64,000 nt of DNA from Emcibacter sp. Its GTDB lineage: Bacteria > Pseudomonadota > Alphaproteobacteria > Sphingomonadales > Emcibacteraceae. The stretch covers positions 1 through 64,000 of the forward strand of contig JAIOYI010000011.1 in assembly GCA_021741205.1 (NCBI GenBank), given 5' to 3'. The translations under genes and the position numbers were made by a program. This document shows positions 1-64,000 of the stretch, piece after piece (within the stretch, counting starts at the first letter, position 1; each line of letters opens with the position of its first letter). The notes beneath the pieces were generated by a model. It had not been told where the DNA came from, did not search any database, and was given only the letters and a program-made list of their open reading frames with translations.

Positions 1-70
1 CCTCCCGCAGCATGGCCAAAACGACTTTGGTTTTAAATCCCGCCGGATAATTCTTGCGTGTTTTACTCAT
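1..70 (-). CDS. IS3-family transposase OrfA, N-terminal fragment
   Basis: The minus-strand ATG at 70-68 opens a frame whose first residues are MSKTRKNYPAGFKTK followed by VVLAMLRE. This is the usual beginning of IS3-family OrfA proteins, where a short basic stretch and a Y/F-x-x-x-F-K segment lead into the helix-turn-helix that binds the element ends. Only 23 codons lie in the window. A candidate ribosome-binding site, AAGGAAGGATC, lies just upstream. The rest of orfA and the orfB integrase core should continue to the left. Confidence 0.7.
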   Translation of the reverse strand, partial: MSKTRKNYPAGFKTKVVLAMLRE

Positions 71-131
71 TCAAATGATCCTTCCTTGATCAAAATAGTA
101 GCTTAACACACTGTCCGATTTTCTGGGACCA
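1..131 (-). mobile_element. Left end of an IS3-family insertion sequence (cut by window edge)
   Basis: The start of an orfA-type transposase gene reads leftward out of the window. About 60 bp upstream of its ATG is TGGTCCCAGAAAATCGGACA (minus strand, 131 to 112), which begins with TG and has the look of an IS3-family terminal inverted repeat. Spacing from the putative terminus to orfA fits the family. Only one end is present, so the element's extent, its orfB and any target duplication cannot be seen. The family call rests on the OrfA N-terminus and this terminus. Confidence 0.65.
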
Positions 132-140
132 CCTCTTTAT

Positions 141-180
141 CCCATTATATCCCACTTAATCCCGCTATATCCTATTTTGC
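141..180. repeat. Four-copy degenerate 10-bp tandem repeat next to the IS end
   Basis: Four consecutive 10-bp units, CCCATTATAT, CCCACTTAAT, CCCGCTATAT and CCTATTTTGC, start exactly every 10 bases, the last being degenerate. They lie about 10 bp outside the putative IS terminus and upstream of nothing obvious on either strand. The unit is close to one helical turn, so a protein-binding array is possible, but a chance low-complexity run at an insertion site cannot be excluded. Confidence 0.55.
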
Positions 181-251
181 TACTGTCCTAAATTAACTGG
201 TGTGTTGCACTAAATTCAAGCGTCACGCCTCTCCTCAAATTAGCCAGAAGA

Positions 252-833
252 TTAGCCCGATTTTTTGACGAACTGGGTCAAGATGACGATTTGTTGGCCA
301 TTAATGCGGCCTTCGATGTGGGCTGGGTTATCTTGCACCAGTGATATATTACGCACGGCCGTACCCCGCTTTGCGGTAAAATTTGCGCCCTTTACATTTA
401 AATCCTTGATCAGGGTTACCGTATCGCCAGACTGCAAGACGGCACCAAAGCTATCCTTATGGTGGGTCTGATCATCACCGCCCTGAACACTGTTCATGGC
501 CTGCGCCCAGCTAATGGTTTCTTCATCAAGATAGAGCATATCAAGCAAATCCTGCGGCCATCCCTCGGCCCGCAAGCGGTCGAGCATACGCCATGCCATC
601 ACCTGCACGGCGGGAACCTGTGACCACATACTGTCATTCAGACAACGCCAATGGTTCACCTGCATTTCGGTAGGGTCATCAATTTGAGCCCTACAAGTGC
701 CGCACATCAATATGGCCTGATCTGCTGTGCCCTCTGAGGTTGGGGGAATCTCATAAACCCCAAGGTTATCCGTTGCACCGCATAATTCACATTTTGATTC
801 TGCCCTTGCGTGCAATTCTTGTTCTATGCTCAT
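252..833 (-). CDS. phnA: PhnA domain zinc-ribbon protein
   Basis: This 193-residue protein has an N-terminal zinc ribbon with C15-x2-C18 and C44-x2-C47, then a helical middle and a C-terminal PhnA domain (about residues 125-190) of the SH3-like type with an SGDTVTLIKDLNVKG segment. PhnA proteins are widespread, and despite the name their link to phosphonate use is not established. A longer frame reaches 935, but it would overlap the upstream SDR gene by 83 bases. The ATG at 833 is preceded by AGAAAG and leaves a 19-base gap, so it is the likely start. It probably forms a two-gene operon with the SDR gene. Confidence 0.85.
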   Translation of the reverse strand: MSIEQELHARAESKCELCGATDNLGVYEIPPTSEGTADQAILMCGTCRAQIDDPTEMQVNHWRCLNDSMWSQVPAVQVMAWRMLDRLRAEGWPQDLLDMLYLDEETISWAQAMNSVQGGDDQTHHKDSFGAVLQSGDTVTLIKDLNVKGANFTAKRGTAVRNISLVQDNPAHIEGRINGQQIVILTQFVKKSG

Positions 834-852
834 ATTTTTTCTTTCTATTATC

Positions 853-1629
853 TTAAAGAGCGACTTTATATTCTTGTATGCTATTGCCCCCGTCAACAAT
901 AATGAACTGGCCTGTGATATAGCTTGCCTCTTCACTGCTTAAAAAAACAGCCGCATGGCCAACCTCTTCTGGGTAGCCTGCACGTCCAACAGGGGTATAT
1001 TGTCCTGCAATAATTTCTGCCTCACTACTTGACCCTGTTTTAATCCAACCGGGGCCTATGCAATTGGCCGTGATATTGTGTCGTCCCACTTCAATAGCCA
1101 ATGACCGCACCATCCCAAGTAGCCCAGCCTTTGCACTGCCATAATTGCTGCTGCCAGATATACCAACAACAGGCCCCGTAACCGATGATATATGGACAAT
1201 ACGGCCATAGTTATGCACCATCATTTGAGGTAGAACGGCACGGGTAACATAGAAGGCGCTGGTTAGGTTAATATCTATGCCATAGTGCCAATCTTCATCG
1301 GACGTATCCTTCAAATTTGTTGATTGATATTCTTTGCCCACTTGTACCATACCCGCATTATTGATGACAATGTCTATGGGGCCTAGGGTATTTTCTACTT
1401 GTTTTACTAATGCTGTCACGGCCTTGGAATCCGTGAGATCAGCGGGGCTTGCAAATGTGTCTTTATCGGTGCCACCCAATTCATCAAGACGGGTGAAAAT
1501 TCGTTCTGTGGTTGAGGTGATCGCAACCTTTGCACCTGCGGCTCTCAGCAATTTTGCGGTCGCAAATCCGATGCCCTCGGGATGACCTGCCCCTGTGATG
1601 AGGGCTACATGATTTTTAACGCCTGACAT
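853..1629 (-). CDS. Short-chain dehydrogenase/reductase (classical SDR)
   Basis: The 258-residue protein has the classical SDR layout: nucleotide-binding TGAGHPEGIG at 12-21, NNAG at 90-93, catalytic Ser149 in HISS, and Tyr163 and Lys167 in YGSAK. The C-terminal part ends with the usual GQFIIVDGG segment. It should be an NAD(P)H-dependent cytoplasmic oxidoreductase acting on a hydroxyl or keto group; it resembles the FabG-like group but the substrate cannot be told. It starts from ATG at 1629 and precedes phnA by 19 bases in the same direction. A hairpin at 1683-1701 separates it from the TonB receptor gene upstream. Confidence 0.85.
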   Translation of the reverse strand: MSGVKNHVALITGAGHPEGIGFATAKLLRAAGAKVAITSTTERIFTRLDELGGTDKDTFASPADLTDSKAVTALVKQVENTLGPIDIVINNAGMVQVGKEYQSTNLKDTSDEDWHYGIDINLTSAFYVTRAVLPQMMVHNYGRIVHISSVTGPVVGISGSSNYGSAKAGLLGMVRSLAIEVGRHNITANCIGPGWIKTGSSSEAEIIAGQYTPVGRAGYPEEVGHAAVFLSSEEASYITGQFIIVDGGNSIQEYKVAL

Positions 1630-1682
1630 AAAATTTAACGTCCCAAATGGTGAAGATTTAACGGCTTATTCTGAAAAAGATA

Positions 1683-1701
1683 GAGGGCCAAAAAGGCCCT
1701 C
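1683..1701 (-). terminator. Rho-independent terminator after the TonB-dependent receptor gene
   Basis: On the minus strand GAGGGCC, a five-base loop and GGCCCTC form a 7-bp GC-rich stem, followed by TATCTTTTTC. It starts 27 bases beyond the receptor stop codon at 1728 and so probably ends that transcript, separating it from the SDR-phnA pair downstream. Confidence 0.7.
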
Positions 1702-1727
1702 CACCGTTATGATTATTGATCTATTCT

Positions 1728-4031
1728 TTAGAAATTATATCTTACTTTACCGCCAAAGGTCCTTGGAACGCTAATGCCAAATCCATGATGAGGGAAGGAA
1801 CCACCACCTTCACCTGTGCCGTCAAAATACCGGCTGTTAAAGACATTTTCCAGATAAAGGGTAACTTCCCAGCCCGCATAGCTTTCATAACCCATACGAA
1901 GTGAAACATCCGACCAACCATTATTTTGTGCCGCCACCAGATTTTCAATTCCGCCGAAAGTTTTGCTTTGGGCTTTAATGTCTGCGGAGGCGTTTATCTC
2001 ACCGTTTTGTCCGACAGGCATGTGAAAGGAAAGTAGCGCTGCAAAGGTAAAGCTTGGTGAACCACCAAGGCGATTACCGTCAGAACCTTCTGCTATAATA
2101 TCTGCATCCTTGATTTCGTTGTCATTGTAAGAGGTTGACATAAACAGATCGATATTCTCACTTACAATGGCTTGAAGTGTGGCCTCGATACCGTAAGCTT
2201 TCACTTGACCAACATTCTCCACCCGTGAGCCACTATCAAAATAATTCAATTGCAGATCGGTATATTTATAATGATAGGCTGCAACATCCATGCGAACGCG
2301 TTTATCCATCATATCCGCCTTTAAGCCCACCTCATAAGACCAAACTGTTTCAGGGTTAAAATCATTGGGCGTAGCACCAGGAAGCGCGAGGAGATCGTCA
2401 TCGGTTCCATCAGGCCCCAAAATAACCGCAAAACTACCAAAGCCACCGGCCTTATAGCCTTTGGTTATGTTACCATAAACCATCATATCGTCATTAACAT
2501 GGTAACGGGCATAAAAACGTGGGGTAAAATCATTCCATGACTTTTCTGTTGTCAGGAATCCATCTGTTGTCACGCCAAACATAAAGAAAGGCCCAAGGTC
2601 GCTCTCAACTGGCAAAATATTGATGCCGAATTTCTTGGTATCCTTGGTGTAACGGATGCCAGCACCCACTTCCAACTTTTCTGTTGCCGCATAGGAAAGG
2701 TCTAAATAAGCGCCCCAACCATGATATGCGCCGTCAATGATATTATCCTCGACAAGTCCCGCGGGATTTGCCGTGAAATCACCCCAATCATAATAGGCAA
2801 AAACTTCTGAGCAAGAATAATAATAATAGGCCTGACACATGACATCTTCGTTGCCTGTGTTGGAAAAGGCCGCATTAATATTTTCTTTATAATAAGAAAC
2901 CCCTGCATACCAGCTGAGTTTACTGTCGGATTGTGAGGTTAACCTCAGCTCTTGTTCAAAATAATTACCATCTTGCTCTTGACCATAATTATTGAAGTTA
3001 AGCGCCATACCATCAAAATCTTCGGCATAGCTATAGGTATGATCCTTATATCCTGTGAGTGAGGTAAGTTTCGCAAATTCAAGATCCCAATTCAATTCAG
3101 CACTGAAAGAGGTTACCTCACCACGATCATGGTTGCCAAGGCCCATATCGCTATCAATGTCGCCCTTATTGCCTCTGGGAACGGCGAGATCGCCTGCTAC
3201 ACTTTGAAGGAAGGGGAGAATTTCATCATCGTTGAAGGTACGGTAAGTGCTTCCGCTAAGTTTTCTATTCTCATATTCAAACATAAGTGTCGCATCAAAA
3301 TTTTCATTTTGATAGCCAACTGTTGCCCGAAAAGCACTCTTATCATGCCAACCTTCTTTGGGTGCATCTGGACGTGCGTAATTAAATAAATAGCCGTCCT
3401 CCTCGCTATGATAGGCGGCAAAGCGAAAGGCAAGCTTATCCGATACGGGTAGATTAATGGCACCTTCTGCCTCAAAATGATTGCGTTCACCCGCACCAGC
3501 AGAAACATAGCCGCTGACTTCATTAAAATCAGGACGAGCCGTATAAAGGCTTATAGCGCCACTGATGGCGTTACGGCCAAAGAGAAATCCCTGGGGGCCA
3601 CGTAAAACTTCCGCCCGTGCCATGTCAAACATTGAGGTCACAACAACACCGTTGCGTCCTTGATAAAGTCCGTTTTTAAAGAAGCCAACGGAGGGATCAC
3701 CACCAACACCAAAATCATTGGTGGAAATGCCGCGGATATTTATATAATCGATAAAGCTGTCTTTGCTGTCACCAGCCATACCAGGAGCAAATTTTACCAA
3801 GTCTTTTACATCGTCCAAATTCACCCGTTCCGTGAAGGCCGCATCAAAGGCAGTTACAGAAAGCGGCACATCCTGTACAGACTCCGCCCGTTTTGTGGCC
3901 GTAACAACAATCTCTTCTAAGACTAGTTTTTTTTCTTGTGCTTGAGCATAATACCCACTGCTCAACAAAATAACTGTTGCCGATGTTCCCAGCATTAAAT
4001 TATGCCCATGTCGTTTAAAAATTTTAGTCAT
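1728..4031 (-). CDS. TonB-dependent outer membrane receptor
   Basis: About 767 residues. An N-terminal signal peptide ends near AQAQE and is followed by a TonB-box-like EEIVVTATKR. A plug domain with NIRGI and EVLRGPQGFLFGRNAISG comes next, then a long beta-barrel ending in GGKVRYNF with the terminal aromatic residue of outer membrane proteins. It belongs to the large group of alphaproteobacterial receptors often annotated as siderophore receptors, but the ligand is unknown. ATG at 4031 is chosen over an in-frame ATG at 4043 because GGAGAGG sits 5 bases ahead of it. A TPR-sulfotransferase gene lies upstream in the same direction with a 138-base gap. Confidence 0.9.
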   Translation of the reverse strand: MTKIFKRHGHNLMLGTSATVILLSSGYYAQAQEKKLVLEEIVVTATKRAESVQDVPLSVTAFDAAFTERVNLDDVKDLVKFAPGMAGDSKDSFIDYINIRGISTNDFGVGGDPSVGFFKNGLYQGRNGVVVTSMFDMARAEVLRGPQGFLFGRNAISGAISLYTARPDFNEVSGYVSAGAGERNHFEAEGAINLPVSDKLAFRFAAYHSEEDGYLFNYARPDAPKEGWHDKSAFRATVGYQNENFDATLMFEYENRKLSGSTYRTFNDDEILPFLQSVAGDLAVPRGNKGDIDSDMGLGNHDRGEVTSFSAELNWDLEFAKLTSLTGYKDHTYSYAEDFDGMALNFNNYGQEQDGNYFEQELRLTSQSDSKLSWYAGVSYYKENINAAFSNTGNEDVMCQAYYYYSCSEVFAYYDWGDFTANPAGLVEDNIIDGAYHGWGAYLDLSYAATEKLEVGAGIRYTKDTKKFGINILPVESDLGPFFMFGVTTDGFLTTEKSWNDFTPRFYARYHVNDDMMVYGNITKGYKAGGFGSFAVILGPDGTDDDLLALPGATPNDFNPETVWSYEVGLKADMMDKRVRMDVAAYHYKYTDLQLNYFDSGSRVENVGQVKAYGIEATLQAIVSENIDLFMSTSYNDNEIKDADIIAEGSDGNRLGGSPSFTFAALLSFHMPVGQNGEINASADIKAQSKTFGGIENLVAAQNNGWSDVSLRMGYESYAGWEVTLYLENVFNSRYFDGTGEGGGSFPHHGFGISVPRTFGGKVRYNF

Positions 4032-4169
4032 ATTCCTCTCCATTTTCTATAAAAGATTGATCTTTTCATGAAGATAACTTCACTTGAGATCATCGCTAGC
4101 TAAACAATAAATTTCTTCACTGTCTTCGTTTATTGAAAGGCTATAATAGCCTCTTTCCTGCTGCAAATT

Positions 4170-5789
4170 TTACCTGAGGGCAGCGTCCTCAATAATTCTC
4201 ACCATTGGGTCTAGATATTTTTCAAATTCTTTCCATCGTCCGATCGAGCGGGTATGAGCCTTTTCTCTTACCTGAACCGCGCTCGCTGTTGTTACCGCCG
4301 CCGTCTGTGCGTAAAAATTTACACAAGATTCTTGCCATTCAAGTCCTAAAAATTTGATAATTTTTCGCGCACTGTTTTCAAGGTCACTGGTGACATCCTC
4401 ATAGTTGATCTCCAACATGTGGCCCCCTAGAAAATCACGCCATTTTGCCATGAGACGGCGGTATCTTATATGATGTCTTGCCATTTCTCCCTGATTATAG
4501 GAGTGGAAATAGGCGTCAGCAAATAATTGTTTATAACTTGAAAAACAACTGTCCATAGGATCACGCATAATATGGATGATTTTTGCCTTGGGAAGTGCCG
4601 CCGCAATAAGAGGGGCATACATAAAATTAACCGGCAACTTGTCCACAAAATAAGGGGAATTAGGCCTCACCGCACGGGTTGTTTTCATATATATTTCGCC
4701 AATTTCTCGCATATTAACCGTGGCGGCCTTTTTGATAATTTCTGCCGTCATAGGTCTTGGGGAGCTCATTTTGGCGGCTCTTTTGATGGCCATGGCAAAT
4801 TGCTGTAATTCACCGGCTCCTGCCACCTCTGAATGAGCGGTGATGATGCGCTCAACAAGTGTCGTACCTGTTCTTGGCTGGCCGATGATAAAAATTGGCG
4901 AACTGTCATCATGTCCCACGTCCACTCGTGAAAACCATTCCTTATTTAAATTTTTCTCAAGACTATCAAATAGGGCAATTTCGCTGGCCTCATCATAATT
5001 GATTTGATGGCGTTTTGCTTGTGCACCCATTTCAAATGCCGCAAAAGCCTTATCCCAATGCTCCAAATCTTCCCATTCCTTGCCGATAGCATAATGTAAA
5101 AATGGAGCGTCCTGACGGTTTTGATCCATATCTTGCACCAGATCAGACATGATCGTTATATGATCCTCTGAGGTGGCCTTTTCGAGCCGTGCCAGTGACC
5201 AATGCGCCATAGCGCTATCTGGTTTTTCACTAAGAACAGATTGCAATGCATCCCGTGCCTGATCTATATGTCCAAGGAAAGTAAGCGCCTTGGCCCGACT
5301 TAAATCAAAGAATGCGGATTTCGATGTTTCTCGAGCCTTATCAAACCATTCAAGCGCTGTTTTCTGCTCCCCAAGCAGGCTATAGACATTTCCGATCACA
5401 TCCATAACCAAAGGATCGGTAGTATTGAAGGAGACGGCCTTTTTAAGCTGTTCTTCAGCGTCGTCATATTGAGCAAGCGACACAGAAGATCTTGCTAGCT
5501 GTGCCCATGCCGCTGCATGAGCGGGATCAATTTCAACCACATTTTTAAAAGCATGGCGTGCCATATCCCAATCCTTGGTTTCAATGGCAATCAAGCCAAC
5601 CAGAAAATGGGCTCCCTTAAATTGAGGATGATATTTGAGCACAAGCTGACAACAGGCTCCCGCCTCTTTGAAATCCCGCCGCAACAAAGCCTGATAGCCC
5701 CTTGCCGTGAATTTATCCACGTCTGCCTGTCCCATAACAGGTGTTTGGGAGCGAGGCCGATTATCTAATTTATTTATATCAACTGTCAT
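4170..5789 (-). CDS. TPR-repeat sulfotransferase
   Basis: Around 539 residues. The N-terminal half (about 25-260) is a run of tetratricopeptide-like helical pairs. The C-terminal half is a sulfotransferase domain: PIFIIGQPRTGTTLVERI is the 5'-phosphosulfate-binding loop of PAPS-dependent enzymes, and HIMRDPMDSCFSSY is the 3'-phosphate-binding segment. Such TPR-sulfotransferases are common next to TonB-dependent receptors in marine alphaproteobacteria, but their acceptors are not known. The frame can start from TTG at 5798; ATG at 5789 is preferred although no strong Shine-Dalgarno is visible. A TGTGATCACA palindrome lies 51 bases upstream, suggesting control by the regulator of the polyamine genes. 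Confidence 0.85.
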   Translation of the reverse strand: MTVDINKLDNRPRSQTPVMGQADVDKFTARGYQALLRRDFKEAGACCQLVLKYHPQFKGAHFLVGLIAIETKDWDMARHAFKNVVEIDPAHAAAWAQLARSSVSLAQYDDAEEQLKKAVSFNTTDPLVMDVIGNVYSLLGEQKTALEWFDKARETSKSAFFDLSRAKALTFLGHIDQARDALQSVLSEKPDSAMAHWSLARLEKATSEDHITIMSDLVQDMDQNRQDAPFLHYAIGKEWEDLEHWDKAFAAFEMGAQAKRHQINYDEASEIALFDSLEKNLNKEWFSRVDVGHDDSSPIFIIGQPRTGTTLVERIITAHSEVAGAGELQQFAMAIKRAAKMSSPRPMTAEIIKKAATVNMREIGEIYMKTTRAVRPNSPYFVDKLPVNFMYAPLIAAALPKAKIIHIMRDPMDSCFSSYKQLFADAYFHSYNQGEMARHHIRYRRLMAKWRDFLGGHMLEINYEDVTSDLENSARKIIKFLGLEWQESCVNFYAQTAAVTTASAVQVREKAHTRSIGRWKEFEKYLDPMVRIIEDAALR

Positions 5790-5839
5790 TGTTTTCAAAT
5801 ATAAAACATACCCTTTATTGATAATATAATTACTTCAAT

Positions 5840-5853
5840 AATGTGATCACATT
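5840..5853. promoter_or_regulatory. TGTGATCACA operator before the TPR-sulfotransferase gene
   Basis: AATGTGATCACATT is a perfect 14-bp palindrome in the 95-base gap between the amidohydrolase stop and the sulfotransferase start. On the minus strand a consensus TTGACA lies at 5869-5864, ten bases upstream of it, so a bound repressor would cover the core promoter. The core matches the sites at 14242, 14358, 15282 and 16335. Confidence 0.65.
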
Positions 5854-5884
5854 GTGGTTTAATTGTCAACTCAAAGCCTCTCTA

Positions 5885-7891
5885 TTATTCAGACTTATAG
5901 ACCAGAACCCCATCAAACCACGTTGAGATAACCTTTGTATCACGAATAGCTGTTGGGTTGCTGCTTGCAAGATCGATAATATTTTGGTTAAGAATAATAA
6001 AGTCGGCCTTTTTCCCGACCTCAAATGATCCCACAATTTCGGCCTGATGAAGCGCCTTTGCCCCATTAATGGTATAGGCATCTATGGCGTCCAAAATAGA
6101 AACTGTTTCATTCTCGTTATAAGCCATACCCGATGCGCCCGCTCTTGTTACGGCCTGTTCTATATTAAAAAAAGGTCGAGGATCGCGCATTTCAACTGGC
6201 GCATCTGAACCTGCAATCAAAATTGCCCCTGCCTGCATGGTGCTGCGGACGGGATAAGCCTGTGTATAGCTATAATATTCTTTTCTGTATAAATCATGGA
6301 TATCCTTTATTTCATCAATAAAAGGCATAACAGTTAGATCATATTCTGGAACTGGCGATATCCAAGCATAGGTATAGGCAAGATAAAGTCCCAAATCCCC
6401 TATTCTTTTTATGTCATCGGGATGAACAAATTGAATATGCGCCAGACTTTGAGGTTGTGGACTAGGACCATTTATTTTGCGGGCATTTTCCAACCCATCA
6501 AGGGCGGTTCGCACGGCTCTGTCCCCAATAACATGAAGATGAAGGGCATAGCCTTCCGCATGAAACCGCTTGATAAAGTCCATTTCAACATCATAGGGAC
6601 TTTCTAGGACGCCCGTACTAACGGCACATTGTTGCGGGAGAAATCCATTTTTTTCGATAAATTGGTTGATCGCTTTTTGGTCTTTAAGTAGGGACGGGTC
6701 AAATTTGCACGCCTCGCTCTCTGTGTTCACATATCCCTTAAGTTGTAATTCTTCAGTCTTAGAATTCCATTCAAAAATAGGTTGTTTATAGGGTGTTAAT
6801 TTTGCTGCATTGGGAAGACTTGGTGGTGTTGCAAGAGGGTTACCTTCGGATACGCCATCTATAAACATCTTCATGCTGTCCGCTTTGATATTTTTATAAG
6901 GTTCAAAATGTTCCCGTGTCTTGTAAGCGTCTCGTGATAAGACATCCCAATTCACTTTGTTATTGGCGTCTATATAATCAAGCGGGTTATAAAATTGAGA
7001 AAGGGTAATACGTAAGGGACGCTGTTGATCCTGAGCAAGCTTTTCGTATAAAGGGGCAATGGCTTTGCTAAAGGCCGCTTCCCGAATTGAGGTGATGCCC
7101 TCGGAATTTAAACGGGCGGGAATTTGGGCGGCATTTTCAACCATTTTGTTGATATCCCCGTCTAGCATGCTAATCTTAGCCATGGCGTTGCGTGCCTGCT
7201 CATTGACCATTCCATCAAGATTACCGTCACGATCCACACCTACCATAACGGCAAAATCTGAAAATTCTGTTTGAAGAGTTGCTTTACTCAGACCAATCGT
7301 TTCACCCGCTTTATTTTTTGCAAGGGCAAGGGCTGCCGAATTATAAGCCCCATGATGGCCATCATTTCCAGCAAGGGTTATGGGAATATCCTTTGAAACC
7401 GCATCAAGAGCCTCTCTTATGGTTTTAAATTGTTTTGTCGGCGTATTGCCCGTTGAGAAACCCCACTGTTCCCCCACAAGCCAAGCACCTTGTTCTGGTT
7501 TTAAACGCTTCATACAGTCTGACATGAATGTGGAAAGTTCATCCAAATTCATCGGGTTGCTTTCAAGATCACAGCGTTCAAATTCAATAATGCCAGATGC
7601 ATGAATATGATTGTCATGAAGCCCAGGTAGAATTAAATCATTCTCAAGACGGATAACCTCTGTTTCTTGTCCGATGAAGGTCTCTGCTCCTGTATCATCT
7701 CCCACATAAATAAAGGTGCCATCCTTAATGGCAAAGGCCGTCGCCATATCCCGATGATCATTGGCTGTATACACTTGCGCTTTTAAGATTACGGTATCGG
7801 CCTCGACAGATTTTTTATCATATTCTTTATCACAGGCCACAATAAACAAGGACATGACGCAACCGCCAAGAACAAGAAATTTTCTAACCAT
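5885..7891 (-). CDS. Lipoprotein metal-dependent amidohydrolase (YtcJ-like, amidohydrolase 3 family)
   Basis: 668 residues. The signal peptide ends in FIVAC, a lipobox that makes Cys20 the likely lipidated residue, so the enzyme should be anchored in the cell envelope facing the periplasm. The amidohydrolase fold is shown by GLHDNHIHASG (metal-binding HxH), HLHVIGDRAV and GSDAPVEMRDPRP with the late metal-binding Asp. Family members hydrolyse amides, often N-substituted amino acids or formamides; the substrate here is unknown. GAGGAG precedes the ATG at 7891. It is the last gene of the presumed polyamine operon, 38 bases after the membrane-protein gene, so hydrolysis of a polyamine conjugate is a reasonable guess only. 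Confidence 0.85.
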   Translation of the reverse strand: MVRKFLVLGGCVMSLFIVACDKEYDKKSVEADTVILKAQVYTANDHRDMATAFAIKDGTFIYVGDDTGAETFIGQETEVIRLENDLILPGLHDNHIHASGIIEFERCDLESNPMNLDELSTFMSDCMKRLKPEQGAWLVGEQWGFSTGNTPTKQFKTIREALDAVSKDIPITLAGNDGHHGAYNSAALALAKNKAGETIGLSKATLQTEFSDFAVMVGVDRDGNLDGMVNEQARNAMAKISMLDGDINKMVENAAQIPARLNSEGITSIREAAFSKAIAPLYEKLAQDQQRPLRITLSQFYNPLDYIDANNKVNWDVLSRDAYKTREHFEPYKNIKADSMKMFIDGVSEGNPLATPPSLPNAAKLTPYKQPIFEWNSKTEELQLKGYVNTESEACKFDPSLLKDQKAINQFIEKNGFLPQQCAVSTGVLESPYDVEMDFIKRFHAEGYALHLHVIGDRAVRTALDGLENARKINGPSPQPQSLAHIQFVHPDDIKRIGDLGLYLAYTYAWISPVPEYDLTVMPFIDEIKDIHDLYRKEYYSYTQAYPVRSTMQAGAILIAGSDAPVEMRDPRPFFNIEQAVTRAGASGMAYNENETVSILDAIDAYTINGAKALHQAEIVGSFEVGKKADFIILNQNIIDLASSNPTAIRDTKVISTWFDGVLVYKSE

Positions 7892-7929
7892 TATTTAAAC
7901 TCCTCAAAGATATGTTAAGTAGGAAAATG

Positions 7930-8784
7930 CTACGCATTTAATGCCTCTTCCTCTTGATCACTTGTTTCTTGTTGCCACTGGAACAAATTCATTTCAATAA
8001 AGGCAAAAGCGACAAGCCAAAGGAAAGCATCCCAAGCATCCAGAAAATCTCCTTGTTGCCCCCAATAGATAGCGCAAACCAGTAATGTTGAATATAAAAC
8101 CGCCTTAATGATCTTGCTGATAAAGAGCAAGGAACCACGGAGCAGTCCTCTCAGTTGAAACCAAACATCCACCTCTAATATAACAACGACACCAAGCCAC
8201 GTCGTCGCATTGATCACATCAACCCATGCCATGCCACGCGCTCTAAAAAGAGAGTCCGCATCGGCTATCAATGGCTGAGCATGCAGTTTGTAAAGTTGCA
8301 TTCCTTGGAGGCTAAGACAATTATCCTTGGTCAATAATTGATATTCATCTAAGTTGTCGACCCTTGCTATGATGCCATCCACGATGCTGCAAATATTCTC
8401 TGTCGGGAAGGGGGTCACACCATAAAAAAGCAAAAGTTTCAGAAAATAACCATAAAGGGCATAAACAATAAGGCTGTAACATAATGTTCTTACGGCCATC
8501 ATTACCCATTTTAATTTACTATCCTTCATTACCTCGTCGGAAATCACCCATGTTTCAAGCTCAAACAAAAGTAATAAAATAACCCAATTTAGGGTATCGC
8601 TGCTGGCGGTGAAGGCTTCTATAATTTGAGAAAAAGAAACCCCATTATGAAAGGTATGAGATGAAGCATCCCAGTCTTGTTGAAAAAATAAATAAGTATT
8701 CCACAACAGCAATAGGTAGATTGTATATTTAAACATATTATACAATCTTGCCCTTACGTCTGGGTTCTCAAGTATTTTTCGCAT
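7930..8784 (-). CDS. Six-helix membrane protein made of three two-helix repeats, function unknown
   Basis: 284 residues with six hydrophobic helices. I do not recognise a family. It contains a clear internal threefold repeat. Helices 2, 4 and 6 share W-x7-E-(L/V/M)-(E/D/N)-x-(W/F): W67..E75..W79, W196..E204..W208 and W256..E264..F268. Helices 1, 3 and 5 each start with (K/R)-x3-Y: K19/Y23, R99/Y103, K227/Y231. A loop of about 60 residues between helices 3 and 4 holds Cys132 and Cys156. Glutamates in membrane helices suggest binding of a cation or proton. The gene begins 3 bases after the aminotransferase stop and is therefore translationally coupled to the polyamine genes; a role in polyamine movement or sensing is inference. 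Confidence 0.75.
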   Translation of the reverse strand: MRKILENPDVRARLYNMFKYTIYLLLLWNTYLFFQQDWDASSHTFHNGVSFSQIIEAFTASSDTLNWVILLLLFELETWVISDEVMKDSKLKWVMMAVRTLCYSLIVYALYGYFLKLLLFYGVTPFPTENICSIVDGIIARVDNLDEYQLLTKDNCLSLQGMQLYKLHAQPLIADADSLFRARGMAWVDVINATTWLGVVVILEVDVWFQLRGLLRGSLLFISKIIKAVLYSTLLVCAIYWGQQGDFLDAWDAFLWLVAFAFIEMNLFQWQQETSDQEEEALNA

Positions 8785-8787
8785 GCT

Positions 8788-10170
8788 TTACATCAACCTC
8801 AAATCTTTGGCGGTGGCATCAAGACATATTTTGGCCTTATCAAAAAGTTCATCCATTTCAGATTTTGAAATCGTAAGTGGCGGACTGATAATCATTGATT
8901 GGCCGACGGCTCGCATAATCAGATCATTCTTAAAACAATAATCCCGACAGATCGTACCCGCATCCTCATCTCCTGAAAAGGTTGTGCGTGTGGCACGGTC
9001 TTTGACCAGTTGAATACCAGCCATCATACCCCGACCCCGAATTTCACCAACAATCGGATGATTTTCCATCAGATTTTGCAAGCCCGCATGCAGGTAAGGG
9101 CCTGATTCAGTGCGGACCTTTTCCACCAGATTATGGTCTTTTATATAATTGATATTGGCAATAGCCACCGCACAGGCAACGGGATGACCACTATAGGTAT
9201 AGCCATGATTAATTTCGCCACCACTGTTGAGAACTTCAAATATTTCATCTCTAATACCGACGGCAGAAATCGGAATATAGCCCGATGACATACCCTTGGC
9301 CATGGTGATAAAGTCTGGTTTAATACCAAATGTGTCAGAGCCAAACCAGTTACCTGTGCGGCCAAAGCCACAAATAACCTCATCTGCAATCAGTAATATA
9401 TTATATTTTTTGCAAATGCGCTGAATTTCGGGCCAGTATGTGCTTGGTGGGACAATAACACCGCCCGCACCCTGTATAGGCTCGCCGATGAAGGCTGCAA
9501 CCTTGTCTGCACCTATTTTCAGAATTTTTTCTTCCAATTCCTGCGCTCGTTTCAAGCCAAAGGCTTCGGGTGTCATGTCGCCCCCCTCAAGATACCAAAA
9601 GGGTTGGCCGATATGTTCAAATCCAGGTAACAGCGAAGATCCCTTGCCACCCATATTATGCATACCTTCCATACCACCCAAACTGGTCGCGGCAAGTGTG
9701 CTGCCGTGATAGGCATTATGACGGCTAATGATGGTTTGCTTTTCAGGTTTTCCCATGATGTCCCAATAATGTCGCACAAGGCGTATATTGGTGTCATTAG
9801 CCTCTGATCCAGATCCTGAGAAAAAGAAATGATTTATTCCCTTTGGTGTGATTTCGGATAACAGTCTCGATAATTCAATCTGGGGAGGGTGGCTCGTTTT
9901 GAAAAAGCTGTTGTAAAACGGCAATTGTTTCATCTGTTCATGAGCGGCCTCAATCAATTCTTTGCGGCCATAACCCACATTCATGCACCAAAGCCCTGCC
10001 ATGCCATCTAGAATTTTATGACCTTCAGAATCCCATATATAGCTGCCTTCTGCTCGTGTGATAATACGGACACCTTGTTTGCCTAAGGCATCTGGATCAG
10101 AAAAGGGATGTACATTATGGTCACGGTCCAATTCCTGCCACTGGGCGGTATCTCTATTAAAATTACGCAT
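8788..10170 (-). CDS. spuC: Class III aminotransferase, putrescine-pyruvate type
   Basis: 460-residue PLP-dependent transaminase of fold type I. It shows GLWCMNVGYGR near the N-terminus, the YHGST segment, IADEVICGFGRTG with the PLP-interacting Asp, and TMAKGMSSGYIP with the Schiff-base lysine. Close to SpuC-type enzymes, which move the amino group of putrescine (and often cadaverine, 1,3-diaminopropane or GABA) to pyruvate. A longer frame reaches 10272, but the ATG at 10170 has GGAG seven bases upstream and avoids overlap with the aldehyde dehydrogenase gene. It lies between that gene and the membrane protein in one operon. The symbol is by similarity and context. Confidence 0.8.
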   Translation of the reverse strand: MRNFNRDTAQWQELDRDHNVHPFSDPDALGKQGVRIITRAEGSYIWDSEGHKILDGMAGLWCMNVGYGRKELIEAAHEQMKQLPFYNSFFKTSHPPQIELSRLLSEITPKGINHFFFSGSGSEANDTNIRLVRHYWDIMGKPEKQTIISRHNAYHGSTLAATSLGGMEGMHNMGGKGSSLLPGFEHIGQPFWYLEGGDMTPEAFGLKRAQELEEKILKIGADKVAAFIGEPIQGAGGVIVPPSTYWPEIQRICKKYNILLIADEVICGFGRTGNWFGSDTFGIKPDFITMAKGMSSGYIPISAVGIRDEIFEVLNSGGEINHGYTYSGHPVACAVAIANINYIKDHNLVEKVRTESGPYLHAGLQNLMENHPIVGEIRGRGMMAGIQLVKDRATRTTFSGDEDAGTICRDYCFKNDLIMRAVGQSMIISPPLTISKSEMDELFDKAKICLDATAKDLRLM

Positions 10171-10201
10171 AAAAATCTCCAAACTTAAATTAAAAAAGGC
10201 C

Positions 10202-11689
10202 TTATATCTTGATCCATGTGGTCTTAAGATCCGTATATTTCTCAAGAGCATGCATAGATTTATCACGCCCAAAGCCAGATTGTTTAAAACCGCCGAAAGG
10301 AATGGTCATATCACCTGTTGGATCCCAACAATTCACCCAGACCGTACCCGCACGCAAAGCTCGGGACATACGATGTGCCTGTGAAATATCCTGACTCCAT
10401 ACCGCAGCGGCCAGACCATATATCGTGTCATTGGCTATTTTAATAGCGTCCGCCTCATCCTTAAAGGTCAGTACAGAAAGGACAGGGCCAAATATTTCTT
10501 CACGGGCAATGGTCATATCCGACGTCACATCATCAAAAATCGTGGGGTCAATGAAATAGCCTGCACGGTCTTTGCTTCTGCATCCACCCAATGTTAGAGT
10601 TGCACCTTCTTCATTGGCCTTATCAATGTATGAAAGTACCCTGTCCATATGCTGTTCTTCCACCAAGGCACCCATTGATGTTTCGGGATGCAGGGGGTCA
10701 CCCACCTTATGACTTGCACTCGCAAGAGCCAATTTTTCCATAAATTCTTGTTTAATTTCACGGTCAACCAACAGACGTGATCCTGCGGTACAAACCTCAC
10801 CCTGATTAAAGAAGATGGCACTTGCGGCGGCATTCGCTGCCTGATCCAGATCCAGACAATTTTTAGTGATAATGTGTGGTGATTTACCACCGCATTCTAA
10901 GGATACCCGCTTTAAATTGGATTGACCGCTATATTGCATGAAGAATTTACCCACTTGCGTTGATCCTGTGAAGGCAATCATATCCACATCCATATGAAGT
11001 CCAAGCGCCTGTCCTGCGGTTTCGCCAAATCCCGGCAAAACATTAAAAACACCGTCTGGAATGCCAGCTTCCGAGGCAAGTTCCGCAAGCCTTAGGACTG
11101 ATAATGGCGACTGTTCGGCGGGCTTTAAAACAATAGAATTGCCCGCGGCCAAGGCGGGTCCAATTTTCCAACACGCCATAAGAAGCGGAAAATTCCAAGG
11201 CACAACAATACCGATCACGCCTAAGGCCTCCCGGGTGACCAAGGCAAGAGCGCCTGGATCCGTGGGGGCAATTTCATCCATTAATTTATCAGCTGCCTCA
11301 CCGTACCAATGAATAGCACGTGCACAACCCGGAATATCAATGTTCATGGCATCGGAAATGGGTTTACCCATATCCAAACTTTCCAAAAGTGCGAGTTCCT
11401 CTCTATGGGATGTGATCAAATTGGCAAGACGCATCAAGCGTTTTCCACGCTGGGCAGGATGCATGTTTGACCAACGGCCATCTTCGAAGGCATCCCTTGC
11501 GGCTTTGACGGCAACATCAACGTCAGCCGCGTCACATTCCGCCACATCGGCAAATATTTGTGCCGTGGCGGGATTGATACTGTCAAATGTTTTACCCGAA
11601 AGGGAATTCACAAATTTACCGTTAATAAAGGCCTGATTACGGATTGAAAGGTTTGTGGCCTTTTCTGTCCAAAAATCATGTGTTCTCAT
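10202..11689 (-). CDS. puuC: Aldehyde dehydrogenase, gamma-glutamyl-aminobutyraldehyde / aminoaldehyde type
   Basis: 495-residue NAD(P)-dependent aldehyde dehydrogenase. PWNFPLLMACWKIGPALAAG, FTGSTQVGK, the catalytic Glu in SLECGGKSP and the nucleophilic Cys in FNQGEVCTAGSR are all present, and the C-terminal IPFGGFKQSGFGRD segment is typical. In this context it should oxidise gamma-glutamyl-gamma-aminobutyraldehyde, 4-aminobutanal or 3-aminopropanal. GGAG sits ten bases before the ATG at 11689. It lies 43 bases after agmatinase and 31 before the aminotransferase, so the three are almost certainly cotranscribed. Confidence 0.85.
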   Translation of the reverse strand: MRTHDFWTEKATNLSIRNQAFINGKFVNSLSGKTFDSINPATAQIFADVAECDAADVDVAVKAARDAFEDGRWSNMHPAQRGKRLMRLANLITSHREELALLESLDMGKPISDAMNIDIPGCARAIHWYGEAADKLMDEIAPTDPGALALVTREALGVIGIVVPWNFPLLMACWKIGPALAAGNSIVLKPAEQSPLSVLRLAELASEAGIPDGVFNVLPGFGETAGQALGLHMDVDMIAFTGSTQVGKFFMQYSGQSNLKRVSLECGGKSPHIITKNCLDLDQAANAAASAIFFNQGEVCTAGSRLLVDREIKQEFMEKLALASASHKVGDPLHPETSMGALVEEQHMDRVLSYIDKANEEGATLTLGGCRSKDRAGYFIDPTIFDDVTSDMTIAREEIFGPVLSVLTFKDEADAIKIANDTIYGLAAAVWSQDISQAHRMSRALRAGTVWVNCWDPTGDMTIPFGGFKQSGFGRDKSMHALEKYTDLKTTWIKI

Positions 11690-11732
11690 AGTCTGTTCTC
11701 CATTCTTTTCGCTTAAGACGGGATATAATGTT

Positions 11733-12662
11733 TCAATGACCTGTCAGCGTTTCTGAAATTAAATATAATATATCGCAGGCCAGTGTGGCTCCTGCTAATG
11801 CGGTTATCGATCCAATGGGATCGTATGCTGGAGCCACCTCGACGAGATCACCGCCTACCACCTGAAGTCCTTTTAGGCCTTTTAATATTGCTCGACCCTG
11901 CATGACGGTTGCTCCTCCCGGTACGGGCGTTCCTGTTCCCGGTGCAAAAGCCGGATCTAGAAAATCAATGTCAAAGCTTATATAGGCCTTCTTGCCCTGA
12001 ACTCTGTCACGTATCGCCGTCGATATTTCTTCGTTACTCATACCATCTATGGTAATGGCATCGAGAATTTGAAGACCAAAACTATTGGGGTTTGGTGTTC
12101 TGATGCCGATTTGAATTGAATGTTCCACATCAATCAGACCTTCCTTGATGGCATGATAAAACATCGTGCCGTGATTATAATCTTCATCAACCCATGTGTC
12201 GGTATGGGCATCAAAGTGAATAAGCGCCAAAGGACCGTGTTTTTTCACATGAGCCCGAAGCAGGGACAAAGAAATAAAATGATCCCCCCCAAGAGATAGC
12301 AAGGCGGTATCTTGGGAAAGAATTTCATTCGCCGTCCGTTCCAATTCTTTGGTCAGGCGTTCGGGATAGGCTGTAAAGTCACACACATCGCCGTAATCCA
12401 CCACTTTGTGGTGATCCGACAGATGATATTCCCAAGGCCAAACTCCCCATTCAAATTCGCCAACAAGTGACGATTGTTCCCTAATGGCTCTTGGACCCAA
12501 ACGGGCGCCTGAACGATTGGTTGTTCCAAGATCATAAGGCACCCCAAGTACGGCAATATCGACCTCTTTTAGGTCACGAGAATAGGGAAAGCGCAAAAAG
12601 CTCAATATGCCAGCATAGGCTGTTTCTCTATCATTCTCTGGATTGATTGCGCTCTCGGTCAT
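11733..12662 (-). CDS. speB: Agmatinase (ureohydrolase family)
   Basis: 309-residue arginase-fold enzyme that hydrolyses agmatine to putrescine and urea. The manganese-binding motifs are visible in order: GGDHFISL, HFDAHTDTW and SFDIDFLDPAFAPGTGTPVPGG. LGVPYDLGTTNRSGARLGPRAIR near the N-terminus is split here only for reference: LGVPYDLGTTNR then SGARLGPRAIR, both agmatinase hallmarks. Length is as expected. The gene feeds putrescine into the surrounding pathway. It lies 125 bases after puuA and has a weak ribosome-binding site, so it may depend on upstream translation or have its own promoter. A related guanidino-acid hydrolase cannot be fully excluded. Confidence 0.85.
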   Translation of the reverse strand: MTESAINPENDRETAYAGILSFLRFPYSRDLKEVDIAVLGVPYDLGTTNRSGARLGPRAIREQSSLVGEFEWGVWPWEYHLSDHHKVVDYGDVCDFTAYPERLTKELERTANEILSQDTALLSLGGDHFISLSLLRAHVKKHGPLALIHFDAHTDTWVDEDYNHGTMFYHAIKEGLIDVEHSIQIGIRTPNPNSFGLQILDAITIDGMSNEEISTAIRDRVQGKKAYISFDIDFLDPAFAPGTGTPVPGGATVMQGRAILKGLKGLQVVGGDLVEVAPAYDPIGSITALAGATLACDILYLISETLTGH

Positions 12663-12787
12663 TTTTGTGATTAATCTCTTTACTGTCTTTAAATTAGGTC
12701 TAGTTTAATGAACTAACGCCTTTTAAATGCGGAAGTTTGCCACTATTAATCCTTGGTTTATTAGGGACTTTCCCTTCAATTCACGCC

Positions 12788-14149
12788 CTAAACATTCATC
12801 AATAGATATCTGATCTCCCAAGGAGAAAGGACACTGAAATTTGCGGAATATTCCTGTTCCTTCACATCCACATAGGTGGTGATGAATTCATCGCTTAAAA
12901 TTTCGCGCAAAACAGAGGATTTATTAAAATTATTCAAACTTGACAAGAAATGATGGGGCAATTGATGGGTAGGCAGATCATAAGCCGATTCCATCAACGC
13001 ATCACTGGGGGTAAGGCCCTCTACCATGCCCAAATAACCAGCGAGTAATGATCCTGCAATAGCAAGATATGGATTCACGTCAGCCCCTGCAATGCGGTTT
13101 TCAATACGTCGTCCCGGCCTTCCACCTGATGGCACACGAAGCCCAACAGAACGATTTTCCCGTCCCCAATGCAGATTGGCCGGCGAACTCATGCCACTTC
13201 CGATGCGCAGGTAGCTGTTGGCATAAGGGGCAAGAAAGGGCATAAGATCGGGGATATATTTCTGAAGTCCTGCAATATGCGAATGAAATAAAGCCGTATC
13301 TTTCCCATCCTCATCGGCAAAAACATTAAGACCATCGGCAACACCCAAAATACTTTGATGAATATGCATGGCACTACCATATTCATCGGGATAGGGCTGT
13401 GCCATAAAACTTGCAAACATATCATGACGGATGGCAATCTGCTTCATCAGGCGTTTAAAATAAAAGGCCTGATCGGCTACATTAAGGGGCTCTCCATGAT
13501 AGACGTTAATCTCAAACTGGGCGGGGCCCGCTTCCTGTGTCAGGGTTTCCACCTGAATGCCCATAATTTCGCAATATTTATAGACATCATCAAATAAATC
13601 ACTGAATTCATCCAAGGCATCTAGGGACAAAACACCTTTATCCAAAGACATTTTTCCCGAACGACCCCGTGGCGGAATAGGAGGATTTTCGATATTATCC
13701 TGACGGCCAAGGAGAAAAAATTCAAATTCTGGCGCCACAATAGGTTGCCAACCCTTTGCCTCATAAAGGGATAAAACTTTTCTCAAAACTTGGCGGGGTG
13801 AGTTATTGGCAGGCTCGCCATTGTCCCTGACTACATCACACACGACACAAGCGGTCGGCGTTACGCACCACGGCAGAACCGTAAGCGTATCCAAATCAGG
13901 AACAAGGAAAAAATCTTCTTCCATATCGGTGATAAACTCATTGCCGATGAAATCACAATTGATGGTCAGGGCAAATAAAGATTCTGGCAGTCTATGATCA
14001 CGACTATTTAATCCAGCGACAAATTTACTGCGTGGCGTGGACTTGCCCCGGCTAATGCCTGCAAAATCGCTGACCATAATTTCCACATCTTGGATATTAT
14101 TAATGTCTAGCCATTGTTCAATTTCTGCTTTTTTCTTTTCATCTAACAT
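12788..14149 (-). CDS. puuA: Gamma-glutamylputrescine synthetase (glutamine synthetase family)
   Basis: 453 residues, type I glutamine synthetase fold, slightly shorter than GlnA. Seen are APEFEFFLL, the GPAQFEIN segment, the metal and ATP site around MHIHQS, and the arginine-rich NRSVGLRVPSGGRPGRRIENR. It lacks the C-terminal adenylylation region typical of GlnA. PuuA ligates glutamate to putrescine with ATP, starting the gamma-glutamylated route of putrescine degradation. The assignment over GlnA rests on this divergence plus the agmatinase, puuC and puuB neighbours. AAGGTG precedes the ATG at 14149. Two TGTGATCAC palindromes in the 271-base upstream gap suggest strict repression. Confidence 0.85.
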   Translation of the reverse strand: MLDEKKKAEIEQWLDINNIQDVEIMVSDFAGISRGKSTPRSKFVAGLNSRDHRLPESLFALTINCDFIGNEFITDMEEDFFLVPDLDTLTVLPWCVTPTACVVCDVVRDNGEPANNSPRQVLRKVLSLYEAKGWQPIVAPEFEFFLLGRQDNIENPPIPPRGRSGKMSLDKGVLSLDALDEFSDLFDDVYKYCEIMGIQVETLTQEAGPAQFEINVYHGEPLNVADQAFYFKRLMKQIAIRHDMFASFMAQPYPDEYGSAMHIHQSILGVADGLNVFADEDGKDTALFHSHIAGLQKYIPDLMPFLAPYANSYLRIGSGMSSPANLHWGRENRSVGLRVPSGGRPGRRIENRIAGADVNPYLAIAGSLLAGYLGMVEGLTPSDALMESAYDLPTHQLPHHFLSSLNNFNKSSVLREILSDEFITTYVDVKEQEYSANFSVLSPWEIRYLLMNV

Positions 14150-14241
14150 AAAACACCTTAATTATTTTGTTTTTGGGTCGTAGAATAATTTAAACGAGCC
14201 TCACGATTACAGCAGTATGCCCTATTTTGTCTCAAAAGGCT

Positions 14242-14265
14242 ATTAATTTGTGATCACAAATTAAT
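14242..14265. promoter_or_regulatory. 24-bp palindromic operator before puuA
   Basis: A perfect 24-bp palindrome centred on TGTGATCACA, with arms ATTAATTTGTGA and its exact complement. It lies 93 bases upstream of the puuA start. It is the longest of the five related sites in the window and therefore the best candidate for the strongest operator of the GntR/FCD regulator. Confidence 0.7.
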
Positions 14266-14357
14266 TCTTTTTTTGGCCACTCGGCAGATTCTTAAATATG
14301 TTATTAAAAACAAATAATTAACTTAAGTAAACTCACTCATTGTTATCATATTTTATA

Positions 14358-14371
14358 TTTGTGATCACGTT
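14358..14371. promoter_or_regulatory. Second TGTGATCAC operator before puuA
   Basis: TTTGTGATCACGTT is an imperfect copy of the palindrome, about 115 bp from the first, centre to centre. On the minus strand a TTGACA hexamer (14391-14386) lies upstream of it. Two sites roughly 11 helical turns apart before the same gene would allow looping, or the outer one may serve a different promoter. Confidence 0.55.
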
Positions 14372-14420
14372 GAGTTCAAATTATTTGTCAAATATTATTG
14401 TTTGCTCGGGCGATTATTTC

Positions 14421-15263
14421 TCAAACAATAGGCTGTTCAATAAAATCTAGCCAGTTGCTGATTTCCTGTAACCGACAACAAGAATCCGTAACGTCTTCCC
14501 CCATATTATAGTTTTGTCTTATTTCCATACTGTTTTCATCATTTTGAGCGATTTTGAAATCGGCAACCATTTTATTGACGGCCGCTTCATCAGGACAAAA
14601 TCCTTCTTCTATCATTCTAGTTTTATATTTTTGAATAAGAGAGGCTATATAATCAAGATCAAATTCAGGATGATATTGCACACCCCAAAAAATAGCGGAA
14701 CCATGTCTTATCTCCAGCGCCTGAACATGACTGATATCATTGCCAGACAAAACCGAAGCACCCTCTGGCAATCGCACCACATGGTCTAGATGAATGGCAA
14801 CAGCATCAAACTGTGTAGTCTTGTTTTTATAAAGTGGATGGGCGCGGCCCAGTGCTGTTAATTGAATATCACGGGCAATGCCGATTTCCCTACCTTTCGC
14901 ATTCTTTGCAACCTCTCCGCCCGCCGCCACAACCGCAACCTGAAGCCCCCAACAGCTGCCAAAAATTTTAACCTTTTGCTCAAAACAGCTTTTCATGAAA
15001 TCAATCTGGCGGGTAATTGCAGGATCTTGCTCATAAATATTCAAGGCTGATCCCGTCCAGATAATACCATCATATTGTTCAAGCTCGGAACCTTTGGGAA
15101 GCTTTGCCCCTTTGTCGGCGGGCATCACAACATCGCAAGATATTTTTGGTTTTAAAAAACGCAACGTTTTTATATAGAGATCGCTTTGGGTGCAGGAACC
15201 GTTAGCAACGGTTTGATCCCGTGCCTCTTTAGTGTTTCCTTCAACGACAAGTACCCTGCTCAT
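14421..15263 (-). CDS. Class I glutamine amidotransferase, candidate gamma-glutamyl-GABA hydrolase
   Basis: 280 residues. The class I amidotransferase triad is visible: nucleophile Cys104 in GSCWGLQV, and His198 and Glu200 in GVQYHPEFD. It stands alone with no synthetase domain. The sequence is nearer to GMP-synthase-type amidotransferase domains than to E. coli PuuD, but its place among puu genes makes gamma-glutamyl-GABA hydrolase a reasonable inferred role. A C-terminal extension of about 60 residues after the glutaminase core is unusual. The frame can be read from 15305, but the ATG at 15263 has an AGGGTGG sequence upstream and the longer version would run through the operator at 15282. 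Confidence 0.75.
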   Translation of the reverse strand: MSRVLVVEGNTKEARDQTVANGSCTQSDLYIKTLRFLKPKISCDVVMPADKGAKLPKGSELEQYDGIIWTGSALNIYEQDPAITRQIDFMKSCFEQKVKIFGSCWGLQVAVVAAGGEVAKNAKGREIGIARDIQLTALGRAHPLYKNKTTQFDAVAIHLDHVVRLPEGASVLSGNDISHVQALEIRHGSAIFWGVQYHPEFDLDYIASLIQKYKTRMIEEGFCPDEAAVNKMVADFKIAQNDENSMEIRQNYNMGEDVTDSCCRLQEISNWLDFIEQPIV

Positions 15264-15569
15264 AATATCCACCCTAAAAAAATTTGTGATCACAAATAAT
15301 CTCATTAAAATACAAATTATTCAAGCAAATTTATAAAATGTTCCCATAAATCGATATAAAGGCAAATTTTATGCGACCAAAATGCAGAATATACAGAATA
15401 TAGAAGTCCCAATATTTAAGGAAATAAAGAAATTTAAGTCGTTTATTGTATCATGGTATCTCTAAAAAAACCTTGACATAAATATAATTTTGAGGTCATT
15501 GACATAAGATACTTGGAAAAGCATTGTATCAATACGCCTGAATAATAAATTTATTTTGTTGGCAGAAAG
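15264..15569. other. Divergent intergenic region between the amidotransferase and gntR genes
   Basis: This AT-rich 306-base gap contains the operator at 15282-15297 near its left end. Nearer the regulator gene there are two TTGACA hexamers (15473-15478 and 15499-15504), 26 bases apart, either of which could be a -35 element; no convincing -10 at standard spacing was found for either. No ORF with a ribosome-binding site and no structured RNA was noticed. Confidence 0.5.
15282..15297. promoter_or_regulatory. TGTGATCACA operator before the amidotransferase gene
   Basis: ATTTGTGATCACAAAT is a perfect 16-bp palindrome located 19 bases upstream of the amidotransferase start codon. Bound protein here would block initiation or early elongation on the minus strand. 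The regulator gene starts about 280 bases away in the other direction. Confidence 0.65.
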
Positions 15570-15578
15570 GTGATTTTA

Positions 15579-16268
15579 TTGTCACACCATGATCTTAATA
15601 GAGATGAAGATAGCCCAGATCGTAAGATTGCTTATGAAACGGTTTATAAAAGTCTTTATGATTCTATTATTACGGGCCGTTTTAAACCGGGCAAACCCTT
15701 GACCATTCGTGGGCTCGCCGAAGAGATGAATGTAAGCCCCATGCCAGTGCGGGAATCGATTCGGCATCTTGTGGCCTTGGGCGCCCTAGAAATGCAGACG
15801 ACACGCCGTGTTGCAGTCTCTGAAATGACGGAAGAACGCTACCGAGAGATTGTTAAAGTTCGTATTCTTTTGGAGCCAGAAATTTCTGTGCGGGCCATGG
15901 CTCATTGTAATAATGCCCTGATCAATAAATTAAAACATATTGATAATGAAATAGAATCTGCCCTTGATAAGGGTGATGCCGACTGCTATAGCCTTAAAAA
16001 CTGGGAATTTCATTTCACCCTTTATCGGGCGGCAAATTGCCCGATTATGCTAAGGCTGATCGAAAGTATTTGGCTGCAATTTGGGCCATTTATGCGCATA
16101 ATCGTTGGTCGTCTTGGGACATCCTATATGGTTGATCAACATATAAATGCCATTACTGCTCTGAAAAATAAGGATGAAAAGGCTCTTCGTGAAGCCATTC
16201 GTCAGGATATCTATGATGGCATGGATCGTATCGGGGAAAAACTGCTTGGACATGCCTCTCCTAAATAA
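15579..16268 (+). CDS. GntR-family transcriptional regulator with FCD domain
   Basis: About 229 residues. The N-terminal winged helix (about 15-80) shows VYKSLYDSIITGRFKPG and the recognition part LAEEMNVSPMPVRESIRHL. The C-terminal all-helical FCD domain follows, with YREIVKVRILLEPEI and conserved histidines in WEFHFTLYRAA and DQHINAI that often bind metal in FadR/GntR proteins. TTG at 15579 is taken as the start because AAGGTG lies seven bases upstream; GTG at 15570 is possible. GntR/FCD dimers bind short palindromes, so this protein is the best candidate to bind the five TGTGATCAC sites around it, and to respond to a polyamine or a gamma-glutamyl intermediate. Confidence 0.85.
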   Translation: MSHHDLNRDEDSPDRKIAYETVYKSLYDSIITGRFKPGKPLTIRGLAEEMNVSPMPVRESIRHLVALGALEMQTTRRVAVSEMTEERYREIVKVRILLEPEISVRAMAHCNNALINKLKHIDNEIESALDKGDADCYSLKNWEFHFTLYRAANCPIMLRLIESIWLQFGPFMRIIVGRLGTSYMVDQHINAITALKNKDEKALREAIRQDIYDGMDRIGEKLLGHASPK

Positions 16269-16321
16269 CGCTGCTTTATGACAGAATTCCTTGTAATAAA
16301 TATTTTCTCATAAGAATAGCC

Positions 16322-16348
16322 TTGACAAAGCTAATTTGTGATCACAAA
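16322..16348 (+). promoter_or_regulatory. puuB promoter with embedded TGTGATCACA operator
   Basis: TTGACA at 16322-16327 is a consensus -35. The palindrome TTTGTGATCACAAA at 16335-16348 fills the spacer and overlaps the expected -10 position (CAAAAT at 16345-16350, weak). This geometry is typical of a repressor that excludes RNA polymerase. Confidence 0.65.
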
Positions 16349-16394
16349 ATAGACGCTCTATTATCACAAAAATATTCTGTTGAGGCATACCAAA

Positions 16395-17702
16395 ATGACC
16401 CACAACTACACAGAAAAAAAATCAGCGCCCGAACAGCATCCTGCATCATATTATTTTGCTTCGGCAAATAGGGTTCCAGAATTTCCCACACTTGACGGTG
16501 AGGTGCGTTGCGATGTCTGTATCATTGGCGGTGGCTTTACAGGGCTTTCTGCAGCGCTGCATTTGAAGGAACATGGCTATGACGTTATTTTGCTTGAAGC
16601 CCGCAAAATCGGATGGGGGGCTTCTGGCCGCAATGGTGGGCAATTGGGCTCTGGTCAACGTGTAGAACAGCTCGCCTTGGAAAAAAATTTAGGCAAAGAG
16701 ACTGCCCGTTCTTTGTGGGATTTGGCCGAAGAGTCCAAAAATCTTGTTAAAGGTCTTATTGCAAAGCATGACATACATTGTGATCTGAAACCCGGAATTT
16801 TGCACACAGCCCATAAAAAACAGTTTTTAAAAGACTATCAACATGAAGTCGAGAAACTCCAGAATGATTATAATTATGATCACATTCGGTATGTGGACGG
16901 CGATGAGTTATCGGATATGCTCGGCATGCGGAGCTATTACGGCGGTACGCTTGATATGGGAGCCGGTCATTTACACCCTTTGAATTTCGCCTTGGGTTTG
17001 GGGGAGGTCTGCGAAAAAATGGGGGTCAGGATATATGAAAATAGCCCTGTGACATCCTATGTGGAAAACGACAAAATAGTAATTCATACGCCCACAGGCA
17101 CCGTTACGGCGGATAAAATCATTTTGGGCTGTAATGGCTATCTTGGTTATCTGGAACCGAGGCTTGCTGGAAAGATTATGCCCATCAATAATTTTGTTGT
17201 GGCAACCGAACCCCTCGGCGAAGCTCGTGCTCGCCAAATTAACAGGGATGATGTGGCCATTGCGGATTCAAAATTTGTTATCAACTATTTCCGTATGTCA
17301 GCGGACCACCGCTTGTTATTTGGCGGTGGCGAAAATTATACACCAAGTTTTCCAAAGGATATTTCAAGCTTTGTCCGAAAATATATGCTGGAAATTTATC
17401 CGAGCCTAGAGGATGTCAAAATCGATTACGCTTGGGGTGGAGCGTTGGCAATCACCATGAACCGCATGCCCCATATCGGAAAGCTTGGGTCCAATATCTA
17501 TTATGGTCAGGGCTATTCTGGTCATGGTGTTGGTATGGCGACCCTGACGGGAAAAATATTGGCCGATGCCATTCATGGCAATCACCATAGTTTTGATGTC
17601 TTTGAAAAGGTTCCCACCTACACTTTCCCAGGCGGTAGCCATCTGCGCTGGCCTTTGATGGTATTGGGCATGCTTTATTACGCCATCAGAGACCGCATTT
17701 AG
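16395..17702 (+). CDS. puuB: FAD-dependent gamma-glutamylputrescine oxidase
   Basis: 435-residue D-amino-acid-oxidase-type flavoprotein. CIIGGGFTGLSAALHL is the dinucleotide-binding loop, followed by LLEARKIGWGASGRNGGQ, a hallmark of the PuuB/OrdL group, and a C-terminal YYGQGYSGHGVGMATLTGK that contacts FAD. PuuB oxidises gamma-glutamylputrescine to the aldehyde with release of ammonia and hydrogen peroxide. ATG at 16395 is chosen over an upstream in-frame TTG because TTGAGG lies at suitable distance. It is read in the same direction as the regulator gene and has its own operator-bearing promoter. Confidence 0.85.
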   Translation: MTHNYTEKKSAPEQHPASYYFASANRVPEFPTLDGEVRCDVCIIGGGFTGLSAALHLKEHGYDVILLEARKIGWGASGRNGGQLGSGQRVEQLALEKNLGKETARSLWDLAEESKNLVKGLIAKHDIHCDLKPGILHTAHKKQFLKDYQHEVEKLQNDYNYDHIRYVDGDELSDMLGMRSYYGGTLDMGAGHLHPLNFALGLGEVCEKMGVRIYENSPVTSYVENDKIVIHTPTGTVTADKIILGCNGYLGYLEPRLAGKIMPINNFVVATEPLGEARARQINRDDVAIADSKFVINYFRMSADHRLLFGGGENYTPSFPKDISSFVRKYMLEIYPSLEDVKIDYAWGGALAITMNRMPHIGKLGSNIYYGQGYSGHGVGMATLTGKILADAIHGNHHSFDVFEKVPTYTFPGGSHLRWPLMVLGMLYYAIRDRI

Positions 17703-17719
17703 AGCTATCCATAGTATAA

Positions 17720-19618
17720 TCAGACGAGTTGTTCGTCCACAGCCCGTACCGCCGCATCAAAGGCCCCCTTAACGTAGGCTAGGGCTTGTGAGTCTGCATT
17801 GGCAATGGATATACGGCCAATTTTCCTGCGGCCAAGAATATGGGGACCATCTTTTTTACCGTCGATCCAGTCCCAAGGTTCCCACAATTCATTATATTCA
17901 TAGGCATAACCATGAGGCCAGCGATTAACGGTAATGGCTGCAATATCACGCTCTGCGTCAAATCCATAAGGTTCCAATATATCCTGAAGCTGTTCAACAA
18001 GCTTCGTTTCATAATCCGCAAAAGTCATATTATAAATATCATGGCGACCTTGTTTGTGCTGTTCCATAGGGGGAAGGTCCTCGCCCTGTCTTGTGGGTGT
18101 GTGAACAACATGCAATATAATCGGATCATTCGCATCTTTTGCATAGTTATATCCACCCATACTAACGGGGAAATCCAGAGACATATTATGGAAGAATCCT
18201 TGCGGGCTATAGATATGGTGATAACCCGCCTTTTGAAAGGCATGCCAATTATTCAGTGCCACATTAATATAGGAAAGTGGAACCTTTTGCGGAAATTTTA
18301 AGGCCTCTTTTTGGTCTTCGGGCATTTGCGGGCAGATGTGAGGCAGAATATTATTATTGCAGGCCATAATGACGTGACGCGCGCGGATTTTTTCGACCTG
18401 ATCACCCCGCACATAGGTCACATCAACCCTCTCGTCCTGTTCTTGATTAACGGCCTTGATCACGGTACTCATAAGGCGGATGCGAACGGGAGAATTTTCC
18501 TCATCTAGGCGGGTATAATCAAAATCCGCCTTGATAATATCTTCCATGCTATTGCCCGATGCAATCGTGGGTATTAATTTCCGCACCAAAAGACGGGCAA
18601 GGCCGGAATTACCATCTGGAAAGTGAAAAATATAAGGTTCATCCTTATCATAGGGCTTAGGTATCATATCAGAATAAATCCTCAGCCCGTCAAATCCCGG
18701 CATATCCAAACGATACGCCTCCAAAGCCGAAAGTGCATCATAACCAACCCCCCATAATCCGATCCACGGGTTGCGCAGTAAAAGAATGACATCTTCTGGC
18801 ATTTTGGCATGCTTTCTTAAGAAATTATCGTAACTGATCCCACGCAAGAAATTAATTTTTTCAGAATCCGGCATGTCCGCCAAAAAATCCTCTTCCCCTT
18901 CCCACAGACGGGTAAGGGCTTCTTTGCCGCCCTCCTTTAAAGGGTAGGACTCAATGATGTCGAATATATTCTCTGCTTCTGACTCAAAAAAGCTACGTTC
19001 AACAATGCTTTTGTTAAAATGGTTTTTGTGAAAGAAAATTCCCCGTGAAAGTCCATGACTACGATTAAAATCCCGATCATAATAGTGATAAAATTTATCA
19101 ACTTCGACCCCAAGATCTTTTAGAATTTGCAAAGCTTGCGGTGAAAAATGCGCAGGGGCGTCAATGGATTGGCTGCCACCATAACCAATTAATTTCTTTC
19201 CCTTTACCGTAAATTCATTGCGTTTGGCGTGGCCACCAAAATCATCATGTGTGTCCAAAATCAAAATTTTGGCCAAAGGTTGTTTTTTAAGATAATGATG
19301 GGCGCTCGCAAGACCAGAAAGCCCGCCACCAACCACAACCAGATCATAAAGGTCATCGGTAAAGTGATCAGGGTCAGGCCATTTTCTCCCCTCCCACGCC
19401 AGAGCATGGGAAACCTCAAACGATCCCAGATGATCACCCCGCAAGCCTGTGATGGACGGCGGATAAGGCAAAACCCCAGAGGATGACGTCTGAGGTTTAT
19501 TTATATTGGAAAAAGCGAAACTTTCGAAGGAAGGGAGTAATGTGCTTGCCGTTAGACCAAGAGCGACACCGCCCATAAAATCTCTGCGTGAAATAGCCTT
19601 CAAAAGCTTTCTTTTCAT
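17720..19618 (-). CDS. spdH: Tat-exported flavoprotein, spermidine dehydrogenase-like
   Basis: 632 residues. The N-terminus has a twin-arginine motif, SRRDFMGG, followed by a hydrophobic stretch ending near ESFAFS, so folded export with FAD bound is expected. The FAD-binding loop is VVVGGGLSGLASAHHYL (about 94-110). The YPPSITGLRGDHLGSFEV segment before it is characteristic of the spermidine dehydrogenase-like group. SpdH cleaves spermidine to 1,3-diaminopropane and 4-aminobutanal and passes electrons to the respiratory chain. The downstream partner in the pathway, a beta-alanine-type transaminase, is encoded 15 bases upstream in the same operon. The function is by similarity plus context; other amines are possible. 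Confidence 0.75.
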   Translation of the reverse strand: MKRKLLKAISRRDFMGGVALGLTASTLLPSFESFAFSNINKPQTSSSGVLPYPPSITGLRGDHLGSFEVSHALAWEGRKWPDPDHFTDDLYDLVVVGGGLSGLASAHHYLKKQPLAKILILDTHDDFGGHAKRNEFTVKGKKLIGYGGSQSIDAPAHFSPQALQILKDLGVEVDKFYHYYDRDFNRSHGLSRGIFFHKNHFNKSIVERSFFESEAENIFDIIESYPLKEGGKEALTRLWEGEEDFLADMPDSEKINFLRGISYDNFLRKHAKMPEDVILLLRNPWIGLWGVGYDALSALEAYRLDMPGFDGLRIYSDMIPKPYDKDEPYIFHFPDGNSGLARLLVRKLIPTIASGNSMEDIIKADFDYTRLDEENSPVRIRLMSTVIKAVNQEQDERVDVTYVRGDQVEKIRARHVIMACNNNILPHICPQMPEDQKEALKFPQKVPLSYINVALNNWHAFQKAGYHHIYSPQGFFHNMSLDFPVSMGGYNYAKDANDPIILHVVHTPTRQGEDLPPMEQHKQGRHDIYNMTFADYETKLVEQLQDILEPYGFDAERDIAAITVNRWPHGYAYEYNELWEPWDWIDGKKDGPHILGRRKIGRISIANADSQALAYVKGAFDAAVRAVDEQLV

Positions 19619-19633
19619 AATTTTTCCCTAATG

Positions 19634-20944
19634 TTATGCCTTTGCCAAAATATCATCCAATATATTGACGATGGTGTCAATTTGTTGTTCTGTAATGATT
19701 AAGGGGGGAGACAGGGCAATAATATCTGCCGTTGTACGGATTAAAAGACCCGCCTGAAACGCCTTAAGATAGGCATCAAACGCCCGCACCGAAGGTTTGC
19801 CTTCTATGGGTTTAAGTTCAATCGCCCCCACCAAGCCGATATTACGAATATCCAGAATACAATCATGCCGTCTCAAACTATGGATTGCTTTCTGCCAATA
19901 AGGAGCGAGCCTTGCCGCCCGCTCAAACAATCCTTCTTCGGCATAGACATCAAGGGAAGCTATGCCCGCTGCACAGGCCAAGGGATGACCGCTATAGGTA
20001 TAACCATGGAATAATTCAATCATATTTTCTGGGCCATTCATCAGCGCACCATGCAATTTATCGCTCACCATAACGGCCCCCATAGGAACCGCACCATTGG
20101 TTAGTCCCTTTGCCATGGTCATCATATCGGGCTGTATATTGAAATGAGCGGCCGCACTGCTGTCTCCCATGCGGCCAAAGGCTGTGATAACCTCGTCAAA
20201 TATCAATAAGATGTCATTATCGGTGCATATCTTTCTTAATCTTTCAAGATATCCCTTTGGTGGCACCAAAACGCCCGCAGATCCCGCCATAGGTTCCACA
20301 ATAACAGCGGCAATGGTATTGGCACCATGAAGAGCGATCAGGTCAAGCAAGCGGTCAGCCTTGTCCACACCATGTTCTGGTTGCCCTTTGGAAAAGGCAT
20401 TTTTGGCAAGGTCATGGGTATGAGGCAGATGATCAACTTCGGGTAAAAGAGGGCCAAAGGCCTGCCGATTGGGCATAATACCACCCACAGAAAGCCCGCC
20501 GAAATTCACTCCGTGATAACCTCTTTCCCGCCCAATAAGTTTAATTTTTTCAGGCTTTCCCCTTGCCTTTTGATAAGCCCGCGCAATTTTAAGTGCCGTA
20601 TCCACAGATTCAGAACCACTGTTGGTAAAAAAGACATGATTAAGATCATCAGGCATTAGATTGGCAAGCCGTTCTGCAAGTTCAAAGGCCAATTTATGAC
20701 CTGCCTGAAATGACGGGGAATAGGTCATGCGATCAACCTGCGTCTTTATGGCTTCATTGATTTTTTTGTTGCCATGCCCCGCATTAACGCACCATAAGCC
20801 AGCACAACCGTCAAGAATTTTTTGTCCCTCAGTCGTCGTATAATACATGCCTAGAGAGCTATCGAGAATGCGGGGGTTTTTCTTAAAGGCTCGATTGGGT
20901 GTAAAGGGCATCCAATAAGCATCATTTTCTTTTTCAAACGTCAA
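19634..20944 (-). CDS. Omega-amino acid:pyruvate aminotransferase (beta-alanine type)
   Basis: 436-residue class III transaminase. AYWMPFTPNRAFKKNPR and GLWCVNAGHGNKKI near the N-terminus are characteristic of beta-alanine:pyruvate transaminases. LIFDEVITAFGRMGDSSAA and TMAKGLTNGAVPMGAV (with the PLP lysine) complete the family pattern. Expected reaction: beta-alanine plus pyruvate to malonate semialdehyde plus alanine, the last step of 1,3-diaminopropane catabolism. The start is TTG at 20944, supported by AGGTGA five bases upstream; the next in-frame ATG would remove conserved residues. It lies just before spdH in one transcription unit. Confidence 0.8.
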   Translation of the reverse strand: MTFEKENDAYWMPFTPNRAFKKNPRILDSSLGMYYTTTEGQKILDGCAGLWCVNAGHGNKKINEAIKTQVDRMTYSPSFQAGHKLAFELAERLANLMPDDLNHVFFTNSGSESVDTALKIARAYQKARGKPEKIKLIGRERGYHGVNFGGLSVGGIMPNRQAFGPLLPEVDHLPHTHDLAKNAFSKGQPEHGVDKADRLLDLIALHGANTIAAVIVEPMAGSAGVLVPPKGYLERLRKICTDNDILLIFDEVITAFGRMGDSSAAAHFNIQPDMMTMAKGLTNGAVPMGAVMVSDKLHGALMNGPENMIELFHGYTYSGHPLACAAGIASLDVYAEEGLFERAARLAPYWQKAIHSLRRHDCILDIRNIGLVGAIELKPIEGKPSVRAFDAYLKAFQAGLLIRTTADIIALSPPLIITEQQIDTIVNILDDILAKA

Positions 20945-21065
20945 TCTGTCACCTATAATAATAAGAGTTATGGTATGAAATGATTATATAAAATAAACAG
21001 ATCATCCAACAAGATGTTATTTTTATAAATGTAACTCATTGTAATGTAATAAAATATTTTAAATA

Positions 21066-21083
21066 TGTTTATTATAATAAACA
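21066..21083. repeat. 18-bp perfect palindrome between the PuuR-like and aminotransferase genes
   Basis: TGTTTATTATAATAAACA is a perfect 18-bp palindrome located 22 bases past the stop of the PuuR-like gene and about 120 bases before the aminotransferase start. It has no GC stem or U-run of a terminator, so it may be an operator for the adjacent regulator. A related half, AAATAAACA, occurs at about 20991-20999, nearer the aminotransferase start. Confidence 0.5.
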
Positions 21084-21104
21084 AAGATCCAAAAATTCAA
21101 ATTT

Positions 21105-21653
21105 TTAAAAACTCGGCGGTGTGCAGGCGCTCACCAATTCACAAACATCATGTCCGATATTTTTAAATTTATGGGGCTTATGGCTTTCAAAATAATAGGC
21201 ATCGCCGGGGCCTAAAATCTTCTTTTGATCGCCGACCTCGATCATTAAGCGACCCTTTAAAACAAGTCCGCATTCTTCTCCCATATGGGTTAAGGCTGTT
21301 TTGCCCGTACTTGCCCCCGGTTGATATTTTTCATGCAAAAGCTGAATGGCGTTATTTTTAAGCGTGGCACCGACCTGACGAAAAGAAACCCCTTTATCAC
21401 CGATTTCGATCAACTCTTCTGCGGCAAAGAATATCTGTTCCTTTGTTCGATCGCCTTCGTCAAAAAATTCTGACAGGCTGATGGGGATACCATCCAAAAT
21501 ACGTTTTAAGGCACCAACGGTCGGATTAATGTGGTTTGATTCAATCTGGGAAATGCTTGCATTGGCGACACCTGTACGTTTGGCGAGTTCCCGCTGGGAA
21601 AGATTACGCTCGGTGCGAATTACTTTAAGCCTTTTTCCAATGTTTAATGTCAT
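21105..21653 (-). CDS. puuR: XRE-family regulator with cupin domain, PuuR-like
   Basis: 182 residues. The N-terminal helix-turn-helix (about 5-60) reads LKVIRTERNLSQRELAKRTG then ASISQIES. The C-terminal cupin (about 105-180) has LTHMGEECGLVLKG and PGDAYYFESHKPHKF. This architecture and length match PuuR, the putrescine-responsive repressor of E. coli, and many related regulators of amine and amino-acid catabolism. GAGG precedes the ATG at 21653. It is upstream of, and in line with, the transaminase-spdH operon. This makes it the second regulator in the region, and its targets are probably this operon and its own promoter. Symbol by similarity only. Confidence 0.75.
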   Translation of the reverse strand: MTLNIGKRLKVIRTERNLSQRELAKRTGVANASISQIESNHINPTVGALKRILDGIPISLSEFFDEGDRTKEQIFFAAEELIEIGDKGVSFRQVGATLKNNAIQLLHEKYQPGASTGKTALTHMGEECGLVLKGRLMIEVGDQKKILGPGDAYYFESHKPHKFKNIGHDVCELVSACTPPSF

Positions 21654-21738
21654 GCCTGATCCTCATCATTATACCATAAAGCGTGATAGTATTTTTCTTA
21701 TACGCCAACATTCACTCAAAATATAACGCAAATTTTGA

Positions 21739-21761
21739 TGCAATACTTCTGTATCATTGCA
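21739..21761. promoter_or_regulatory. Imperfect inverted repeat in the puuR-like / enoyl-CoA hydratase divergent region
   Basis: TGCAATAC and its near-complement GTATcATTGCA flank TTCT in the 167-base gap between the two divergent genes. The arms match apart from one inserted base. It could be an operator for the PuuR-like protein; no independent support is visible. Confidence 0.35.
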
Positions 21762-21820
21762 GGATTGGGATTTTTTCCTATAGTATAGTTTCTCAAACTC
21801 CATAAAAGATAGAGGTTATC

Positions 21821-22609
21821 ATGTCATCATCAAATTGTTTACTGTCGAGGAGTGAAGGTCATGTGCTGACACTGACCTTAAATGAGCCAGATCAGCGCAA
21901 TGCCCTAAGCGAGGCTATGCTCAGAGCACTCCATGAAGCGCTCCTGAAATCTTATGATGATCCAGAGATCAAAGTCATTGTTATAGCGGCCAAGGGCGGA
22001 ACCTTCAGTTCGGGCCATAATCTGAAAGAACTTACCGAACATCGAGCCGATAAGGATAAGGGTAAGGATTTTTTCCAGACGATCATGCAGCTTTGCGCAA
22101 AAGTGATGCAAGCCATTGTCAATCACCCAAGACCCGTGATCGCAAAAGTTCAGGGCATGGCAACGGCGGCGGGTTGTCAGTTGGTTGCCAGTTGTGATCT
22201 TGCCATTGCCACTGACAACAGCCGTTTTTGCACGCCTGGTGTCAATATTGGACTATTTTGTTCTACCCCCATGGTTGCCTTAAGCCGTAACATGCCCCAT
22301 AAACAGGCCATGCAAATGCTTTTGCTTGGGGATGTTATTGATGCCGAGATGGCCTTATCTTACGGATTAATTAATCAAATCGTTGCCCCAGATAAATTGG
22401 ATGAGGCTGTTGATAGCTATTGCGAAAGACTATGCCATAAAAGCGCAGTTGCCCTTAAAATTGGAAAGCAGGCCTTTTACCAACAGGTCGAAATGCCCCT
22501 TGCTAAGGCCTACGAATTTTCCTGCGAGGTTATGGTGAAAAATATGCTTCATATGGAGGCAGAAGAAGGTATTAACGCCTTTCTTGATAAAAGACCGCCA
22601 AAATTCTAG
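21821..22609 (+). CDS. Enoyl-CoA hydratase/isomerase family protein
   Basis: 262-residue crotonase-fold protein. LNEPDQRNALS and FSSGHNLKEL form the first half of the active site and oxyanion hole, and the second half is VQGMATAAGCQLVASCDLAI. The SSGHNLKE variant and the FCSTPMVALSR segment place it in the ECHDC3-like subgroup. The catalytic glutamates of classical hydratases are not clearly present (FCTPGVNIGLFCSTP), so the reaction is uncertain. GAGG lies seven bases before the ATG. It is divergent from the PuuR-like gene and stands alone, with a convergent isoaspartyl peptidase 17 bases downstream. Confidence 0.8.
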   Translation: MSSSNCLLSRSEGHVLTLTLNEPDQRNALSEAMLRALHEALLKSYDDPEIKVIVIAAKGGTFSSGHNLKELTEHRADKDKGKDFFQTIMQLCAKVMQAIVNHPRPVIAKVQGMATAAGCQLVASCDLAIATDNSRFCTPGVNIGLFCSTPMVALSRNMPHKQAMQMLLLGDVIDAEMALSYGLINQIVAPDKLDEAVDSYCERLCHKSAVALKIGKQAFYQQVEMPLAKAYEFSCEVMVKNMLHMEAEEGINAFLDKRPPKF

Positions 22610-22626
22610 CCCCTGCGTTATGACTT

Positions 22627-23694
22627 TTATTTCTCTTCTTTATAAATGTGGGTCACGGGTTTTTCATGACCCTTGATATAGCCTCGATACATACCTTCGG
22701 TGTTAAAGGTCATGGAGATATTGCCCTGTGTATCCACAGCAATAATACCACCTTCGCCCCCCATTTTAACAAGCTTATTCATAACAATTTCATCTGCGGC
22801 CTGCTGTAACGTTAGTCCTTTATATTCCATAAGGGCACAGACACTGTGGGCCACGGCCGCCCGAATGAAATATTCCCCATGTCCCGTTGCCGACAAAGCA
22901 CAGCTGTGGTTATTCGCATAGGTTCCCGCCCCAATCACGGGGGAATCGCCGATCCTGTTCCAGCGTTTATTGGTCATGCCTCCTGTTGAGGTACCTGCGG
23001 CGAGATTGCCGTGCATGTCAAGTGCCGCCGCCCCCACGGTGCCAAATTTTTGATCTGGATCTTCTGGGTCATAACCAAGGCTTGCAATTTTATCGGATTG
23101 CTTGTCGCCATCATGATCAAGCAAAATTTTATCTTCTTCTAAGGCATTTTGCAGCTGTTGCCAGCGTTATTCTGTCCAAAAATATTCAGGCTCGACAAGT
23201 TCTATATGCTGTAATTTGGCAAATTCTTCGGCGCCTGCGCCAAAAAGCATCACATGCTTGGAATTTCTCATGACTTCTCGGGCCAGATTGATGGGATTTT
23301 TGACATGGGTGACACCCGCTACCGCACCCGCATTTAAATCACGACCATCCATGATCGAGGCATCCATTTCGTTATGCCCCTCATGATTAAAGACCGCCCC
23401 TTTGCCCGCATTGAACAGGGGAGAGTTTTCCATAACATTAATGGTGGCCGCCACCGCATCCACGGCTTCTCCTCCTTGATCCAAAACAAGCTGTCCCGCC
23501 AAAAGAGCTTCTTCTAGTTTGGCGCGAATAAGGCTTTCCCGTTCTGGCGTCATGTTCTTCTTTAAAATTGTGCCCGCTCCACCATGAATAACAAGGGCAT
23601 AATGTTTATTATTATCTGCATGGGCATTGGCTCTTATAGCTGCCGTCATCACGCCTATTCCTCCGATCAATAAAATCACCAGAAATCTTATCAT
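22627..23694 (-). pseudogene. Isoaspartyl peptidase/L-asparaginase interrupted by one in-frame TAA
   Basis: The frame encodes a plant-type (N-terminal nucleophile) isoaspartyl aminopeptidase of 355 codons. It has a signal peptide ending near ANAHA, HGGAGTI, and FNAGKGAVF with NEMDASIMDG. In-frame codon 176 (23169-23167) is TAA, within TE-stop-RWQQLQ, after which the same frame continues through [10 protein letters not shown], where Thr219 is the expected autoproteolytic nucleophile, to [11 protein letters not shown] and the normal C-terminus. The stop is in the linker between the alpha and beta subunits. The downstream part could restart at a TTG (23124) but has no clear ribosome-binding site. 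A pseudogene, a sequencing error, or two separate chains are the options. Confidence 0.8.
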
Positions 23695-23708
23695 TATTCA
23701 TGTCCTTT

Positions 23709-23735
23709 GATCTAAATCCATTTAAAATTTAGATC
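23709..23735. repeat. 9-bp inverted repeat upstream of the isoaspartyl peptidase gene
   Basis: GATCTAAAT and ATTTAGATC are separated by nine bases, just upstream of the minus-strand gene start at 23694. It may be an operator or an mRNA-leader hairpin. A second small hairpin, GTGGAAT/ATTCCAC at 23806-23827, sits 19 bases before the diguanylate cyclase gene. Confidence 0.4.
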
Positions 23736-23846
23736 GTATCCCAAATTTTAATGTATTCTCAAGTAATTATTAAATATTATATTTTACGCAATATGATATA
23801 AATTAGTGGAATATAAGAAAATTCCACAACGTATAAGGTTGAAGCA

Positions 23847-24918
23847 ATGGCAAGAACCAACCAAACATTACTCGAACAGATGAAAATCAGTGACGTTAAT
23901 ATTTCGTCTCGCATGAAGATATTAAATTTACACAAATCGGATCTGGATATATTATATTCCCATCAATCTATTGTGGTGAATAATATTGACTTTATGGTTG
24001 AAGAATTTTATGAGCTCCAAACGGAAAATGATGAGATATCTCTGCTTATCGGGGATTCCGATACCTTGCATAGGCTACACACCGCACAGCGGAAATATAT
24101 CCTTGATTTATTTTCTGGCATTTATTGATGCAGAATATGTCAATAACCGCCTGCGGATAGGAATGATTCATAAGCGCATCGGGGTTGAGCCAAAACTTTA
24201 TCTATCTGCGGTCAGAACCTTAAAAGAAATTGTCGTTAAGATGTTGACACGGTTTATTGATGCAGAGGAACTTTTAGAAAAAACATTAGATGCTCTTGAT
24301 AAGCTGATTTATTTTGATACGACACTTGTCTTTGATGCCTATATTGAAAGTTTGATCGGTGAAATCAAAAGCGCAAAAGCAAAATCCGAAAAATATGCAT
24401 CCTCTCTTGAAGAAAAGGTTGCGGAGCGCACTCAACAATTAGAAGAATTAGCAAAAACAGATCCCTTAACGGGTATTTATAATCAAAGAGCCATGCATGA
24501 AATGCTCAGAAGAGATATCGCTGTGGCAAAACGTCGGAAAACAATTTTATGCCTAGTTTATTTCGACGTGGATAATTTCAAGGAAATAAATGATAAATTA
24601 GGCCATATTGAGGGGGATAATGTTCTTAGATTTGTAGGACAATCTTTATTAAGTCTCATAAGAAAGGTCGATATTCCTTGCCGTTATGGCGGGGATGAAT
24701 TTGTAGTAATTTTACCAGAATGCGACATAGTGAATGCCGTAAAAATATGCGAAAAACTGGTTAAGGTTTTTAACGATAAATATCCAGATTTTTCTTTGAG
24801 TATAGGGTTAGCGCAAACTGAAGAGGGTCAGGATTATGGTGCTGAACAATTGATTAAAATCGCCGATAAAAAAATGTATCTTTCTAAAAAAGAAGTGGGA
24901 TCATACATTACAAGTTAG
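23847..24918 (+). pseudogene. Globin-coupled diguanylate cyclase with a 1-nt frameshift
   Basis: The first frame (23847-24128) encodes about 93 residues of a globin-coupled sensor domain up to DLFSGIY and then a stop. A second frame picks up at DAEYVNNRLRIGMIHKRIG and runs to 24918. Removing one T at 24125/24126 joins them into about 356 residues: sensor globin with proximal His in GMIHKRIGVEP, a coiled segment, then a GGDEF domain with DPLTGIYNQRAM, the inhibitory-site RKVD and intact RYGGDEF. The protein would make cyclic di-GMP in response to oxygen or another haem ligand. ATG at 23847 has AAGG upstream. The break may be a true mutation or a sequence error. Confidence 0.85.
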
Positions 24919-24952
24919 TATTATTCATAGGTTATTTAATCGGAATTTGATC

Positions 24953-25789
24953 ATGATGAAAGATGTCCAGTCTATCCATAACTATTACTCGCCCAATGAT
25001 TTGTATAACAAAATTATCGAGGGACTCCATAAACTTGAAAAAGATTTGTCAAAAGTCACCTTGGATGATTTGCAACCTGTGGATGAATTTCATATTAGAG
25101 GCGATACGGCCACCAAAGAACTGATTAAGCTGTGCGGCTTTACGCCAGACATGCATATTTTGGATGTGGGCTGCGGCATTGGCGGCTCCACCCGTCGCCT
25201 GTCCCATGAAATTGGCTGTCGTGTGACGGGTATCGATTTAAGCGATGAATATATAGATACAGCAGAGCGATTGACCACATTGCTCAATATGCAAGAGCGC
25301 GTTAAATTTCATGCCACAAGCGCTCTGTCGCTTCCCTTCGAGGATAATAGCTTTGATGGTGTTTGGTCGCTCCAGATGAATATGAATGTGGAGGATAAGC
25401 TCGCTTGGCTTAAGGAAACCTACCGTGTCCTTAAACCCGGTAGCCGTGTTATATTGTATGAAGTTTGCGGCCATAAGAATACGCCGCCCCATTTTCCCGT
25501 ACCTTGGGCGCAGGACGGGTCCATGAGTTTTCTGGTGCCACCCAAAGCCTTTAAAGAGATCATTCAAGCGGCGGGGTTTGATATCACCCTATGGCATGAC
25601 AAAACTGATCTTGCCCAAAAGGCCTTTGTCAATGCAAAGGAACCAGTGGGCGAGCCTAATTTGCCTGCCCTTGGGGTTTATCTTCTTGTGGGGAAGGATA
25701 TTCAGACCAAGGCTTATAATTTACGCCGTAATCTGGATGAGGAAAGGGTCAGCCTGATTGAAACGGTGGCGGTAAAGCCACGATCATAA
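24953..25789 (+). CDS. Class I SAM-dependent methyltransferase
   Basis: About 278 residues. The SAM-binding motif I is ILDVGCGIGGSTRRL (about 62-76), motif II lies in VTGIDLSDEYIDTA, and motif III is around LPFEDNSFDGVWSL. These features match the sterol/UbiE/glycine-N-methyltransferase-like Methyltransf_11 group; the substrate is unknown. The frame opens at TTG 24947, and tandem ATGs at 24953 and 24956 are more likely starts. It follows the diguanylate cyclase frame after 34 bases and is ended by the strong terminator at 25871. Confidence 0.8.
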   Translation: MMKDVQSIHNYYSPNDLYNKIIEGLHKLEKDLSKVTLDDLQPVDEFHIRGDTATKELIKLCGFTPDMHILDVGCGIGGSTRRLSHEIGCRVTGIDLSDEYIDTAERLTTLLNMQERVKFHATSALSLPFEDNSFDGVWSLQMNMNVEDKLAWLKETYRVLKPGSRVILYEVCGHKNTPPHFPVPWAQDGSMSFLVPPKAFKEIIQAAGFDITLWHDKTDLAQKAFVNAKEPVGEPNLPALGVYLLVGKDIQTKAYNLRRNLDEERVSLIETVAVKPRS

Positions 25790-25870
25790 ATTTTCCCTCT
25801 GACGAATTTTAAGAATATATAAAATCTTGCATAAACAGCCTTGTTGCTATATCAGCGGGGGTAATTACGG

Positions 25871-25907
25871 GGCCTGTTCCTAACATATTGGGAACAGGCC
25901 TTTTTAT
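25871..25907 (+). terminator. Strong rho-independent terminator after the methyltransferase gene
   Basis: GGCCTGTTCC and GGAACAGGCC form a perfect 10-bp stem around a ten-base loop, followed by TTTTTAT. It lies about 80 bases after the methyltransferase stop and 25 bases before the sulP start, so it insulates sulP from upstream transcription. Confidence 0.85.
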
Positions 25908-25931
25908 ATTTAAAGAACTTAAGGTGATGCA

Positions 25932-27533
25932 ATGAATGAACAGGCGGTCTCTGCGGCGGTAAGAAAACGTCCAAAATGGATCAAGGAATTTGGGTTTGAG
26001 TCATTCAGCCGTATCCGCACCGAGATCTTTTCTGGACTAACCGTCGCCTTGGCCTTGGTACCAGAGGCCGTGGCCTTTGCCTTTGTCGCCCATGTCAATC
26101 CGCTTGTGGGGCTTTATGCCGCCTTTATTGTGGGGATTATTACCGCACTCTTTGGCGGCAGACCTGGAATGATTTCTGGGGCGACAGGAGCCTTGGCGGT
26201 CGTGATGGTGAGCCTTGTGGTCAGTCACGGCGTTGAATATCTGTTTGCAACCGTGGTTCTGATGGGGATTATTCAAATTGTAGCGGGCGTGACGCATATG
26301 GGGAAATTCATTCGCATGGTGCCCCATCCTGTGATGCTGGGCTTTGTGAATGGCTTGGCGATTGTTATTTTTCTGGCGCAACTGGGACAGTTTAAGAACA
26401 GCTCGGGCGCATGGATCACGGGCATGCCGCTTTATCTGATGCTGGGATTCGTGAGCTTGACCATGGCAATTATCTTTATTATGCCAAAAATCACCAAGGC
26501 GATCCCTGGTCCCTTGGCGGCGATTGTTGTGGTGACATTGATTGTGATCGGGTTGAATATTGATATTCCACGGGTGGGGGATTTAGCCTCTATTGCGGGG
26601 GGATTGCCGACATTTCATATTCCCGATATGCCCTTCACTTGGGAAAGTTTTATGATCATTCTGCCTTATGCGGTTATTATGGCGGCGGTGGGGCTTATTG
26701 AATCGTTGCTCACGCTTAATCTGGTCAGTGAAATGACCGATACCCACGGCGGGGCAAGCAAGGAATGTGCGGCCCAGGGAGTTGCTAATGTGGTGACGGG
26801 ATTTTTTGGCGGCATGGGGGGGTGTGCCATGATAGGTCAAAGCATGATTAACGTGAAATCCGGCGGCCGGGCGCGCCTCAGCGGTATTGTTGCCGCCTTA
26901 AGTCTTTTGGGTTTTATTCTTTTTGCATCGGGTCTTATTGAGCAAATTCCCCTAGCGGCCTTGATCGGGGTTATGTTCATGGTCGTGATCGGGACATTTG
27001 CGTGGAATAGCTTGAAATTGATGGGCAGAATTCCCCGTCACGATGTTTTTACCATTATTTTTGTGACCGCGATCACGGTGGCCTATGACTTAGCGGTGGC
27101 GGTGGTGGCGGGCGTGATTATTTCTGCCCTCGTTTTTGCATGGGAAATGGCAAAACGCACCCACGCCACCATAAAAATTGATGAAAATGGCTCAAAAATT
27201 TACAAGCTTGAGGGACCTGTGTTTTTTGGTTCCGTGGCAAATTTTATGGAATTATTTGATCCAAAAAATGACCCTGATGATGTGATCGTTGATTTTATAG
27301 ATTCTAAGGTCGTCGATCATTCAGGATTAGAGGCCATTGATGCCCTTGCCGACAAATATGATGCCGAGGGTAAGACGCTCCATTTGCGTCATTTGAGTGC
27401 GGATTGCAGGCAACTGTTGCATAAGGCCCGTAAAATTGTCGAGGTTTCCGTCCTTGAAGACCCTGCCTACGGCGTGGCGGTCGATTATGAGGGCAATTAT
27501 GTGGTGATAAATACGCCACAGGAAGATGAATAA
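25932..27533 (+). CDS. SulP-family anion transporter with STAS domain
   Basis: 533 residues. The membrane domain has about 12-14 helices with the SulP signature region [27 protein letters not shown] near the N-terminus (written here in parts: [24 protein letters not shown]) and [20 protein letters not shown] in the middle. A cytoplasmic STAS domain occupies about 420-520, with [13 protein letters not shown] as the phosphorylatable-Ser loop. SulP proteins carry sulfate, bicarbonate or other anions; the substrate cannot be read from sequence. It has its own transcription start region after the terminator at 25871, and meaB follows 78 bases later. Confidence 0.88.
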
Positions 27534-27611
27534 AGGCTATTATAAATTCATCATTCCCACCAGAACCAGAATCCAGTAGTATGAAGGCATAAAAAATAAG
27601 CAACGGAATGA

Positions 27612-28580
27612 ATGGTGACGCTGAACAATTTAAAAGATGATTTATTAAAGGGTGAACGGCGGGCGCTTGCCAAGGCGATAACCCTTGTGGAAAGTACGCG
27701 CAAAGATCACCAGCAAGAGGCACAACACCTGCTTGCGGGTATTTTACCTTATACGGGAAAATCCATTCGATTGGGTTTTACAGGCACACCTGGGGTCGGA
27801 AAATCAACCTTTATCGAATCCTTCGGGCTTTTTCTGGTGGCCGAGGGGTATAAGGTGGCAGTGCTTGCGGTGGATCCGTCCTCGACCCGAACGGGTGGCT
27901 CTATTTTGGGCGATAAAACCCGCATGGAACTTCTTTCCAAGGCAGAAAATGCCTATATCCGGCCATCACCATCAGGGGGAACATTGGGCGGTGTGGCACG
28001 GCGCACGCGGGAGGCTATGCTTCTGTGCGAGGCGGCGGGTTATGATGTCATTCTGATCGAAACGGTGGGCGTGGGCCAGTCGGAAATTGCCGTATCTGAT
28101 ATGGTGGATATGTTTCTGCTTATGCTTTCGCCTGGGGGTGGGGATGATCTTCAGGGTATTAAGCGGGGCATTATGGAACTTGCCGATCTTGTGATTATTA
28201 ATAAGGCGGATGGGGATTTAAAAAAGGCTGCGATGCGGGCAGCATCCGACTATAAGGCGGCACTTCATCTGATGCGCCCCAAGGTCGATTGTTGGACGGC
28301 GGATGTGGTTTTAGCCTCGGCCTTAAAAAAAGAGGGACTGGACGAAATTTGGCGTCATATACAGAACTTTGAACAAGCCATGAAAGCGGGTAACGCCCTT
28401 GTAGGGTTACGCTCAGAGCAGGCAAAGGCTTGGATGTGGTCTGAAATTCATGATCAGTTGATGGATAATTTTCGTACAAAACATCCTGGTCGGATTAAGG
28501 AAATGGAACAAGCCGTCCGATCTGGAATAACCCCACCAACCGCCGCCGCACGAGAGCTGTTGCAAGATTTTTTAAAATAA
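27612..28580 (+). CDS. meaB: Methylmalonyl-CoA mutase-associated GTPase MeaB
   Basis: 322-residue G3E-family P-loop GTPase. GFTGTPGVGKSTFIE is the Walker A loop, AVDPSSTRTGGSILGDKTRM the switch region, ETVGVGQSE the Walker B region and NKADGD the guanine-specificity motif. MeaB protects and reloads adenosylcobalamin-dependent methylmalonyl-CoA mutase. No mutase gene is in this window, so the partner is elsewhere. GGA lies just before the ATG at 27612. A role in propionyl-CoA disposal fits the presence of a leucine degradation operon and of CobST in the region, though none of these is adjacent. Confidence 0.9.
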   Translation: MVTLNNLKDDLLKGERRALAKAITLVESTRKDHQQEAQHLLAGILPYTGKSIRLGFTGTPGVGKSTFIESFGLFLVAEGYKVAVLAVDPSSTRTGGSILGDKTRMELLSKAENAYIRPSPSGGTLGGVARRTREAMLLCEAAGYDVILIETVGVGQSEIAVSDMVDMFLLMLSPGGGDDLQGIKRGIMELADLVIINKADGDLKKAAMRAASDYKAALHLMRPKVDCWTADVVLASALKKEGLDEIWRHIQNFEQAMKAGNALVGLRSEQAKAWMWSEIHDQLMDNFRTKHPGRIKEMEQAVRSGITPPTAAARELLQDFLK

Positions 28581-28647
28581 AGCAATAGGGGATTGAGATA
28601 TTTTCATGAAGAATGGATATTTATCCCTCTGATAAGAGCAAAAGCGC

Positions 28648-28676
28648 TTGACCTATATCCTGCAATGCCATATATA
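28648..28676 (+). promoter_or_regulatory. Sigma70-type promoter of rpmB
   Basis: TTGACC (28648-28653) and TATATA (28671-28676) are separated by exactly 17 bases. Transcription would start near 28683, giving an 85-base leader before the rpmB ATG. Confidence 0.7.
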
Positions 28677-28768
28677 CCCCTTTCATATTTGAAGGAACCT
28701 CTTGTTGATTCTGATGATGATACGATGATGGGCTAAATAAAATTTTTAAGAAATTTAAGGACAAAATT

Positions 28769-29062
28769 ATGTCACGCGTATGTGAACTTAGTGGTAAATC
28801 GGTAATAAGCGGTAATAATGTGAGCCATGCTCTTAACAGAACCCGTCGTGTTTTCCGCCCTAATTTGATTAAAACAAAATTGTTGAGCGATGTGCTTGGT
28901 CAGTCTGTATCTATGAGAATCTCTGCCAACGCATTACGTTCTGTTGAGCATAATGGCGGTCTGGATAATTTTCTTGTCAAGGCTCGTGACGTTAATTTGT
29001 CATTGAAGGCGCGCCGTTTGAAGAAACTTGTGGAAAAGAAATTGGCGAATATTGCCGCCTAG
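28769..29062 (+). CDS. rpmB: 50S ribosomal protein L28
   Basis: 97 residues, the usual length for alphaproteobacterial L28. [20 protein letters not shown] at the N-terminus and RRVFRPNL are the family signature, and the C-terminal half is lysine-rich. It is a structural protein of the large ribosomal subunit. AAGGA precedes the ATG. It has its own promoter (28648) and ends at a terminator (29106) that lies inside the convergent phytase-like gene. In alphaproteobacteria rpmB is often near cobT, as here. Confidence 0.97.
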
Positions 29063-29065
29063 TTC

Positions 29066-30196
29066 TTATTTTTTCTGATTTTCATCACTCGCTAAAATTC
29101 TTTTGAAGCCGTTGACGGGATCAACGGCTTTTTCTGTGTTATCAATAAGTTTGAACATCATTAATAAATTCCGTTGTAATTTGCTAAAATTATTATCGGA
29201 CATAATATAGATTATTGTATCACCAACAGAATTTTGCCGAACGGCCAAGGCTTCCATATTATCAACATTAAAGGGATAGGCGAGTTCTGCGATCACTTCA
29301 CCTTTGATTTTTTGTCCTGAGATAATGGATATCCCAGAAATCCGGCGCAAGCGTGCGGCCATACCCCTTGCAAGAGAGAAGTGCCTTTCTAGGACGAGTA
29401 TGTCACCATTTGACATGGTTGCCATATCTGTGGGCTTGTATGAGGGGTCAATTTCATAACTTATTGCCTCCATTTTTCCCCGACCAATGATCCAACCTTG
29501 AGCAATGGATGTGTCGCCGTCCTTTATAATATTTTCCGAAAAGGCAAGTATTCGTCCATCTGTTAGTGTCGTCAGAGCTTCTATTCCTGTATTTTTGGGA
29601 AGATTGACAAAGCTTTCGGGCAAGGTCGGCGCAAATGTTATTTTCTGGGCATTGGCAGAAAAAAGTGACTTATAGTCATTTGAGGTGCGTGCCTGAAAAT
29701 AGCGCAGTGCATGCGGCTTTTCAAAGGAAATAACATAGCCGTCACTGTCTACGGCTGTTATGGCCTCGGCATCGTCGACGATATCTTTATCCTCATCTTT
29801 GGTGATGATGTTTTTTATGGGTGCCATCTGGGTGTTCGTGATATTAACCAATCGATTATTATCGTTATAAATTATGTCGGCGAGAAACCATTGATTGCTA
29901 TCTGAGATGGCAAGTATTTCATGACCATCTGGGCTTATCACGATACTTGAAATGCCGCCAAATATCTTTTCTGAACTGGTTATTTGTACCCCACCCATAT
30001 AGAGAAGCTTGCCCACACTATTAATGTTACTATCTTTATAATGAAGTGGAATGGTCATCGTTTTAAGGATAACCGAAAAATCAGCCTTTTTTTGATCTTG
30101 AGGTAAAGAGTCAGCACGGGCAAGGGATATAGCGCAATAGACAGCGACGGCTATAAAACCATAAAAATTTATCAATTTTTGTCTTCTGGATTCCAT
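29066..30196 (-). CDS. Exported esterase-like activity of phytase family protein
   Basis: 376 residues with an N-terminal hydrophobic signal ending near SLARADS. The body is a beta-propeller-like domain with GGISSIVISPDG, DDAEAITAVDSDGYVISFEKP, NTGIEALTTLTDGRILAFSE and NMEALAVR. These match proteins annotated as the esterase-like activity of phytase family (PF13449). The biochemical activity in bacteria is unproven. It is convergent with rpmB, separated by 3 bases, and its last codons overlap the rpmB terminator hairpin. The same family often lies between rpmB and cobT in alphaproteobacteria, matching this position. Confidence 0.75.
   Translation of the reverse strand: MESRRQKLINFYGFIAVAVYCAISLARADSLPQDQKKADFSVILKTMTIPLHYKDSNINSVGKLLYMGGVQITSSEKIFGGISSIVISPDGHEILAISDSNQWFLADIIYNDNNRLVNITNTQMAPIKNIITKDEDKDIVDDAEAITAVDSDGYVISFEKPHALRYFQARTSNDYKSLFSANAQKITFAPTLPESFVNLPKNTGIEALTTLTDGRILAFSENIIKDGDTSIAQGWIIGRGKMEAISYEIDPSYKPTDMATMSNGDILVLERHFSLARGMAARLRRISGISIISGQKIKGEVIAELAYPFNVDNMEALAVRQNSVGDTIIYIMSDNNFSKLQRNLLMMFKLIDNTEKAVDPVNGFKRILASDENQKK
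29106..29133 (+). terminator. rpmB terminator located inside the 3' end of the convergent gene
   Basis: On the plus strand AAGCCGTTGA and TCAACGGCTT form a perfect 10-bp stem with loop CGGGA, running into TTTTT. It sits 44 bases after the rpmB stop. On the minus strand the same bases encode residues of the phytase-like protein (around AVDPVNGFKR). Confidence 0.8.
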
Positions 30197-30259
30197 GTTT
30201 CTCTTTAATTTCCGTTATATTATAAAGTCTGCTCAGAATATTCCGATGAGGATTATTCA

Positions 30260-30292
30260 TAAGATTATGTTAAGATTATGGTGAGATAATAT
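30260..30292. repeat. Three 11-bp direct repeats in the phytase-like / TetR divergent region
   Basis: TAAGATTATGT, TAAGATTATGG and TGAGATAATAT follow one another without gaps; a fourth GATTAT occurs 12 bases earlier at 30251. An 11-bp direct-repeat array is typical of binding sites for OmpR/PhoB-type response regulators. The gap serves the promoters of both divergent genes. Confidence 0.5.
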
Positions 30293-30340
30293 AGGCTTCT
30301 TATTCAACAAGTTACAGAAAAATAATGACAAGAAGAAAAA

Positions 30341-30955
30341 ATGTTAGCAGAAAATATGGATAGCCCAAAAACCGTAAAGGGTGGATATTCTATGAAAAAT
30401 GGTCATCAACAGCAAAAATATATTGTGATACAGGCGGCTTTGCGCCTATTTCACGAGAATGGCTATGATAAGGTTAAGATATCCGATATTGCGCGTGCAG
30501 CAAGTGTGACAAGCGGTGAAGTGGAAGAATATTTTCCCTCCAAACAAGAGATATGCCATAAAGTCATCGATTCCCATCTCGAGAATCAGGCAAAATTATT
30601 TGAAGACATTAACCAGAACAGTAATCCGAGACAGCGGCTAAGCCTTTATCTTGATACAATTGTGGATGATACCGAGAGTTTGATTAGGCGTGGCTGCCCG
30701 TTGACCAATTTATATTTCGACGTCAGACGGCAGGAAGAACAACTCTCTGGTCATGTTGTTAAGCTTTTGCAGCAGCGACTGAACTGGATTTCTGAACAAT
30801 TCGTGTTAATTATGAAGGTAAAAGAGGTTCCAGACTTGGCTGAACGGCTCGCCAGTGCCATTCACGGCATTTGTATTTTGGCGCAGGTAACGGGCGATGA
30901 AAATTTGATCAGACATCAGGTAAATCAACTTAAGTCGTGGATTAGGTCCATGTAA
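30341..30955 (+). CDS. TetR/AcrR-family transcriptional regulator
   Basis: 204 residues from the first ATG. The N-terminal HTH reads ALRLFHENGYDKVKISDIARAASV, given here in two parts as ALRLFHENGYDKV and ISDIARAASV, followed by the YFPSKQEI segment that ends the DNA-binding domain. The ligand domain is of the TetR_C type with one Cys (RRGCPLTNL), as in YxaF/LmrA-like repressors. An ATG at 30392 with GGTGG upstream would give 187 residues and a more usual N-terminus. The gene is inserted between the phytase-like gene and cobT, a place where many relatives have no TetR, so it may be a local acquisition. Effector and targets unknown. Confidence 0.8.
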   Translation: MLAENMDSPKTVKGGYSMKNGHQQQKYIVIQAALRLFHENGYDKVKISDIARAASVTSGEVEEYFPSKQEICHKVIDSHLENQAKLFEDINQNSNPRQRLSLYLDTIVDDTESLIRRGCPLTNLYFDVRRQEEQLSGHVVKLLQQRLNWISEQFVLIMKVKEVPDLAERLASAIHGICILAQVTGDENLIRHQVNQLKSWIRSM

Positions 30956-30966
30956 AATAGGCCAAC

Positions 30967-32835
30967 TTAATTTAGGCGCCTTTTTCGGGACTTTTCATCA
31001 AAAAGATCGGTTAACTGATCTGTAATAGCGCCACCCAATTGTTCGGCGTCCATAATGGTTATGGCATTTTGATAATAGCGGGTCACATCGTGTCCAATAC
31101 CAATGGCAAGCAATTCCACGGGCGACCTTTTTTCTATCCAATGAATGACGGCACGGAGATGATCCTCCAGATAATTTGCACTATTGGCGGATAGGGTGCT
31201 GTCATCCACGGGGGCGCCGTCGGAGATCACCATTAAAATACGCCGTTCTTCGGTTCTGTTTATCAGTCTGCTATGGGCCCAAAGCAAGGATTCGCCGTCA
31301 ATATTTTCTTTCAAAAGGCCTTCTTTAAGCATAAGGCCTAAATTATTTCGGGTGCGCCGCCATGGGCTGTCGGCTGTTTTATAGATAATATGACGTAGAT
31401 CATTCAGGCGACCAGGTTTTTGAGGCTTCGTATTATCCAACCATTTCTGGCGACTTTTTCCGCCCTTCCATGCTTTTGTGGTAAAACCTAATATTTCCAC
31501 CTTAACGCCGCAGCGTTCCAATGTTCGGGCAAGAATATCAGCACTCATGGCGGCAATGGTAATGGGGCGACCCCTCATTGATCCTGAATTATCAATGAGC
31601 AGCGTGACCACCGTATCCTTAAAATTTGTTTCGTTTTCCACCTTAAAGGACAGAGCATGAAGCGGGTTTGTCACCACTCGGGTAAGTCTGCTCGTGTCCA
31701 GCATCCCTTCTTCCAAATCAAAATCCCATGATCTCATTTGCTGAGCCATGAGCATTCGTTGCAGTCTGTTGGCGAGCTTAGAGATGATCCCATGCAGGCC
31801 GCTTAATTGTTGATCAAGGGTACGTCGTAAAGAGGATAGTTCAGAACTATCACAAAGCTCTTCGGCTTGAATAATCTCGTCATATTCTGTGGTATATATG
31901 GCGTAATTCGCTCCCATAGCCTGTGTTGTGCTAAGATCGTTAGGCAAAAACATGGCCTGTTTTTTGGTGGCGGCCTCTTCGGCCATCATATCATTGATCA
32001 TATCTTCGTTAAGTTCGGCACCCATTTCACTATTGTCTGATGCATCGTCATCGCTGCCCGAATCTTGATCGCTGCTGTCGTCTGTGCCGCTCTCCTCGCT
32101 GTCATTTTCTTCGCTTTCTTCCTCTTCGCCTAAATCCTGTTCCTCTGGATTATCGCTTGTATCTTTGCCCTTCTTCTTATCATCGGGGCTGAAATCATCG
32201 GCAAGATCAAGATCAGCAATAATTTTCCGGCTGAGTAAGCTAAAGGCCTCCTGATTCTCCATAATGTTGAGTAAGGCATCCAAATGACGAGCCGCTTTAG
32301 ATTCTATTTTAGTGCGATATTGATTGACAACATCATTGGTTACTTCTGGGGGATGACAATGGGTCAGTCTTTCCCGCACCAAAAGTCTTAGAATATCATC
32401 AAGGGGTGGAGGGCTACTTTCCTTGGTATCCTGAGGTAGCATCAGTCGATTTTTATCATAATGGGCATCCAGAGCCGCCTGAAGATTTTGGGCGACACCG
32501 GGCATTTTATTGGCACCAATGGCCTCGACACGGGCTTGCTCCAACGCCTCATAGACGCTGTGAGCCACGGGATCTTTTGGGGCATATTTCTGATGCAGTT
32601 TATCATTATGATAACGCAGCCGCAAAGCATAAGCATCGGCCGCCCCACGGACTTTAGCAACCTCATGAGCGGACAGATCAACAGGGACAATGGGTAATCG
32701 GTTTGAGGTTCCAGAAATATCCACATTTTCCGCCCCAAAGCTCATTTCAAGCTCTTTGACCTTTGCTATGGCCCGCACGGTGGAGGATAGGGCATGCTTA
32801 AATTGGTCGAGTTTATGATGGGCTTTTTTGTGCAT
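30967..32835 (-). CDS. cobT: Cobaltochelatase subunit CobT
   Basis: 622 residues. A helical N-terminal part with [18 protein letters not shown] (about 55-72) is followed by a long acidic stretch (about 220-285, rich in Glu, Asp and Ser). The C-terminal von Willebrand A domain has the MIDAS sequence [13 protein letters not shown]. With CobS it forms the AAA+ chaperone ring that drives CobN to insert cobalt into hydrogenobyrinic acid diamide. CobN is not in the window. It is 15 bases downstream of cobS in one operon and convergent with the TetR gene. Confidence 0.92.
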
Positions 32836-32850
32836 GTTATTATCTGGATA

Positions 32851-33849
32851 TTATTCTGGTAAAATAATGGGTGTTACCGCAGATTCAGGCAGTTCCTTGC
32901 CGAAACAGCGTTGATAATATTCGGCAACGACGGGCCGTTCCAATTCATCGCATTTGTTGAGGAATGTTAAGCGAAAGGCAAAGGCCACATCCTTAAATAT
33001 TTCGGTATTCTCAGCCCAAGTGAGCACCGTACGAGGTGACATAACCGTTGAAATGTCGCCGTTGATAAATCCGCTTCGGCTTAAATCTGCTACTTGCACC
33101 ATTTGTTTGATCATTTTTTGACCTGCCTTATCCTGAAGAGTTGGCATCTTGGCAAGCACGATATTTTCTTCAATATGATGAGGCAGATAATTCAGGGTTG
33201 TAACGATATTCCAACGATCCATCTGTCCCTGATTGATTTGCTGGGTGCCGTGATAAAGCCCCGTTGTATCACCAAGACCAATTGTGTTGGTTGTGGAAAA
33301 GAGCCTAAAGGAAGGGTGAGGACGAATGACCTTATTTTGATCCAAAAGAGTCATTTTTCCTGCAACTTCGAGTACCCGCTGAATGACGAACATCACATCG
33401 GGGCGTCCCGCATCATATTCATCGAAAACTAGGGCCGTTGGGGTTTGCAAAGCCCAAGGCAGGATACCTTCCTGAAATTCAGTGACTTGTACGCCGTCTT
33501 TAAGTACGATGGCATCTTTGCCCACAAGGTCAATGCGGCTGATATGGCTGTCTAAATTTACCCGAACACATGGCCAGTTAAGACGAGAGGCCACCTGTTC
33601 GATATGGGTTGATTTTCCTGTACCGTGATAGCCCTGTACCATCACACGGCGGTTAAAGGCAAAACCCGCTAATAGGGCAAGGGTTGTGTCATGGTCAAAG
33701 ATGTAATTATCATCGCTTTCAGGGACATGATCGTCTGTTTCTGAAAATCCAAGCACTTCCATATCGCTGTCGATGCCAAATACTTGACGTACATTAATTT
33801 TAATATCGGGAATGCCATTTTGGCCAACTGTAGAGGCTGTTCTCGTCAT
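32851..33849 (-). CDS. cobS: Cobaltochelatase AAA+ ATPase subunit CobS
   Basis: 332-residue MoxR-type AAA+ ATPase. Walker A is [12 protein letters not shown], Walker B is [13 protein letters not shown], and [19 protein letters not shown] covers sensor 1 and the insert. The N-terminal [12 protein letters not shown]-like entry reads [13 protein letters not shown]. It acts in the cytoplasm with CobT in ATP-dependent cobalt insertion during aerobic B12 synthesis. The gene is first of a two-gene operon; bolA is divergent 98 bases away, a layout conserved in alphaproteobacteria. Confidence 0.93.
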
Positions 33850-33946
33850 AAGTCTATCCGTTGTCTAATTATCTCTTCCATTATGTCGTTCATTGTGGCA
33901 GTTTCGTCAAGTCTAAAGAGTGAATTATATCTATGAAAGTATATTT

Positions 33947-34213
33947 ATGACCGTCGCACAAACAATAGAAGAAAAACTTAAAAAAGCCCTCACAGTGTCT
34001 AAAATTGAGGTGATTGATGAATCCTATAAACATGCGGGACATGCGGGGGCGAGAGAGGGGGGCGAAAGCCATTTTAAGCTTTTTATCATCGCCTCCGATT
34101 TTCAGGGTAAAAACAGAGTCATGCGTCAAAGAGAAATTTACCGCATATTAAAGGATGAAATGGCGGGGCCTATTCATGCCCTCTCTATTGATGCAAGATC
34201 ACCAGAAGAGTAA
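33947..34213 (+). CDS. bolA: BolA family protein
   Basis: 88 residues from the ATG at 33947; the frame is open to 33920 but the shorter start gives the normal BolA N-terminus. It has the class II KH-like fold with IEVIDESYKHAGH and GGESHFKLFIIASDF, where the conserved histidines can bind a [2Fe-2S] cluster with a monothiol glutaredoxin. BolA proteins take part in iron-sulfur trafficking and stress morphology. It is divergent from cobST and 5 bases ahead of the MBL-fold hydrolase gene. Confidence 0.9.
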   Translation: MTVAQTIEEKLKKALTVSKIEVIDESYKHAGHAGAREGGESHFKLFIIASDFQGKNRVMRQREIYRILKDEMAGPIHALSIDARSPEE

Positions 34214-34218
34214 GATAA

Positions 34219-34860
34219 ATGCTAAAAGTTAAAATTATTCCCGTAACCCCCTTTCAACAAAATTGCAGCCTGCTGTGGTGCGATGAAACCATGAAAGGCG
34301 CCGTCATTGATGCGGGCGGTGATGTGGATATCATCATGGACGAGATCAAGAAACAGGGGGTTGATGTGGAGAAAATTCTGATCACCCATGGGCATCTGGA
34401 TCATGCGGGCGGCGCGGCGGAATTGTCGGAACGCCTTGGTGTTCCCATTATCGGGCCAGAAAAACAGGATAAATTCTGGATTGATCAGATTCCCGCCAAT
34501 TGTCAGAGCTACGGTTTGCCTGAGGGGCGGTCATTCACCCCCGATCAATGGCTTGAAGGAGGTGATAAGGTGACTATCGGCAACATCACGCTCGATGTTT
34601 ATTTTTGCCCGGGTCATACGCCGGGCCATGTGATCTTCCATAACAAAGAAGCGGGCTATGCCTTTGTGGGGGATGTGTTGTTTCAAGGCTCTATTGGCAG
34701 GACGGATTTTCCAAGGGGGGATTATGATACCTTGATCCGCTCTATTCGCACACAGCTTTGGCCCTTGGGTGATGAGACCAAATTTATCTCAGGCCACGGT
34801 GCCATCTCCACCTTCGGGCAAGAACGCAAGACCAATCCCTTTGTGGGGGATAATGTTTGA
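34219..34860 (+). CDS. MBL-fold metallo-hydrolase (glyoxalase II-like)
   Basis: 213 residues. The metallo-beta-lactamase motif THGHLDHAGG supplies the first metal ligands, FCPGHTPGH the third histidine, and FVGDVLFQGSIGRTDFP the bridging Asp. FISGHG supplies the last His. The length and the FQGSIGRTD segment match YcbL-type type II glyoxalases, which hydrolyse S-lactoylglutathione or similar thioesters. It follows bolA by 5 bases, implying cotranscription. The substrate is inferred from family only. Confidence 0.88.
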   Translation: MLKVKIIPVTPFQQNCSLLWCDETMKGAVIDAGGDVDIIMDEIKKQGVDVEKILITHGHLDHAGGAAELSERLGVPIIGPEKQDKFWIDQIPANCQSYGLPEGRSFTPDQWLEGGDKVTIGNITLDVYFCPGHTPGHVIFHNKEAGYAFVGDVLFQGSIGRTDFPRGDYDTLIRSIRTQLWPLGDETKFISGHGAISTFGQERKTNPFVGDNV

Positions 34861-34863
34861 CAC

Positions 34864-35739
34864 TCACATCAAATAAGTCAGTAACATGGGCACGGTTACT
34901 ATGGACATGAGGGTGGTGATGAAGACCATGCTCGCCACGTCATTGGGGCTGCGGTTATATTGGCTCGCAAGCAGATAGCTAAAAATAGCGACGGGCATAG
35001 AGCATTGCATGATGAGGACGTTGCGTTCCTCCCCTGTAAAGCCAAAAGCCAAACTTATGGTAAAGCCTATGGATATGCCCATAACCAATTTGAAGGCGGA
35101 TATGACCACCATCTTGCTCGTGTTTTCAAGCTTTAGCCGTGCCAGTGATGCTCCAAGAGTGAGCAGCATTAAGGGAATTGTAGCGCCGCCCATAAGTTTG
35201 GTGGTGTTGATGAGCCATTTTGGGGCCTCTACATCACCGAGAATAAAGAATAATGCACCCGCCAGACCATATAACATCGTGACACGGGTGAGGCTACTGG
35301 CCGTTAAATTTCCATGTGATATAAAAAGCCCTGCGGTGAATTGAAATATAGCACTTAGGGCGAAATAGGCAATGGCCAGTGACATGCCCCGTTCGCCAAA
35401 GGCAAATAGACATAATGGAATCCCCATATTGCCAGAGTTAGTGGAATATAGGGCAATGACATAGGCTCTTAACGGCAGTTTGAATATGAGTGCAAATAGG
35501 GTGCTTACACTCATCAAGGACAAAATAGATATAAAAGAGGCCACAATGAAATCCGTGGCTTCAAACAAGCCATCTCCCAAATTGATAATACCCGAAAATA
35601 CAAGGCAGGGGGCGCCGATATTCATATTAACGCGCGTTACAAAGTCCGACGGAAAGTCATAGCCCTTTTTAATCCAAATATAACCGATGAAGGCAATAAC
35701 GAAGACGGGGGCAATGACGTTAAAGAGTTCAGCAATCAT
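34864..35739 (-). CDS. AEC-family transporter (auxin efflux carrier fold)
   Basis: 291 residues with about nine or ten hydrophobic helices. NSGNMGIPLCLFAFGERG in the first half and MLLTLGASLARL in the second are characteristic of the AEC family, which includes malonate and other organic-anion permeases. The substrate is not known. It lies 9 bases after the lipoprotein amidase gene on the same strand, so the two may act together on import of an amide-derived acid; this is inference. It is convergent with the MBL-fold hydrolase gene, 3 bases apart. Confidence 0.85.
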   Translation of the reverse strand: MIAELFNVIAPVFVIAFIGYIWIKKGYDFPSDFVTRVNMNIGAPCLVFSGIINLGDGLFEATDFIVASFISILSLMSVSTLFALIFKLPLRAYVIALYSTNSGNMGIPLCLFAFGERGMSLAIAYFALSAIFQFTAGLFISHGNLTASSLTRVTMLYGLAGALFFILGDVEAPKWLINTTKLMGGATIPLMLLTLGASLARLKLENTSKMVVISAFKLVMGISIGFTISLAFGFTGEERNVLIMQCSMPVAIFSYLLASQYNRSPNDVASMVFITTLMSIVTVPMLLTYLM

Positions 35740-35748
35740 ACATTACTT

Positions 35749-37383
35749 TCATGGGTTTAGGGCTTTTTCTATCGAGGCGATGTCTTCGGCATTCTTCAAA
35801 TATTGTGGGGATACACGTTTTTTAGATATTTGTTCATAGGCATAAGCATAGGAAAGAATATTCGCGTCCTGGTTCTGACTGCCAATGAAGGAAATATTGA
35901 CCGGTAAATGATGGATTGTTCCCATAGGCACGGAGGCGTGCGGATATCCTGCTATAGCCGCCATTGAACCCGCCCCAGGAAATTCTGGCCAAACGTCTCC
36001 ATTGATGGGGTCCACGCGCGGTACAATGGGACCAGAAGGGGCTATAAGGAGGTCAACATTATAATACTTAAGAAGAAAGTCTATGCCATTTTCTCTATTG
36101 GCCTTCTGAACGGCCTTAAGGGTAGCAATATATTCGGGGGTGTCCAGTGATTTCATAGCATCTGAAGCAATGAAAATGCTTTGATCAAACAGCGTGAGTT
36201 CAACATCCGAGTGGGCATTATTAAAGTCTATTAATTCTTTGAGTGATCGAACAGGAACATCATTTGGCAAGGAAGACAGATAGCGATTCATACCGTCCTT
36301 GAATTCATATTTTAAGAGGTCATAGGATTGGTTGTCGACGTCCTTGCTGCTAGAGGGGCTTTCATTGATGTCAATAAGAATGGCGCCAGCAGTTTCAATA
36401 TCCTTTAACGCCTCTTCAAAGAGATTTTTGATGTTGTTATTTTGGCCTTCTGCAAAATGTAGAACACCAACACGGACGCCTTTTAAGGCCGTATCTTTCA
36501 GAAGTTCCGTGTAATCAATTTGACTGTCACGGGTCATGGCATTCATCATCATGGCCGCCCCTTTGACGGTTTTTGTTAAGGGGCCTGCAGTATCCTGTGA
36601 AACGGAAATCGGAATAATATAATCCTGTGAAATAAGTCCCACGGTAGGTTTAAACCCGACAATACTGCTTGCATTCGCAGGACAAATGATAGAGCCGTTG
36701 GTTTCTGTGCCAACCGTGGCCGCGGCAAGGGATGCAGCCGTTGCCACAGCGGAACCTGAGCTGGAACCACAGGGATTTCTATCCAACATATGGGCATTTC
36801 TGACCTGCCCACCAAGAGAAGACCATCCACTCATGGAAGATTCAGATCGAAAATTCGCCCATTGGCTTAAATTGGTTTTGCCAAGGATAATGGCGCCCTG
36901 TTGACGCAAATCAGCCACCAGAGGGCTATCCCGACCTGTTATGTTATCCTTCAAAGCCGAAGAACCAGCAGTAGTTGCGATGGGATCTTTTGCTTCAATA
37001 TTATCCTTTAACAGGATAGGAATGCCATGCATCGGCCCCTTTATATTTCCAATGCGTCTTAGTCTGTCAGATTCTTGCGCATCTGAAATTGCATTAGGGT
37101 TTAGGCTTAAGACGGCCTGTAATTTTGGGCCGTTTTTATCAATTTCGGCAATGCGGGCTAAATAAAGTCTGACCAATGCCTCTGATGTAATATTTTGGTG
37201 CGCCAAGGCGTCGGATATTTCGGGTAATGATTTTGCGATGATGCCTTCCGCCTGATAGCTATTTTGATCTTTTTCACCTAGGGTATTCGCATTTTTCTGG
37301 GTTTCGTCGGGAGAACAACCCGTTATAACAAAAGCTATAATAAGAATTAACTGAATAGGTAATATAGAAGTGTATTTTTTCAT
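35749..37383 (-). CDS. Lipoprotein amidase (amidase-signature family)
   Basis: 544 residues. The signal peptide ends with the lipobox VITGC (Cys23), so the enzyme should be tethered in the envelope. The Ser-cisSer-Lys triad is visible: Lys126 in ILLKDNIEA, the serine-rich NPCGSSSGSA at about 204-212, and the nucleophile Ser231 in GTETNGSIICPA. Members hydrolyse diverse amides; an exported lipoprotein version suggests action on periplasmic substrates such as peptide or acyl amides. It precedes the AEC transporter gene by 9 bases. Confidence 0.88.
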   Translation of the reverse strand: MKKYTSILPIQLILIIAFVITGCSPDETQKNANTLGEKDQNSYQAEGIIAKSLPEISDALAHQNITSEALVRLYLARIAEIDKNGPKLQAVLSLNPNAISDAQESDRLRRIGNIKGPMHGIPILLKDNIEAKDPIATTAGSSALKDNITGRDSPLVADLRQQGAIILGKTNLSQWANFRSESSMSGWSSLGGQVRNAHMLDRNPCGSSSGSAVATAASLAAATVGTETNGSIICPANASSIVGFKPTVGLISQDYIIPISVSQDTAGPLTKTVKGAAMMMNAMTRDSQIDYTELLKDTALKGVRVGVLHFAEGQNNNIKNLFEEALKDIETAGAILIDINESPSSSKDVDNQSYDLLKYEFKDGMNRYLSSLPNDVPVRSLKELIDFNNAHSDVELTLFDQSIFIASDAMKSLDTPEYIATLKAVQKANRENGIDFLLKYYNVDLLIAPSGPIVPRVDPINGDVWPEFPGAGSMAAIAGYPHASVPMGTIHHLPVNISFIGSQNQDANILSYAYAYEQISKKRVSPQYLKNAEDIASIEKALNP

Positions 37384-37448
37384 TTTGCTCTTTATCCTAT
37401 TATTTCATGTGGTTATAGCAGGTGTTATAACTTGCTTATTTAAGGCAA

Positions 37449-38135
37449 TTAAAAGATCATATGGACAAATTTTGCCCAAGTTTCGCTGAAGCCTAAGGTG
37501 AAGAAAAGCGTGTAGCGCATCACAAGGAGGGCAAGCCCTATTTTGGTTGCTTTATGAATAGTGCCGAGCGTTTTTTTGTCATAGACGATGACAGCGGCCA
37601 GAAGCCCAAAATGAAATAACATACCAAGAGGCATAAAGCCTAATGTGATAGCCAAACGCGCGGTTGCGGGATCCATGATTAGAATGCTCGCGAGCAACAT
37701 AAAATGTTTATGGGTCAGAGCATCTTTCCGATTTATATAGGCCAGAGAAAATCCCGTAATAAAGAGCAATGTATCCATAAAAGGGAGCATGATAAAATGT
37801 TCAGGCGAGAAGGGTGTGCCGCCATTGGAACCACGGTCAAAGGAATCTTTCATGACAAGGATAGATGTTATGACCATGATTGCAGCCAAGAGAAGGCTCG
37901 CTTTACCAAGTTTCATATGCAGACTGATATTTTTCTTTGCAATGAGAGAGGCCTGAAGAATAAAGAGAATATACCAGCCGAGGTAAGATATGCCGTGCGC
38001 CATAAGGGCGGGATTCATTGTGCCGCCATGATCAAATCGCATTTTGATGAAAGGTATGAAGCCCGCCAAAATAAAGGCGATTAGAACATAGCCCATACGG
38101 ATGTAAAATTTATGCCCAAATTGTTGATTACCCAC
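37449..38135 (-). CDS. Seven-helix integral membrane protein, function unknown
   Basis: 228 residues with roughly seven hydrophobic helices. Visible features are MAHGISYLGWYILFILQASL and HMKLGKASLLLAAIMV in the middle, and HKHFMLLASILIMDPATAR near helix 6. Repeated His-containing helix starts (MAHGIS, LHMKLG, EHFIML, HKHFML) recall haem-binding or DUF2306-like membrane proteins, but I cannot name a family with certainty. The start is GTG at 38135 with AGGGA upstream. It lies between the amidase and LysR genes on the same strand, without clear functional context. Confidence 0.7.
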   Translation of the reverse strand: MGNQQFGHKFYIRMGYVLIAFILAGFIPFIKMRFDHGGTMNPALMAHGISYLGWYILFILQASLIAKKNISLHMKLGKASLLLAAIMVITSILVMKDSFDRGSNGGTPFSPEHFIMLPFMDTLLFITGFSLAYINRKDALTHKHFMLLASILIMDPATARLAITLGFMPLGMLFHFGLLAAVIVYDKKTLGTIHKATKIGLALLVMRYTLFFTLGFSETWAKFVHMIF

Positions 38136-38187
38136 TGTTATATTTCCCTATTTTTTTTTAAATCGTTACGCCTTTATTCTGAAAGAG

Positions 38188-39102
38188 TCAATATTTGTCC
38201 CTTGGATAACTCATATGGGGGAGGTAGGTGATATTAGGAATGCTGTTTTTGGTTATGGTGATAAAGCGGTCGAGAAGATCGGATTTTTCGAGGCTTAAAT
38301 GATGCTCAGAGACAATGAAGCCGATTTCTCGGTCAAGGTTGTAGCCTTCCATAGACAGACGGGTGACGCCCTCGGCACGGTAATGATCGGGCATGGTGGT
38401 AAATCCCACGCCAGCAGCCACCATGGCAAGGGCTCGTTCATCTTGGGCTGTTCTGTAAACAAGGCGGGGACGTACATTGTGATCTGTAAAAAATCGACTG
38501 GTTTCACTTAAAATTTCACAACGGCTACGGACAATGGTTGGTTCATTGGCAAGCTCGGTCGGGTGGATAATGTCCGCCCCTGCCAAGGGATGATGGCTTG
38601 CAATGGCCAAAGAATAGGGTTCACGGTAAAGGGGGATGGTACGCCCCTTTATACTAGGTCTTAAAATGGTCAGCGCAAGATCAATGCGCCCCTCATCCAT
38701 GCGGTTTAATATTTCCTGTTCGGTGCCTTCGAATAATTCGGTGATAAGACCCGCCTCTTGTCGTTGGAAGGGCTGTAAAATCTGTTGAATGGATTGGGAG
38801 GGAATGGTCATTAATATCCCAAGTCGCAAGAGTTTCGGTGTGTCTTCTGCTCTCATGGCAGCCTCGGCTAGGTTAAGCTGATGTAAAACCGCCTTAGCCC
38901 GCTCCACAAAGCGGGTACCATTTTCTGTGAGGAAAACCCGTCTTGCTGAACGATCAAAAAGACTGGTGCCAAGATTTGTCTCAAGCTTTTTAATGCCCGC
39001 AGACAAGGTCGGCTGGGTCACGTAAACCCGTTCAGAGGCCTTGGTGAAACTGCCCGTTTCCACCACCGCTAGAAAATATTTTAGTTGGTATAGCTCAATC
39101 AT
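38188..39102 (-). CDS. LysR-family transcriptional regulator, probable liu operon regulator
   Basis: 304 residues. The N-terminal winged HTH reads QLKYFLAVVETGSFTKASE and VTQPTLSAGIKKLE, and the rest is a periplasmic-binding-like effector domain. The ATG at 39102 is chosen over an in-frame TTG at 39120. The gene is divergent from the leucine degradation operon, with a 130-base gap that holds a 17-bp palindrome of LysR type, so it probably controls both. In pseudomonads the equivalent operon is run by a MerR-type LiuR, so this is a different regulator class. Confidence 0.88.
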   Translation of the reverse strand: MIELYQLKYFLAVVETGSFTKASERVYVTQPTLSAGIKKLETNLGTSLFDRSARRVFLTENGTRFVERAKAVLHQLNLAEAAMRAEDTPKLLRLGILMTIPSQSIQQILQPFQRQEAGLITELFEGTEQEILNRMDEGRIDLALTILRPSIKGRTIPLYREPYSLAIASHHPLAGADIIHPTELANEPTIVRSRCEILSETSRFFTDHNVRPRLVYRTAQDERALAMVAAGVGFTTMPDHYRAEGVTRLSMEGYNLDREIGFIVSEHHLSLEKSDLLDRFITITKNSIPNITYLPHMSYPRDKY

Positions 39103-39133
39103 CGGGAAATTATAACGCAACTTTTCTTTAAAT

Positions 39134-39150
39134 CATAGAAATTTTCTATG
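39134..39150. promoter_or_regulatory. LysR-type operator between lysR and liuB
   Basis: CATAGAAA, a central T and TTTCTATG form a perfect 17-bp palindrome containing ATAG-N7-CTAT, the form of LysR recognition boxes (T-N11-A). It lies 32 bases upstream of the LysR start codon and about 80 bases upstream of liuB. Confidence 0.65.
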
Positions 39151-39232
39151 GAAAGGATAAATATTAGTGATTTTATCTATGTTGTTTTATGGGCTAAGAT
39201 AGATCAAACTTAACAGCAGGGTGCAACATTAT

Positions 39233-40840
39233 ATGACAATCATTCAATCTGCCATAGATCGTAATAGTCCTGAATATTTGTCCAATCAAAAAGCCATGGC
39301 GGCTATTGTTGCGGATTTGAACCAGAAAATTGCCACCATTGAATTGGGCGGCGGTGTTAAATATTGTGAACGTCATTTGGAGCGAGGCAAGCTTCTTCCC
39401 CGTGATCGGGTGAATAGACTTTTAGACAAGGGATCGGCCTTTCTCGAATTTTCTCAGCTTGCTGCCTATGATATGTATAGCAAGGACGTGGCGGCCGCAG
39501 GCGTGATCACAGGGGTCGGCCGTATTGCGGGTCAGGAATGCGTTATTGTCTGTAATGATGCAACCGTTAAGGGCGGCAGCTATTTTCCCATGACCGTGAA
39601 AAAGCATTTGCGGGCGCAGGAAATCGCCGAGCAGAACAACTTGCCTTGCGTTTATCTGGTGGATAGCGGCGGGGCAAATTTGCCGACACAAGATGATGTT
39701 TTTCCCGATAAAAACCATTTTGGCCGAATTTTTTATAATCAAGCCCGCATGTCTGCCAAGGGTATTCCGCAAGTGGCGGTCGTGATGGGGTCTTGTACGG
39801 CGGGTGGGGCTTACGTGCCGGCCATGAGCGATGAAAATGTGATCGTAAAAGAACAAGGTACTATTTTTCTAGCAGGCCCCCCCTTGGTCAAGGCTGCAAC
39901 GGGCGAGGTTGTGAGCGCCGAAGATTTGGGCGGCGGTGATGTGCATACCCGCATATCGGGGGTGGCCGATCATTTGGCGCAAGACGATAACCATGCGCTT
40001 GAAATTGCTCGCACCATTGTGAGAAATTTAAATCGGAAAAAAACCATTCAGCTTGACGTGAAAGAAAGCTGCGAGCCGTTTTATGATCCATCCGAACTTC
40101 ATGGTATAGTCCCGCCTGATCTTAAAACGCCCTATGACGTGCGGGAGGTGATCGCGCGAATTGTGGACGGCAGCGAATTTGACGAGTTTAAGAAACGCTA
40201 CGGCACCACTATTGTTTGTGGTTTCGCCCATATTTACGGCATGCCAGTGGGCATTGTGGCCAATAATGGGGTTATTTTTTCTGAATCCGCCCTTAAAGGC
40301 GCTCATTTTGTCGAGCTTTGTAATCATCGGAAAATTCCATTAATTTTCTTGCAAAATGTGACAGGCTTTATGGTTGGACAAAAATATGAGGCGGGCGGTA
40401 TTGCACGGGACGGGGCAAAGCTTGTGACGGCCGTATCATGTGCCGAGGTGCCGAAATTCACCGTCATTATCGGCGGCTCCTTTGGCGCAGGAAATTACGG
40501 CATGTGCGGCAGAGCCTATAACCCCCGCTTTTTGTGGATGTGGCCCAATGCACGGGTTTCTGTCATGGGGGGTGAACAGGCGGCCAATGTTTTGGCGACC
40601 GTAAGACGGGACGGCATTGAACGGGACGGAAAAGAGTGGAGCGCAGAAGACGAGGCGGCCTTTAAAAAGCCCATCGAGGCGCAATATGAAAGCCAAGGTC
40701 ATCCCTATTATGCCTCGGCACGATTATGGGATGATGGGGTTATTGATCCTAAGGATACAAGGCGTGTCTTGGGGCTTGGGCTATCGGCAAGCCTGAATGC
40801 ACCCTTTGGTCAAACCACTTACGGCGTCTTTAGAATGTAG
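39233..40840 (+). CDS. liuB: 3-methylcrotonyl-CoA carboxylase, carboxyltransferase (beta) subunit
   Basis: About 535 residues of acyl-CoA carboxyltransferase fold. [32 protein letters not shown] and [20 protein letters not shown] are typical of the MCC beta group. It transfers carboxyl from biotin to 3-methylcrotonyl-CoA in leucine degradation, with LiuD as partner. ATG at 39233 is preferred over an in-frame GTG at 39221. First gene of the five-gene liu operon. Confidence 0.92.
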
Positions 40841-40863
40841 GCTGAACGGCAAGGAATAAATAG

Positions 40864-41667
40864 ATGACATATGCAACATTATTATTTGAGCAGGATGAGA
40901 GCGGCATCGCAAAAGTTACCCTCAACAGACCCGATGTTCATAACGCCTTTGATGAACATATGATAAGAGAATTGAGAGATGTTTTTGACAGAATTGAAGA
41001 GGATAAATCTTGTCGTGTGGTGGTGTTGCGGGGGGCGGGTAAAAGCTTTTCGGCAGGGGCAGATCTTGGCTGGATGAAGCGCGCATCGGGCTTTTCTCAT
41101 AATCAGAATATTGCGGATGCTGAATATTTGGCTTCTATGTTGTCAAGCTTAAATGGATCGGGCAAAATGACGATCGCCTGTGTTCATGGGGCGGCCTTGG
41201 GTGGGGGGCTTGGGCTTTTGTCCTGCTGTGATGTGGTGATTGCAGATCAAAATACAACATTCGCCCTGTCAGAAGTTAAAATAGGCCTTATACCAGCGAC
41301 TATTTCCCCCTATGTCTTAAAGGCGATGGGAGCACGCAATGCAAGACGTTATTTCCAAACGGGCGAGCGGTTTAAAGGGGTGAAGGCCTATGAAATGGGA
41401 CTTGTACATGAATTGACCACCACAGAAGAGGACATGGAAAATGCCCTGAACGCTATATTGGATCATGTAAGAGCCAATGGTCCCCATGCCATGCAGGAAG
41501 CCAAACGTCTTATTAAGGATTATGCCGGAAAACCCTTGAGCGCCGATATGATGGAAGATTCCGCCGAACGCATTGCCGCCATTCGGGCCCGCCCCGAAGC
41601 CCGTGAAGGACTGAATGCCTTTCTTGAGAAACGAAAACCCAACTGGCAAGTAAAGGGTAACACATAA
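40864..41667 (+). CDS. liuC: Methylglutaconyl-CoA hydratase
   Basis: 267-residue crotonase-fold enzyme. NRPDVHNAFDEHMI, FSAGADLGWMKR and CVHGAALGGGLGLLSCCDVV form the CoA site and oxyanion hole, and FALSEVKIGLIPATISPYV carries the catalytic acidic residue. The ADLGWM segment is typical of the AUH/LiuC group, which hydrates 3-methylglutaconyl-CoA to HMG-CoA. AAGGA precedes the ATG at 40864. Its stop overlaps the liuD start by one base (TAATG). Confidence 0.9.
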   Translation: MTYATLLFEQDESGIAKVTLNRPDVHNAFDEHMIRELRDVFDRIEEDKSCRVVVLRGAGKSFSAGADLGWMKRASGFSHNQNIADAEYLASMLSSLNGSGKMTIACVHGAALGGGLGLLSCCDVVIADQNTTFALSEVKIGLIPATISPYVLKAMGARNARRYFQTGERFKGVKAYEMGLVHELTTTEEDMENALNAILDHVRANGPHAMQEAKRLIKDYAGKPLSADMMEDSAERIAAIRARPEAREGLNAFLEKRKPNWQVKGNT

Positions 41668-43655
41668 TGTTTAAAAAAATACTGATCGCTAATCGGGGCG
41701 AAATTGCTTGTCGTGTCATAAAAACCGCGCAGAAAAATGGTATCAAGACGGTTGCGGTTTATTCTGATGCCGACAGCAATGCCCGTCACGTGCGCCTTGC
41801 GGATGAGGCTCATCATATTGGCGGGGCGGCGGCAAAGGACAGCTATCTTTTGGCCGATGTTATTCTCGGGGTGGCTCTAAAATCAGGGGCAGAGGCCATT
41901 CATCCGGGCTATGGATTTTTATCGGAAAATGCGGAATTTTCCGAAGCTTGCGCCAAGGCTGGTATTGCCTTTATTGGACCTAGTGCCAATAGCATTCGTT
42001 CTATGGGCCTTAAAGACAGAGCCAAGGATATTATGAGCAAGGCGGGCGTTCCTGTGGTACCAGGTTATCAGGGAACGGATCAAACACCTGCAACATTACA
42101 AAAACAGGCCGATGATATAGGCTATCCTGTTTTGATTAAAGCCATTGCGGGTGGCGGCGGTAAAGGTATGCGGCTTGTGGAAAAGTCGGCAGATTTCATC
42201 TCATCCCTCGAAAGTTGTCAGCGGGAGGCAAAGTCCTCTTTCGGCAATGCCCATGTATTGATTGAAAAATATTTGACCCGCCCTCGCCATATCGAGGTGC
42301 AGGTTTTTGGCGATAATTTTGGCGATGCGGTTTATCTGTATGAGCGGGATTGTTCCCTGCAGCGGCGCCATCAAAAGGTGGTCGAAGAAGCCCCCGCCCC
42401 CGATATGTCGGAGCATATGCGAAAAGCCATGGGCGATGCGGCGGTAAAGGCGGCTCAGGCTATAGCCTATTCTGGGGCAGGTACTATTGAATTTATCGTT
42501 GATGTGGAAAATGGGTTGGAGAATGCCCCCTTTTATTTCATGGAAATGAATACAAGACTTCAGGTGGAACATCCCGTGACCGAGCTTATCACGGGGCAGG
42601 ATTTGGTGGATTGGCAGCTCCGTATTGCGGCGGGGGAAAGACTCCCCCTTGTTCAAGCGGATATCCCTCTGCATGGTCATGCCTTTGAGGTTAGACTTTA
42701 TGCCGAAGACCCTGAAAATAATTTTATGCCCCAAACGGGACGGATCAATCATTTTTCAACGCCCACACAGAATGAAAATTTCCGTCTTGATACGGGGGTT
42801 GAAGTGGGCGATGAGGTTAGTATTTACTATGATCCCATGATTGCCAAGCTGATTGTATGGGGGCATAATCGTGAGGCGGCCTTGCGTCATATGGGCAGAG
42901 CCTTGGAAAATACCGCAATTTCAGGCTTGAAATGTAATTTGGAATTTTTGGGTAATATTATTAACCATTCCGCCTTTCAGGCAGCCCATATTGATACGGG
43001 CTTTATTGAACGCCATAAAAATGACCTCATGCCACAAAATAAGCGGGCGGATCATCATATCTTGGCTCTTGCCACCATGGCGGAACTCGACCCAAATCGG
43101 CAGGGATCTGATCCTTGGGGCTGGTCTGATGGTTGGCGAATGAATTTGGATTTAAAGACTACGCTTACCTTCATAGATCATGAGGAAAAGCGGGCTGTTA
43201 AGGTTATGTACAGGGAAAAGGGATTCTGTTTAACCATTGATGATCAGGATATTGAGGTTCAGATACTCCGCCATGAGGGTGTTGCTCTTGACCTTATGGT
43301 CAATGGTCATAAAATCTCGGCGAAGGTTATTAAAAAGGGGCAGGATTTCACCCTATTTTATGGTGCGAGCGTTTCCTATTTGCATCATTATTTGGCGGGT
43401 GCCGAGGGTGAGGACGAGACAACGGGATCAGGCATTATCACAACACCCATGCCCGGCAAGGTCACCCAAGTTATGGTGAAAGAAGGTGATCTTGTGACGC
43501 TCGGGCAGCCTCTGATGATATTGGAAGCCATGAAAATGGAGCATACCATCAAGGCGCAAATTGTGGGCAAGGTTGATATGTTTCGGCTAGCCATAGGGGA
43601 TCAGGTGGCCGAGGGTGCGATTTTGATCCGTATTATAGAGGAGGGGGCAATATGA
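41667..43655 (+). CDS. liuD: 3-methylcrotonyl-CoA carboxylase, biotin-containing (alpha) subunit
   Basis: 662 residues. A biotin carboxylase part (1 to about 445) has [15 protein letters not shown], the ATP-grasp loop [13 protein letters not shown] and [15 protein letters not shown] spacer follows, and the C-terminal biotinyl domain has the EAMKMEH motif, with the biotinylated Lys near 623. It carboxylates biotin with ATP and bicarbonate and hands CO2 to LiuB. It is coupled to both neighbours by overlapping start and stop codons. Confidence 0.93.
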
Positions 43656-44551
43656 CCCTGCCTTCCAAAGTTCGTCTTTATGAGGTTGGCCCTCGTGACG
43701 GGTTGCAGAATGAAAAGCAGATTGTGCCCACGGCTATTAAGCTTGAACTGATCAGCCTGTTGACCGATACGGGGCTTTCTAAGATTGAGGCCACAAGTTT
43801 TGTATCCCCCAAATGGGTGCCGCAAATGGGCGATAACCGTGAAATCATGGCGGGACTTGCTCCTGTTTTGGGGGTTGATTATCCTGTGCTCACCCCAAAT
43901 TTAAAGGGTTTTGAAGCGGCCGTCTCAGCGGGTGCGAAAGAGGTTGCGATCTTTGGGGCGGCGTCCGAAAGCTTTAGTCAGAAAAATATAAATTGTTCCA
44001 TTGCCGAAAGCTTAGAGCGATTTATGCCTATTATGGCGCAGGCGAAGGCGCATAATATTTTGGTGCGGGGTTATATTTCTTGCGTTGTGGGTTGCCCTTA
44101 TGAGGGGAAAATTTCCCCCCTTGCAGTAGCAAAAATCGCTAAAAAAATGTTTGAAATGGGCTGTTATGAAATATCCCTTGGCGATACAACGGGTGTTGCC
44201 ACGCCAAAAGATATTGATACCCTTCTTGATGTTGTGATGGATTATGTGCAAGTGGCGCATCTCGCCCTGCATTGTCATGATACCTACGGTCAGGCCTTGG
44301 CCAATATTTTGGCGGGGCTTCATAGGGGAATTTCCGTGATTGACAGTTCGGTTGCGGGGCTTGGGGGCTGTCCTTATGCGGTGGGGGCTTCTGGTAATGT
44401 GGCGACCGAGGACGTGCTTTATATGCTGAACGGCATGGGCATTGAAACGGGCGTTGATCTTAATAAAATGATCAAGGCCGCATGGTATATTTCTGATTTT
44501 CTGGGGCGGCGGCCATCTTCTAAGGTGGCGCTTGCTCTTCACAATAAATGA
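43652..44551 (+). CDS. liuE: Hydroxymethylglutaryl-CoA lyase
   Basis: 299 residues, TIM-barrel of the HMGL-like family. [12 protein letters not shown] near the N-terminus carries the catalytic Arg and Asp; [11 protein letters not shown] and [11 protein letters not shown] hold the metal-binding histidines, and [16 protein letters not shown] carries the redox-sensitive catalytic Cys loop. It splits HMG-CoA into acetoacetate and acetyl-CoA. ATG overlaps the liuD stop (ATGA). Confidence 0.93.
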
Positions 44552-44575
44552 TTTTTAACAAGAAAGGGTTATCTC

Positions 44576-45742
44576 ATGATTTCCTATCCATCACTGAATT
44601 TTAATCTGGGCGAAGATATTGATATGTTGCGGGACAGTGTGGCGAATTTTGCCGCAAAGGAGCTTGCACCTCTTGCGGCTGAGATTGATGCGACCAATAA
44701 TTTCCCCGAAGGATTCTGGCAGAAAATGGGTGATCTTGGTATTTTGGGAGTGACGGTGGATGAAGAATATGGCGGTGTTGAAATGGGCTATCTTGCCCAT
44801 ACCATTTGTATGGAGGAAATTTCACGGGCCAGTGCAAGCGTGGGGCTAAGCTACGGCGCTCATTCCAATCTTTGTGTGAATCAGATCAGCCGTAACGGAT
44901 CGGACGAACAAAAGGCAAAATATCTGCCAAAGCTGATTTCGGGGCAACATGTGGGTGCGCTTGCCATGAGCGAACCTGGGTCAGGCTCAGACGTGGTCAG
45001 TATGAAACTTCGGGCTGAAAAGAAGGGCGATCGTTATATCCTGAACGGCAATAAAATGTGGATCACCAATGGTCCTGATGCCAATACGCTTGTGGTTTAT
45101 GCTAAAACGGATCTTGCTGCAGGACCAAAAGGCATTACAGCTTTCATCATTGAAAAAACATTCAAGGGATTTAGTACGGCACAAAAACTTGATAAGCTCG
45201 GCATGCGAGGATCAAACACTTGCGAGCTTGTTTTTGAAGATTGCGAAGTGCCCGAAGAAAATATCCTTGGCAAGCTTGACGGCGGGGTCAGGGTATTGAT
45301 GTCAGGGCTTGATTATGAGCGGGTGGTGTTATCAGGGGGCCCTGTGGGTATTATGCAGGCCTGCCTTGATGTGGTATTGCCCTATATTCATGACCGCAAA
45401 CAATTTGGCACTCCTATTGGTGAATTTCAGCTTATGCAGGGCAAGATTGCTGATATGTATACAGAGCTTAATGCTTGCAGAGCCTATGTCTATGCGGTGG
45501 CAGCGGCTTGTGATCGGGGAGAAACCACCCGCAAAGATGCAGCGGGCTGTATTTTATATTCAGCGGAAAAGGCCACCCAAATGGCACTTCAGGCCATTCA
45601 AAGTTTAGGCGGTAATGGCTATATCAATGAATTTCCCACGGGGCGTCTGCTTCGGGATGCAAAGCTTTATGAAATTGGTGCTGGCACAAGCGAAATTCGC
45701 CGTATGTTGATTGGGCGGGAATTATTTGGCGAAACGGTTTAA
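44576..45742 (+). CDS. liuA: Isovaleryl-CoA dehydrogenase
   Basis: 388-residue acyl-CoA dehydrogenase. [19 protein letters not shown] and [18 protein letters not shown] form the FAD and substrate site. [13 protein letters not shown] places the catalytic Glu at the isovaleryl-type position on the G helix rather than near the C-terminus, which supports IVD over other acyl-CoA dehydrogenases. It oxidises isovaleryl-CoA to 3-methylcrotonyl-CoA, the first committed step, although its gene is last in this operon. AAGAAAGGG precedes the ATG. Confidence 0.92.
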
Positions 45743-45749
45743 GGTTTCA

Positions 45750-45995
45750 TCAGTTTTCGGTGGTTAACCCTAAATCTTGGGCTTTGGAGAAGGAAAAGCC
45801 TTTGCCTGCGATTTCTTCTTCATCCTCTTCAATGAGGGCGCGGGTTTTCTTTTGCTGGGTTTCATAGTCTTCAAGCATACGAAGTCCCGCACGCACGATT
45901 TCGCTTGCATTATTGAAACGCCCGCTGTCGATTTGGTTAGAAATGAAGGCTTCATAATAGTCGCCAACAACATAAGATTTTTTGGTATTTGTCAT
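45750..45995 (-). CDS. parD: ParD-family antitoxin without an adjacent toxin
   Basis: 81 residues from ATG at 45995; the frame is open further to 46028 but this start gives the usual ParD N-terminus. The ribbon-helix-helix part reads VVGDYYEAFISNQIDSGRF then NNASEIVRAGLRMLEDYE, and the acidic C-terminal tail would bind and neutralise a ParE toxin. No ParE frame follows: the gene ends 7 bases from the convergent liuA stop. It may be a solitary antitoxin left after toxin loss or one that acts on a distant ParE. Confidence 0.8.
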   Translation of the reverse strand: MTNTKKSYVVGDYYEAFISNQIDSGRFNNASEIVRAGLRMLEDYETQQKKTRALIEEDEEEIAGKGFSFSKAQDLGLTTEN

Positions 45996-46060
45996 ATTAA
46001 GTCCTTTTCTGTAGGAAGGACATAACATAAAGTAGGAACCATTCCTACTATTTTTTGTTT

Positions 46061-47119
46061 TTAATCCTCCATCATGATGCTGTCACGTGGTCTGATATTG
46101 CCGTCTTGGGATAAAAGGATGGCTATGGGTTTAGTGCGTTCAAACTGTGAAAAGACAATCATTAAAATCACGGTGAAGGGCACGCTGAGGAACATGCCCG
46201 CGACGCCCCAGATGCTGCCCCAAAGGGCGAGGGACAGCATAACCACAAGCGGGCTAAGGTTTAAACTGTTTCCCATTAATTTTGGTTCTAAGATATTACC
46301 TAACGTCATTTGAATGGCGATCAATGATATGATAACAATAAAAAACGGGGTGAAGGTATCAAACTGTACAAGGCTCAAAACAGAGGGGAATAATACCGCA
46401 AGCATTGATCCTATGGTTGGAATGTAATTGAGTAAAAATATGAAGAATGCCCAGAAGCTTGCGTTATTTACCCCGACAGTAACCAATACGATATAGCAGG
46501 CACCGCCCGTGAGTACACTGACAAATGTTTTAACGCCAATATAGGTTTTAACGTCGCTTGAAATATGGTTAAGTATGGTTAGTACGTCCTCTTTATGAGA
46601 GGAGCCATTAAAGAGATGAGACAATTTTGTCTTAAAATATTTTTGTTCCAACATTAAAAATAACACATAAATTAAAATCAAGCTGGCGTTCCCCATGAGT
46701 GAGGCAAGTGCGCCCGCCACATTGGTGATAAAGGGGGTTAAATTTATCTGATGGACCATTTGGGCAAAGTTTGGTTCATCCTTTATACCAATTATATTAA
46801 ATATCTTTGTGGTTAATTTGACAAAATTTTCCTGATAGAGCGGAGCCGCCTGTTTGACTTCAACAATGTTATTGCTGATCATGCCAATAAGGAAATTCAG
46901 CACAAGAATAATAGTCAAAAGGGAGGCAATATAACTTATCATACGAGGGATTTGCCATTTTCCAATAGTGATCTTATGAAAATAATCGGACAGGATATTG
47001 ATCAAGTACCAAATCACAATCGCAATCATAAAGGGTACCAACAAATCACGGCCAATCACCATGATATAGACGATCAAAGAAATTAATCCTAGTCCTCCCG
47101 CATAGGATAAAATGCCCAT
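46061..47119 (-). CDS. AI-2E/PerM-family transporter
   Basis: 352 residues with about eight hydrophobic helices. A long loop after helix 3 and the C-terminal block NILEPKLMGNSLNLSPLVVML and LWGSIWGVAGMFLSVP, in parts, are diagnostic of the AI-2E family transporters (TqsA/YdiK/PerM). Some members export quorum signal AI-2, others exchange Na+/H+, and most are uncharacterised. AAGGAG lies eight bases before the ATG at 47119. It is divergent from the lysis-like module. Confidence 0.88.
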   Translation of the reverse strand: MGILSYAGGLGLISLIVYIMVIGRDLLVPFMIAIVIWYLINILSDYFHKITIGKWQIPRMISYIASLLTIILVLNFLIGMISNNIVEVKQAAPLYQENFVKLTTKIFNIIGIKDEPNFAQMVHQINLTPFITNVAGALASLMGNASLILIYVLFLMLEQKYFKTKLSHLFNGSSHKEDVLTILNHISSDVKTYIGVKTFVSVLTGGACYIVLVTVGVNNASFWAFFIFLLNYIPTIGSMLAVLFPSVLSLVQFDTFTPFFIVIISLIAIQMTLGNILEPKLMGNSLNLSPLVVMLSLALWGSIWGVAGMFLSVPFTVILMIVFSQFERTKPIAILLSQDGNIRPRDSIMMED

Positions 47120-47160
47120 TTTATGATCTCCTTATTATGATAAATTTTGGAAAGATTGTC

Positions 47161-47234
47161 CTGTTTTACGACCTAAAGGTCAAGTGATGATTTTGTCGTA
47201 AAAACAGAAATATACAACTTATAGGGGTTGTATA
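47161..47234. promoter_or_regulatory. Two inverted repeats in the promoter region before the lysis module
   Basis: CTGTTTTACGAC (47161-47172) and GTCGTAAAAACAG (47195-47207) pair over 12 bases with one bulge. Next to it, TATACAAC (47211-47218) and GTTGTATA (47227-47234) form an 8-bp inverted repeat whose right arm leads into TATAAT at 47231-47236, a possible -10 for the plus strand. This looks like repressor binding over a promoter, but it also faces the divergent AI-2E gene. Confidence 0.45.
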
Positions 47235-47342
47235 ATATATTTATTCTTATTTTAATCTTGTTTTTTTCTTATTCATACCTATAATAGGAATCAAGAGTCG
47301 TTTAGTTGTCGTTTTTATAGTGTAATATTATAGGAGTAAATA

Positions 47343-47966
47343 ATGCTTGGCCGACGCCCTGAATTAAGAGTTTTAGAAATAAAATCCGACATTATCAATT
47401 CTCATCAAAAAGAGGGTAGTTCTTTTAAAAGTAAACGTAAGGCAAGAAAAATTTGCCGTCAACAAAATCATCTTAAAAAATTAATCAATGTTAAAAACTC
47501 ACGCTCCATAAGAGGGAGGGAGGCAGAATTATATTCTGGTCCGACGGCGGAAACATTGGCAAAATTAATGCCAGATCCCTTGATTAAATTTAGGCGGAAT
47601 GACATTCTTAACGACCAGCAGATATGGTCTTTTACCCGTATAAGGAGGGCTATTCAAATTATCACAGACGGCACACAGACCCGCACCTCTCGGTATGGTG
47701 ATGTGGTGGTGCAAACAAGTCATGGGAAATTCTCGCCTGAGGCTGATTTCGACATTAAAATTAAAGAATATTACAGCAACTGGGTTGATCGGATGAACAT
47801 GGAAAGGCTCCAAGTGGGACCAGTTCTGGATATCATCATTGATGAATTGTCATTGAGTGCGGTTGATCGAAAGTGGGGAAAAAGAAAAGGCTGGGCTAAA
47901 CGCCATCTTCAGTCTTCTTTGGAGCTTTATGGCGTTTTTTTTGATCAAGTTAATAGGTATAAATAG
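47343..47966 (+). CDS. Hypothetical protein at the head of a lysis module
   Basis: 207 residues. A basic N-terminal half (about 20-60, many Lys and Arg) is followed by a C-terminal segment VGPVLDIIIDELSLSAVD then RKWGKRKGWAKRHL. This resembles the C-terminal DNA-binding-like end of alphaproteobacterial DUF6456-type proteins; that link is from memory and moderate at best. AGGAG precedes the ATG. It starts a three-gene run with an M15 peptidase and a 3TM holin, so a role in controlling or assisting lysis is plausible but unproven. Confidence 0.65.
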   Translation: MLGRRPELRVLEIKSDIINSHQKEGSSFKSKRKARKICRQQNHLKKLINVKNSRSIRGREAELYSGPTAETLAKLMPDPLIKFRRNDILNDQQIWSFTRIRRAIQIITDGTQTRTSRYGDVVVQTSHGKFSPEADFDIKIKEYYSNWVDRMNMERLQVGPVLDIIIDELSLSAVDRKWGKRKGWAKRHLQSSLELYGVFFDQVNRYK

Positions 47967-47975
47967 GAAAATAAA

Positions 47976-48434
47976 ATGACTATCGTTAATAATAAGCTGT
48001 CGGATCATTTTTCTTTAAGGGAATTAACTCATAGCGCTGTGGCCGTGCGTCATGGATTGGATAATATCCCAACGGTTAGGGAGGTCGCCAATCTCACCAA
48101 TCTTACGATACATGTTTTGGAGCCAGTACGGACATATTTTAACATTCCTTTTCGCCCTACAAGTGGCTACCGCAATTTAGCGGTGAATAAATTGGTGGGT
48201 TCAAAACCATCATCACAGCATATCACGGGACATGCAGCCGACTTTGAAATCCCAACCATTGCGAATTTTGATTTGGCTCATTGGATCAAAGATAATCTAG
48301 AATTTGATCAACTCATTTTGGAATTTTATCAGAAGGATAACCCCGTGAGCGGTTGGGTTCACTGCTCCTATGTTGCGGGGCATAACAGAAAAATGAGTCT
48401 GATTTTTGATGGTAAGCGTTATAAGGAGTTTTAG
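47976..48434 (+). CDS. M15A-family peptidase, probable phage-type endolysin
   Basis: 152 residues. LSDHFSLRELTHS at the N-terminus, TSGYRNLAVNKLVGSKPSSQH and HITGHAADFEI give the zinc site (SxHxxGxAxD), and GWVHCSY supplies the second His. This is the Peptidase_M15_3 type used by phage and GTA endolysins to cut peptide crosslinks in murein. No signal peptide is seen, so passage would need the holin encoded next. AGGA precedes the ATG; the next gene begins 2 bases after its stop. Confidence 0.85.
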   Translation: MTIVNNKLSDHFSLRELTHSAVAVRHGLDNIPTVREVANLTNLTIHVLEPVRTYFNIPFRPTSGYRNLAVNKLVGSKPSSQHITGHAADFEIPTIANFDLAHWIKDNLEFDQLILEFYQKDNPVSGWVHCSYVAGHNRKMSLIFDGKRYKEF

Positions 48435-48435
48435 G

Positions 48436-48846
48436 ATGAGTATTTTTTCAAGTCTTTTTGGGGCGCCTGCCGTTGATGCGGTTACGGCTGTGGGGCATGT
48501 GGTGGATAAGCTTTTTACCAGTGATGAGGAGCGGGTGCAGGCTGCCATTCTAATGGAAAAAATCCGTCAGAAGCCACAATTGTTACAGGCTGAGATTAAC
48601 AAGATAGAGGCATCCCATCGGTCATTATTTGTGGCGGGTTGGCGACCCTTTATTGGTTGGGTTTGCGGCATGGGTTTTTTATGGGCTTTTTTGTTGCACC
48701 CCTTCTTTGAATGGATTGTCGCTTTAAGAGGGATGCATATAGTGCCGCCCCATATCATGACAGATAATATGATGGAATTGGTTTTGGCTCTTCTTGGGCT
48801 TGGAACATTGCGCAGTGTGGAGAAAATAACAGGCCGCAGTAAATAA
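48436..48846 (+). CDS. GTA-type three-TM holin family protein
   Basis: 136 residues. An N-terminal amphipathic part (SLFGAPAVDAVTAVGHVVD), a charged stretch with AEINKIEASHRS, then hydrophobic WRPFIGWVCGMGFLWAFLL and a C-terminal helix ELVLALLGLGTLRSVEKITG fit the GTA_holin_3TM family (PF11351). In Rhodobacter-type gene transfer agents the holin and endolysin genes are separate from the capsid cluster, as here. ATG at 48436 is chosen because AAGGAG and the M15 stop lie immediately upstream. Confidence 0.8.
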   Translation: MSIFSSLFGAPAVDAVTAVGHVVDKLFTSDEERVQAAILMEKIRQKPQLLQAEINKIEASHRSLFVAGWRPFIGWVCGMGFLWAFLLHPFFEWIVALRGMHIVPPHIMTDNMMELVLALLGLGTLRSVEKITGRSK

Positions 48847-48934
48847 TCATTCCAATTTAACGGTTGCAATAGGGCGAACAATGGGGGAAACTTAACGAAT
48901 ATATTATATTTCAAATAACATATAGGGGTTCATT

Positions 48935-49636
48935 ATGAAAAAAATATTTATCGGTATAGTGGTAATTTTGGTTGTGATCGGTGGTGTATTATTTTACGGA
49001 GCTTCTCAGTCTGGTACGATCATCCGGAGCGGGATTCTTGAATATGCGCCAAAGGCAACGGGGGCAAATGTTGATCTGAATAAGGTTAATGTGTCGCTGT
49101 TTGGGGGCAGTGCGGGGTTGTCTGGTCTTATGGTTGGTAATCCAAAAGGCTTTAAATCCGATTATGCCTTTAAGGTTGGTGATATGGCGGTTAAGCTTGA
49201 TCTGAAAAGCCTTGCAAGCGATGTTATCTGTATTAAAGAAATTCGCATTGATGGCGCGGATTTGATTTATGAAATCGGCACCAAGGGCAACAATATCAGT
49301 AAAATTCAAAAAAATATCGAAGCCTATACCGCAAGTCTTGGCCTTGCTGCCTCTGAAAGCGATAGCAGCGCAAAATTTATTGTGGATCATATTTATATCA
49401 CGGGCACTAAGGTGAAATTGGCATCGGATCTTTTGGGTGGTAAGGGTGCGGCATTACCCTTGCCTGATATTCACCTGAAAAATATTGGAACAGAGGATAA
49501 GGGTGCCACCGCAGGCGAAGTGGGTAGTGCGGTCTTTGGTGCGGTGAATAAGGGGCTTGGCAAAATCATCACCAAGGATATGATCAACAACAGCCTCGGC
49601 AGTGTGAAGAAAAAGCTCGGCGATATTTTTAAGTAA
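48935..49636 (+). CDS. AsmA-like envelope protein
   Basis: 233 residues. One N-terminal transmembrane segment (about 4-24, IFIGIVVILVVIGGVLFYGA) is followed by a domain with VDLNKVNVSLFGGSAGLSGL and VKLDLKSLASDVICIKEIR, the repeating beta-groove pattern of AsmA/DUF748-type proteins that link inner and outer membranes. Exact function unknown. AAAAAGCTCGGC near the end encodes a basic tail. It has its own start after an 88-base gap following the holin gene and is convergent with the amidohydrolase gene. Confidence 0.65.
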   Translation: MKKIFIGIVVILVVIGGVLFYGASQSGTIIRSGILEYAPKATGANVDLNKVNVSLFGGSAGLSGLMVGNPKGFKSDYAFKVGDMAVKLDLKSLASDVICIKEIRIDGADLIYEIGTKGNNISKIQKNIEAYTASLGLAASESDSSAKFIVDHIYITGTKVKLASDLLGGKGAALPLPDIHLKNIGTEDKGATAGEVGSAVFGAVNKGLGKIITKDMINNSLGSVKKKLGDIFK

Positions 49637-49696
49637 GGCGCCATACTTTTAAGTAAGACAAAGGCCAGAGACGCAAATACCGCGCCATAAATAGTT

Positions 49697-49734
49697 TATC
49701 TTCTAAAACAATAGTTATACTGTTTTAGAAGATA
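49697..49734. repeat. 14-bp perfect inverted repeat between convergent genes
   Basis: TATCTTCTAAAACA and TGTTTTAGAAGATA flank a ten-base loop. It lies midway between the stops of the AsmA-like and amidohydrolase genes. Neither side has a clear U-tract, so a classic terminator is unlikely; a 3' mRNA-stabilising hairpin or a mobile-repeat remnant would also fit. Confidence 0.55.
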
Positions 49735-49785
49735 GCCGCCCTTATAAAATCGCTCATAAGTGTATAATTATCCGACGATAAACCC

Positions 49786-51063
49786 CTATTCATTCTTGTA
49801 AATTTTACCGTCTTTCATGACAAAACTCACTTTTTCAAACAGGCTGAGGTCGGTTAGCGGGTCGCCGCCTTTGATGGCAATGATGTCGGCAAAACGGCCT
49901 TCGGTTATGGCGCCAATGTCTTTTTCCATGCCAAATAAGACGGCTGTATTGAGGGTTGCGGTTTGGACGGCCTGCATGGGGGTCATGCCCCATTCAACCA
50001 TTTTAACCATTTGTTTGCCGTTGCCGCCATGGGGATAGACCCCCGCATCGGTTCCGTATGACATCTTGACGCCAGCCTTCACCGCTGCCTGAAAACTTTG
50101 CCGTTGACGCAGGCCTACCTCACGTTCCTTGTCGAGGGATTCTTGCAGCATGCCAACTTTTGCCCCTTCTTCTAAGATATAGTCATCATTATAGATATCC
50201 ATGGAGAAAGTTGTGCCCATTTTCTTGGCAAGCTTAATACCTTCATCATCCAGAAAGCTCACATGCTCTATGCTGTCTGCACCCGCAAGGATCGCACTCT
50301 TGATGCCTTCGGTGCCGTGCGCATGAACGGTGACTTTGCGTCCTGCCATATGGGCTTCATCAACGATCGCTTTCATCTCTTCCAAGGTATATTGCTGTGC
50401 GCCAACCCGTGTACCTTTGGAAAATACGCCGCCCGTACCACAAAATTTAATAAGATCCGCACCATATTTTATATTCTCACGCACTTTTGTCCGCACGGCC
50501 CAAGGACCATCGGCGACACCCTCCGTCACATCCTTATAGCGGGGTGGCAGAAGATTTTCATCACAATGTCCCCCTGTAATACCCAGTGCGGGCCCAGAGA
50601 CAAGTATCCGTGGCCCTGGAACATCGCCTGCATTAATGGCGTCTCGTAATGCTACATCCGCATAGGCCGCAGCCCCCACATTGCGCACGGCGGTAAATCC
50701 TGCCATGAGCGTTTTTTTCGCATTTACGACACCAAAAATTGTCTCACGACCCGTGGACATGCTCAGGGATTCATAGCCATATAAGCTCGATCCTACCAAA
50801 TGAACATGGCTATCAAGGAGGCCAGGCATAACCGTGGAATCCGACAGATCAATCACGGTAGCGCCTTCGGGCAGGGTCATTGTCTGATCAGCCTTAAGCA
50901 CCTGTTTAATGCGGTTGCCTTCGATGATAATGATTTGATCGGTTTGAACTTTACCGCTGATCACATCAATAAAATGTCCCGCTTTGATGACGGTGATGTT
51001 GTCTGCTGCGTGGGCTATTGAAAGGTTTGTTATTAAAGCAGCAGCTATAAGTATTTTTTTCAT
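49786..51063 (-). CDS. Exported amidohydrolase (imidazolonepropionase-like)
   Basis: 425 residues with a signal peptide ending in SIAHA. MPGLLDSHVHLVG gives the metal-binding HxH, VTVHAHGTEGIKSAI and DSIEHVSFLD give later histidines, and SYGTDAGVYPHG the catalytic Asp. This group includes periplasmic Xaa-Pro or acyl-amino-acid hydrolases. Substrate unknown. AAGGG precedes the ATG. It is the third exported amide-directed hydrolase in the window, after those at 5.9 and 35.7 kb, but the three are not linked. Confidence 0.85.
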   Translation of the reverse strand: MKKILIAAALITNLSIAHAADNITVIKAGHFIDVISGKVQTDQIIIIEGNRIKQVLKADQTMTLPEGATVIDLSDSTVMPGLLDSHVHLVGSSLYGYESLSMSTGRETIFGVVNAKKTLMAGFTAVRNVGAAAYADVALRDAINAGDVPGPRILVSGPALGITGGHCDENLLPPRYKDVTEGVADGPWAVRTKVRENIKYGADLIKFCGTGGVFSKGTRVGAQQYTLEEMKAIVDEAHMAGRKVTVHAHGTEGIKSAILAGADSIEHVSFLDDEGIKLAKKMGTTFSMDIYNDDYILEEGAKVGMLQESLDKEREVGLRQRQSFQAAVKAGVKMSYGTDAGVYPHGGNGKQMVKMVEWGMTPMQAVQTATLNTAVLFGMEKDIGAITEGRFADIIAIKGGDPLTDLSLFEKVSFVMKDGKIYKNE

Positions 51064-51200
51064 GATTATCCCTTAATTTTTTGTTTATAGTAATCTAGGA
51101 CATCTCGTGAATTCTGTCAAAGCCTATAAATCGAATAGGGCCAGCGAACCTAGTGATATTTTCCTATGATCTTTTATGGTCTTTGTGGTAAGGGCATTTT

Positions 51201-54200
51201 ATGAAGAATATTTCCAACCGGGCAGTACAGAGCAAGGGGCGGGTCAGGGCAATTCTTGGGCCTACCAATACGGGCAAGACCCATCTTGCGGTTGAGCGCA
51301 TGCTCGGCCATACGACAGGCATGATAGGTCTGCCTTTGCGGCTGCTTGCTCGGGAAATCTATGACCGTGTGGTGAATTCGCCGCAAAATCCAGCTGGTAA
51401 AAATACGGTCGCCTTGATCACGGGGGAAGAAAAAATTATCCCGAAAAACCCCCGTTTCTGGATTTGTACGGTGGAAAGCATGCCCATGGAAAAAAGCGTA
51501 GCCTTTCTTGCGGTGGACGAAATTCAACTGGCGGCAGATCCAGAACGGGGTCATGTCTTTACCGATCGTTTGATGCGGGCACGGGGGACAGAAGAGACCA
51601 TGTTTCTCGGGGCTGATACCATGACACCGCTCATTCGTCGCTTTGTGCCAGATGTGGAATTTAGCAGCCGCCCCCGTTTTTCAAAACTCACCTATACACC
51701 AGCAAAGAAATTGAGCCGCCTGCAAAATCGCACGGCCCTTGTGACCTTTTCTGCCCATAATGTTTATGGTTATGCGGAAATGTTACGGCGGCAAAAGGGC
51801 GGCGTTGCGGTGGTTATGGGGTCTTTAAGCCCTAGAACCCGCAACAAACAGGTGGAGCTCTATCAAAATGGGGATGTGGATTTTCTGGTGGCAACGGACG
51901 CCATTGGCATGGGACTTAATATGGATATTGACCATGTCTGTTTTGCTTCCACCTCAAAATTTGATGGCCGCCGTATGCGACAACTCTCCGTGGCGGAAAT
52001 TGCTCAAATTGCAGGGCGTGCGGGGCGTCATATGAAGGGGGGAACCTTTGGCTGCCTTGCGGACGGGGTGGATATGTATGACGGCCTGAGTGATGAGATG
52101 ATTTATGGGGTGGAAAATCATAAATTTTCCCCACTCAATGTGCTTGAATGGCGCAATAGTGCCTTGGATTATAGCCATGCAACGGCACTGATTCGCTCGC
52201 TAGAGGCCTCGCCCGACCGAAAAGGGTTATGCAGAACACAGGAAAATATAGATTTAATATCCCTGCGTCAGATGCTAAATAGACCCGATATTAAGCCATA
52301 TCTTGGCGGGCCTGCCGCCTTAAAAAGCTTGTGGGATATATGCCAAATACCAGATTTTCGTAAAATTTCGGATGGGGAGCATATTACTCTGCTCACAGAT
52401 ATTTATCGGCAGATTTCTGCGGATAATGGTGTTCTTGATCCCACTTGGCTTCGGGCAGAAATCACCCCGCTCAATAATTTTACGGGGGATGTGGATATAT
52501 TATCAACACGGCTTGCTTATATCAGAACATGGACCTATATTTCCCACCGTTCTCTTTGGTTTGATGATGCAAAATATTGGCAAGAATTAACAAGAGATAT
52601 TGAAGATCACCTATCAGATGCGCTACATGAACGTCTGACACAAAAATTCGTGGATCGACGTATATCGGTTCTGATGCGGGAATTACGCCAAAAAGGATGT
52701 TTAATGGCAAATATTGATACAGACGGCAGCATTTATGTGGAAGGCCATTTTATTGGCACCTTAGAAGGATTCCAATTTAAAGAAGATGCCTCTGCATTTG
52801 GCGAGGATAGCCATATCCTTCGAGCCGCCGCTGATACGGTTCTGGGGCAAGAAATTAAAAATAAGGCCACAGAACTTGCCGAGGCCGAAGACGGGGAAAT
52901 GAGCCTCATTCTTGGTGATCCTATGACCCGTTCTACGATTAATTGGCGGGGCATTGCCATTGCCAATGTGGTGAAGGGGGCTAGCATATTGACACCAAAG
53001 GCCGTGGTCATACCGACAGCCCATTTGCAGGGTGATGTGCTTGCATTGGTACAGGGGCGCCTTGAGCGTTGGCTTGAGCGTCATGTTAGTGAAATTTTGG
53101 CACCGCTTTTTAGTTTGCAAGAGGCCGTGAACGGTGCCAAGGATGCACAGGGCAATGACATGATCACTGGTATGGCACGTGGCATTGCCTTTCAAATGCT
53201 GGAGAAGTTAGGCACTATTCCCCGTCGCATGATTGCCCGTGATTTTAGAGGCGTGGAAAGAGAAGGCCGCTTTCAACTGAAACAGCTCGGCATTTGGCTT
53301 GGGTCGGCAAGCCTTTATATTCCAAGTCTTTTGAAGCCTGCCCCTGCACAATTACGGCTATTCTTATGGGCATTGTATAATGATATGGAACAGTTGCCCC
53401 ATGTCCCCGTGGCGGGATTATGCACCATTACTATTGATCCATCTGCTCCAAGAACATTTTATGAGGTTTCGGGCTATCGGGTGGTGGGTAAAAATGCGGT
53501 GCGACTTGATATGTTGGAACGACTGAGCAATGCGGCTCGGGAAATATCTTTAAAGGGACCCTTTCCCGCTGACCCTGATTTGATGAGCCTTGTGGGGACA
53601 AGCGGTGAACATTTTAACGAAATTATGGGTTATTTGGGGTATGTTTACAAAGAATATAGCCCAGAAGATGCCACCAAAATAGCACAGGCGCGTGCGGCCT
53701 CAGTCGCAGAAGAAATGGCTAAGAAAGCAGAAGAAAACGCCCAGAAAGCAGAAGAAACAAAGGATGTGATAACGCCCGAAACATCTGAGACAACAGGGGT
53801 CACAGAAGAAACCCCCACAGTCATTCCACAAGTTGAGGTTAAACCAGAAGACGTCATACCAGAAGACGTCATACCAGAAGACGTCATACCAGAAGACGTC
53901 ATACCAGAAGACGTCATACCAGAAGACGTCATACCAGAAGACGTCATACCAGAAGACGTCATACCAGAAGACGTCATACCAGAAGATATTATGCCAGAAG
54001 AGGCCAAGGAAATTGTGACGGCTGAAAAGATTTTTCTGTTTAGTCACGAACCCTATCAAAATAACGAGCGGTCAAGGCCTAAAAAAACATTCGTTGACAG
54101 GTCAAACCCAAAAAGTACCAAAGGCAGGACAATTGTTTTCAAAGCGAGAGACACTGAAAAGAAACCCGCCCCATCCCGTAAATTTAAGGATAAAAAACCC

Positions 54201-54284
54201 GCTCATAAAGCCGTGGCTCTTGACCCGCTGAATCCCTTTGCAGCTCTTGCAGGTTTTAAGGATCAGCTAAAGTCGAAAAAATAA
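51201..54284 (+). CDS. SUV3-like DExH RNA helicase with a repeat-bearing C-terminus
   Basis: 1027 residues. Walker A is GPTNTGKTH (20-28), the DExH box is AVDEIQLAADPERGH (helicase motif II), and QIAGRAGRH is motif VI. Together with the LPLRLLAREIYDRV segment this is the mitochondrial SUV3-like group, common in alphaproteobacteria. It probably unwinds structured RNA for decay. Residues about 882-933 are a VIPED repeat encoded by a 15-bp tandem array, after which a lysine-rich tail (RSRPKKTFVDRS, KKPAPSRKFKDKK) could bind RNA. AAGGG precedes the ATG. The S4 protein gene follows after 2 bases, so the two are coupled. Confidence 0.88.
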   Translation: MKNISNRAVQSKGRVRAILGPTNTGKTHLAVERMLGHTTGMIGLPLRLLAREIYDRVVNSPQNPAGKNTVALITGEEKIIPKNPRFWICTVESMPMEKSVAFLAVDEIQLAADPERGHVFTDRLMRARGTEETMFLGADTMTPLIRRFVPDVEFSSRPRFSKLTYTPAKKLSRLQNRTALVTFSAHNVYGYAEMLRRQKGGVAVVMGSLSPRTRNKQVELYQNGDVDFLVATDAIGMGLNMDIDHVCFASTSKFDGRRMRQLSVAEIAQIAGRAGRHMKGGTFGCLADGVDMYDGLSDEMIYGVENHKFSPLNVLEWRNSALDYSHATALIRSLEASPDRKGLCRTQENIDLISLRQMLNRPDIKPYLGGPAALKSLWDICQIPDFRKISDGEHITLLTDIYRQISADNGVLDPTWLRAEITPLNNFTGDVDILSTRLAYIRTWTYISHRSLWFDDAKYWQELTRDIEDHLSDALHERLTQKFVDRRISVLMRELRQKGCLMANIDTDGSIYVEGHFIGTLEGFQFKEDASAFGEDSHILRAAADTVLGQEIKNKATELAEAEDGEMSLILGDPMTRSTINWRGIAIANVVKGASILTPKAVVIPTAHLQGDVLALVQGRLERWLERHVSEILAPLFSLQEAVNGAKDAQGNDMITGMARGIAFQMLEKLGTIPRRMIARDFRGVEREGRFQLKQLGIWLGSASLYIPSLLKPAPAQLRLFLWALYNDMEQLPHVPVAGLCTITIDPSAPRTFYEVSGYRVVGKNAVRLDMLERLSNAAREISLKGPFPADPDLMSLVGTSGEHFNEIMGYLGYVYKEYSPEDATKIAQARAASVAEEMAKKAEENAQKAEETKDVITPETSETTGVTEETPTVIPQVEVKPEDVIPEDVIPEDVIPEDVIPEDVIPEDVIPEDVIPEDVIPEDVIPEDIMPEEAKEIVTAEKIFLFSHEPYQNNERSRPKKTFVDRSNPKSTKGRTIVFKARDTEKKPAPSRKFKDKKPAHKAVALDPLNPFAALAGFKDQLKSKK
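53844..54000 (+). repeat. 15-bp coding tandem repeat encoding VIPED
   Basis: The unit CCAGAAGACGTCATA occurs nine times without a mismatch (53844-53978), followed by one changed unit (CCAGAAGATATTATG) and a partial unit. The period is a multiple of three, so copy-number changes keep the helicase frame. The perfect identity of the copies suggests recent slippage expansion. Confidence 0.95.
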
Positions 54285-54286
54285 GA

Positions 54287-54697
54287 GTGATAGAGAAGGT
54301 GTTGGAAATAAGTAATAGCCAAAGAATAGATATTTGGCTCTGGCATGCCCGTTTCTATAAAACCCGTTCTCTTGCCACAAAAATATGCCGAGCCGGTAAA
54401 GTACGCATCAATGGACAGAAAATTACCAAAGCCAGCGCAATGGTTGTGGCGGGACATGTTCTAACCTTTGTGCAGCCTAATATTATTCGCATTGTCAAGG
54501 TGCTGGATTTTGCCTCCCGCAGAGGCGGCGCACCAGAAGCCCAAACCTTATATGAGGATATGACCCCATCTGTTGAGGTCACACGCAAGGCAGATCAAGA
54601 CAAAGTTGCCCGTAGAGAAAGAGGCTCAGGCCGCCCAACAAAGACTGAAAGACGGGCGACGGATCGCCTCAAGGGAAAATTTTTGGATATTGATTAG
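54287..54697 (+). CDS. hslR: RNA-binding S4 domain protein (Hsp15/HslR-like)
   Basis: 136 residues. The S4 domain reads QRIDIWLWHARFYKTRSLA and AGKVRINGQKITKAS, as in Hsp15, which binds stalled 50S subunits carrying nascent chains. The C-terminal half is rich in Arg and Lys (RRERGSGRPTKTERR). The start is GTG at 54287; TTG at 54302 is a possible alternative. It directly follows the SUV3-like helicase, a pair conserved in alphaproteobacteria, pointing to shared work on RNA. Confidence 0.85.
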   Translation: MIEKVLEISNSQRIDIWLWHARFYKTRSLATKICRAGKVRINGQKITKASAMVVAGHVLTFVQPNIIRIVKVLDFASRRGGAPEAQTLYEDMTPSVEVTRKADQDKVARRERGSGRPTKTERRATDRLKGKFLDID

Positions 54698-54792
54698 AAT
54701 ACAGCCAATATTTAAGGTCTTTTTAAATTTATCATTTTATAGTCTGTATCAGTGAAATATTGTGCAAGGAATCATTGTGTAGGGAATATGAT

Positions 54793-55314
54793 ATGCTGAG
54801 CCCTTTGAAATTACTTTTGTTTGCCGTTCTCGTTGCCGCTGCTGTGGCCTATTCTGGGGATATGATTCTGGAAAGAACAAATCAGGGTAAAATTGCGCCC
54901 AAGACCAAAATCGCCTATGAGGATGTCAATTGGGACCAAGATAGCGGAACGATCCGTATTCCCATGGCGCGGGACGGTCATTATTGGATCACCCTTGATG
55001 TGAACGGAACCCCCATCGTTTTTATGATCGATACGGGGGCGAGCCATATTTCTCTTAGCTATGACGCTGCCGAAATGGCGGGTCTAAATCCGGCCTCACT
55101 AGACTATGACCAAACATTTAAAACAGCGGGGGGATTAATTCAAAAAGCGATGATCAATATCGACCAAATATCCTACAAATCCATACAGATGACAAATATG
55201 GCGGCATCGGTGTCTGGTCAGGGTCAAATGGATGTATCACTTCTTGGGATGAATTTTCTAAACAGGCTTTCTGGCTATAATGTATCAAATAGAGAACTCA
55301 TTATAAGACCGTAA
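54793..55314 (+). CDS. Membrane-anchored retropepsin-like aspartic protease (TIGR02281 type)
   Basis: 173 residues. An N-terminal helix (about 3-22, LKLLLFAVLVAAAVAYSG) anchors the protein, and the domain has FMIDTGASHISLSYDAAEMAG with catalytic Asp in DTGAS, and QMDVSLLGMNFLNRL. This is the clan AA single-lobe protease, which works as a dimer, in alphaproteobacterial envelopes; substrates are mostly unknown. ATG at 54793 with AGGGA upstream is chosen over an in-frame start at 54760. It sits between the S4 gene and a TetR gene, interrupting the conserved helicase-S4-fdxA-carD order. Confidence 0.85.
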   Translation: MLSPLKLLLFAVLVAAAVAYSGDMILERTNQGKIAPKTKIAYEDVNWDQDSGTIRIPMARDGHYWITLDVNGTPIVFMIDTGASHISLSYDAAEMAGLNPASLDYDQTFKTAGGLIQKAMINIDQISYKSIQMTNMAASVSGQGQMDVSLLGMNFLNRLSGYNVSNRELIIRP

Positions 55315-55329
55315 AGCTGGACTAAGATA

Positions 55330-55390
55330 TTGACACCGTAAACATTAAAAGAGATAATGGATGATCTTTATAGATTAGGCTTTTAATGTT
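55330..55390 (+). promoter_or_regulatory. Promoter of the TetR gene within an 11-bp inverted repeat
   Basis: TTGACA (55330-55335) and GATAAT (55353-55358) are 17 bases apart, a near-consensus sigma70 promoter. AACATTAAAAG (55341-55351) in the spacer and CTTTTAATGTT (55380-55390) in the leader are perfect 11-bp inverted halves with centres 39 bp apart. This fits autorepression by the TetR protein or a leader hairpin. Confidence 0.65.
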
Positions 55391-55402
55391 AGGAATTTTT
55401 TC

Positions 55403-56053
55403 TTGAACAAATGGTGTTCTTCGGGGGGTAAAAAATCATATCATCACGGAAATCTTCGTGAGACACTTATAGAATGTGCGTTAGATATTCTAAAGGAAGG
55501 GTCTTTGAACGATTTGAGTCTGCGTGCCCTTGCCCGAAAAGTGGGGGTTTCTCAGACGGCGCCTTATCGCCATTTTGAAGATAAGAATGACTTGATTGCG
55601 GTTTTAAAGGAGGAGGGCTTGCGAAAATTAGGGGATAGCATGCGGGATCTCTTGATTACTGAGAAAGACCCTATTTTACGGCTTCAGAAATTAGGGTTGA
55701 CCTATGTGGAATTTGCCGAAAAATATCCTGCCCATTTCAAAGTCATGTTCGAATATGAATTATGTGATTACGAGAAGTATGAAGCGCTCCATGAGGTGTC
55801 GGACAACAGTTTTCTCTGTTTGCAACAAACGGTTAATGAATGTCTTGCTTTACCTAATGCCCGAAAAATTGAACCATCGATTGCACAATTTGGCGCATGG
55901 TCGATGGTTCATGGCCTCTCTGTTTTATTGTTGAACCAATCCCTGTTAGAGCGTATGAGGGCAGGTAATTTTTCAGACTTGGGGGACAGAAATCAAATCG
56001 CAGAACAGGTCACAAAATCATTTTGCGATTCTTTGGTTAATTCAATATTGTAA
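55403..56053 (+). CDS. TetR/AcrR-family regulator with WHG-type C-terminal domain
   Basis: 216 residues. YHHGNLRETLIECALDILK starts the HTH domain, SLRALARKVGVSQTAPYRHF is its recognition part, and the ligand domain has AQFGAWSMVHGLSVLLLNQ, the W-x-HG motif of the TetR_C_33 type. Start TTG at 55403 with AGGA eight bases upstream. The inverted repeat across its promoter suggests autoregulation. Nearby targets are not obvious; the RND efflux operon 3 kb away is a possible one. Confidence 0.85.
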   Translation: MNKWCSSGGKKSYHHGNLRETLIECALDILKEGSLNDLSLRALARKVGVSQTAPYRHFEDKNDLIAVLKEEGLRKLGDSMRDLLITEKDPILRLQKLGLTYVEFAEKYPAHFKVMFEYELCDYEKYEALHEVSDNSFLCLQQTVNECLALPNARKIEPSIAQFGAWSMVHGLSVLLLNQSLLERMRAGNFSDLGDRNQIAEQVTKSFCDSLVNSIL

Positions 56054-56104
56054 ATTTTGGTCTTGTCCTTGCTTTTCTATAAGCGGGGCATAAGGAATAT
56101 AAAT

Positions 56105-56554
56105 ATGTCTATTTTAAAAAGATTAAGCGCATTTAACAGAAGTCATAATAACGGGAATGACAATAAAAATCATGATGAAAAATTGGCGGCGGCGGCCCTC
56201 ATGGTCGAGGTTGCCGCACAGGACGGCGTGATATCCCGATCTGAGCGAGAACGTATTTTATTTCTTTTGGAGCATAAACTAGACCTATCAAAAGAAGAGG
56301 CGCTTGAAATTTTTGTAGAGGCACTTGCAACTCAGAATGATTCAAATCAGATTTTAGGCTTTACCAAAAAAATCAAAGATCATTTTGATGAAATGGGACG
56401 TGAAAGAATTTTGACATTTTTGTGGGAGGTTGTATTTGCGGATGGTTCTGAAGATGATTATGAAAGTAATCTCATGCGCCGCATAGCAGGATTGCTATAT
56501 ATCTCAGATAAAAAGAGTGGCCATATTCGTAAAAATATTCAAGAAAATTTATGA
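56105..56554 (+). CDS. TerB-family (tellurite resistance TerB-like) protein
   Basis: 149 residues. AALMVEVAAQDGVISRSERERI and the later VVFADGSEDDYESNLMRRIAGLL, read in parts (AAQDGVISRSE, ADGSEDDYESN), are the twin acidic metal-binding-like segments of the TerB fold. In alphaproteobacteria single TerB-like genes lie by helicase/ferredoxin clusters and are not linked to tellurite. Function unknown. ATG at 56105 with AGGA upstream; the longer frame from 56057 lacks a site. Confidence 0.8.
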   Translation: MSILKRLSAFNRSHNNGNDNKNHDEKLAAAALMVEVAAQDGVISRSERERILFLLEHKLDLSKEEALEIFVEALATQNDSNQILGFTKKIKDHFDEMGRERILTFLWEVVFADGSEDDYESNLMRRIAGLLYISDKKSGHIRKNIQENL

Positions 56555-56706
56555 TGAAAACAGTAAGGCTCATCGAATTATGGTAAGAGAATTGATCATT
56601 TCTTTATGAAAAACGATAGTTTTTGCTTGTATGATATTTTATAAATGTTATATGCAGCATTATAGACAGAATTTTTTTGTGAAGCGTAAAAATCAAGGAG
56701 AGGGTC

Positions 56707-57042
56707 ATGACCTATTTAGTTACTGAGGCATGTATCAAGTGCAAGTATACAGATTGTGTAGAAGTTTGTCCGGTGGATTGTTTTTACGAAGGTGAAAATA
56801 TGCTGGTGATTAATCCTGATGAATGTATTGATTGTGGCGTGTGCGAACCTGAATGCCCTGCTGAGGCTATTGTTCCAGATACAGAAGATGGTCTGGAAAA
56901 ATGGTTTGAGCTTAATGAAAAATATTCAGCTCTTTGGCCAAATATTACGGAGAAAATTGATCCGTTGCCAGATGCAGATGATGCGCAGAATGAAAAAAAT
57001 AAACTCGCTGATTTTAGTGAATTACCAGGCTCAGGAACATAA
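56707..57042 (+). CDS. fdxA: 7Fe ferredoxin FdxA
   Basis: 111 residues. The clusters are given by C-x2-C-x4-C-x3-CP ([14 protein letters not shown]) and C-x2-C-x2-C-x3-CP ([12 protein letters not shown]), which give one [3Fe-4S] and one [4Fe-4S] site, followed by the FdxA-type C-terminus ending ELPGSGT. A soluble cytoplasmic electron carrier. AAGGAGAGGG precedes the ATG. It is upstream of carD, as in many alphaproteobacteria. Confidence 0.95.
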
Positions 57043-57468
57043 GGCTTGTTTTTTGCCTTGAGAGAAAATTTCTTTTAATAATTTTATTCAGATATAGAAC
57101 GGTTTACCTATTTTAAGGGGTGAACTATGCAAAACTGTTTAATTGTTGGTGTTTTTTGTTTAAAAATATGTTATATTAACTTTGTTATTAAGAGTTTGAA
57201 TGTATTTTTTAGAAATTTATTTCGAATAATGAAATCCGATGAAGGGAATATAAATGTCAGATCAACTTGGATCTGGCATATGTTTTGTTTGTGAGTCTTG
57301 CTTTTTTAAGAGGTGATTTGCCATAATTTAGCTTTAAATTTATGGTAATATTCTTTGCATAAAGAGGTGTGTTAGAGACTCTAAGATAATTTTCACCTTT
57401 ATCGGCATTTTAATTAAATCAAATGTAAAATTTAATATTTTACAATTAGTTTGGAGTTGTATTTTAAG
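57043..57468 (+). other. AT-rich fdxA-carD intergenic region with a possible 20-codon ORF
   Basis: 426 bases without a recognised gene. At 57254-57316 lies a small frame, MSDQLGSGICFVCESCFFKR, with three Cys residues and AAGGGAA seven bases upstream; it could be a leader peptide or chance. CAGATC/GATCTG and CCATAA/TTATGG form weak hairpins. A TATATT-like -10 near 57170 may start carD transcription. No tRNA-like fold was noticed. Confidence 0.4.
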
Positions 57469-57972
57469 ATGGTTAGAGAAAAAGAATTGAGCTTTACAAT
57501 TGATGAACATATCGTTTATCCAAAACATGGCGTTGGCGTGATTACAGAAATTTGTGAGCAAGAAATTTCCGGTATGAAACTGGATCTTTATGTGATCCGT
57601 TTTGAAAGTGAAAAAATGACGTTGCGGGTGCCAATCAATAAAGCTATTGCTTCTGGTATGCGTTCTTTATCCAGTCCGATAATTATGGATAAGGCATATT
57701 CCACATTAAAAGGCCGCGCCCGGGTAAAACGCACCATGTGGAGCCGCCGTGCGCAGGAATATGAAGCTAAAATTAACTCAGGAAATCTGGTTCATTTGGC
57801 GGAAGTGGTTCGTGATTTGCATCGCGGTGGTGATCAGACGGAACAGTCTTATAGTGAACGGCAGATATATGAATCTGCTATAAGCCGTTTGGCCCGTGAA
57901 GTGGCTGCTATCGAAGAAATTGCCGAGAAAGATGCCATGTTGAAACTTGCGGATGTTTTAACGGCCGCTTGA
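57469..57972 (+). CDS. carD: CarD-family transcription regulator
   Basis: 167 residues. The N-terminal RNA polymerase-interacting domain (about 10-65) reads VYPKHGVGVITEICEQEISG, and the helical C-terminal DNA-binding domain has RVKRTMWSRRAQEYEAKINSG, in parts TMWSRRAQEYE, where the conserved Trp stabilises the open promoter edge. CarD binds the beta subunit and modulates initiation at rRNA and stress promoters. ATG at 57469 with GGAG upstream is chosen over a TTG at 57451. A pseudo-phosphatase gene follows. Confidence 0.93.
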   Translation: MVREKELSFTIDEHIVYPKHGVGVITEICEQEISGMKLDLYVIRFESEKMTLRVPINKAIASGMRSLSSPIIMDKAYSTLKGRARVKRTMWSRRAQEYEAKINSGNLVHLAEVVRDLHRGGDQTEQSYSERQIYESAISRLAREVAAIEEIAEKDAMLKLADVLTAA

Positions 57973-58082
57973 TAATATGTCATTGAAATAATGGTTCTAA
58001 TATTATTTTGCCCCCTATTGGGGATATGGGTAATATAGGGTGGATAGTCAACTTCTGAAAAATATGGGTTATTTGAGTGTCT

Positions 58083-58913
58083 ATGGATACGACCGATCTT
58101 TCAAATATGGATTCTGAGAAATTTGGTTGTCTGGATCAATCCCAAAGGATTTGGGCTGTTGGGGCAATTCACGGCGAGATAGAGAGCCTTCGGATATTGC
58201 ATTTGGATATTCTTGCCCGTTATCAAACGGGGGATAGAATTGTTTATTTGGGTAATTATTTTGGTAATAAGCAATCGGCTATAGAAACACTGAATGAACT
58301 ATTGCTTGCCCGTCGAAAATTTATGGCTGCGGGCGAGGTTTCTCCACCTAATTCATTGGTCTATTTGCGGGGAGCTCGGGAGGAAATGTTGACAAAATTG
58401 CTGCAATTGCAATTTGCTCCAAATCCCGCAGAGGTTATGGACTGGCTTTTGGAACATCATATGGGGGCGGTCATTGAATGTTATGGTACAAAAGCCAATG
58501 TAGCCCGAGCTATTGCCCGTGAAGGAACGCTTTCAATTTCCAAATGGACGGGAAGTCTTCGTCGATCCATAAATCATCATGCGGGTCATACGGCCCTGCT
58601 CAGCAATTTAAAAAGAGCCGCCTTTACCAGAGAGGGTAAAATATTATTCGTCCATGCCTCTGTTGATGTCTCAAGACCTTTAAACATGCAAAAAGATAAT
58701 TTCTGGTGGGATAATGGACGTTTTGACGGCATTAATGATGCCTATAATGGTTTTTCCAGAATAGTGCGTGGTTATGATCATTCTAATAAGGGGTTATGTC
58801 TCGACCATCCCCATAGAGCAACAGTTGATGGGGGAAGTGGCCGTGGTGGTTCATTGAATGCGGTGTGCTTTTCGCATGAGGGTGATATTGTTGATCACTT
58901 GACCGTTTCATAA
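58083..58913 (+). CDS. Degenerate metallophosphoesterase (pseudo-phosphatase)
   Basis: About 276 residues with the outline of a calcineurin-like PPP-type phosphatase, but the metal-binding motifs are changed: GDxHG is GAIHG (27-31), GDxxDR is GNYFGN (57-62) and GNHE is GARE (97-100). The later VHA (in ILFVHASVDVSRPL) remains, while the GHT site reads RGYDHSN. The fold is thus likely kept without the normal dinuclear metal centre. It follows carD by about 110 bases in line. A regulatory or scaffold role is inference. Start: ATG at 58083; GTG at 58077 also possible. Confidence 0.75.
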   Translation: MDTTDLSNMDSEKFGCLDQSQRIWAVGAIHGEIESLRILHLDILARYQTGDRIVYLGNYFGNKQSAIETLNELLLARRKFMAAGEVSPPNSLVYLRGAREEMLTKLLQLQFAPNPAEVMDWLLEHHMGAVIECYGTKANVARAIAREGTLSISKWTGSLRRSINHHAGHTALLSNLKRAAFTREGKILFVHASVDVSRPLNMQKDNFWWDNGRFDGINDAYNGFSRIVRGYDHSNKGLCLDHPHRATVDGGSGRGGSLNAVCFSHEGDIVDHLTVS

Positions 58914-58996
58914 TATTGGGCAATGTTTCATTCTGAAATAAAACTATATTGTCATAATTTTGCGATAAAATAACATTATTTTGAGATCAGATCAGG

Positions 58997-59031
58997 TTCG
59001 TCCTATCGCTATTATTTTGTTTTCGTCCTAT
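58997..59031 (+). promoter_or_regulatory. Two TTCGTCCTAT direct repeats before the RND operon
   Basis: TTCGTCCTAT occurs at 58997-59006 and 59022-59031, 25 bp apart start to start, in the 205-base gap before the efflux operon. The second copy runs into TATTGATAAT, a possible -10. A tandem operator for an activator or repressor of the operon is possible. Confidence 0.45.
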
Positions 59032-59118
59032 ATTGATAATTGGAAGATATCACATATATAACAAAGACAAAAAACCGCTAAAATAAAAAATAAAAGTTAG
59101 GTTACGAAGGATAATACA

Positions 59119-60573
59119 ATGAAAAATGCCAAGTATTTGGTTCTTTCAGTCTCAATGCTCGTTTTGATATCTTGTGCCACGGCACCTGTAACGGACGAAA
59201 ATCTTCCCACAGCGGATATTGCAGAGAATTGGCGCGCCAATGAAAAAACATCAGAATATGTAGTGGGTGAGGTGCGGGACGGATGGCTTGACGTTCTAAA
59301 TATACCAGCATTATCTGTCTTCGTTCATGAAGTGTTAGAGAAAAATCCAGATTTTCAGGCGACTTCCCACAGGATGAAGGCCGCAGGCTTTAACGCAGAA
59401 GTTTCAAGGGGAAATCTTTACCCGACCCTAAATGCAAATTTTGGTGCCAGTCGCCAACATATCAGTAATCCAGATACCACAGGGAACAATTTGTCCTTGG
59501 GACTTGATGCCCGTTGGGAAGCAGATGTCTGGGGCAGGTTATCGGCTCGGGTGGGTGCTGCGGACGCTGATTATGCTGCGGCTCGCTATGACCGTGAAGG
59601 GGCGAGATTATCTCTTGCGGCACAAGTCACTCAGGGCTGGTTTGATATTATGGAGGCGGAAGAACAGGCGACGCTTGCCGCCAAAACCGTTGAAAGCTAT
59701 GAGCGTGCTGCGGGTGTTGTTAAAAAGCGCTTTGTTCGGGGATTAAGTACAGGACTTGATTTGCGCTTGATCGTGACAAGTCTTGAGGCTTCCCGAGCGA
59801 ACTTAAGCAATCGTGAAAATCAGTTGGAACAAGAAAAAAGAAGACTGGAAATTCTGGCGGGCCGCTATCCTGCGGCAAAAATTATGGCAAAAGGTGAAAT
59901 TCCAGATTTAAAGGGTGACGTGCCTATTGGGTTGCCAATAAATTTGCTTGAAAGACGGCCTGATCTTCGGGCTGCAAAGGAACGTCTGATTTCTGTGGGC
60001 TACAGCAGTCAAGCTGCAGAAAAAAATTTACTGCCATCTTTTTCCATTACAGCGAGCGGCAATAACAGTTCATCAAACTTTAGCGATCTTTTGAAATTTG
60101 ATAATATATTCTGGAATTTGTTGGGTAACATTACTCAACCCTTATTTCAGGGAGGCAAATTAAGATATACCGCAAAGGCACAGTTGGCATTATTTGAGGC
60201 CGAGAAACAGGTTTTTGCCCGTAATCTTCTTGTGGCCTTCAAAGAGGTGGAAGACGCCCTGTCTAGTGAAAGATCATTAAAAGAACAGGTCAATTATATA
60301 GAAAAGGCCGCTGAAAATGCCGCTTCGGCAGAAAATGTTGCCATTGATCAATTTGCACGGGGACTTATAAAAATTTCTGTACTTCTGGAATCACAACGGC
60401 AAAGTTTGGCACAACAAAGCCAGCTTATATCCGTTAAAAAACAACTTATAAATAATAGAATAGCACTGCACCTTGCATTGGGTGGTGACTTTATAACAAG
60501 TGAAGATATTCAGGCTCAAACGAACAATAGAATAACCCCACAAGGGAAAGCCGATAAAGGAAATTCATTATGA
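59119..60573 (+). CDS. Outer membrane efflux lipoprotein, NodT/TolC family
   Basis: 484 residues. The signal peptide ends in the lipobox LISC, so the N-terminal Cys is lipidated. Two repeats of the outer membrane factor fold follow, with ARWEADVWGRLSARVGAADAD and LLERRPDLRAAKERL being strong NodT-family marks. It forms the outer-membrane exit duct for the RND pump encoded next. GAAGGA precedes the ATG. The stop overlaps the adaptor start by 4 bases (ATGA). Confidence 0.92.
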   Translation: MKNAKYLVLSVSMLVLISCATAPVTDENLPTADIAENWRANEKTSEYVVGEVRDGWLDVLNIPALSVFVHEVLEKNPDFQATSHRMKAAGFNAEVSRGNLYPTLNANFGASRQHISNPDTTGNNLSLGLDARWEADVWGRLSARVGAADADYAAARYDREGARLSLAAQVTQGWFDIMEAEEQATLAAKTVESYERAAGVVKKRFVRGLSTGLDLRLIVTSLEASRANLSNRENQLEQEKRRLEILAGRYPAAKIMAKGEIPDLKGDVPIGLPINLLERRPDLRAAKERLISVGYSSQAAEKNLLPSFSITASGNNSSSNFSDLLKFDNIFWNLLGNITQPLFQGGKLRYTAKAQLALFEAEKQVFARNLLVAFKEVEDALSSERSLKEQVNYIEKAAENAASAENVAIDQFARGLIKISVLLESQRQSLAQQSQLISVKKQLINNRIALHLALGGDFITSEDIQAQTNNRITPQGKADKGNSL

Positions 60574-61742
60574 GTATCTCAAAAAAAATGCGCTCATTCA
60601 TTTTACCGACCATTATTATCATCGGGGCTGTGGGCGCCAGTGCCCTTCTGGTTATGGCCAAACCTGAACCAGAGAAGAAAGCAGCCGTTGAAATTGCCCG
60701 ATTTATTCGCGTGATCAAGGCACATCCAAAACAGGTGGCATTATCTGTAGAAACCCAAGGAAGTGTAGAGGCAAAACAGGCCATTGATCTTATTCCTCAA
60801 GTTTCGGGACAGGTTGTCTATGTTTCCGATAAATTTGTTGACGGCGGAATATTCAAAAAAGGAGAGGTCATTATTCGTATTGATCCTCGTGATTATCAAT
60901 ATGCCGTCACATCGGCACAGGCACGGGTCGCTGAAAGTCAGCAATTTCTGGAAAAAGAACGGGCAGAAGCCGACTTGGCAAAAGCAGAATGGAAAATCTT
61001 GGGTCAAGGAGAGGCGTCGGATCTTACGCTCCGTAAACCGCAGCTTGCCGATGCAGAGGCAAAGGTAAAAGCGGCAGAGGCTAATCTAAGTGTTGCGGAA
61101 CTTAATCTTGAACGCACAGAAATACGTGCTCCTTTTAAGGGCTTGCTGAATAGTAAGAATGTTGACCTTGGTCAGTTCATTACCATGGGAACAAAACTTG
61201 GGAAATTATATTCCGTTGATGTCGTGGAAATACGGCTTCCCATGTCCAGTAAGGACTTGGGTCAATTTGATATTAAGGGCTTAAAAACTGGCTCTGCTCA
61301 GTTTGATGTTACCTTAACGGGGCGTTTTGCCGATCAGGATCATCATTGGAAAGGCAAAATTGTCCGCAGTGAAGGCATGATCGATCCCAAAACACGGATC
61401 ATGTATGTGGTGGCACAATTACGGGGCGATCAATTGATGTCCTTGGAGGGAAATATTCCGATCAGTATTGGACAGTTTGTTTCGGCAAATATTGAAGGCC
61501 GCCATTTTGATGGAGTATATCAATTGCCTCGTGAAGTATTACGTCAGGGAGATCAAATTCTTGTAGTTGATAAAGACAATAAATTGCGGAGCCGTAAGGT
61601 GAAAGTTATTGAATCGAACCGCGATTTTGTCGTAATTTCCGACGGCTTAAAAGAAGGTGATATTATAAGCCAGTCACAGCTTGGTATGGAAGTGGATGGT
61701 CTGTTGGTAAAATATGACCTTGGGCAAGGGGACCAGTCATGA
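60570..61742 (+). CDS. RND efflux periplasmic adaptor
   Basis: 390 residues. One N-terminal membrane segment (about 10-28) is followed by the membrane fusion protein layout: a lipoyl-like half QGSVEAKQAIDLIPQVSGQV, in parts VEAKQAIDL and VSGQVVYVS, a coiled hairpin (about 110-165), the second half with APFKGLLNSKNVDLGQFI, and a beta-barrel domain. It joins the inner membrane pump to the NodT duct. Start and stop both overlap neighbouring genes by 4 bases. Confidence 0.92.
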   Translation: MSISKKMRSFILPTIIIIGAVGASALLVMAKPEPEKKAAVEIARFIRVIKAHPKQVALSVETQGSVEAKQAIDLIPQVSGQVVYVSDKFVDGGIFKKGEVIIRIDPRDYQYAVTSAQARVAESQQFLEKERAEADLAKAEWKILGQGEASDLTLRKPQLADAEAKVKAAEANLSVAELNLERTEIRAPFKGLLNSKNVDLGQFITMGTKLGKLYSVDVVEIRLPMSSKDLGQFDIKGLKTGSAQFDVTLTGRFADQDHHWKGKIVRSEGMIDPKTRIMYVVAQLRGDQLMSLEGNIPISIGQFVSANIEGRHFDGVYQLPREVLRQGDQILVVDKDNKLRSRKVKVIESNRDFVVISDGLKEGDIISQSQLGMEVDGLLVKYDLGQGDQS

Positions 61743-64000
61743 ATAATATCGTGAGTTGGTTTGTCAATAATCCTGTTGCGGCAAATTTGTTGATGATACT
61801 CCTTCTTATAGGTGGGATTGTCGGACTACAAAAAATTGATAAAGAAAGTTTTCCTAGTATTGATGGTAGTGAAATTCATGTGGATGTTTTCTATCTTGGT
61901 GCAGGTCCAGAAGAAGTTGAAGAGCGTATCATTATACGTATAGAGGAAGCCGTTTATGATCTTGAAGGGGTAAAACATATTATATCCCGTGCCAATGAAG
62001 GATTTGGTAATGTGGTTATTGAGGCGGTTGATGATTATGATATGCAAAAACTTCTGAACGAGGTTAAGGCTCGTGTGGATAGTATTAATACCTTTCCCCG
62101 TCTGTCGGAACGTCCCGTGGTTAGTCAACCATTATTTAGTCAGCCCGTGGTGCAAATTGCACTTGCGGGTAATATTCCAGAAGCAGATCTGAAGGAATTG
62201 AGCCGTAATGTCCGTAATGAACTTGCAACTCTTAAAGGGGTCAACCAAGTTAGCCTCGATGGAACGAGACCTTATGAAATTTCCATTGAAATTGATGAGT
62301 ATAATTTACAGAAGTATGGTTTGACTTTTGATCAAATTGCCCAAGCTATTTCACGTTCATCGGTAAATATGCCAGCGGGTAAGGTGGATAACGAGACGGG
62401 AAATATTCAAATTATGACCCGTGGTCAGGGCTATACGGGAAAAGATTTTGAAGATATAGTTGTTTTACACAATCAAGACGGAACCCGCGTGTTATTAAAA
62501 GATGTCGCAAAGGTGGTTGATGGATTTTCTGATGATAAATTTTCCGGCCATGTCAATCGGAAAAATGCGGTACTAATTCATGTTGAAACGACTGTGAACC
62601 CCAATGTGGTCACCGTGAGCGAAAACGTGACGGATTATATCGAAAATACGTTGAAACCTAAATTGCCCAAAGATGTTGAAGCCATAATATGGAATGATCA
62701 ATCAAAGGGTTTCAAAAGCCGCGCCTCCACGTTGATCAATAATGGTCTTAGTGGTCTCGTCCTTGTGTTTGCGGGGTTAATGTTGTTTTTGACACCCCGT
62801 CTTGCCGCATGGGTTGTGGTTGGTATTGCGGTGTCATTTCTAGGAGCCTTTATGTTTTTGCCCATGACAGGGGAAAGTCTGAACATGATCGGTATGTTTG
62901 CTTTCATTCTTATTTTGGGCATTGTGGTGGATGATGCGATCATTGTGGGCGAAAATATTCACCGTGAAAATCAACGAGGTATAAAGGGTGGTAAAGCTTC
63001 TATATTAGGGACAGTAAAGGTTATAAAGCCAGTTATTTTCTCGGCTCTAACCACGATGATCTTTTTTGCTCCAATGGCTATGGTTCCAGGTGATACAAAG
63101 CAGTTTACGACGGTTATTGCGGTTGTTGTTATCTTAACGCTTTGTTTTTCTTTGCTCGAAAGTCTTTTGATATTGCCTGCTCATTTACGTCACGGTGGTG
63201 AAGAGAAGCCAGGGGTTCTTGCCCGACTTCTCACTAAAATTGGCATGACAAAATATGTCAATATAGCTAGAGAATGGTCAGATAAATTTCTGAATTTATT
63301 TATAATAGATTATTACCGTCCTTTTCTTGACAAATGTTTGCGTCATAAAGGGATAACATTAAGTGCCTTTATTGGAATGCTGGTGATTGTTATCGGTGGA
63401 ATCCAAATGGGCGGACATGTGGGATTTGCTTTCCAACCTTCAATCCCACAGGATTTTATCAGGGCGGAATATACTTTTCCAAATGGTGTACCTTTTGACA
63501 AAGTGAAAGAGGCAACGGTTGCCCTTGAGACATCTGCCTATAAGGTGGTGAAGGAATTAGAGACTAAATATCCTAATGACAAGATATTTAAAGCCAATAT
63601 GGCCTTTGCCAGTAATCGAGGAGCTCGTTCTTTTTTTGTCTTAGAACCTTCTGAAAATCGACCTATTTCTACAGAAGACATTACAAAAATGTGGCGAGAG
63701 GCAACCCCCTCCTTTCCCGATGCCAAGGAAGTTAAATTCGATAATACCTTTAACAATGATAGTCGAGGCATGCAGATACGTTTATCATCAGCCCATGTTA
63801 AAAACATTGAGGCGGCGGCGGATGAACTCAAAGCTCGCCTTGCTACCTATGATGCGATTTATTATGTATCCGATACATTGGATTCCGCTCAGGCCGAGGC
63901 CGTGTTGTCATTAATGCCCAGTGCAGAAAATATGGGCATTTCACTTTCAGATTTAGGCCGTCAAGTACGCCAAGCCTTTTACGGCGAGGAAGTTCAGCGC
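61739..64000 (+). CDS. RND-family efflux permease (AcrB type), cut by window edge
   Basis: 754 codons are in the window and the frame is open at the right edge. WFVNNPVAANLLMILLLIGG is the first helix, YLGAGPEEVEERI the porter start, and FILILGIVVDDAIIVGENIHRE, in parts GIVVDDAIIVGEN, holds the paired aspartates of the proton relay in helix 4. The end, GRQVRQAFYGEEVQR, is in the second porter half. It exports substrates by proton motive force; the sequence type is nearer to uncharacterised AcrB/AcrD/AcrF-like pumps than to AcrB itself. ATG overlaps the adaptor stop. Confidence 0.93.
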   Translation, partial: MNNIVSWFVNNPVAANLLMILLLIGGIVGLQKIDKESFPSIDGSEIHVDVFYLGAGPEEVEERIIIRIEEAVYDLEGVKHIISRANEGFGNVVIEAVDDYDMQKLLNEVKARVDSINTFPRLSERPVVSQPLFSQPVVQIALAGNIPEADLKELSRNVRNELATLKGVNQVSLDGTRPYEISIEIDEYNLQKYGLTFDQIAQAISRSSVNMPAGKVDNETGNIQIMTRGQGYTGKDFEDIVVLHNQDGTRVLLKDVAKVVDGFSDDKFSGHVNRKNAVLIHVETTVNPNVVTVSENVTDYIENTLKPKLPKDVEAIIWNDQSKGFKSRASTLINNGLSGLVLVFAGLMLFLTPRLAAWVVVGIAVSFLGAFMFLPMTGESLNMIGMFAFILILGIVVDDAIIVGENIHRENQRGIKGGKASILGTVKVIKPVIFSALTTMIFFAPMAMVPGDTKQFTTVIAVVVILTLCFSLLESLLILPAHLRHGGEEKPGVLARLLTKIGMTKYVNIAREWSDKFLNLFIIDYYRPFLDKCLRHKGITLSAFIGMLVIVIGGIQMGGHVGFAFQPSIPQDFIRAEYTFPNGVPFDKVKEATVALETSAYKVVKELETKYPNDKIFKANMAFASNRGARSFFVLEPSENRPISTEDITKMWREATPSFPDAKEVKFDNTFNNDSRGMQIRLSSAHVKNIEAAADELKARLATYDAIYYVSDTLDSAQAEAVLSLMPSAENMGISLSDLGRQVRQAFYGEEVQR

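Follow-up and report, generated by a model that had tools for sequence, protein, structure and literature searches.

Polyamine use through γ-glutamylation is controlled in Escherichia coli by PuuR and in Pseudomonas aeruginosa by PauR. In the sections of PMC7901475 consulted, these proteins are described as local repressors that act through palindromic operators, with PauR having several scattered targets. The locus described here resembles both systems in its palindromes and, as predicted, in local repression of polyamine genes, and PauR in having several scattered targets. A second point of comparison is the FadR (FCD) subfamily of GntR regulators, which combine a GntR winged-helix domain with an FCD domain and have an operator near their own gene, as is also the case here. 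The TTGT/ACAA boxes at our locus fit the TKGT/ACMA boxes given for this subfamily in the consulted part of PMC4494728.

We analyzed a 64,000-nucleotide stretch of DNA from Emcibacter sp. (contig JAIOYI010000011.1), referred to as the window. Judging from sequence comparison, five palindromes in it are very probably the binding sites of one regulator whose targets are polyamine-use genes and also an outer-membrane receptor with its sulfotransferase. The neighboring GntR/FCD protein, referred to as GntR1, is very probably the protein that binds them. The features are as follows.

1728..4043, minus: TonB-dependent receptor of the polyamine-cluster clade; tyrosine-rich loop at residues 396-424, TGNEDVMCQAYYYYSCSEVFAYYDWGDFT
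4170..5798, minus: TPR-sulfotransferase with a C-terminal domain akin to protein-tyrosine sulfotransferases
5840..5853: putative operator O1, AATGTGATCACATT, a 14-bp perfect palindrome; ATG 5789, the likely start of the TPR-sulfotransferase/TonB unit, is 50 bp downstream
7930..8784, minus: membrane protein conserved in the cluster, without a Pfam match
8788..10272, minus: class-III aminotransferase, presumably SpuC-like
10202..11689, minus: aldehyde dehydrogenase-like protein (puuC-like), named by eye from sequence; homologues in related clusters
11733..12662, minus: agmatinase, above two NCBIfam cut-offs (TIGR01230, 204.8 versus 174.3 bits; NF002564, 386.6 versus 302 bits)
12788..14149, minus: glutamine-synthetase-like ligase (puuA-like)
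14242..14265: putative operator O2, a 24-bp perfect palindrome; glutamine-synthetase-like gene ~92 bp downstream
14358..14371: putative operator O3, imperfect TTTGTGATCACGTT, symmetric in the central 8 bp only; its core is 111 bp from that of O2
14421..15305, minus: class-I glutamine amidotransferase (GATase), likely start 15263
15282..15297: putative operator O4, a 16-bp perfect palindrome; likely GATase ATG 18 bp downstream
15570..16268, plus: GntR/FCD regulator GntR1, proposed to bind the palindromes
16335..16348: putative operator O5, a 14-bp perfect palindrome at the DAO gene promoter
16357..16370: degenerate second operator, TCTATTATCACAAA, 22 bp from O5
16380..17702, plus: FAD-dependent DAO-family oxidase (puuB-like), likely start 16395
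21105..21653, minus: PuuR-like XRE-cupin regulator, a rival candidate binder

The puuA label of a preliminary description is loose: the glutamine-synthetase-like protein scores 170.7 bits, far under the cut-off of 650 for γ-glutamylputrescine synthetase (NCBIfam NF045547), and is predicted to be a related ligase.

Results

Form and genomic distribution of the putative operator motif

The positions and lengths of the palindromes in the preliminary description were correct, with four perfect palindromes and an imperfect one at 14358. So were the TTGACA hexamers placed beside those at 5840 (minus strand, 5869-5864), 14358 (minus strand, 14391-14386), and 16335 (plus strand, 16322-16327). The statement that all sites lie in promoter regions needs qualification for O4, which falls within the longest GATase open reading frame and is upstream of the gene only if translation starts at ATG 15263, a codon preceded by AGGGTGG. 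O1 contains the core, TGTGATCACA, yet departs from TTTGTGATCACAAA in the four outer bases; its palindrome form is also found beside GntR homologues elsewhere.

Many copies at unrelated sites, named in the preliminary description as evidence against a regulon, were not seen genome-wide. The TGTGATCACA core occurs at five places in the genome, four at the locus and one on contig C15; from the base composition of the window, 2.9 would be expected per genome and 0.012 in 10.5 kb. Allowing up to one mismatch, TTTGTGATCACAAA occurs at three places in the whole genome, all at the locus, and the reversed motif at none. The reversed motif contains CTAG, which is rare in many bacteria, making it a weak control, and we therefore took 319 palindromes of matched composition as controls. 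With up to three mismatches, the motif is found 10 times in the window alone against 5.1 expected, a number reached in 5 of 100 shuffles and thus weakly above chance. The strength of the signal comes from the exact core and not from such loose matches.

The core copy on C15 (135941) overlaps a 207-aa open reading frame without a Pfam match, and its flanks score 12.5 compared with 23.0-25.6 for the four exact sites in the window; it is probably a chance occurrence. Within the DAO gene, an imperfect core is present at 16875. In the relative G010, the place equivalent to O5 carries a pair of good operators, 21 bp apart (L113:16278 and 16299). In another relative (G024), three extra 14-mer copies look like chance: those on contigs C79, C142, and C199, whose neighbors are uvrC, a peptidase-S49 gene, and cell-wall genes. 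Two others in that genome, on C136 and C172, may be real targets; they adjoin genes homologous to the second FAD oxidase of the cluster. One more 14-mer copy is on C85.

Association of the putative operator with GntR1

GntR1 has a GntR winged-helix domain (PF00392, 61.8 bits; cut-off, 27) and an FCD effector domain (PF07729, 63.6 bits; cut-off, 24.3), and is the sole match to its own sequence in the genome at E ≤ 1e-10. At 67 further GntR loci (37-64% identity), the exact core is within 600 bp at 60 and a core with at most one mismatch at all 67. The next-best palindrome was found at 5 of these loci, and the control palindromes at a mean of 1.6 and a maximum of 14. Comparative genomics thus supports the earlier assignment of the palindromes to the neighboring GntR/FCD protein. 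The genes near the 67 loci, counted in the stretches retrieved around them, include those for an aminotransferase (37 loci), ligase (33), oxidase (26), agmatinase (12), TPR-sulfotransferase (8), and TonB receptor (7). Both the pairing of regulator with operator and the membership of the cluster emerge from these sequence comparisons.

These data also bear on whether the palindromes are chance or CRP/FNR-type sites, which we regard as extremely improbable. Their half-sites do look like the TGTGA/TCACA half-sites of CRP, but CRP sites have a 6-bp spacer and the palindromes here have no spacer. Both the genome-wide core counts and the conservation beside GntR genes at 67 loci argue against this explanation.

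Among 80 relatives, all 13 genomes that have a GntR1 orthologue (at least 65% identity) contain WTTGTGATCACAAW, compared with 12 of the 67 that lack one; these counts ignore kinship. The paralogue GntR2 has the same recognition-helix residues (MPxRE) as GntR1, and its presence tracks operators in comparable clusters (8/8 with GntR2 versus 1/8 without). Operators are present in G004, a genome 69% complete with GntR2 and without GntR1. G466 has kept the operator without a detectable GntR2, as has G483 (80% complete, with contig ends). G074 encodes a GntR1-type homologue (45%) with cores alongside on one contig and, on another, a sulfotransferase cluster without a core. We tabulated 27 GntR genes in relatives, and 8 have no core within 600 bp; three GntR1 and three GntR2 genes among these have cores elsewhere in the cluster, and two remote ones do not. 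No operator was found in 9 of the 31 genomes with the sulfotransferase.

Could the palindromes instead be operators of the PuuR-like protein encoded at 21105-21653, by analogy with E. coli PuuR and Pseudomonas PauR? The gene shares the cluster with the palindromes, and its product is a PuuR homologue, at 151.6 bits under the 211-bit cut-off. According to the consulted part of PMC7901475, PuuR and PauR repress γ-glutamylation genes and PauR binds palindromes. However, the motif does not follow PuuR across genomes. Six of the 13 motif-bearing GntR1 genomes (G021, G045, G050, G055, G059, and G063) have no PuuR homologue at E ≤ 1e-10, and the motif is present in three of seven genomes with PuuR (at least 46%) and without GntR1, two of which hold GntR2. 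Nor does the motif mark PuuR's own promoters: in 13 upstream regions examined, from 16 strong PuuR matches, the core (at most one mismatch) was found in one, and TGTTTA-N6-TAAACA (at most one mismatch) in six. PuuR is therefore disfavored as the binder, and we consider this assignment very unlikely. The consulted parts of PMC12565409 and PMC9951944 give no PuuR or TGTGATCACA consensus.

Predicted direction of control

We consider it highly probable that GntR1 binds the TGTGATCACA sites, represses the polyamine genes and the sulfotransferase/TonB unit, and responds to a polyamine-type inducer. GntR1 would bind TGTGATCACA as a dimer. Without inducer, it would be bound at or next to the promoters for the ligase operon (O2 and O3), GATase (O4), and DAO oxidase (O5), and also at O1, keeping the TPR-sulfotransferase/TonB unit repressed. 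A polyamine or γ-glutamyl intermediate would release GntR1, so that the catabolic enzymes and a dedicated outer-membrane receptor would be produced together. The sulfotransferase would then act on, or for, its partner receptor.

We infer repression from the position of the operators and the habit of the family. O5 overlaps a σ70-like DAO promoter that matches at 10 of 12 positions (TTGACA at 16322), taking in a part of its spacer and four bases of its CAAAAT hexamer, and O3 lies in a minus-strand spacer flanked by the hexamers TTGAAC and TAAAAT. Promoter-like matches are no commoner in the region than in shuffles (31 versus 28.6). Position alone does not fix the sign of control, and GntR1 might be the correct binder yet activate, or have an effect that varies by operator. 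O2 and O3, ~92 and ~208 bp upstream of the gene, would suit looping or activation, as would the operator pairs 145-156 bp apart in relatives. Against this, O5 overlaps promoter hexamers, O4 adjoins the ribosome-binding site, and most FCD regulators are repressors. We consider activation, or an effect that differs between operators, quite unlikely.

The TPR-sulfotransferase and its TonB receptor

The sulfotransferase matches PF13469 (167.4 bits) and contains PRTGTT at 308 and RDPMDS at 412, which we take to be the PAPS-binding motifs of the domain. Its unexpected place among polyamine genes in the preliminary description was borne out: the clade adjoins polyamine-type genes in 29 of 31 genomes. 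It is next to a TonB gene in 30 of the 31, and among 396 genomes, the sulfotransferase clade is found in 31, the receptor clade in 34, and both in 30. By this conservation across genomes, sulfotransferase and receptor form a unit. A query against viral contigs gave no match. A class-wide search at E ≤ 1e-120 matched only the source genome among 385, presumably because it drew other families.

O1 might serve the TonB receptor, with the sulfotransferase a passenger unlinked to polyamines. Consistent with this, the best operator in five genomes (G045, G050, G055, G059, and G063) is between the two genes, upstream of TonB, and the clusters of G010 and G017 have the receptor without the sulfotransferase. 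In G004, G019, G026, G041, and others, however, the operator precedes an operon that includes the sulfotransferase. TonB genes are also neighbors of sulfotransferases that do not belong to the clade (15 of 25 loci), which indicates that the pair is recurrent. We judge the passenger explanation unlikely. The suggested link of the sulfotransferase to polyamine genes is real. Sulfonation probably serves the receptor and not polyamine chemistry itself.

The data suggest a receptor made for polyamine uptake, perhaps chemically modified. Alternatively, it may import other cargo than free polyamines, such as a polyamine-based siderophore or a conjugate, the amine portion of which would afterwards be degraded. 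TonB receptors frequently carry metal chelates, siderophores built on polyamines exist, and the closest solved relative is the pesticin receptor, which we take to be a siderophore receptor. However, genes for siderophores or iron uptake were not noticed among the named cluster genes, in a scan that took in a minority of the unnamed open reading frames. We consider this alternative rather unlikely.

A tyrosine-rich, cysteine-flanked loop is present in all 36 sulfotransferase-paired receptors of the clade that were read; four unpaired receptors have fewer tyrosines, but all four belong to one clade. Overall tyrosine content does not separate paired from other receptors (4.6 versus 4.1%, P = 0.19), but tyrosines near a cysteine do. 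Because this feature was picked after viewing the first set, a hold-out set was used. We propose that the sulfotransferase sulfates its receptor. More speculatively, TPR-sulfotransferases may modify receptors in general, many by O-sulfating tyrosines of a cysteine-flanked surface loop in the TonB partner. Here, a sulfotyrosine patch could form an anionic site for the polycationic polyamines, for which sister receptors without the enzyme would use Asp/Glu charge instead.

Discussion

A limited literature search found no report of the operator, of a GntR polyamine regulon like this one, or of the sulfotransferase/TonB pairing; a limited search combining polyamine and TonB found none of TonB-dependent free-polyamine uptake. 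Our analysis assigns an operator and a predicted role in polyamine catabolism to a GntR/FCD subgroup that is widespread and mostly alphaproteobacterial, which makes the regulon readable in genomes from Kordiimonadales to Hyphomicrobiales. It also connects a clade of TonB receptors with polyamine genes and derives from the TPR-sulfotransferase/TonB pairing a hypothesis that can be tested, receptor tyrosine sulfation. If true, a bacterial nutrient receptor would be sulfated on tyrosine and co-produced with the genes that consume the nutrient.

Unlike the XRE-cupin proteins PuuR and PauR, the predicted regulator here is a GntR/FCD protein with the operator TGTGATCACA, and the PuuR homologue is present without tracking the motif. 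The predicted regulon also differs in taking in an outer-membrane receptor and a sulfotransferase. GT and AC are 4 nt apart in our operator (TTGT-GATC-ACAA), compared with 3 nt typically and 2 nt in several groups of the FadR subfamily, a spacing that is typical but not strictly defining, with exceptions given in the consulted part of PMC4494728. Among FCD regulators of known structure, McbR is the best solved relative of GntR1 (4p9f, E = 2.4e-29). We know of no polyamine link for McbR or the other FCD regulators of solved structure. The sulfotransferase domain matches animal TPST1 (5wrj, E = 2.7e-6) and TPST2 (3ap1, E = 3.9e-4), and tyrosine sulfation in bacteria is exemplified by RaxST/RaxX. 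In contrast to TPST1, TPST2, and RaxST, the sulfotransferase in the window has a TPR domain in front and a TonB receptor as its partner.

Probable operator sites in the polyamine-type cluster

The preliminary description had proposed a five-site regulon around the core TGTGATCACA, and our re-reading of the window sequence confirms the five sites. The sites (O1 to O5) and the genes discussed here are listed below.

Predicted operators and selected genes in the window
1728-4043 (-), TonB-dependent receptor
4170-5798 (-), TPR-sulfotransferase
5840, O1, perfect palindrome, 14 bp
7930-8784 (-), membrane protein
14242, O2, perfect palindrome, 24 bp
14358, O3, one-sided copy of the core
15282, O4, perfect palindrome, 16 bp
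15570-16268 (+), GntR/FCD regulator, GntR1
16335, O5, perfect palindrome, 14 bp
21105-21653 (-), PuuR-like XRE-cupin regulator, PuuR
22627-23694 (-), two adjoining ORFs

With up to one mismatch, the full 14-mer occurs at three places in the 2.57-Mb genome, all within the window. The core alone (10 bp) is present five times, with four copies in the window and the fifth on contig C15; from base composition one expects 2.9 copies per genome and 0.012 per 10.5 kb. Because the genome holds so few copies, the regulon proposal survives the objection raised with it, namely that the motif might recur at many unrelated sites. The C15 copy (G000:C15:135941) has weak flanks and overlaps a 207-aa ORF without a Pfam match.

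From left to right, the cluster encodes the TonB receptor, the TPR-sulfotransferase, an amidohydrolase, a membrane protein, a class-III aminotransferase, an aldehyde dehydrogenase-like protein, agmatinase, a glutamine-synthetase-like ligase, a class-I amidotransferase, GntR1, a DAO-family oxidase, a second FAD oxidase, an aminotransferase-like protein, and PuuR; the aldehyde dehydrogenase-like and last aminotransferase-like genes were assigned to families by eye from sequence. Agmatinase exceeds the NCBI cut-off. The ligase falls below that for gamma-glutamylputrescine synthetase, and for this reason the predicted pathway is termed polyamine-like only. The membrane protein, which has no Pfam match, is kept in 15 further clusters (29-66% identity) with invariant Trp, Asp/Glu, and Cys residues, and probably acts in the pathway or in transport for it. 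The ORFs at 22627-23694 resemble halves of one isoaspartyl peptidase/asparaginase-like protein (family by eye), which suggests that the gene is broken or that the sequence contains an error.

The palindromic core accompanies GntR genes

A GntR alignment scan of named genomes confirmed 189 relatives. From the best 80, we left out 13 (L171-L180, L217, L241, and L249) because their contigs had the same lengths as contigs in our 80-relative set. The remaining 67 loci (37-64% identity), from Hyphomicrobium, Pseudovibrio, Stappia, Sphingomonas, Parvularculaceae, and others, include some near-copies of one another. At 60 of these 67 loci the exact core was no more than 600 bp from the GntR gene, and at all 67 when one mismatch was allowed, which makes a GntR/FCD protein the very probable binder. 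The next-best 10-bp palindrome reached 5 loci, and 319 palindromes of the same composition averaged 1.6 (maximum 14). Core density was 91 per 78.5 kb beside the GntR gene versus 21 per 744 kb at more than 3 kb. Mostly A/T bases flank the core at these loci, and AATGTGATCACATT recurs often; thus, the variant at 5840 is an ordinary member. Against the association, eight of 27 tabulated GntR genes in the relatives had no core within 600 bp (L125, L127, L128, L129, L131, L156, L160, and L165); the first six have one elsewhere within the cluster. In Hyphomicrobiales-type loci, a binding-protein ABC transporter can take the place of the sulfotransferase/TonB pair near the regulator (L193); L200 has a binding protein.

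GntR1 and PuuR are the two candidate binders within the window. Among the 80 relatives, WTTGTGATCACAAW occurred in all 13 genomes that have a GntR1 orthologue (identity ≥ 65%) versus 12/67 others (Fisher 1.7e-8, counting genomes as independent despite kinship). No PuuR homologue (E ≤ 1e-10) was found in 6 of the 13 GntR1 genomes. Upstream of PuuR homologues, the core within one mismatch appeared in 1 of 13 regions, sampled from 16 strong matches (G004, G034, and G037 left out), some with possibly overcalled starts. TGTTTA-N6-TAAACA occurred there exactly in 4/13 and with up to one mismatch in 6/13 (e.g., L115, L116, L167, and L168), and may be where the XRE-cupin regulator binds. Neither motif was found upstream of the window's own PuuR.

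Related clusters carry a paralogue, GntR2 (about 34% identity), that shares the recognition-helix residues MPxRE with GntR1. We sought GntR2 in 21 genomes; in 16 of them the divergent promoter region belonging to the ligase/oxidase/sulfotransferase/TonB cluster could be read. Operators were present in 8/8 genomes with GntR2 (G041, G072, G474, G472, G462, G068, G464, and G470, the last with two one-mismatch sites) and in 1/8 without it (G466); G477, G056, G479, G076, G468, G074, and G060 lacked GntR2 and had no operator in this region (Fisher 0.0014, treating genomes as independent despite kinship). Left out were G483, which has an operator but yielded no GntR2 and is cut by contig ends; G485, whose contig stops about 195 bp upstream with no operator in view; G064 and G070, which lack polyamine genes; and G028, which has GntR1. 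Counting G483 as regulator-less gives 0.0023. Operator pairs 145-156 bp apart are frequent in the divergent promoter region of these sulfotransferase/TonB polyamine clusters (L306, L307, L308, L310, L312, L319, L323, and L324), a spacing compatible with DNA looping. In genome G024, operator 14-mers outside the main cluster (L144:7891 and L146:6704) adjoin homologues of the second FAD oxidase and are possible extra targets there.

Because O5 overlaps promoter hexamers and O4 adjoins a ribosome-binding site, GntR1 would most likely repress all five promoters, with a polyamine or its gamma-glutamyl derivative releasing it.

The sulfotransferase and its TonB receptor

A close sulfotransferase clade (E ≤ 1e-120) is present in 31/396 genomes of the order. 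It adjoins polyamine-type genes in 29 of the 31 (exceptions G064 and G070), which bears out the suggested tie to polyamine genes; in G063, a dehydrogenase is the sole such neighbor. It adjoins TonB in 30/31, with G485 split between contigs. The sulfotransferase unit or TonB lies under an operator (one mismatch allowed) in 19/31; 9 have none, and G028, G476, and G485 fall outside this judgment. The matching receptor clade occurs in at least 34 of 396 genomes, 30 in common with the sulfotransferase clade; both searches were limited to the two or three top-scoring candidates in each genome, and a G055 receptor they missed was seen directly.

A 40-genome sulfotransferase search gave 60 matches, 30 of which were taken as loci: 5 of the clade and 25 more distant (up to 37% identity). 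Since 15 of these 25 have a TonB neighbor, though the five genomes counted hold only 26-93 TonB plug domains, the pair is a recurrent unit. The sulfotransferase, earlier described as an unexpected target, thus represents the polyamine-specific version of this pair.

A tyrosine-rich receptor loop

Clade receptors paired with the sulfotransferase carry a loop between barrel strands (e.g., NEDVMCQAYYYYSCSEVFAYYDWGDF). Loop tyrosines number 5-15 (median 7) in all 36 paired receptors read; 30 come from the clade's 31 genomes (all but G468, which has an internal stop) and six from named loci. Receptors without a nearby sulfotransferase have 2 (G010), 1 (G017), 1 (G037), and 4 (G713), with 7-10 acidic residues versus a median of 5 (range 2-9) in paired receptors. 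G010 and G017 have distant sulfotransferases elsewhere. The four unpaired receptors form one clade (support 100/99); therefore, the difference in tyrosines (Mann-Whitney p 0.001) is a single evolutionary contrast of little force. The window receptor (unit 1728-5798) groups with receptors of the family f5 genomes G483, G072, and G474 (support 82/92), and its congener G010 carries the unpaired type, which does not group with it, in the same cluster; the receptor unit was possibly exchanged or transferred.

We scored receptors for stretches of 20 residues holding a cysteine and four or more tyrosines. At receptors adjoining distant sulfotransferases, this feature occurred in 10/18 versus 0/18 controls in the set used to choose it (20 regions of each kind fetched). 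In the hold-out, it occurred in 5/12 versus 1/20 (p 0.018), 8 of 20 sulfotransferase regions having no full adjacent receptor. Control receptors were drawn from the highest-ranked plug-domain matches rather than at random. Pooling both sets in clusters at 50% identity gave 4/12 versus 1/25 (p 0.03; two mixed clusters left out). The feature is missing from many sulfotransferase-paired receptors.

By eye, short turns connect the other ends of the strands that flank the loop, and the sequence following the loop aligns with the pesticin receptor barrel; therefore, the loop should face outward. The sulfotransferase domain resembles tyrosylprotein sulfotransferases.
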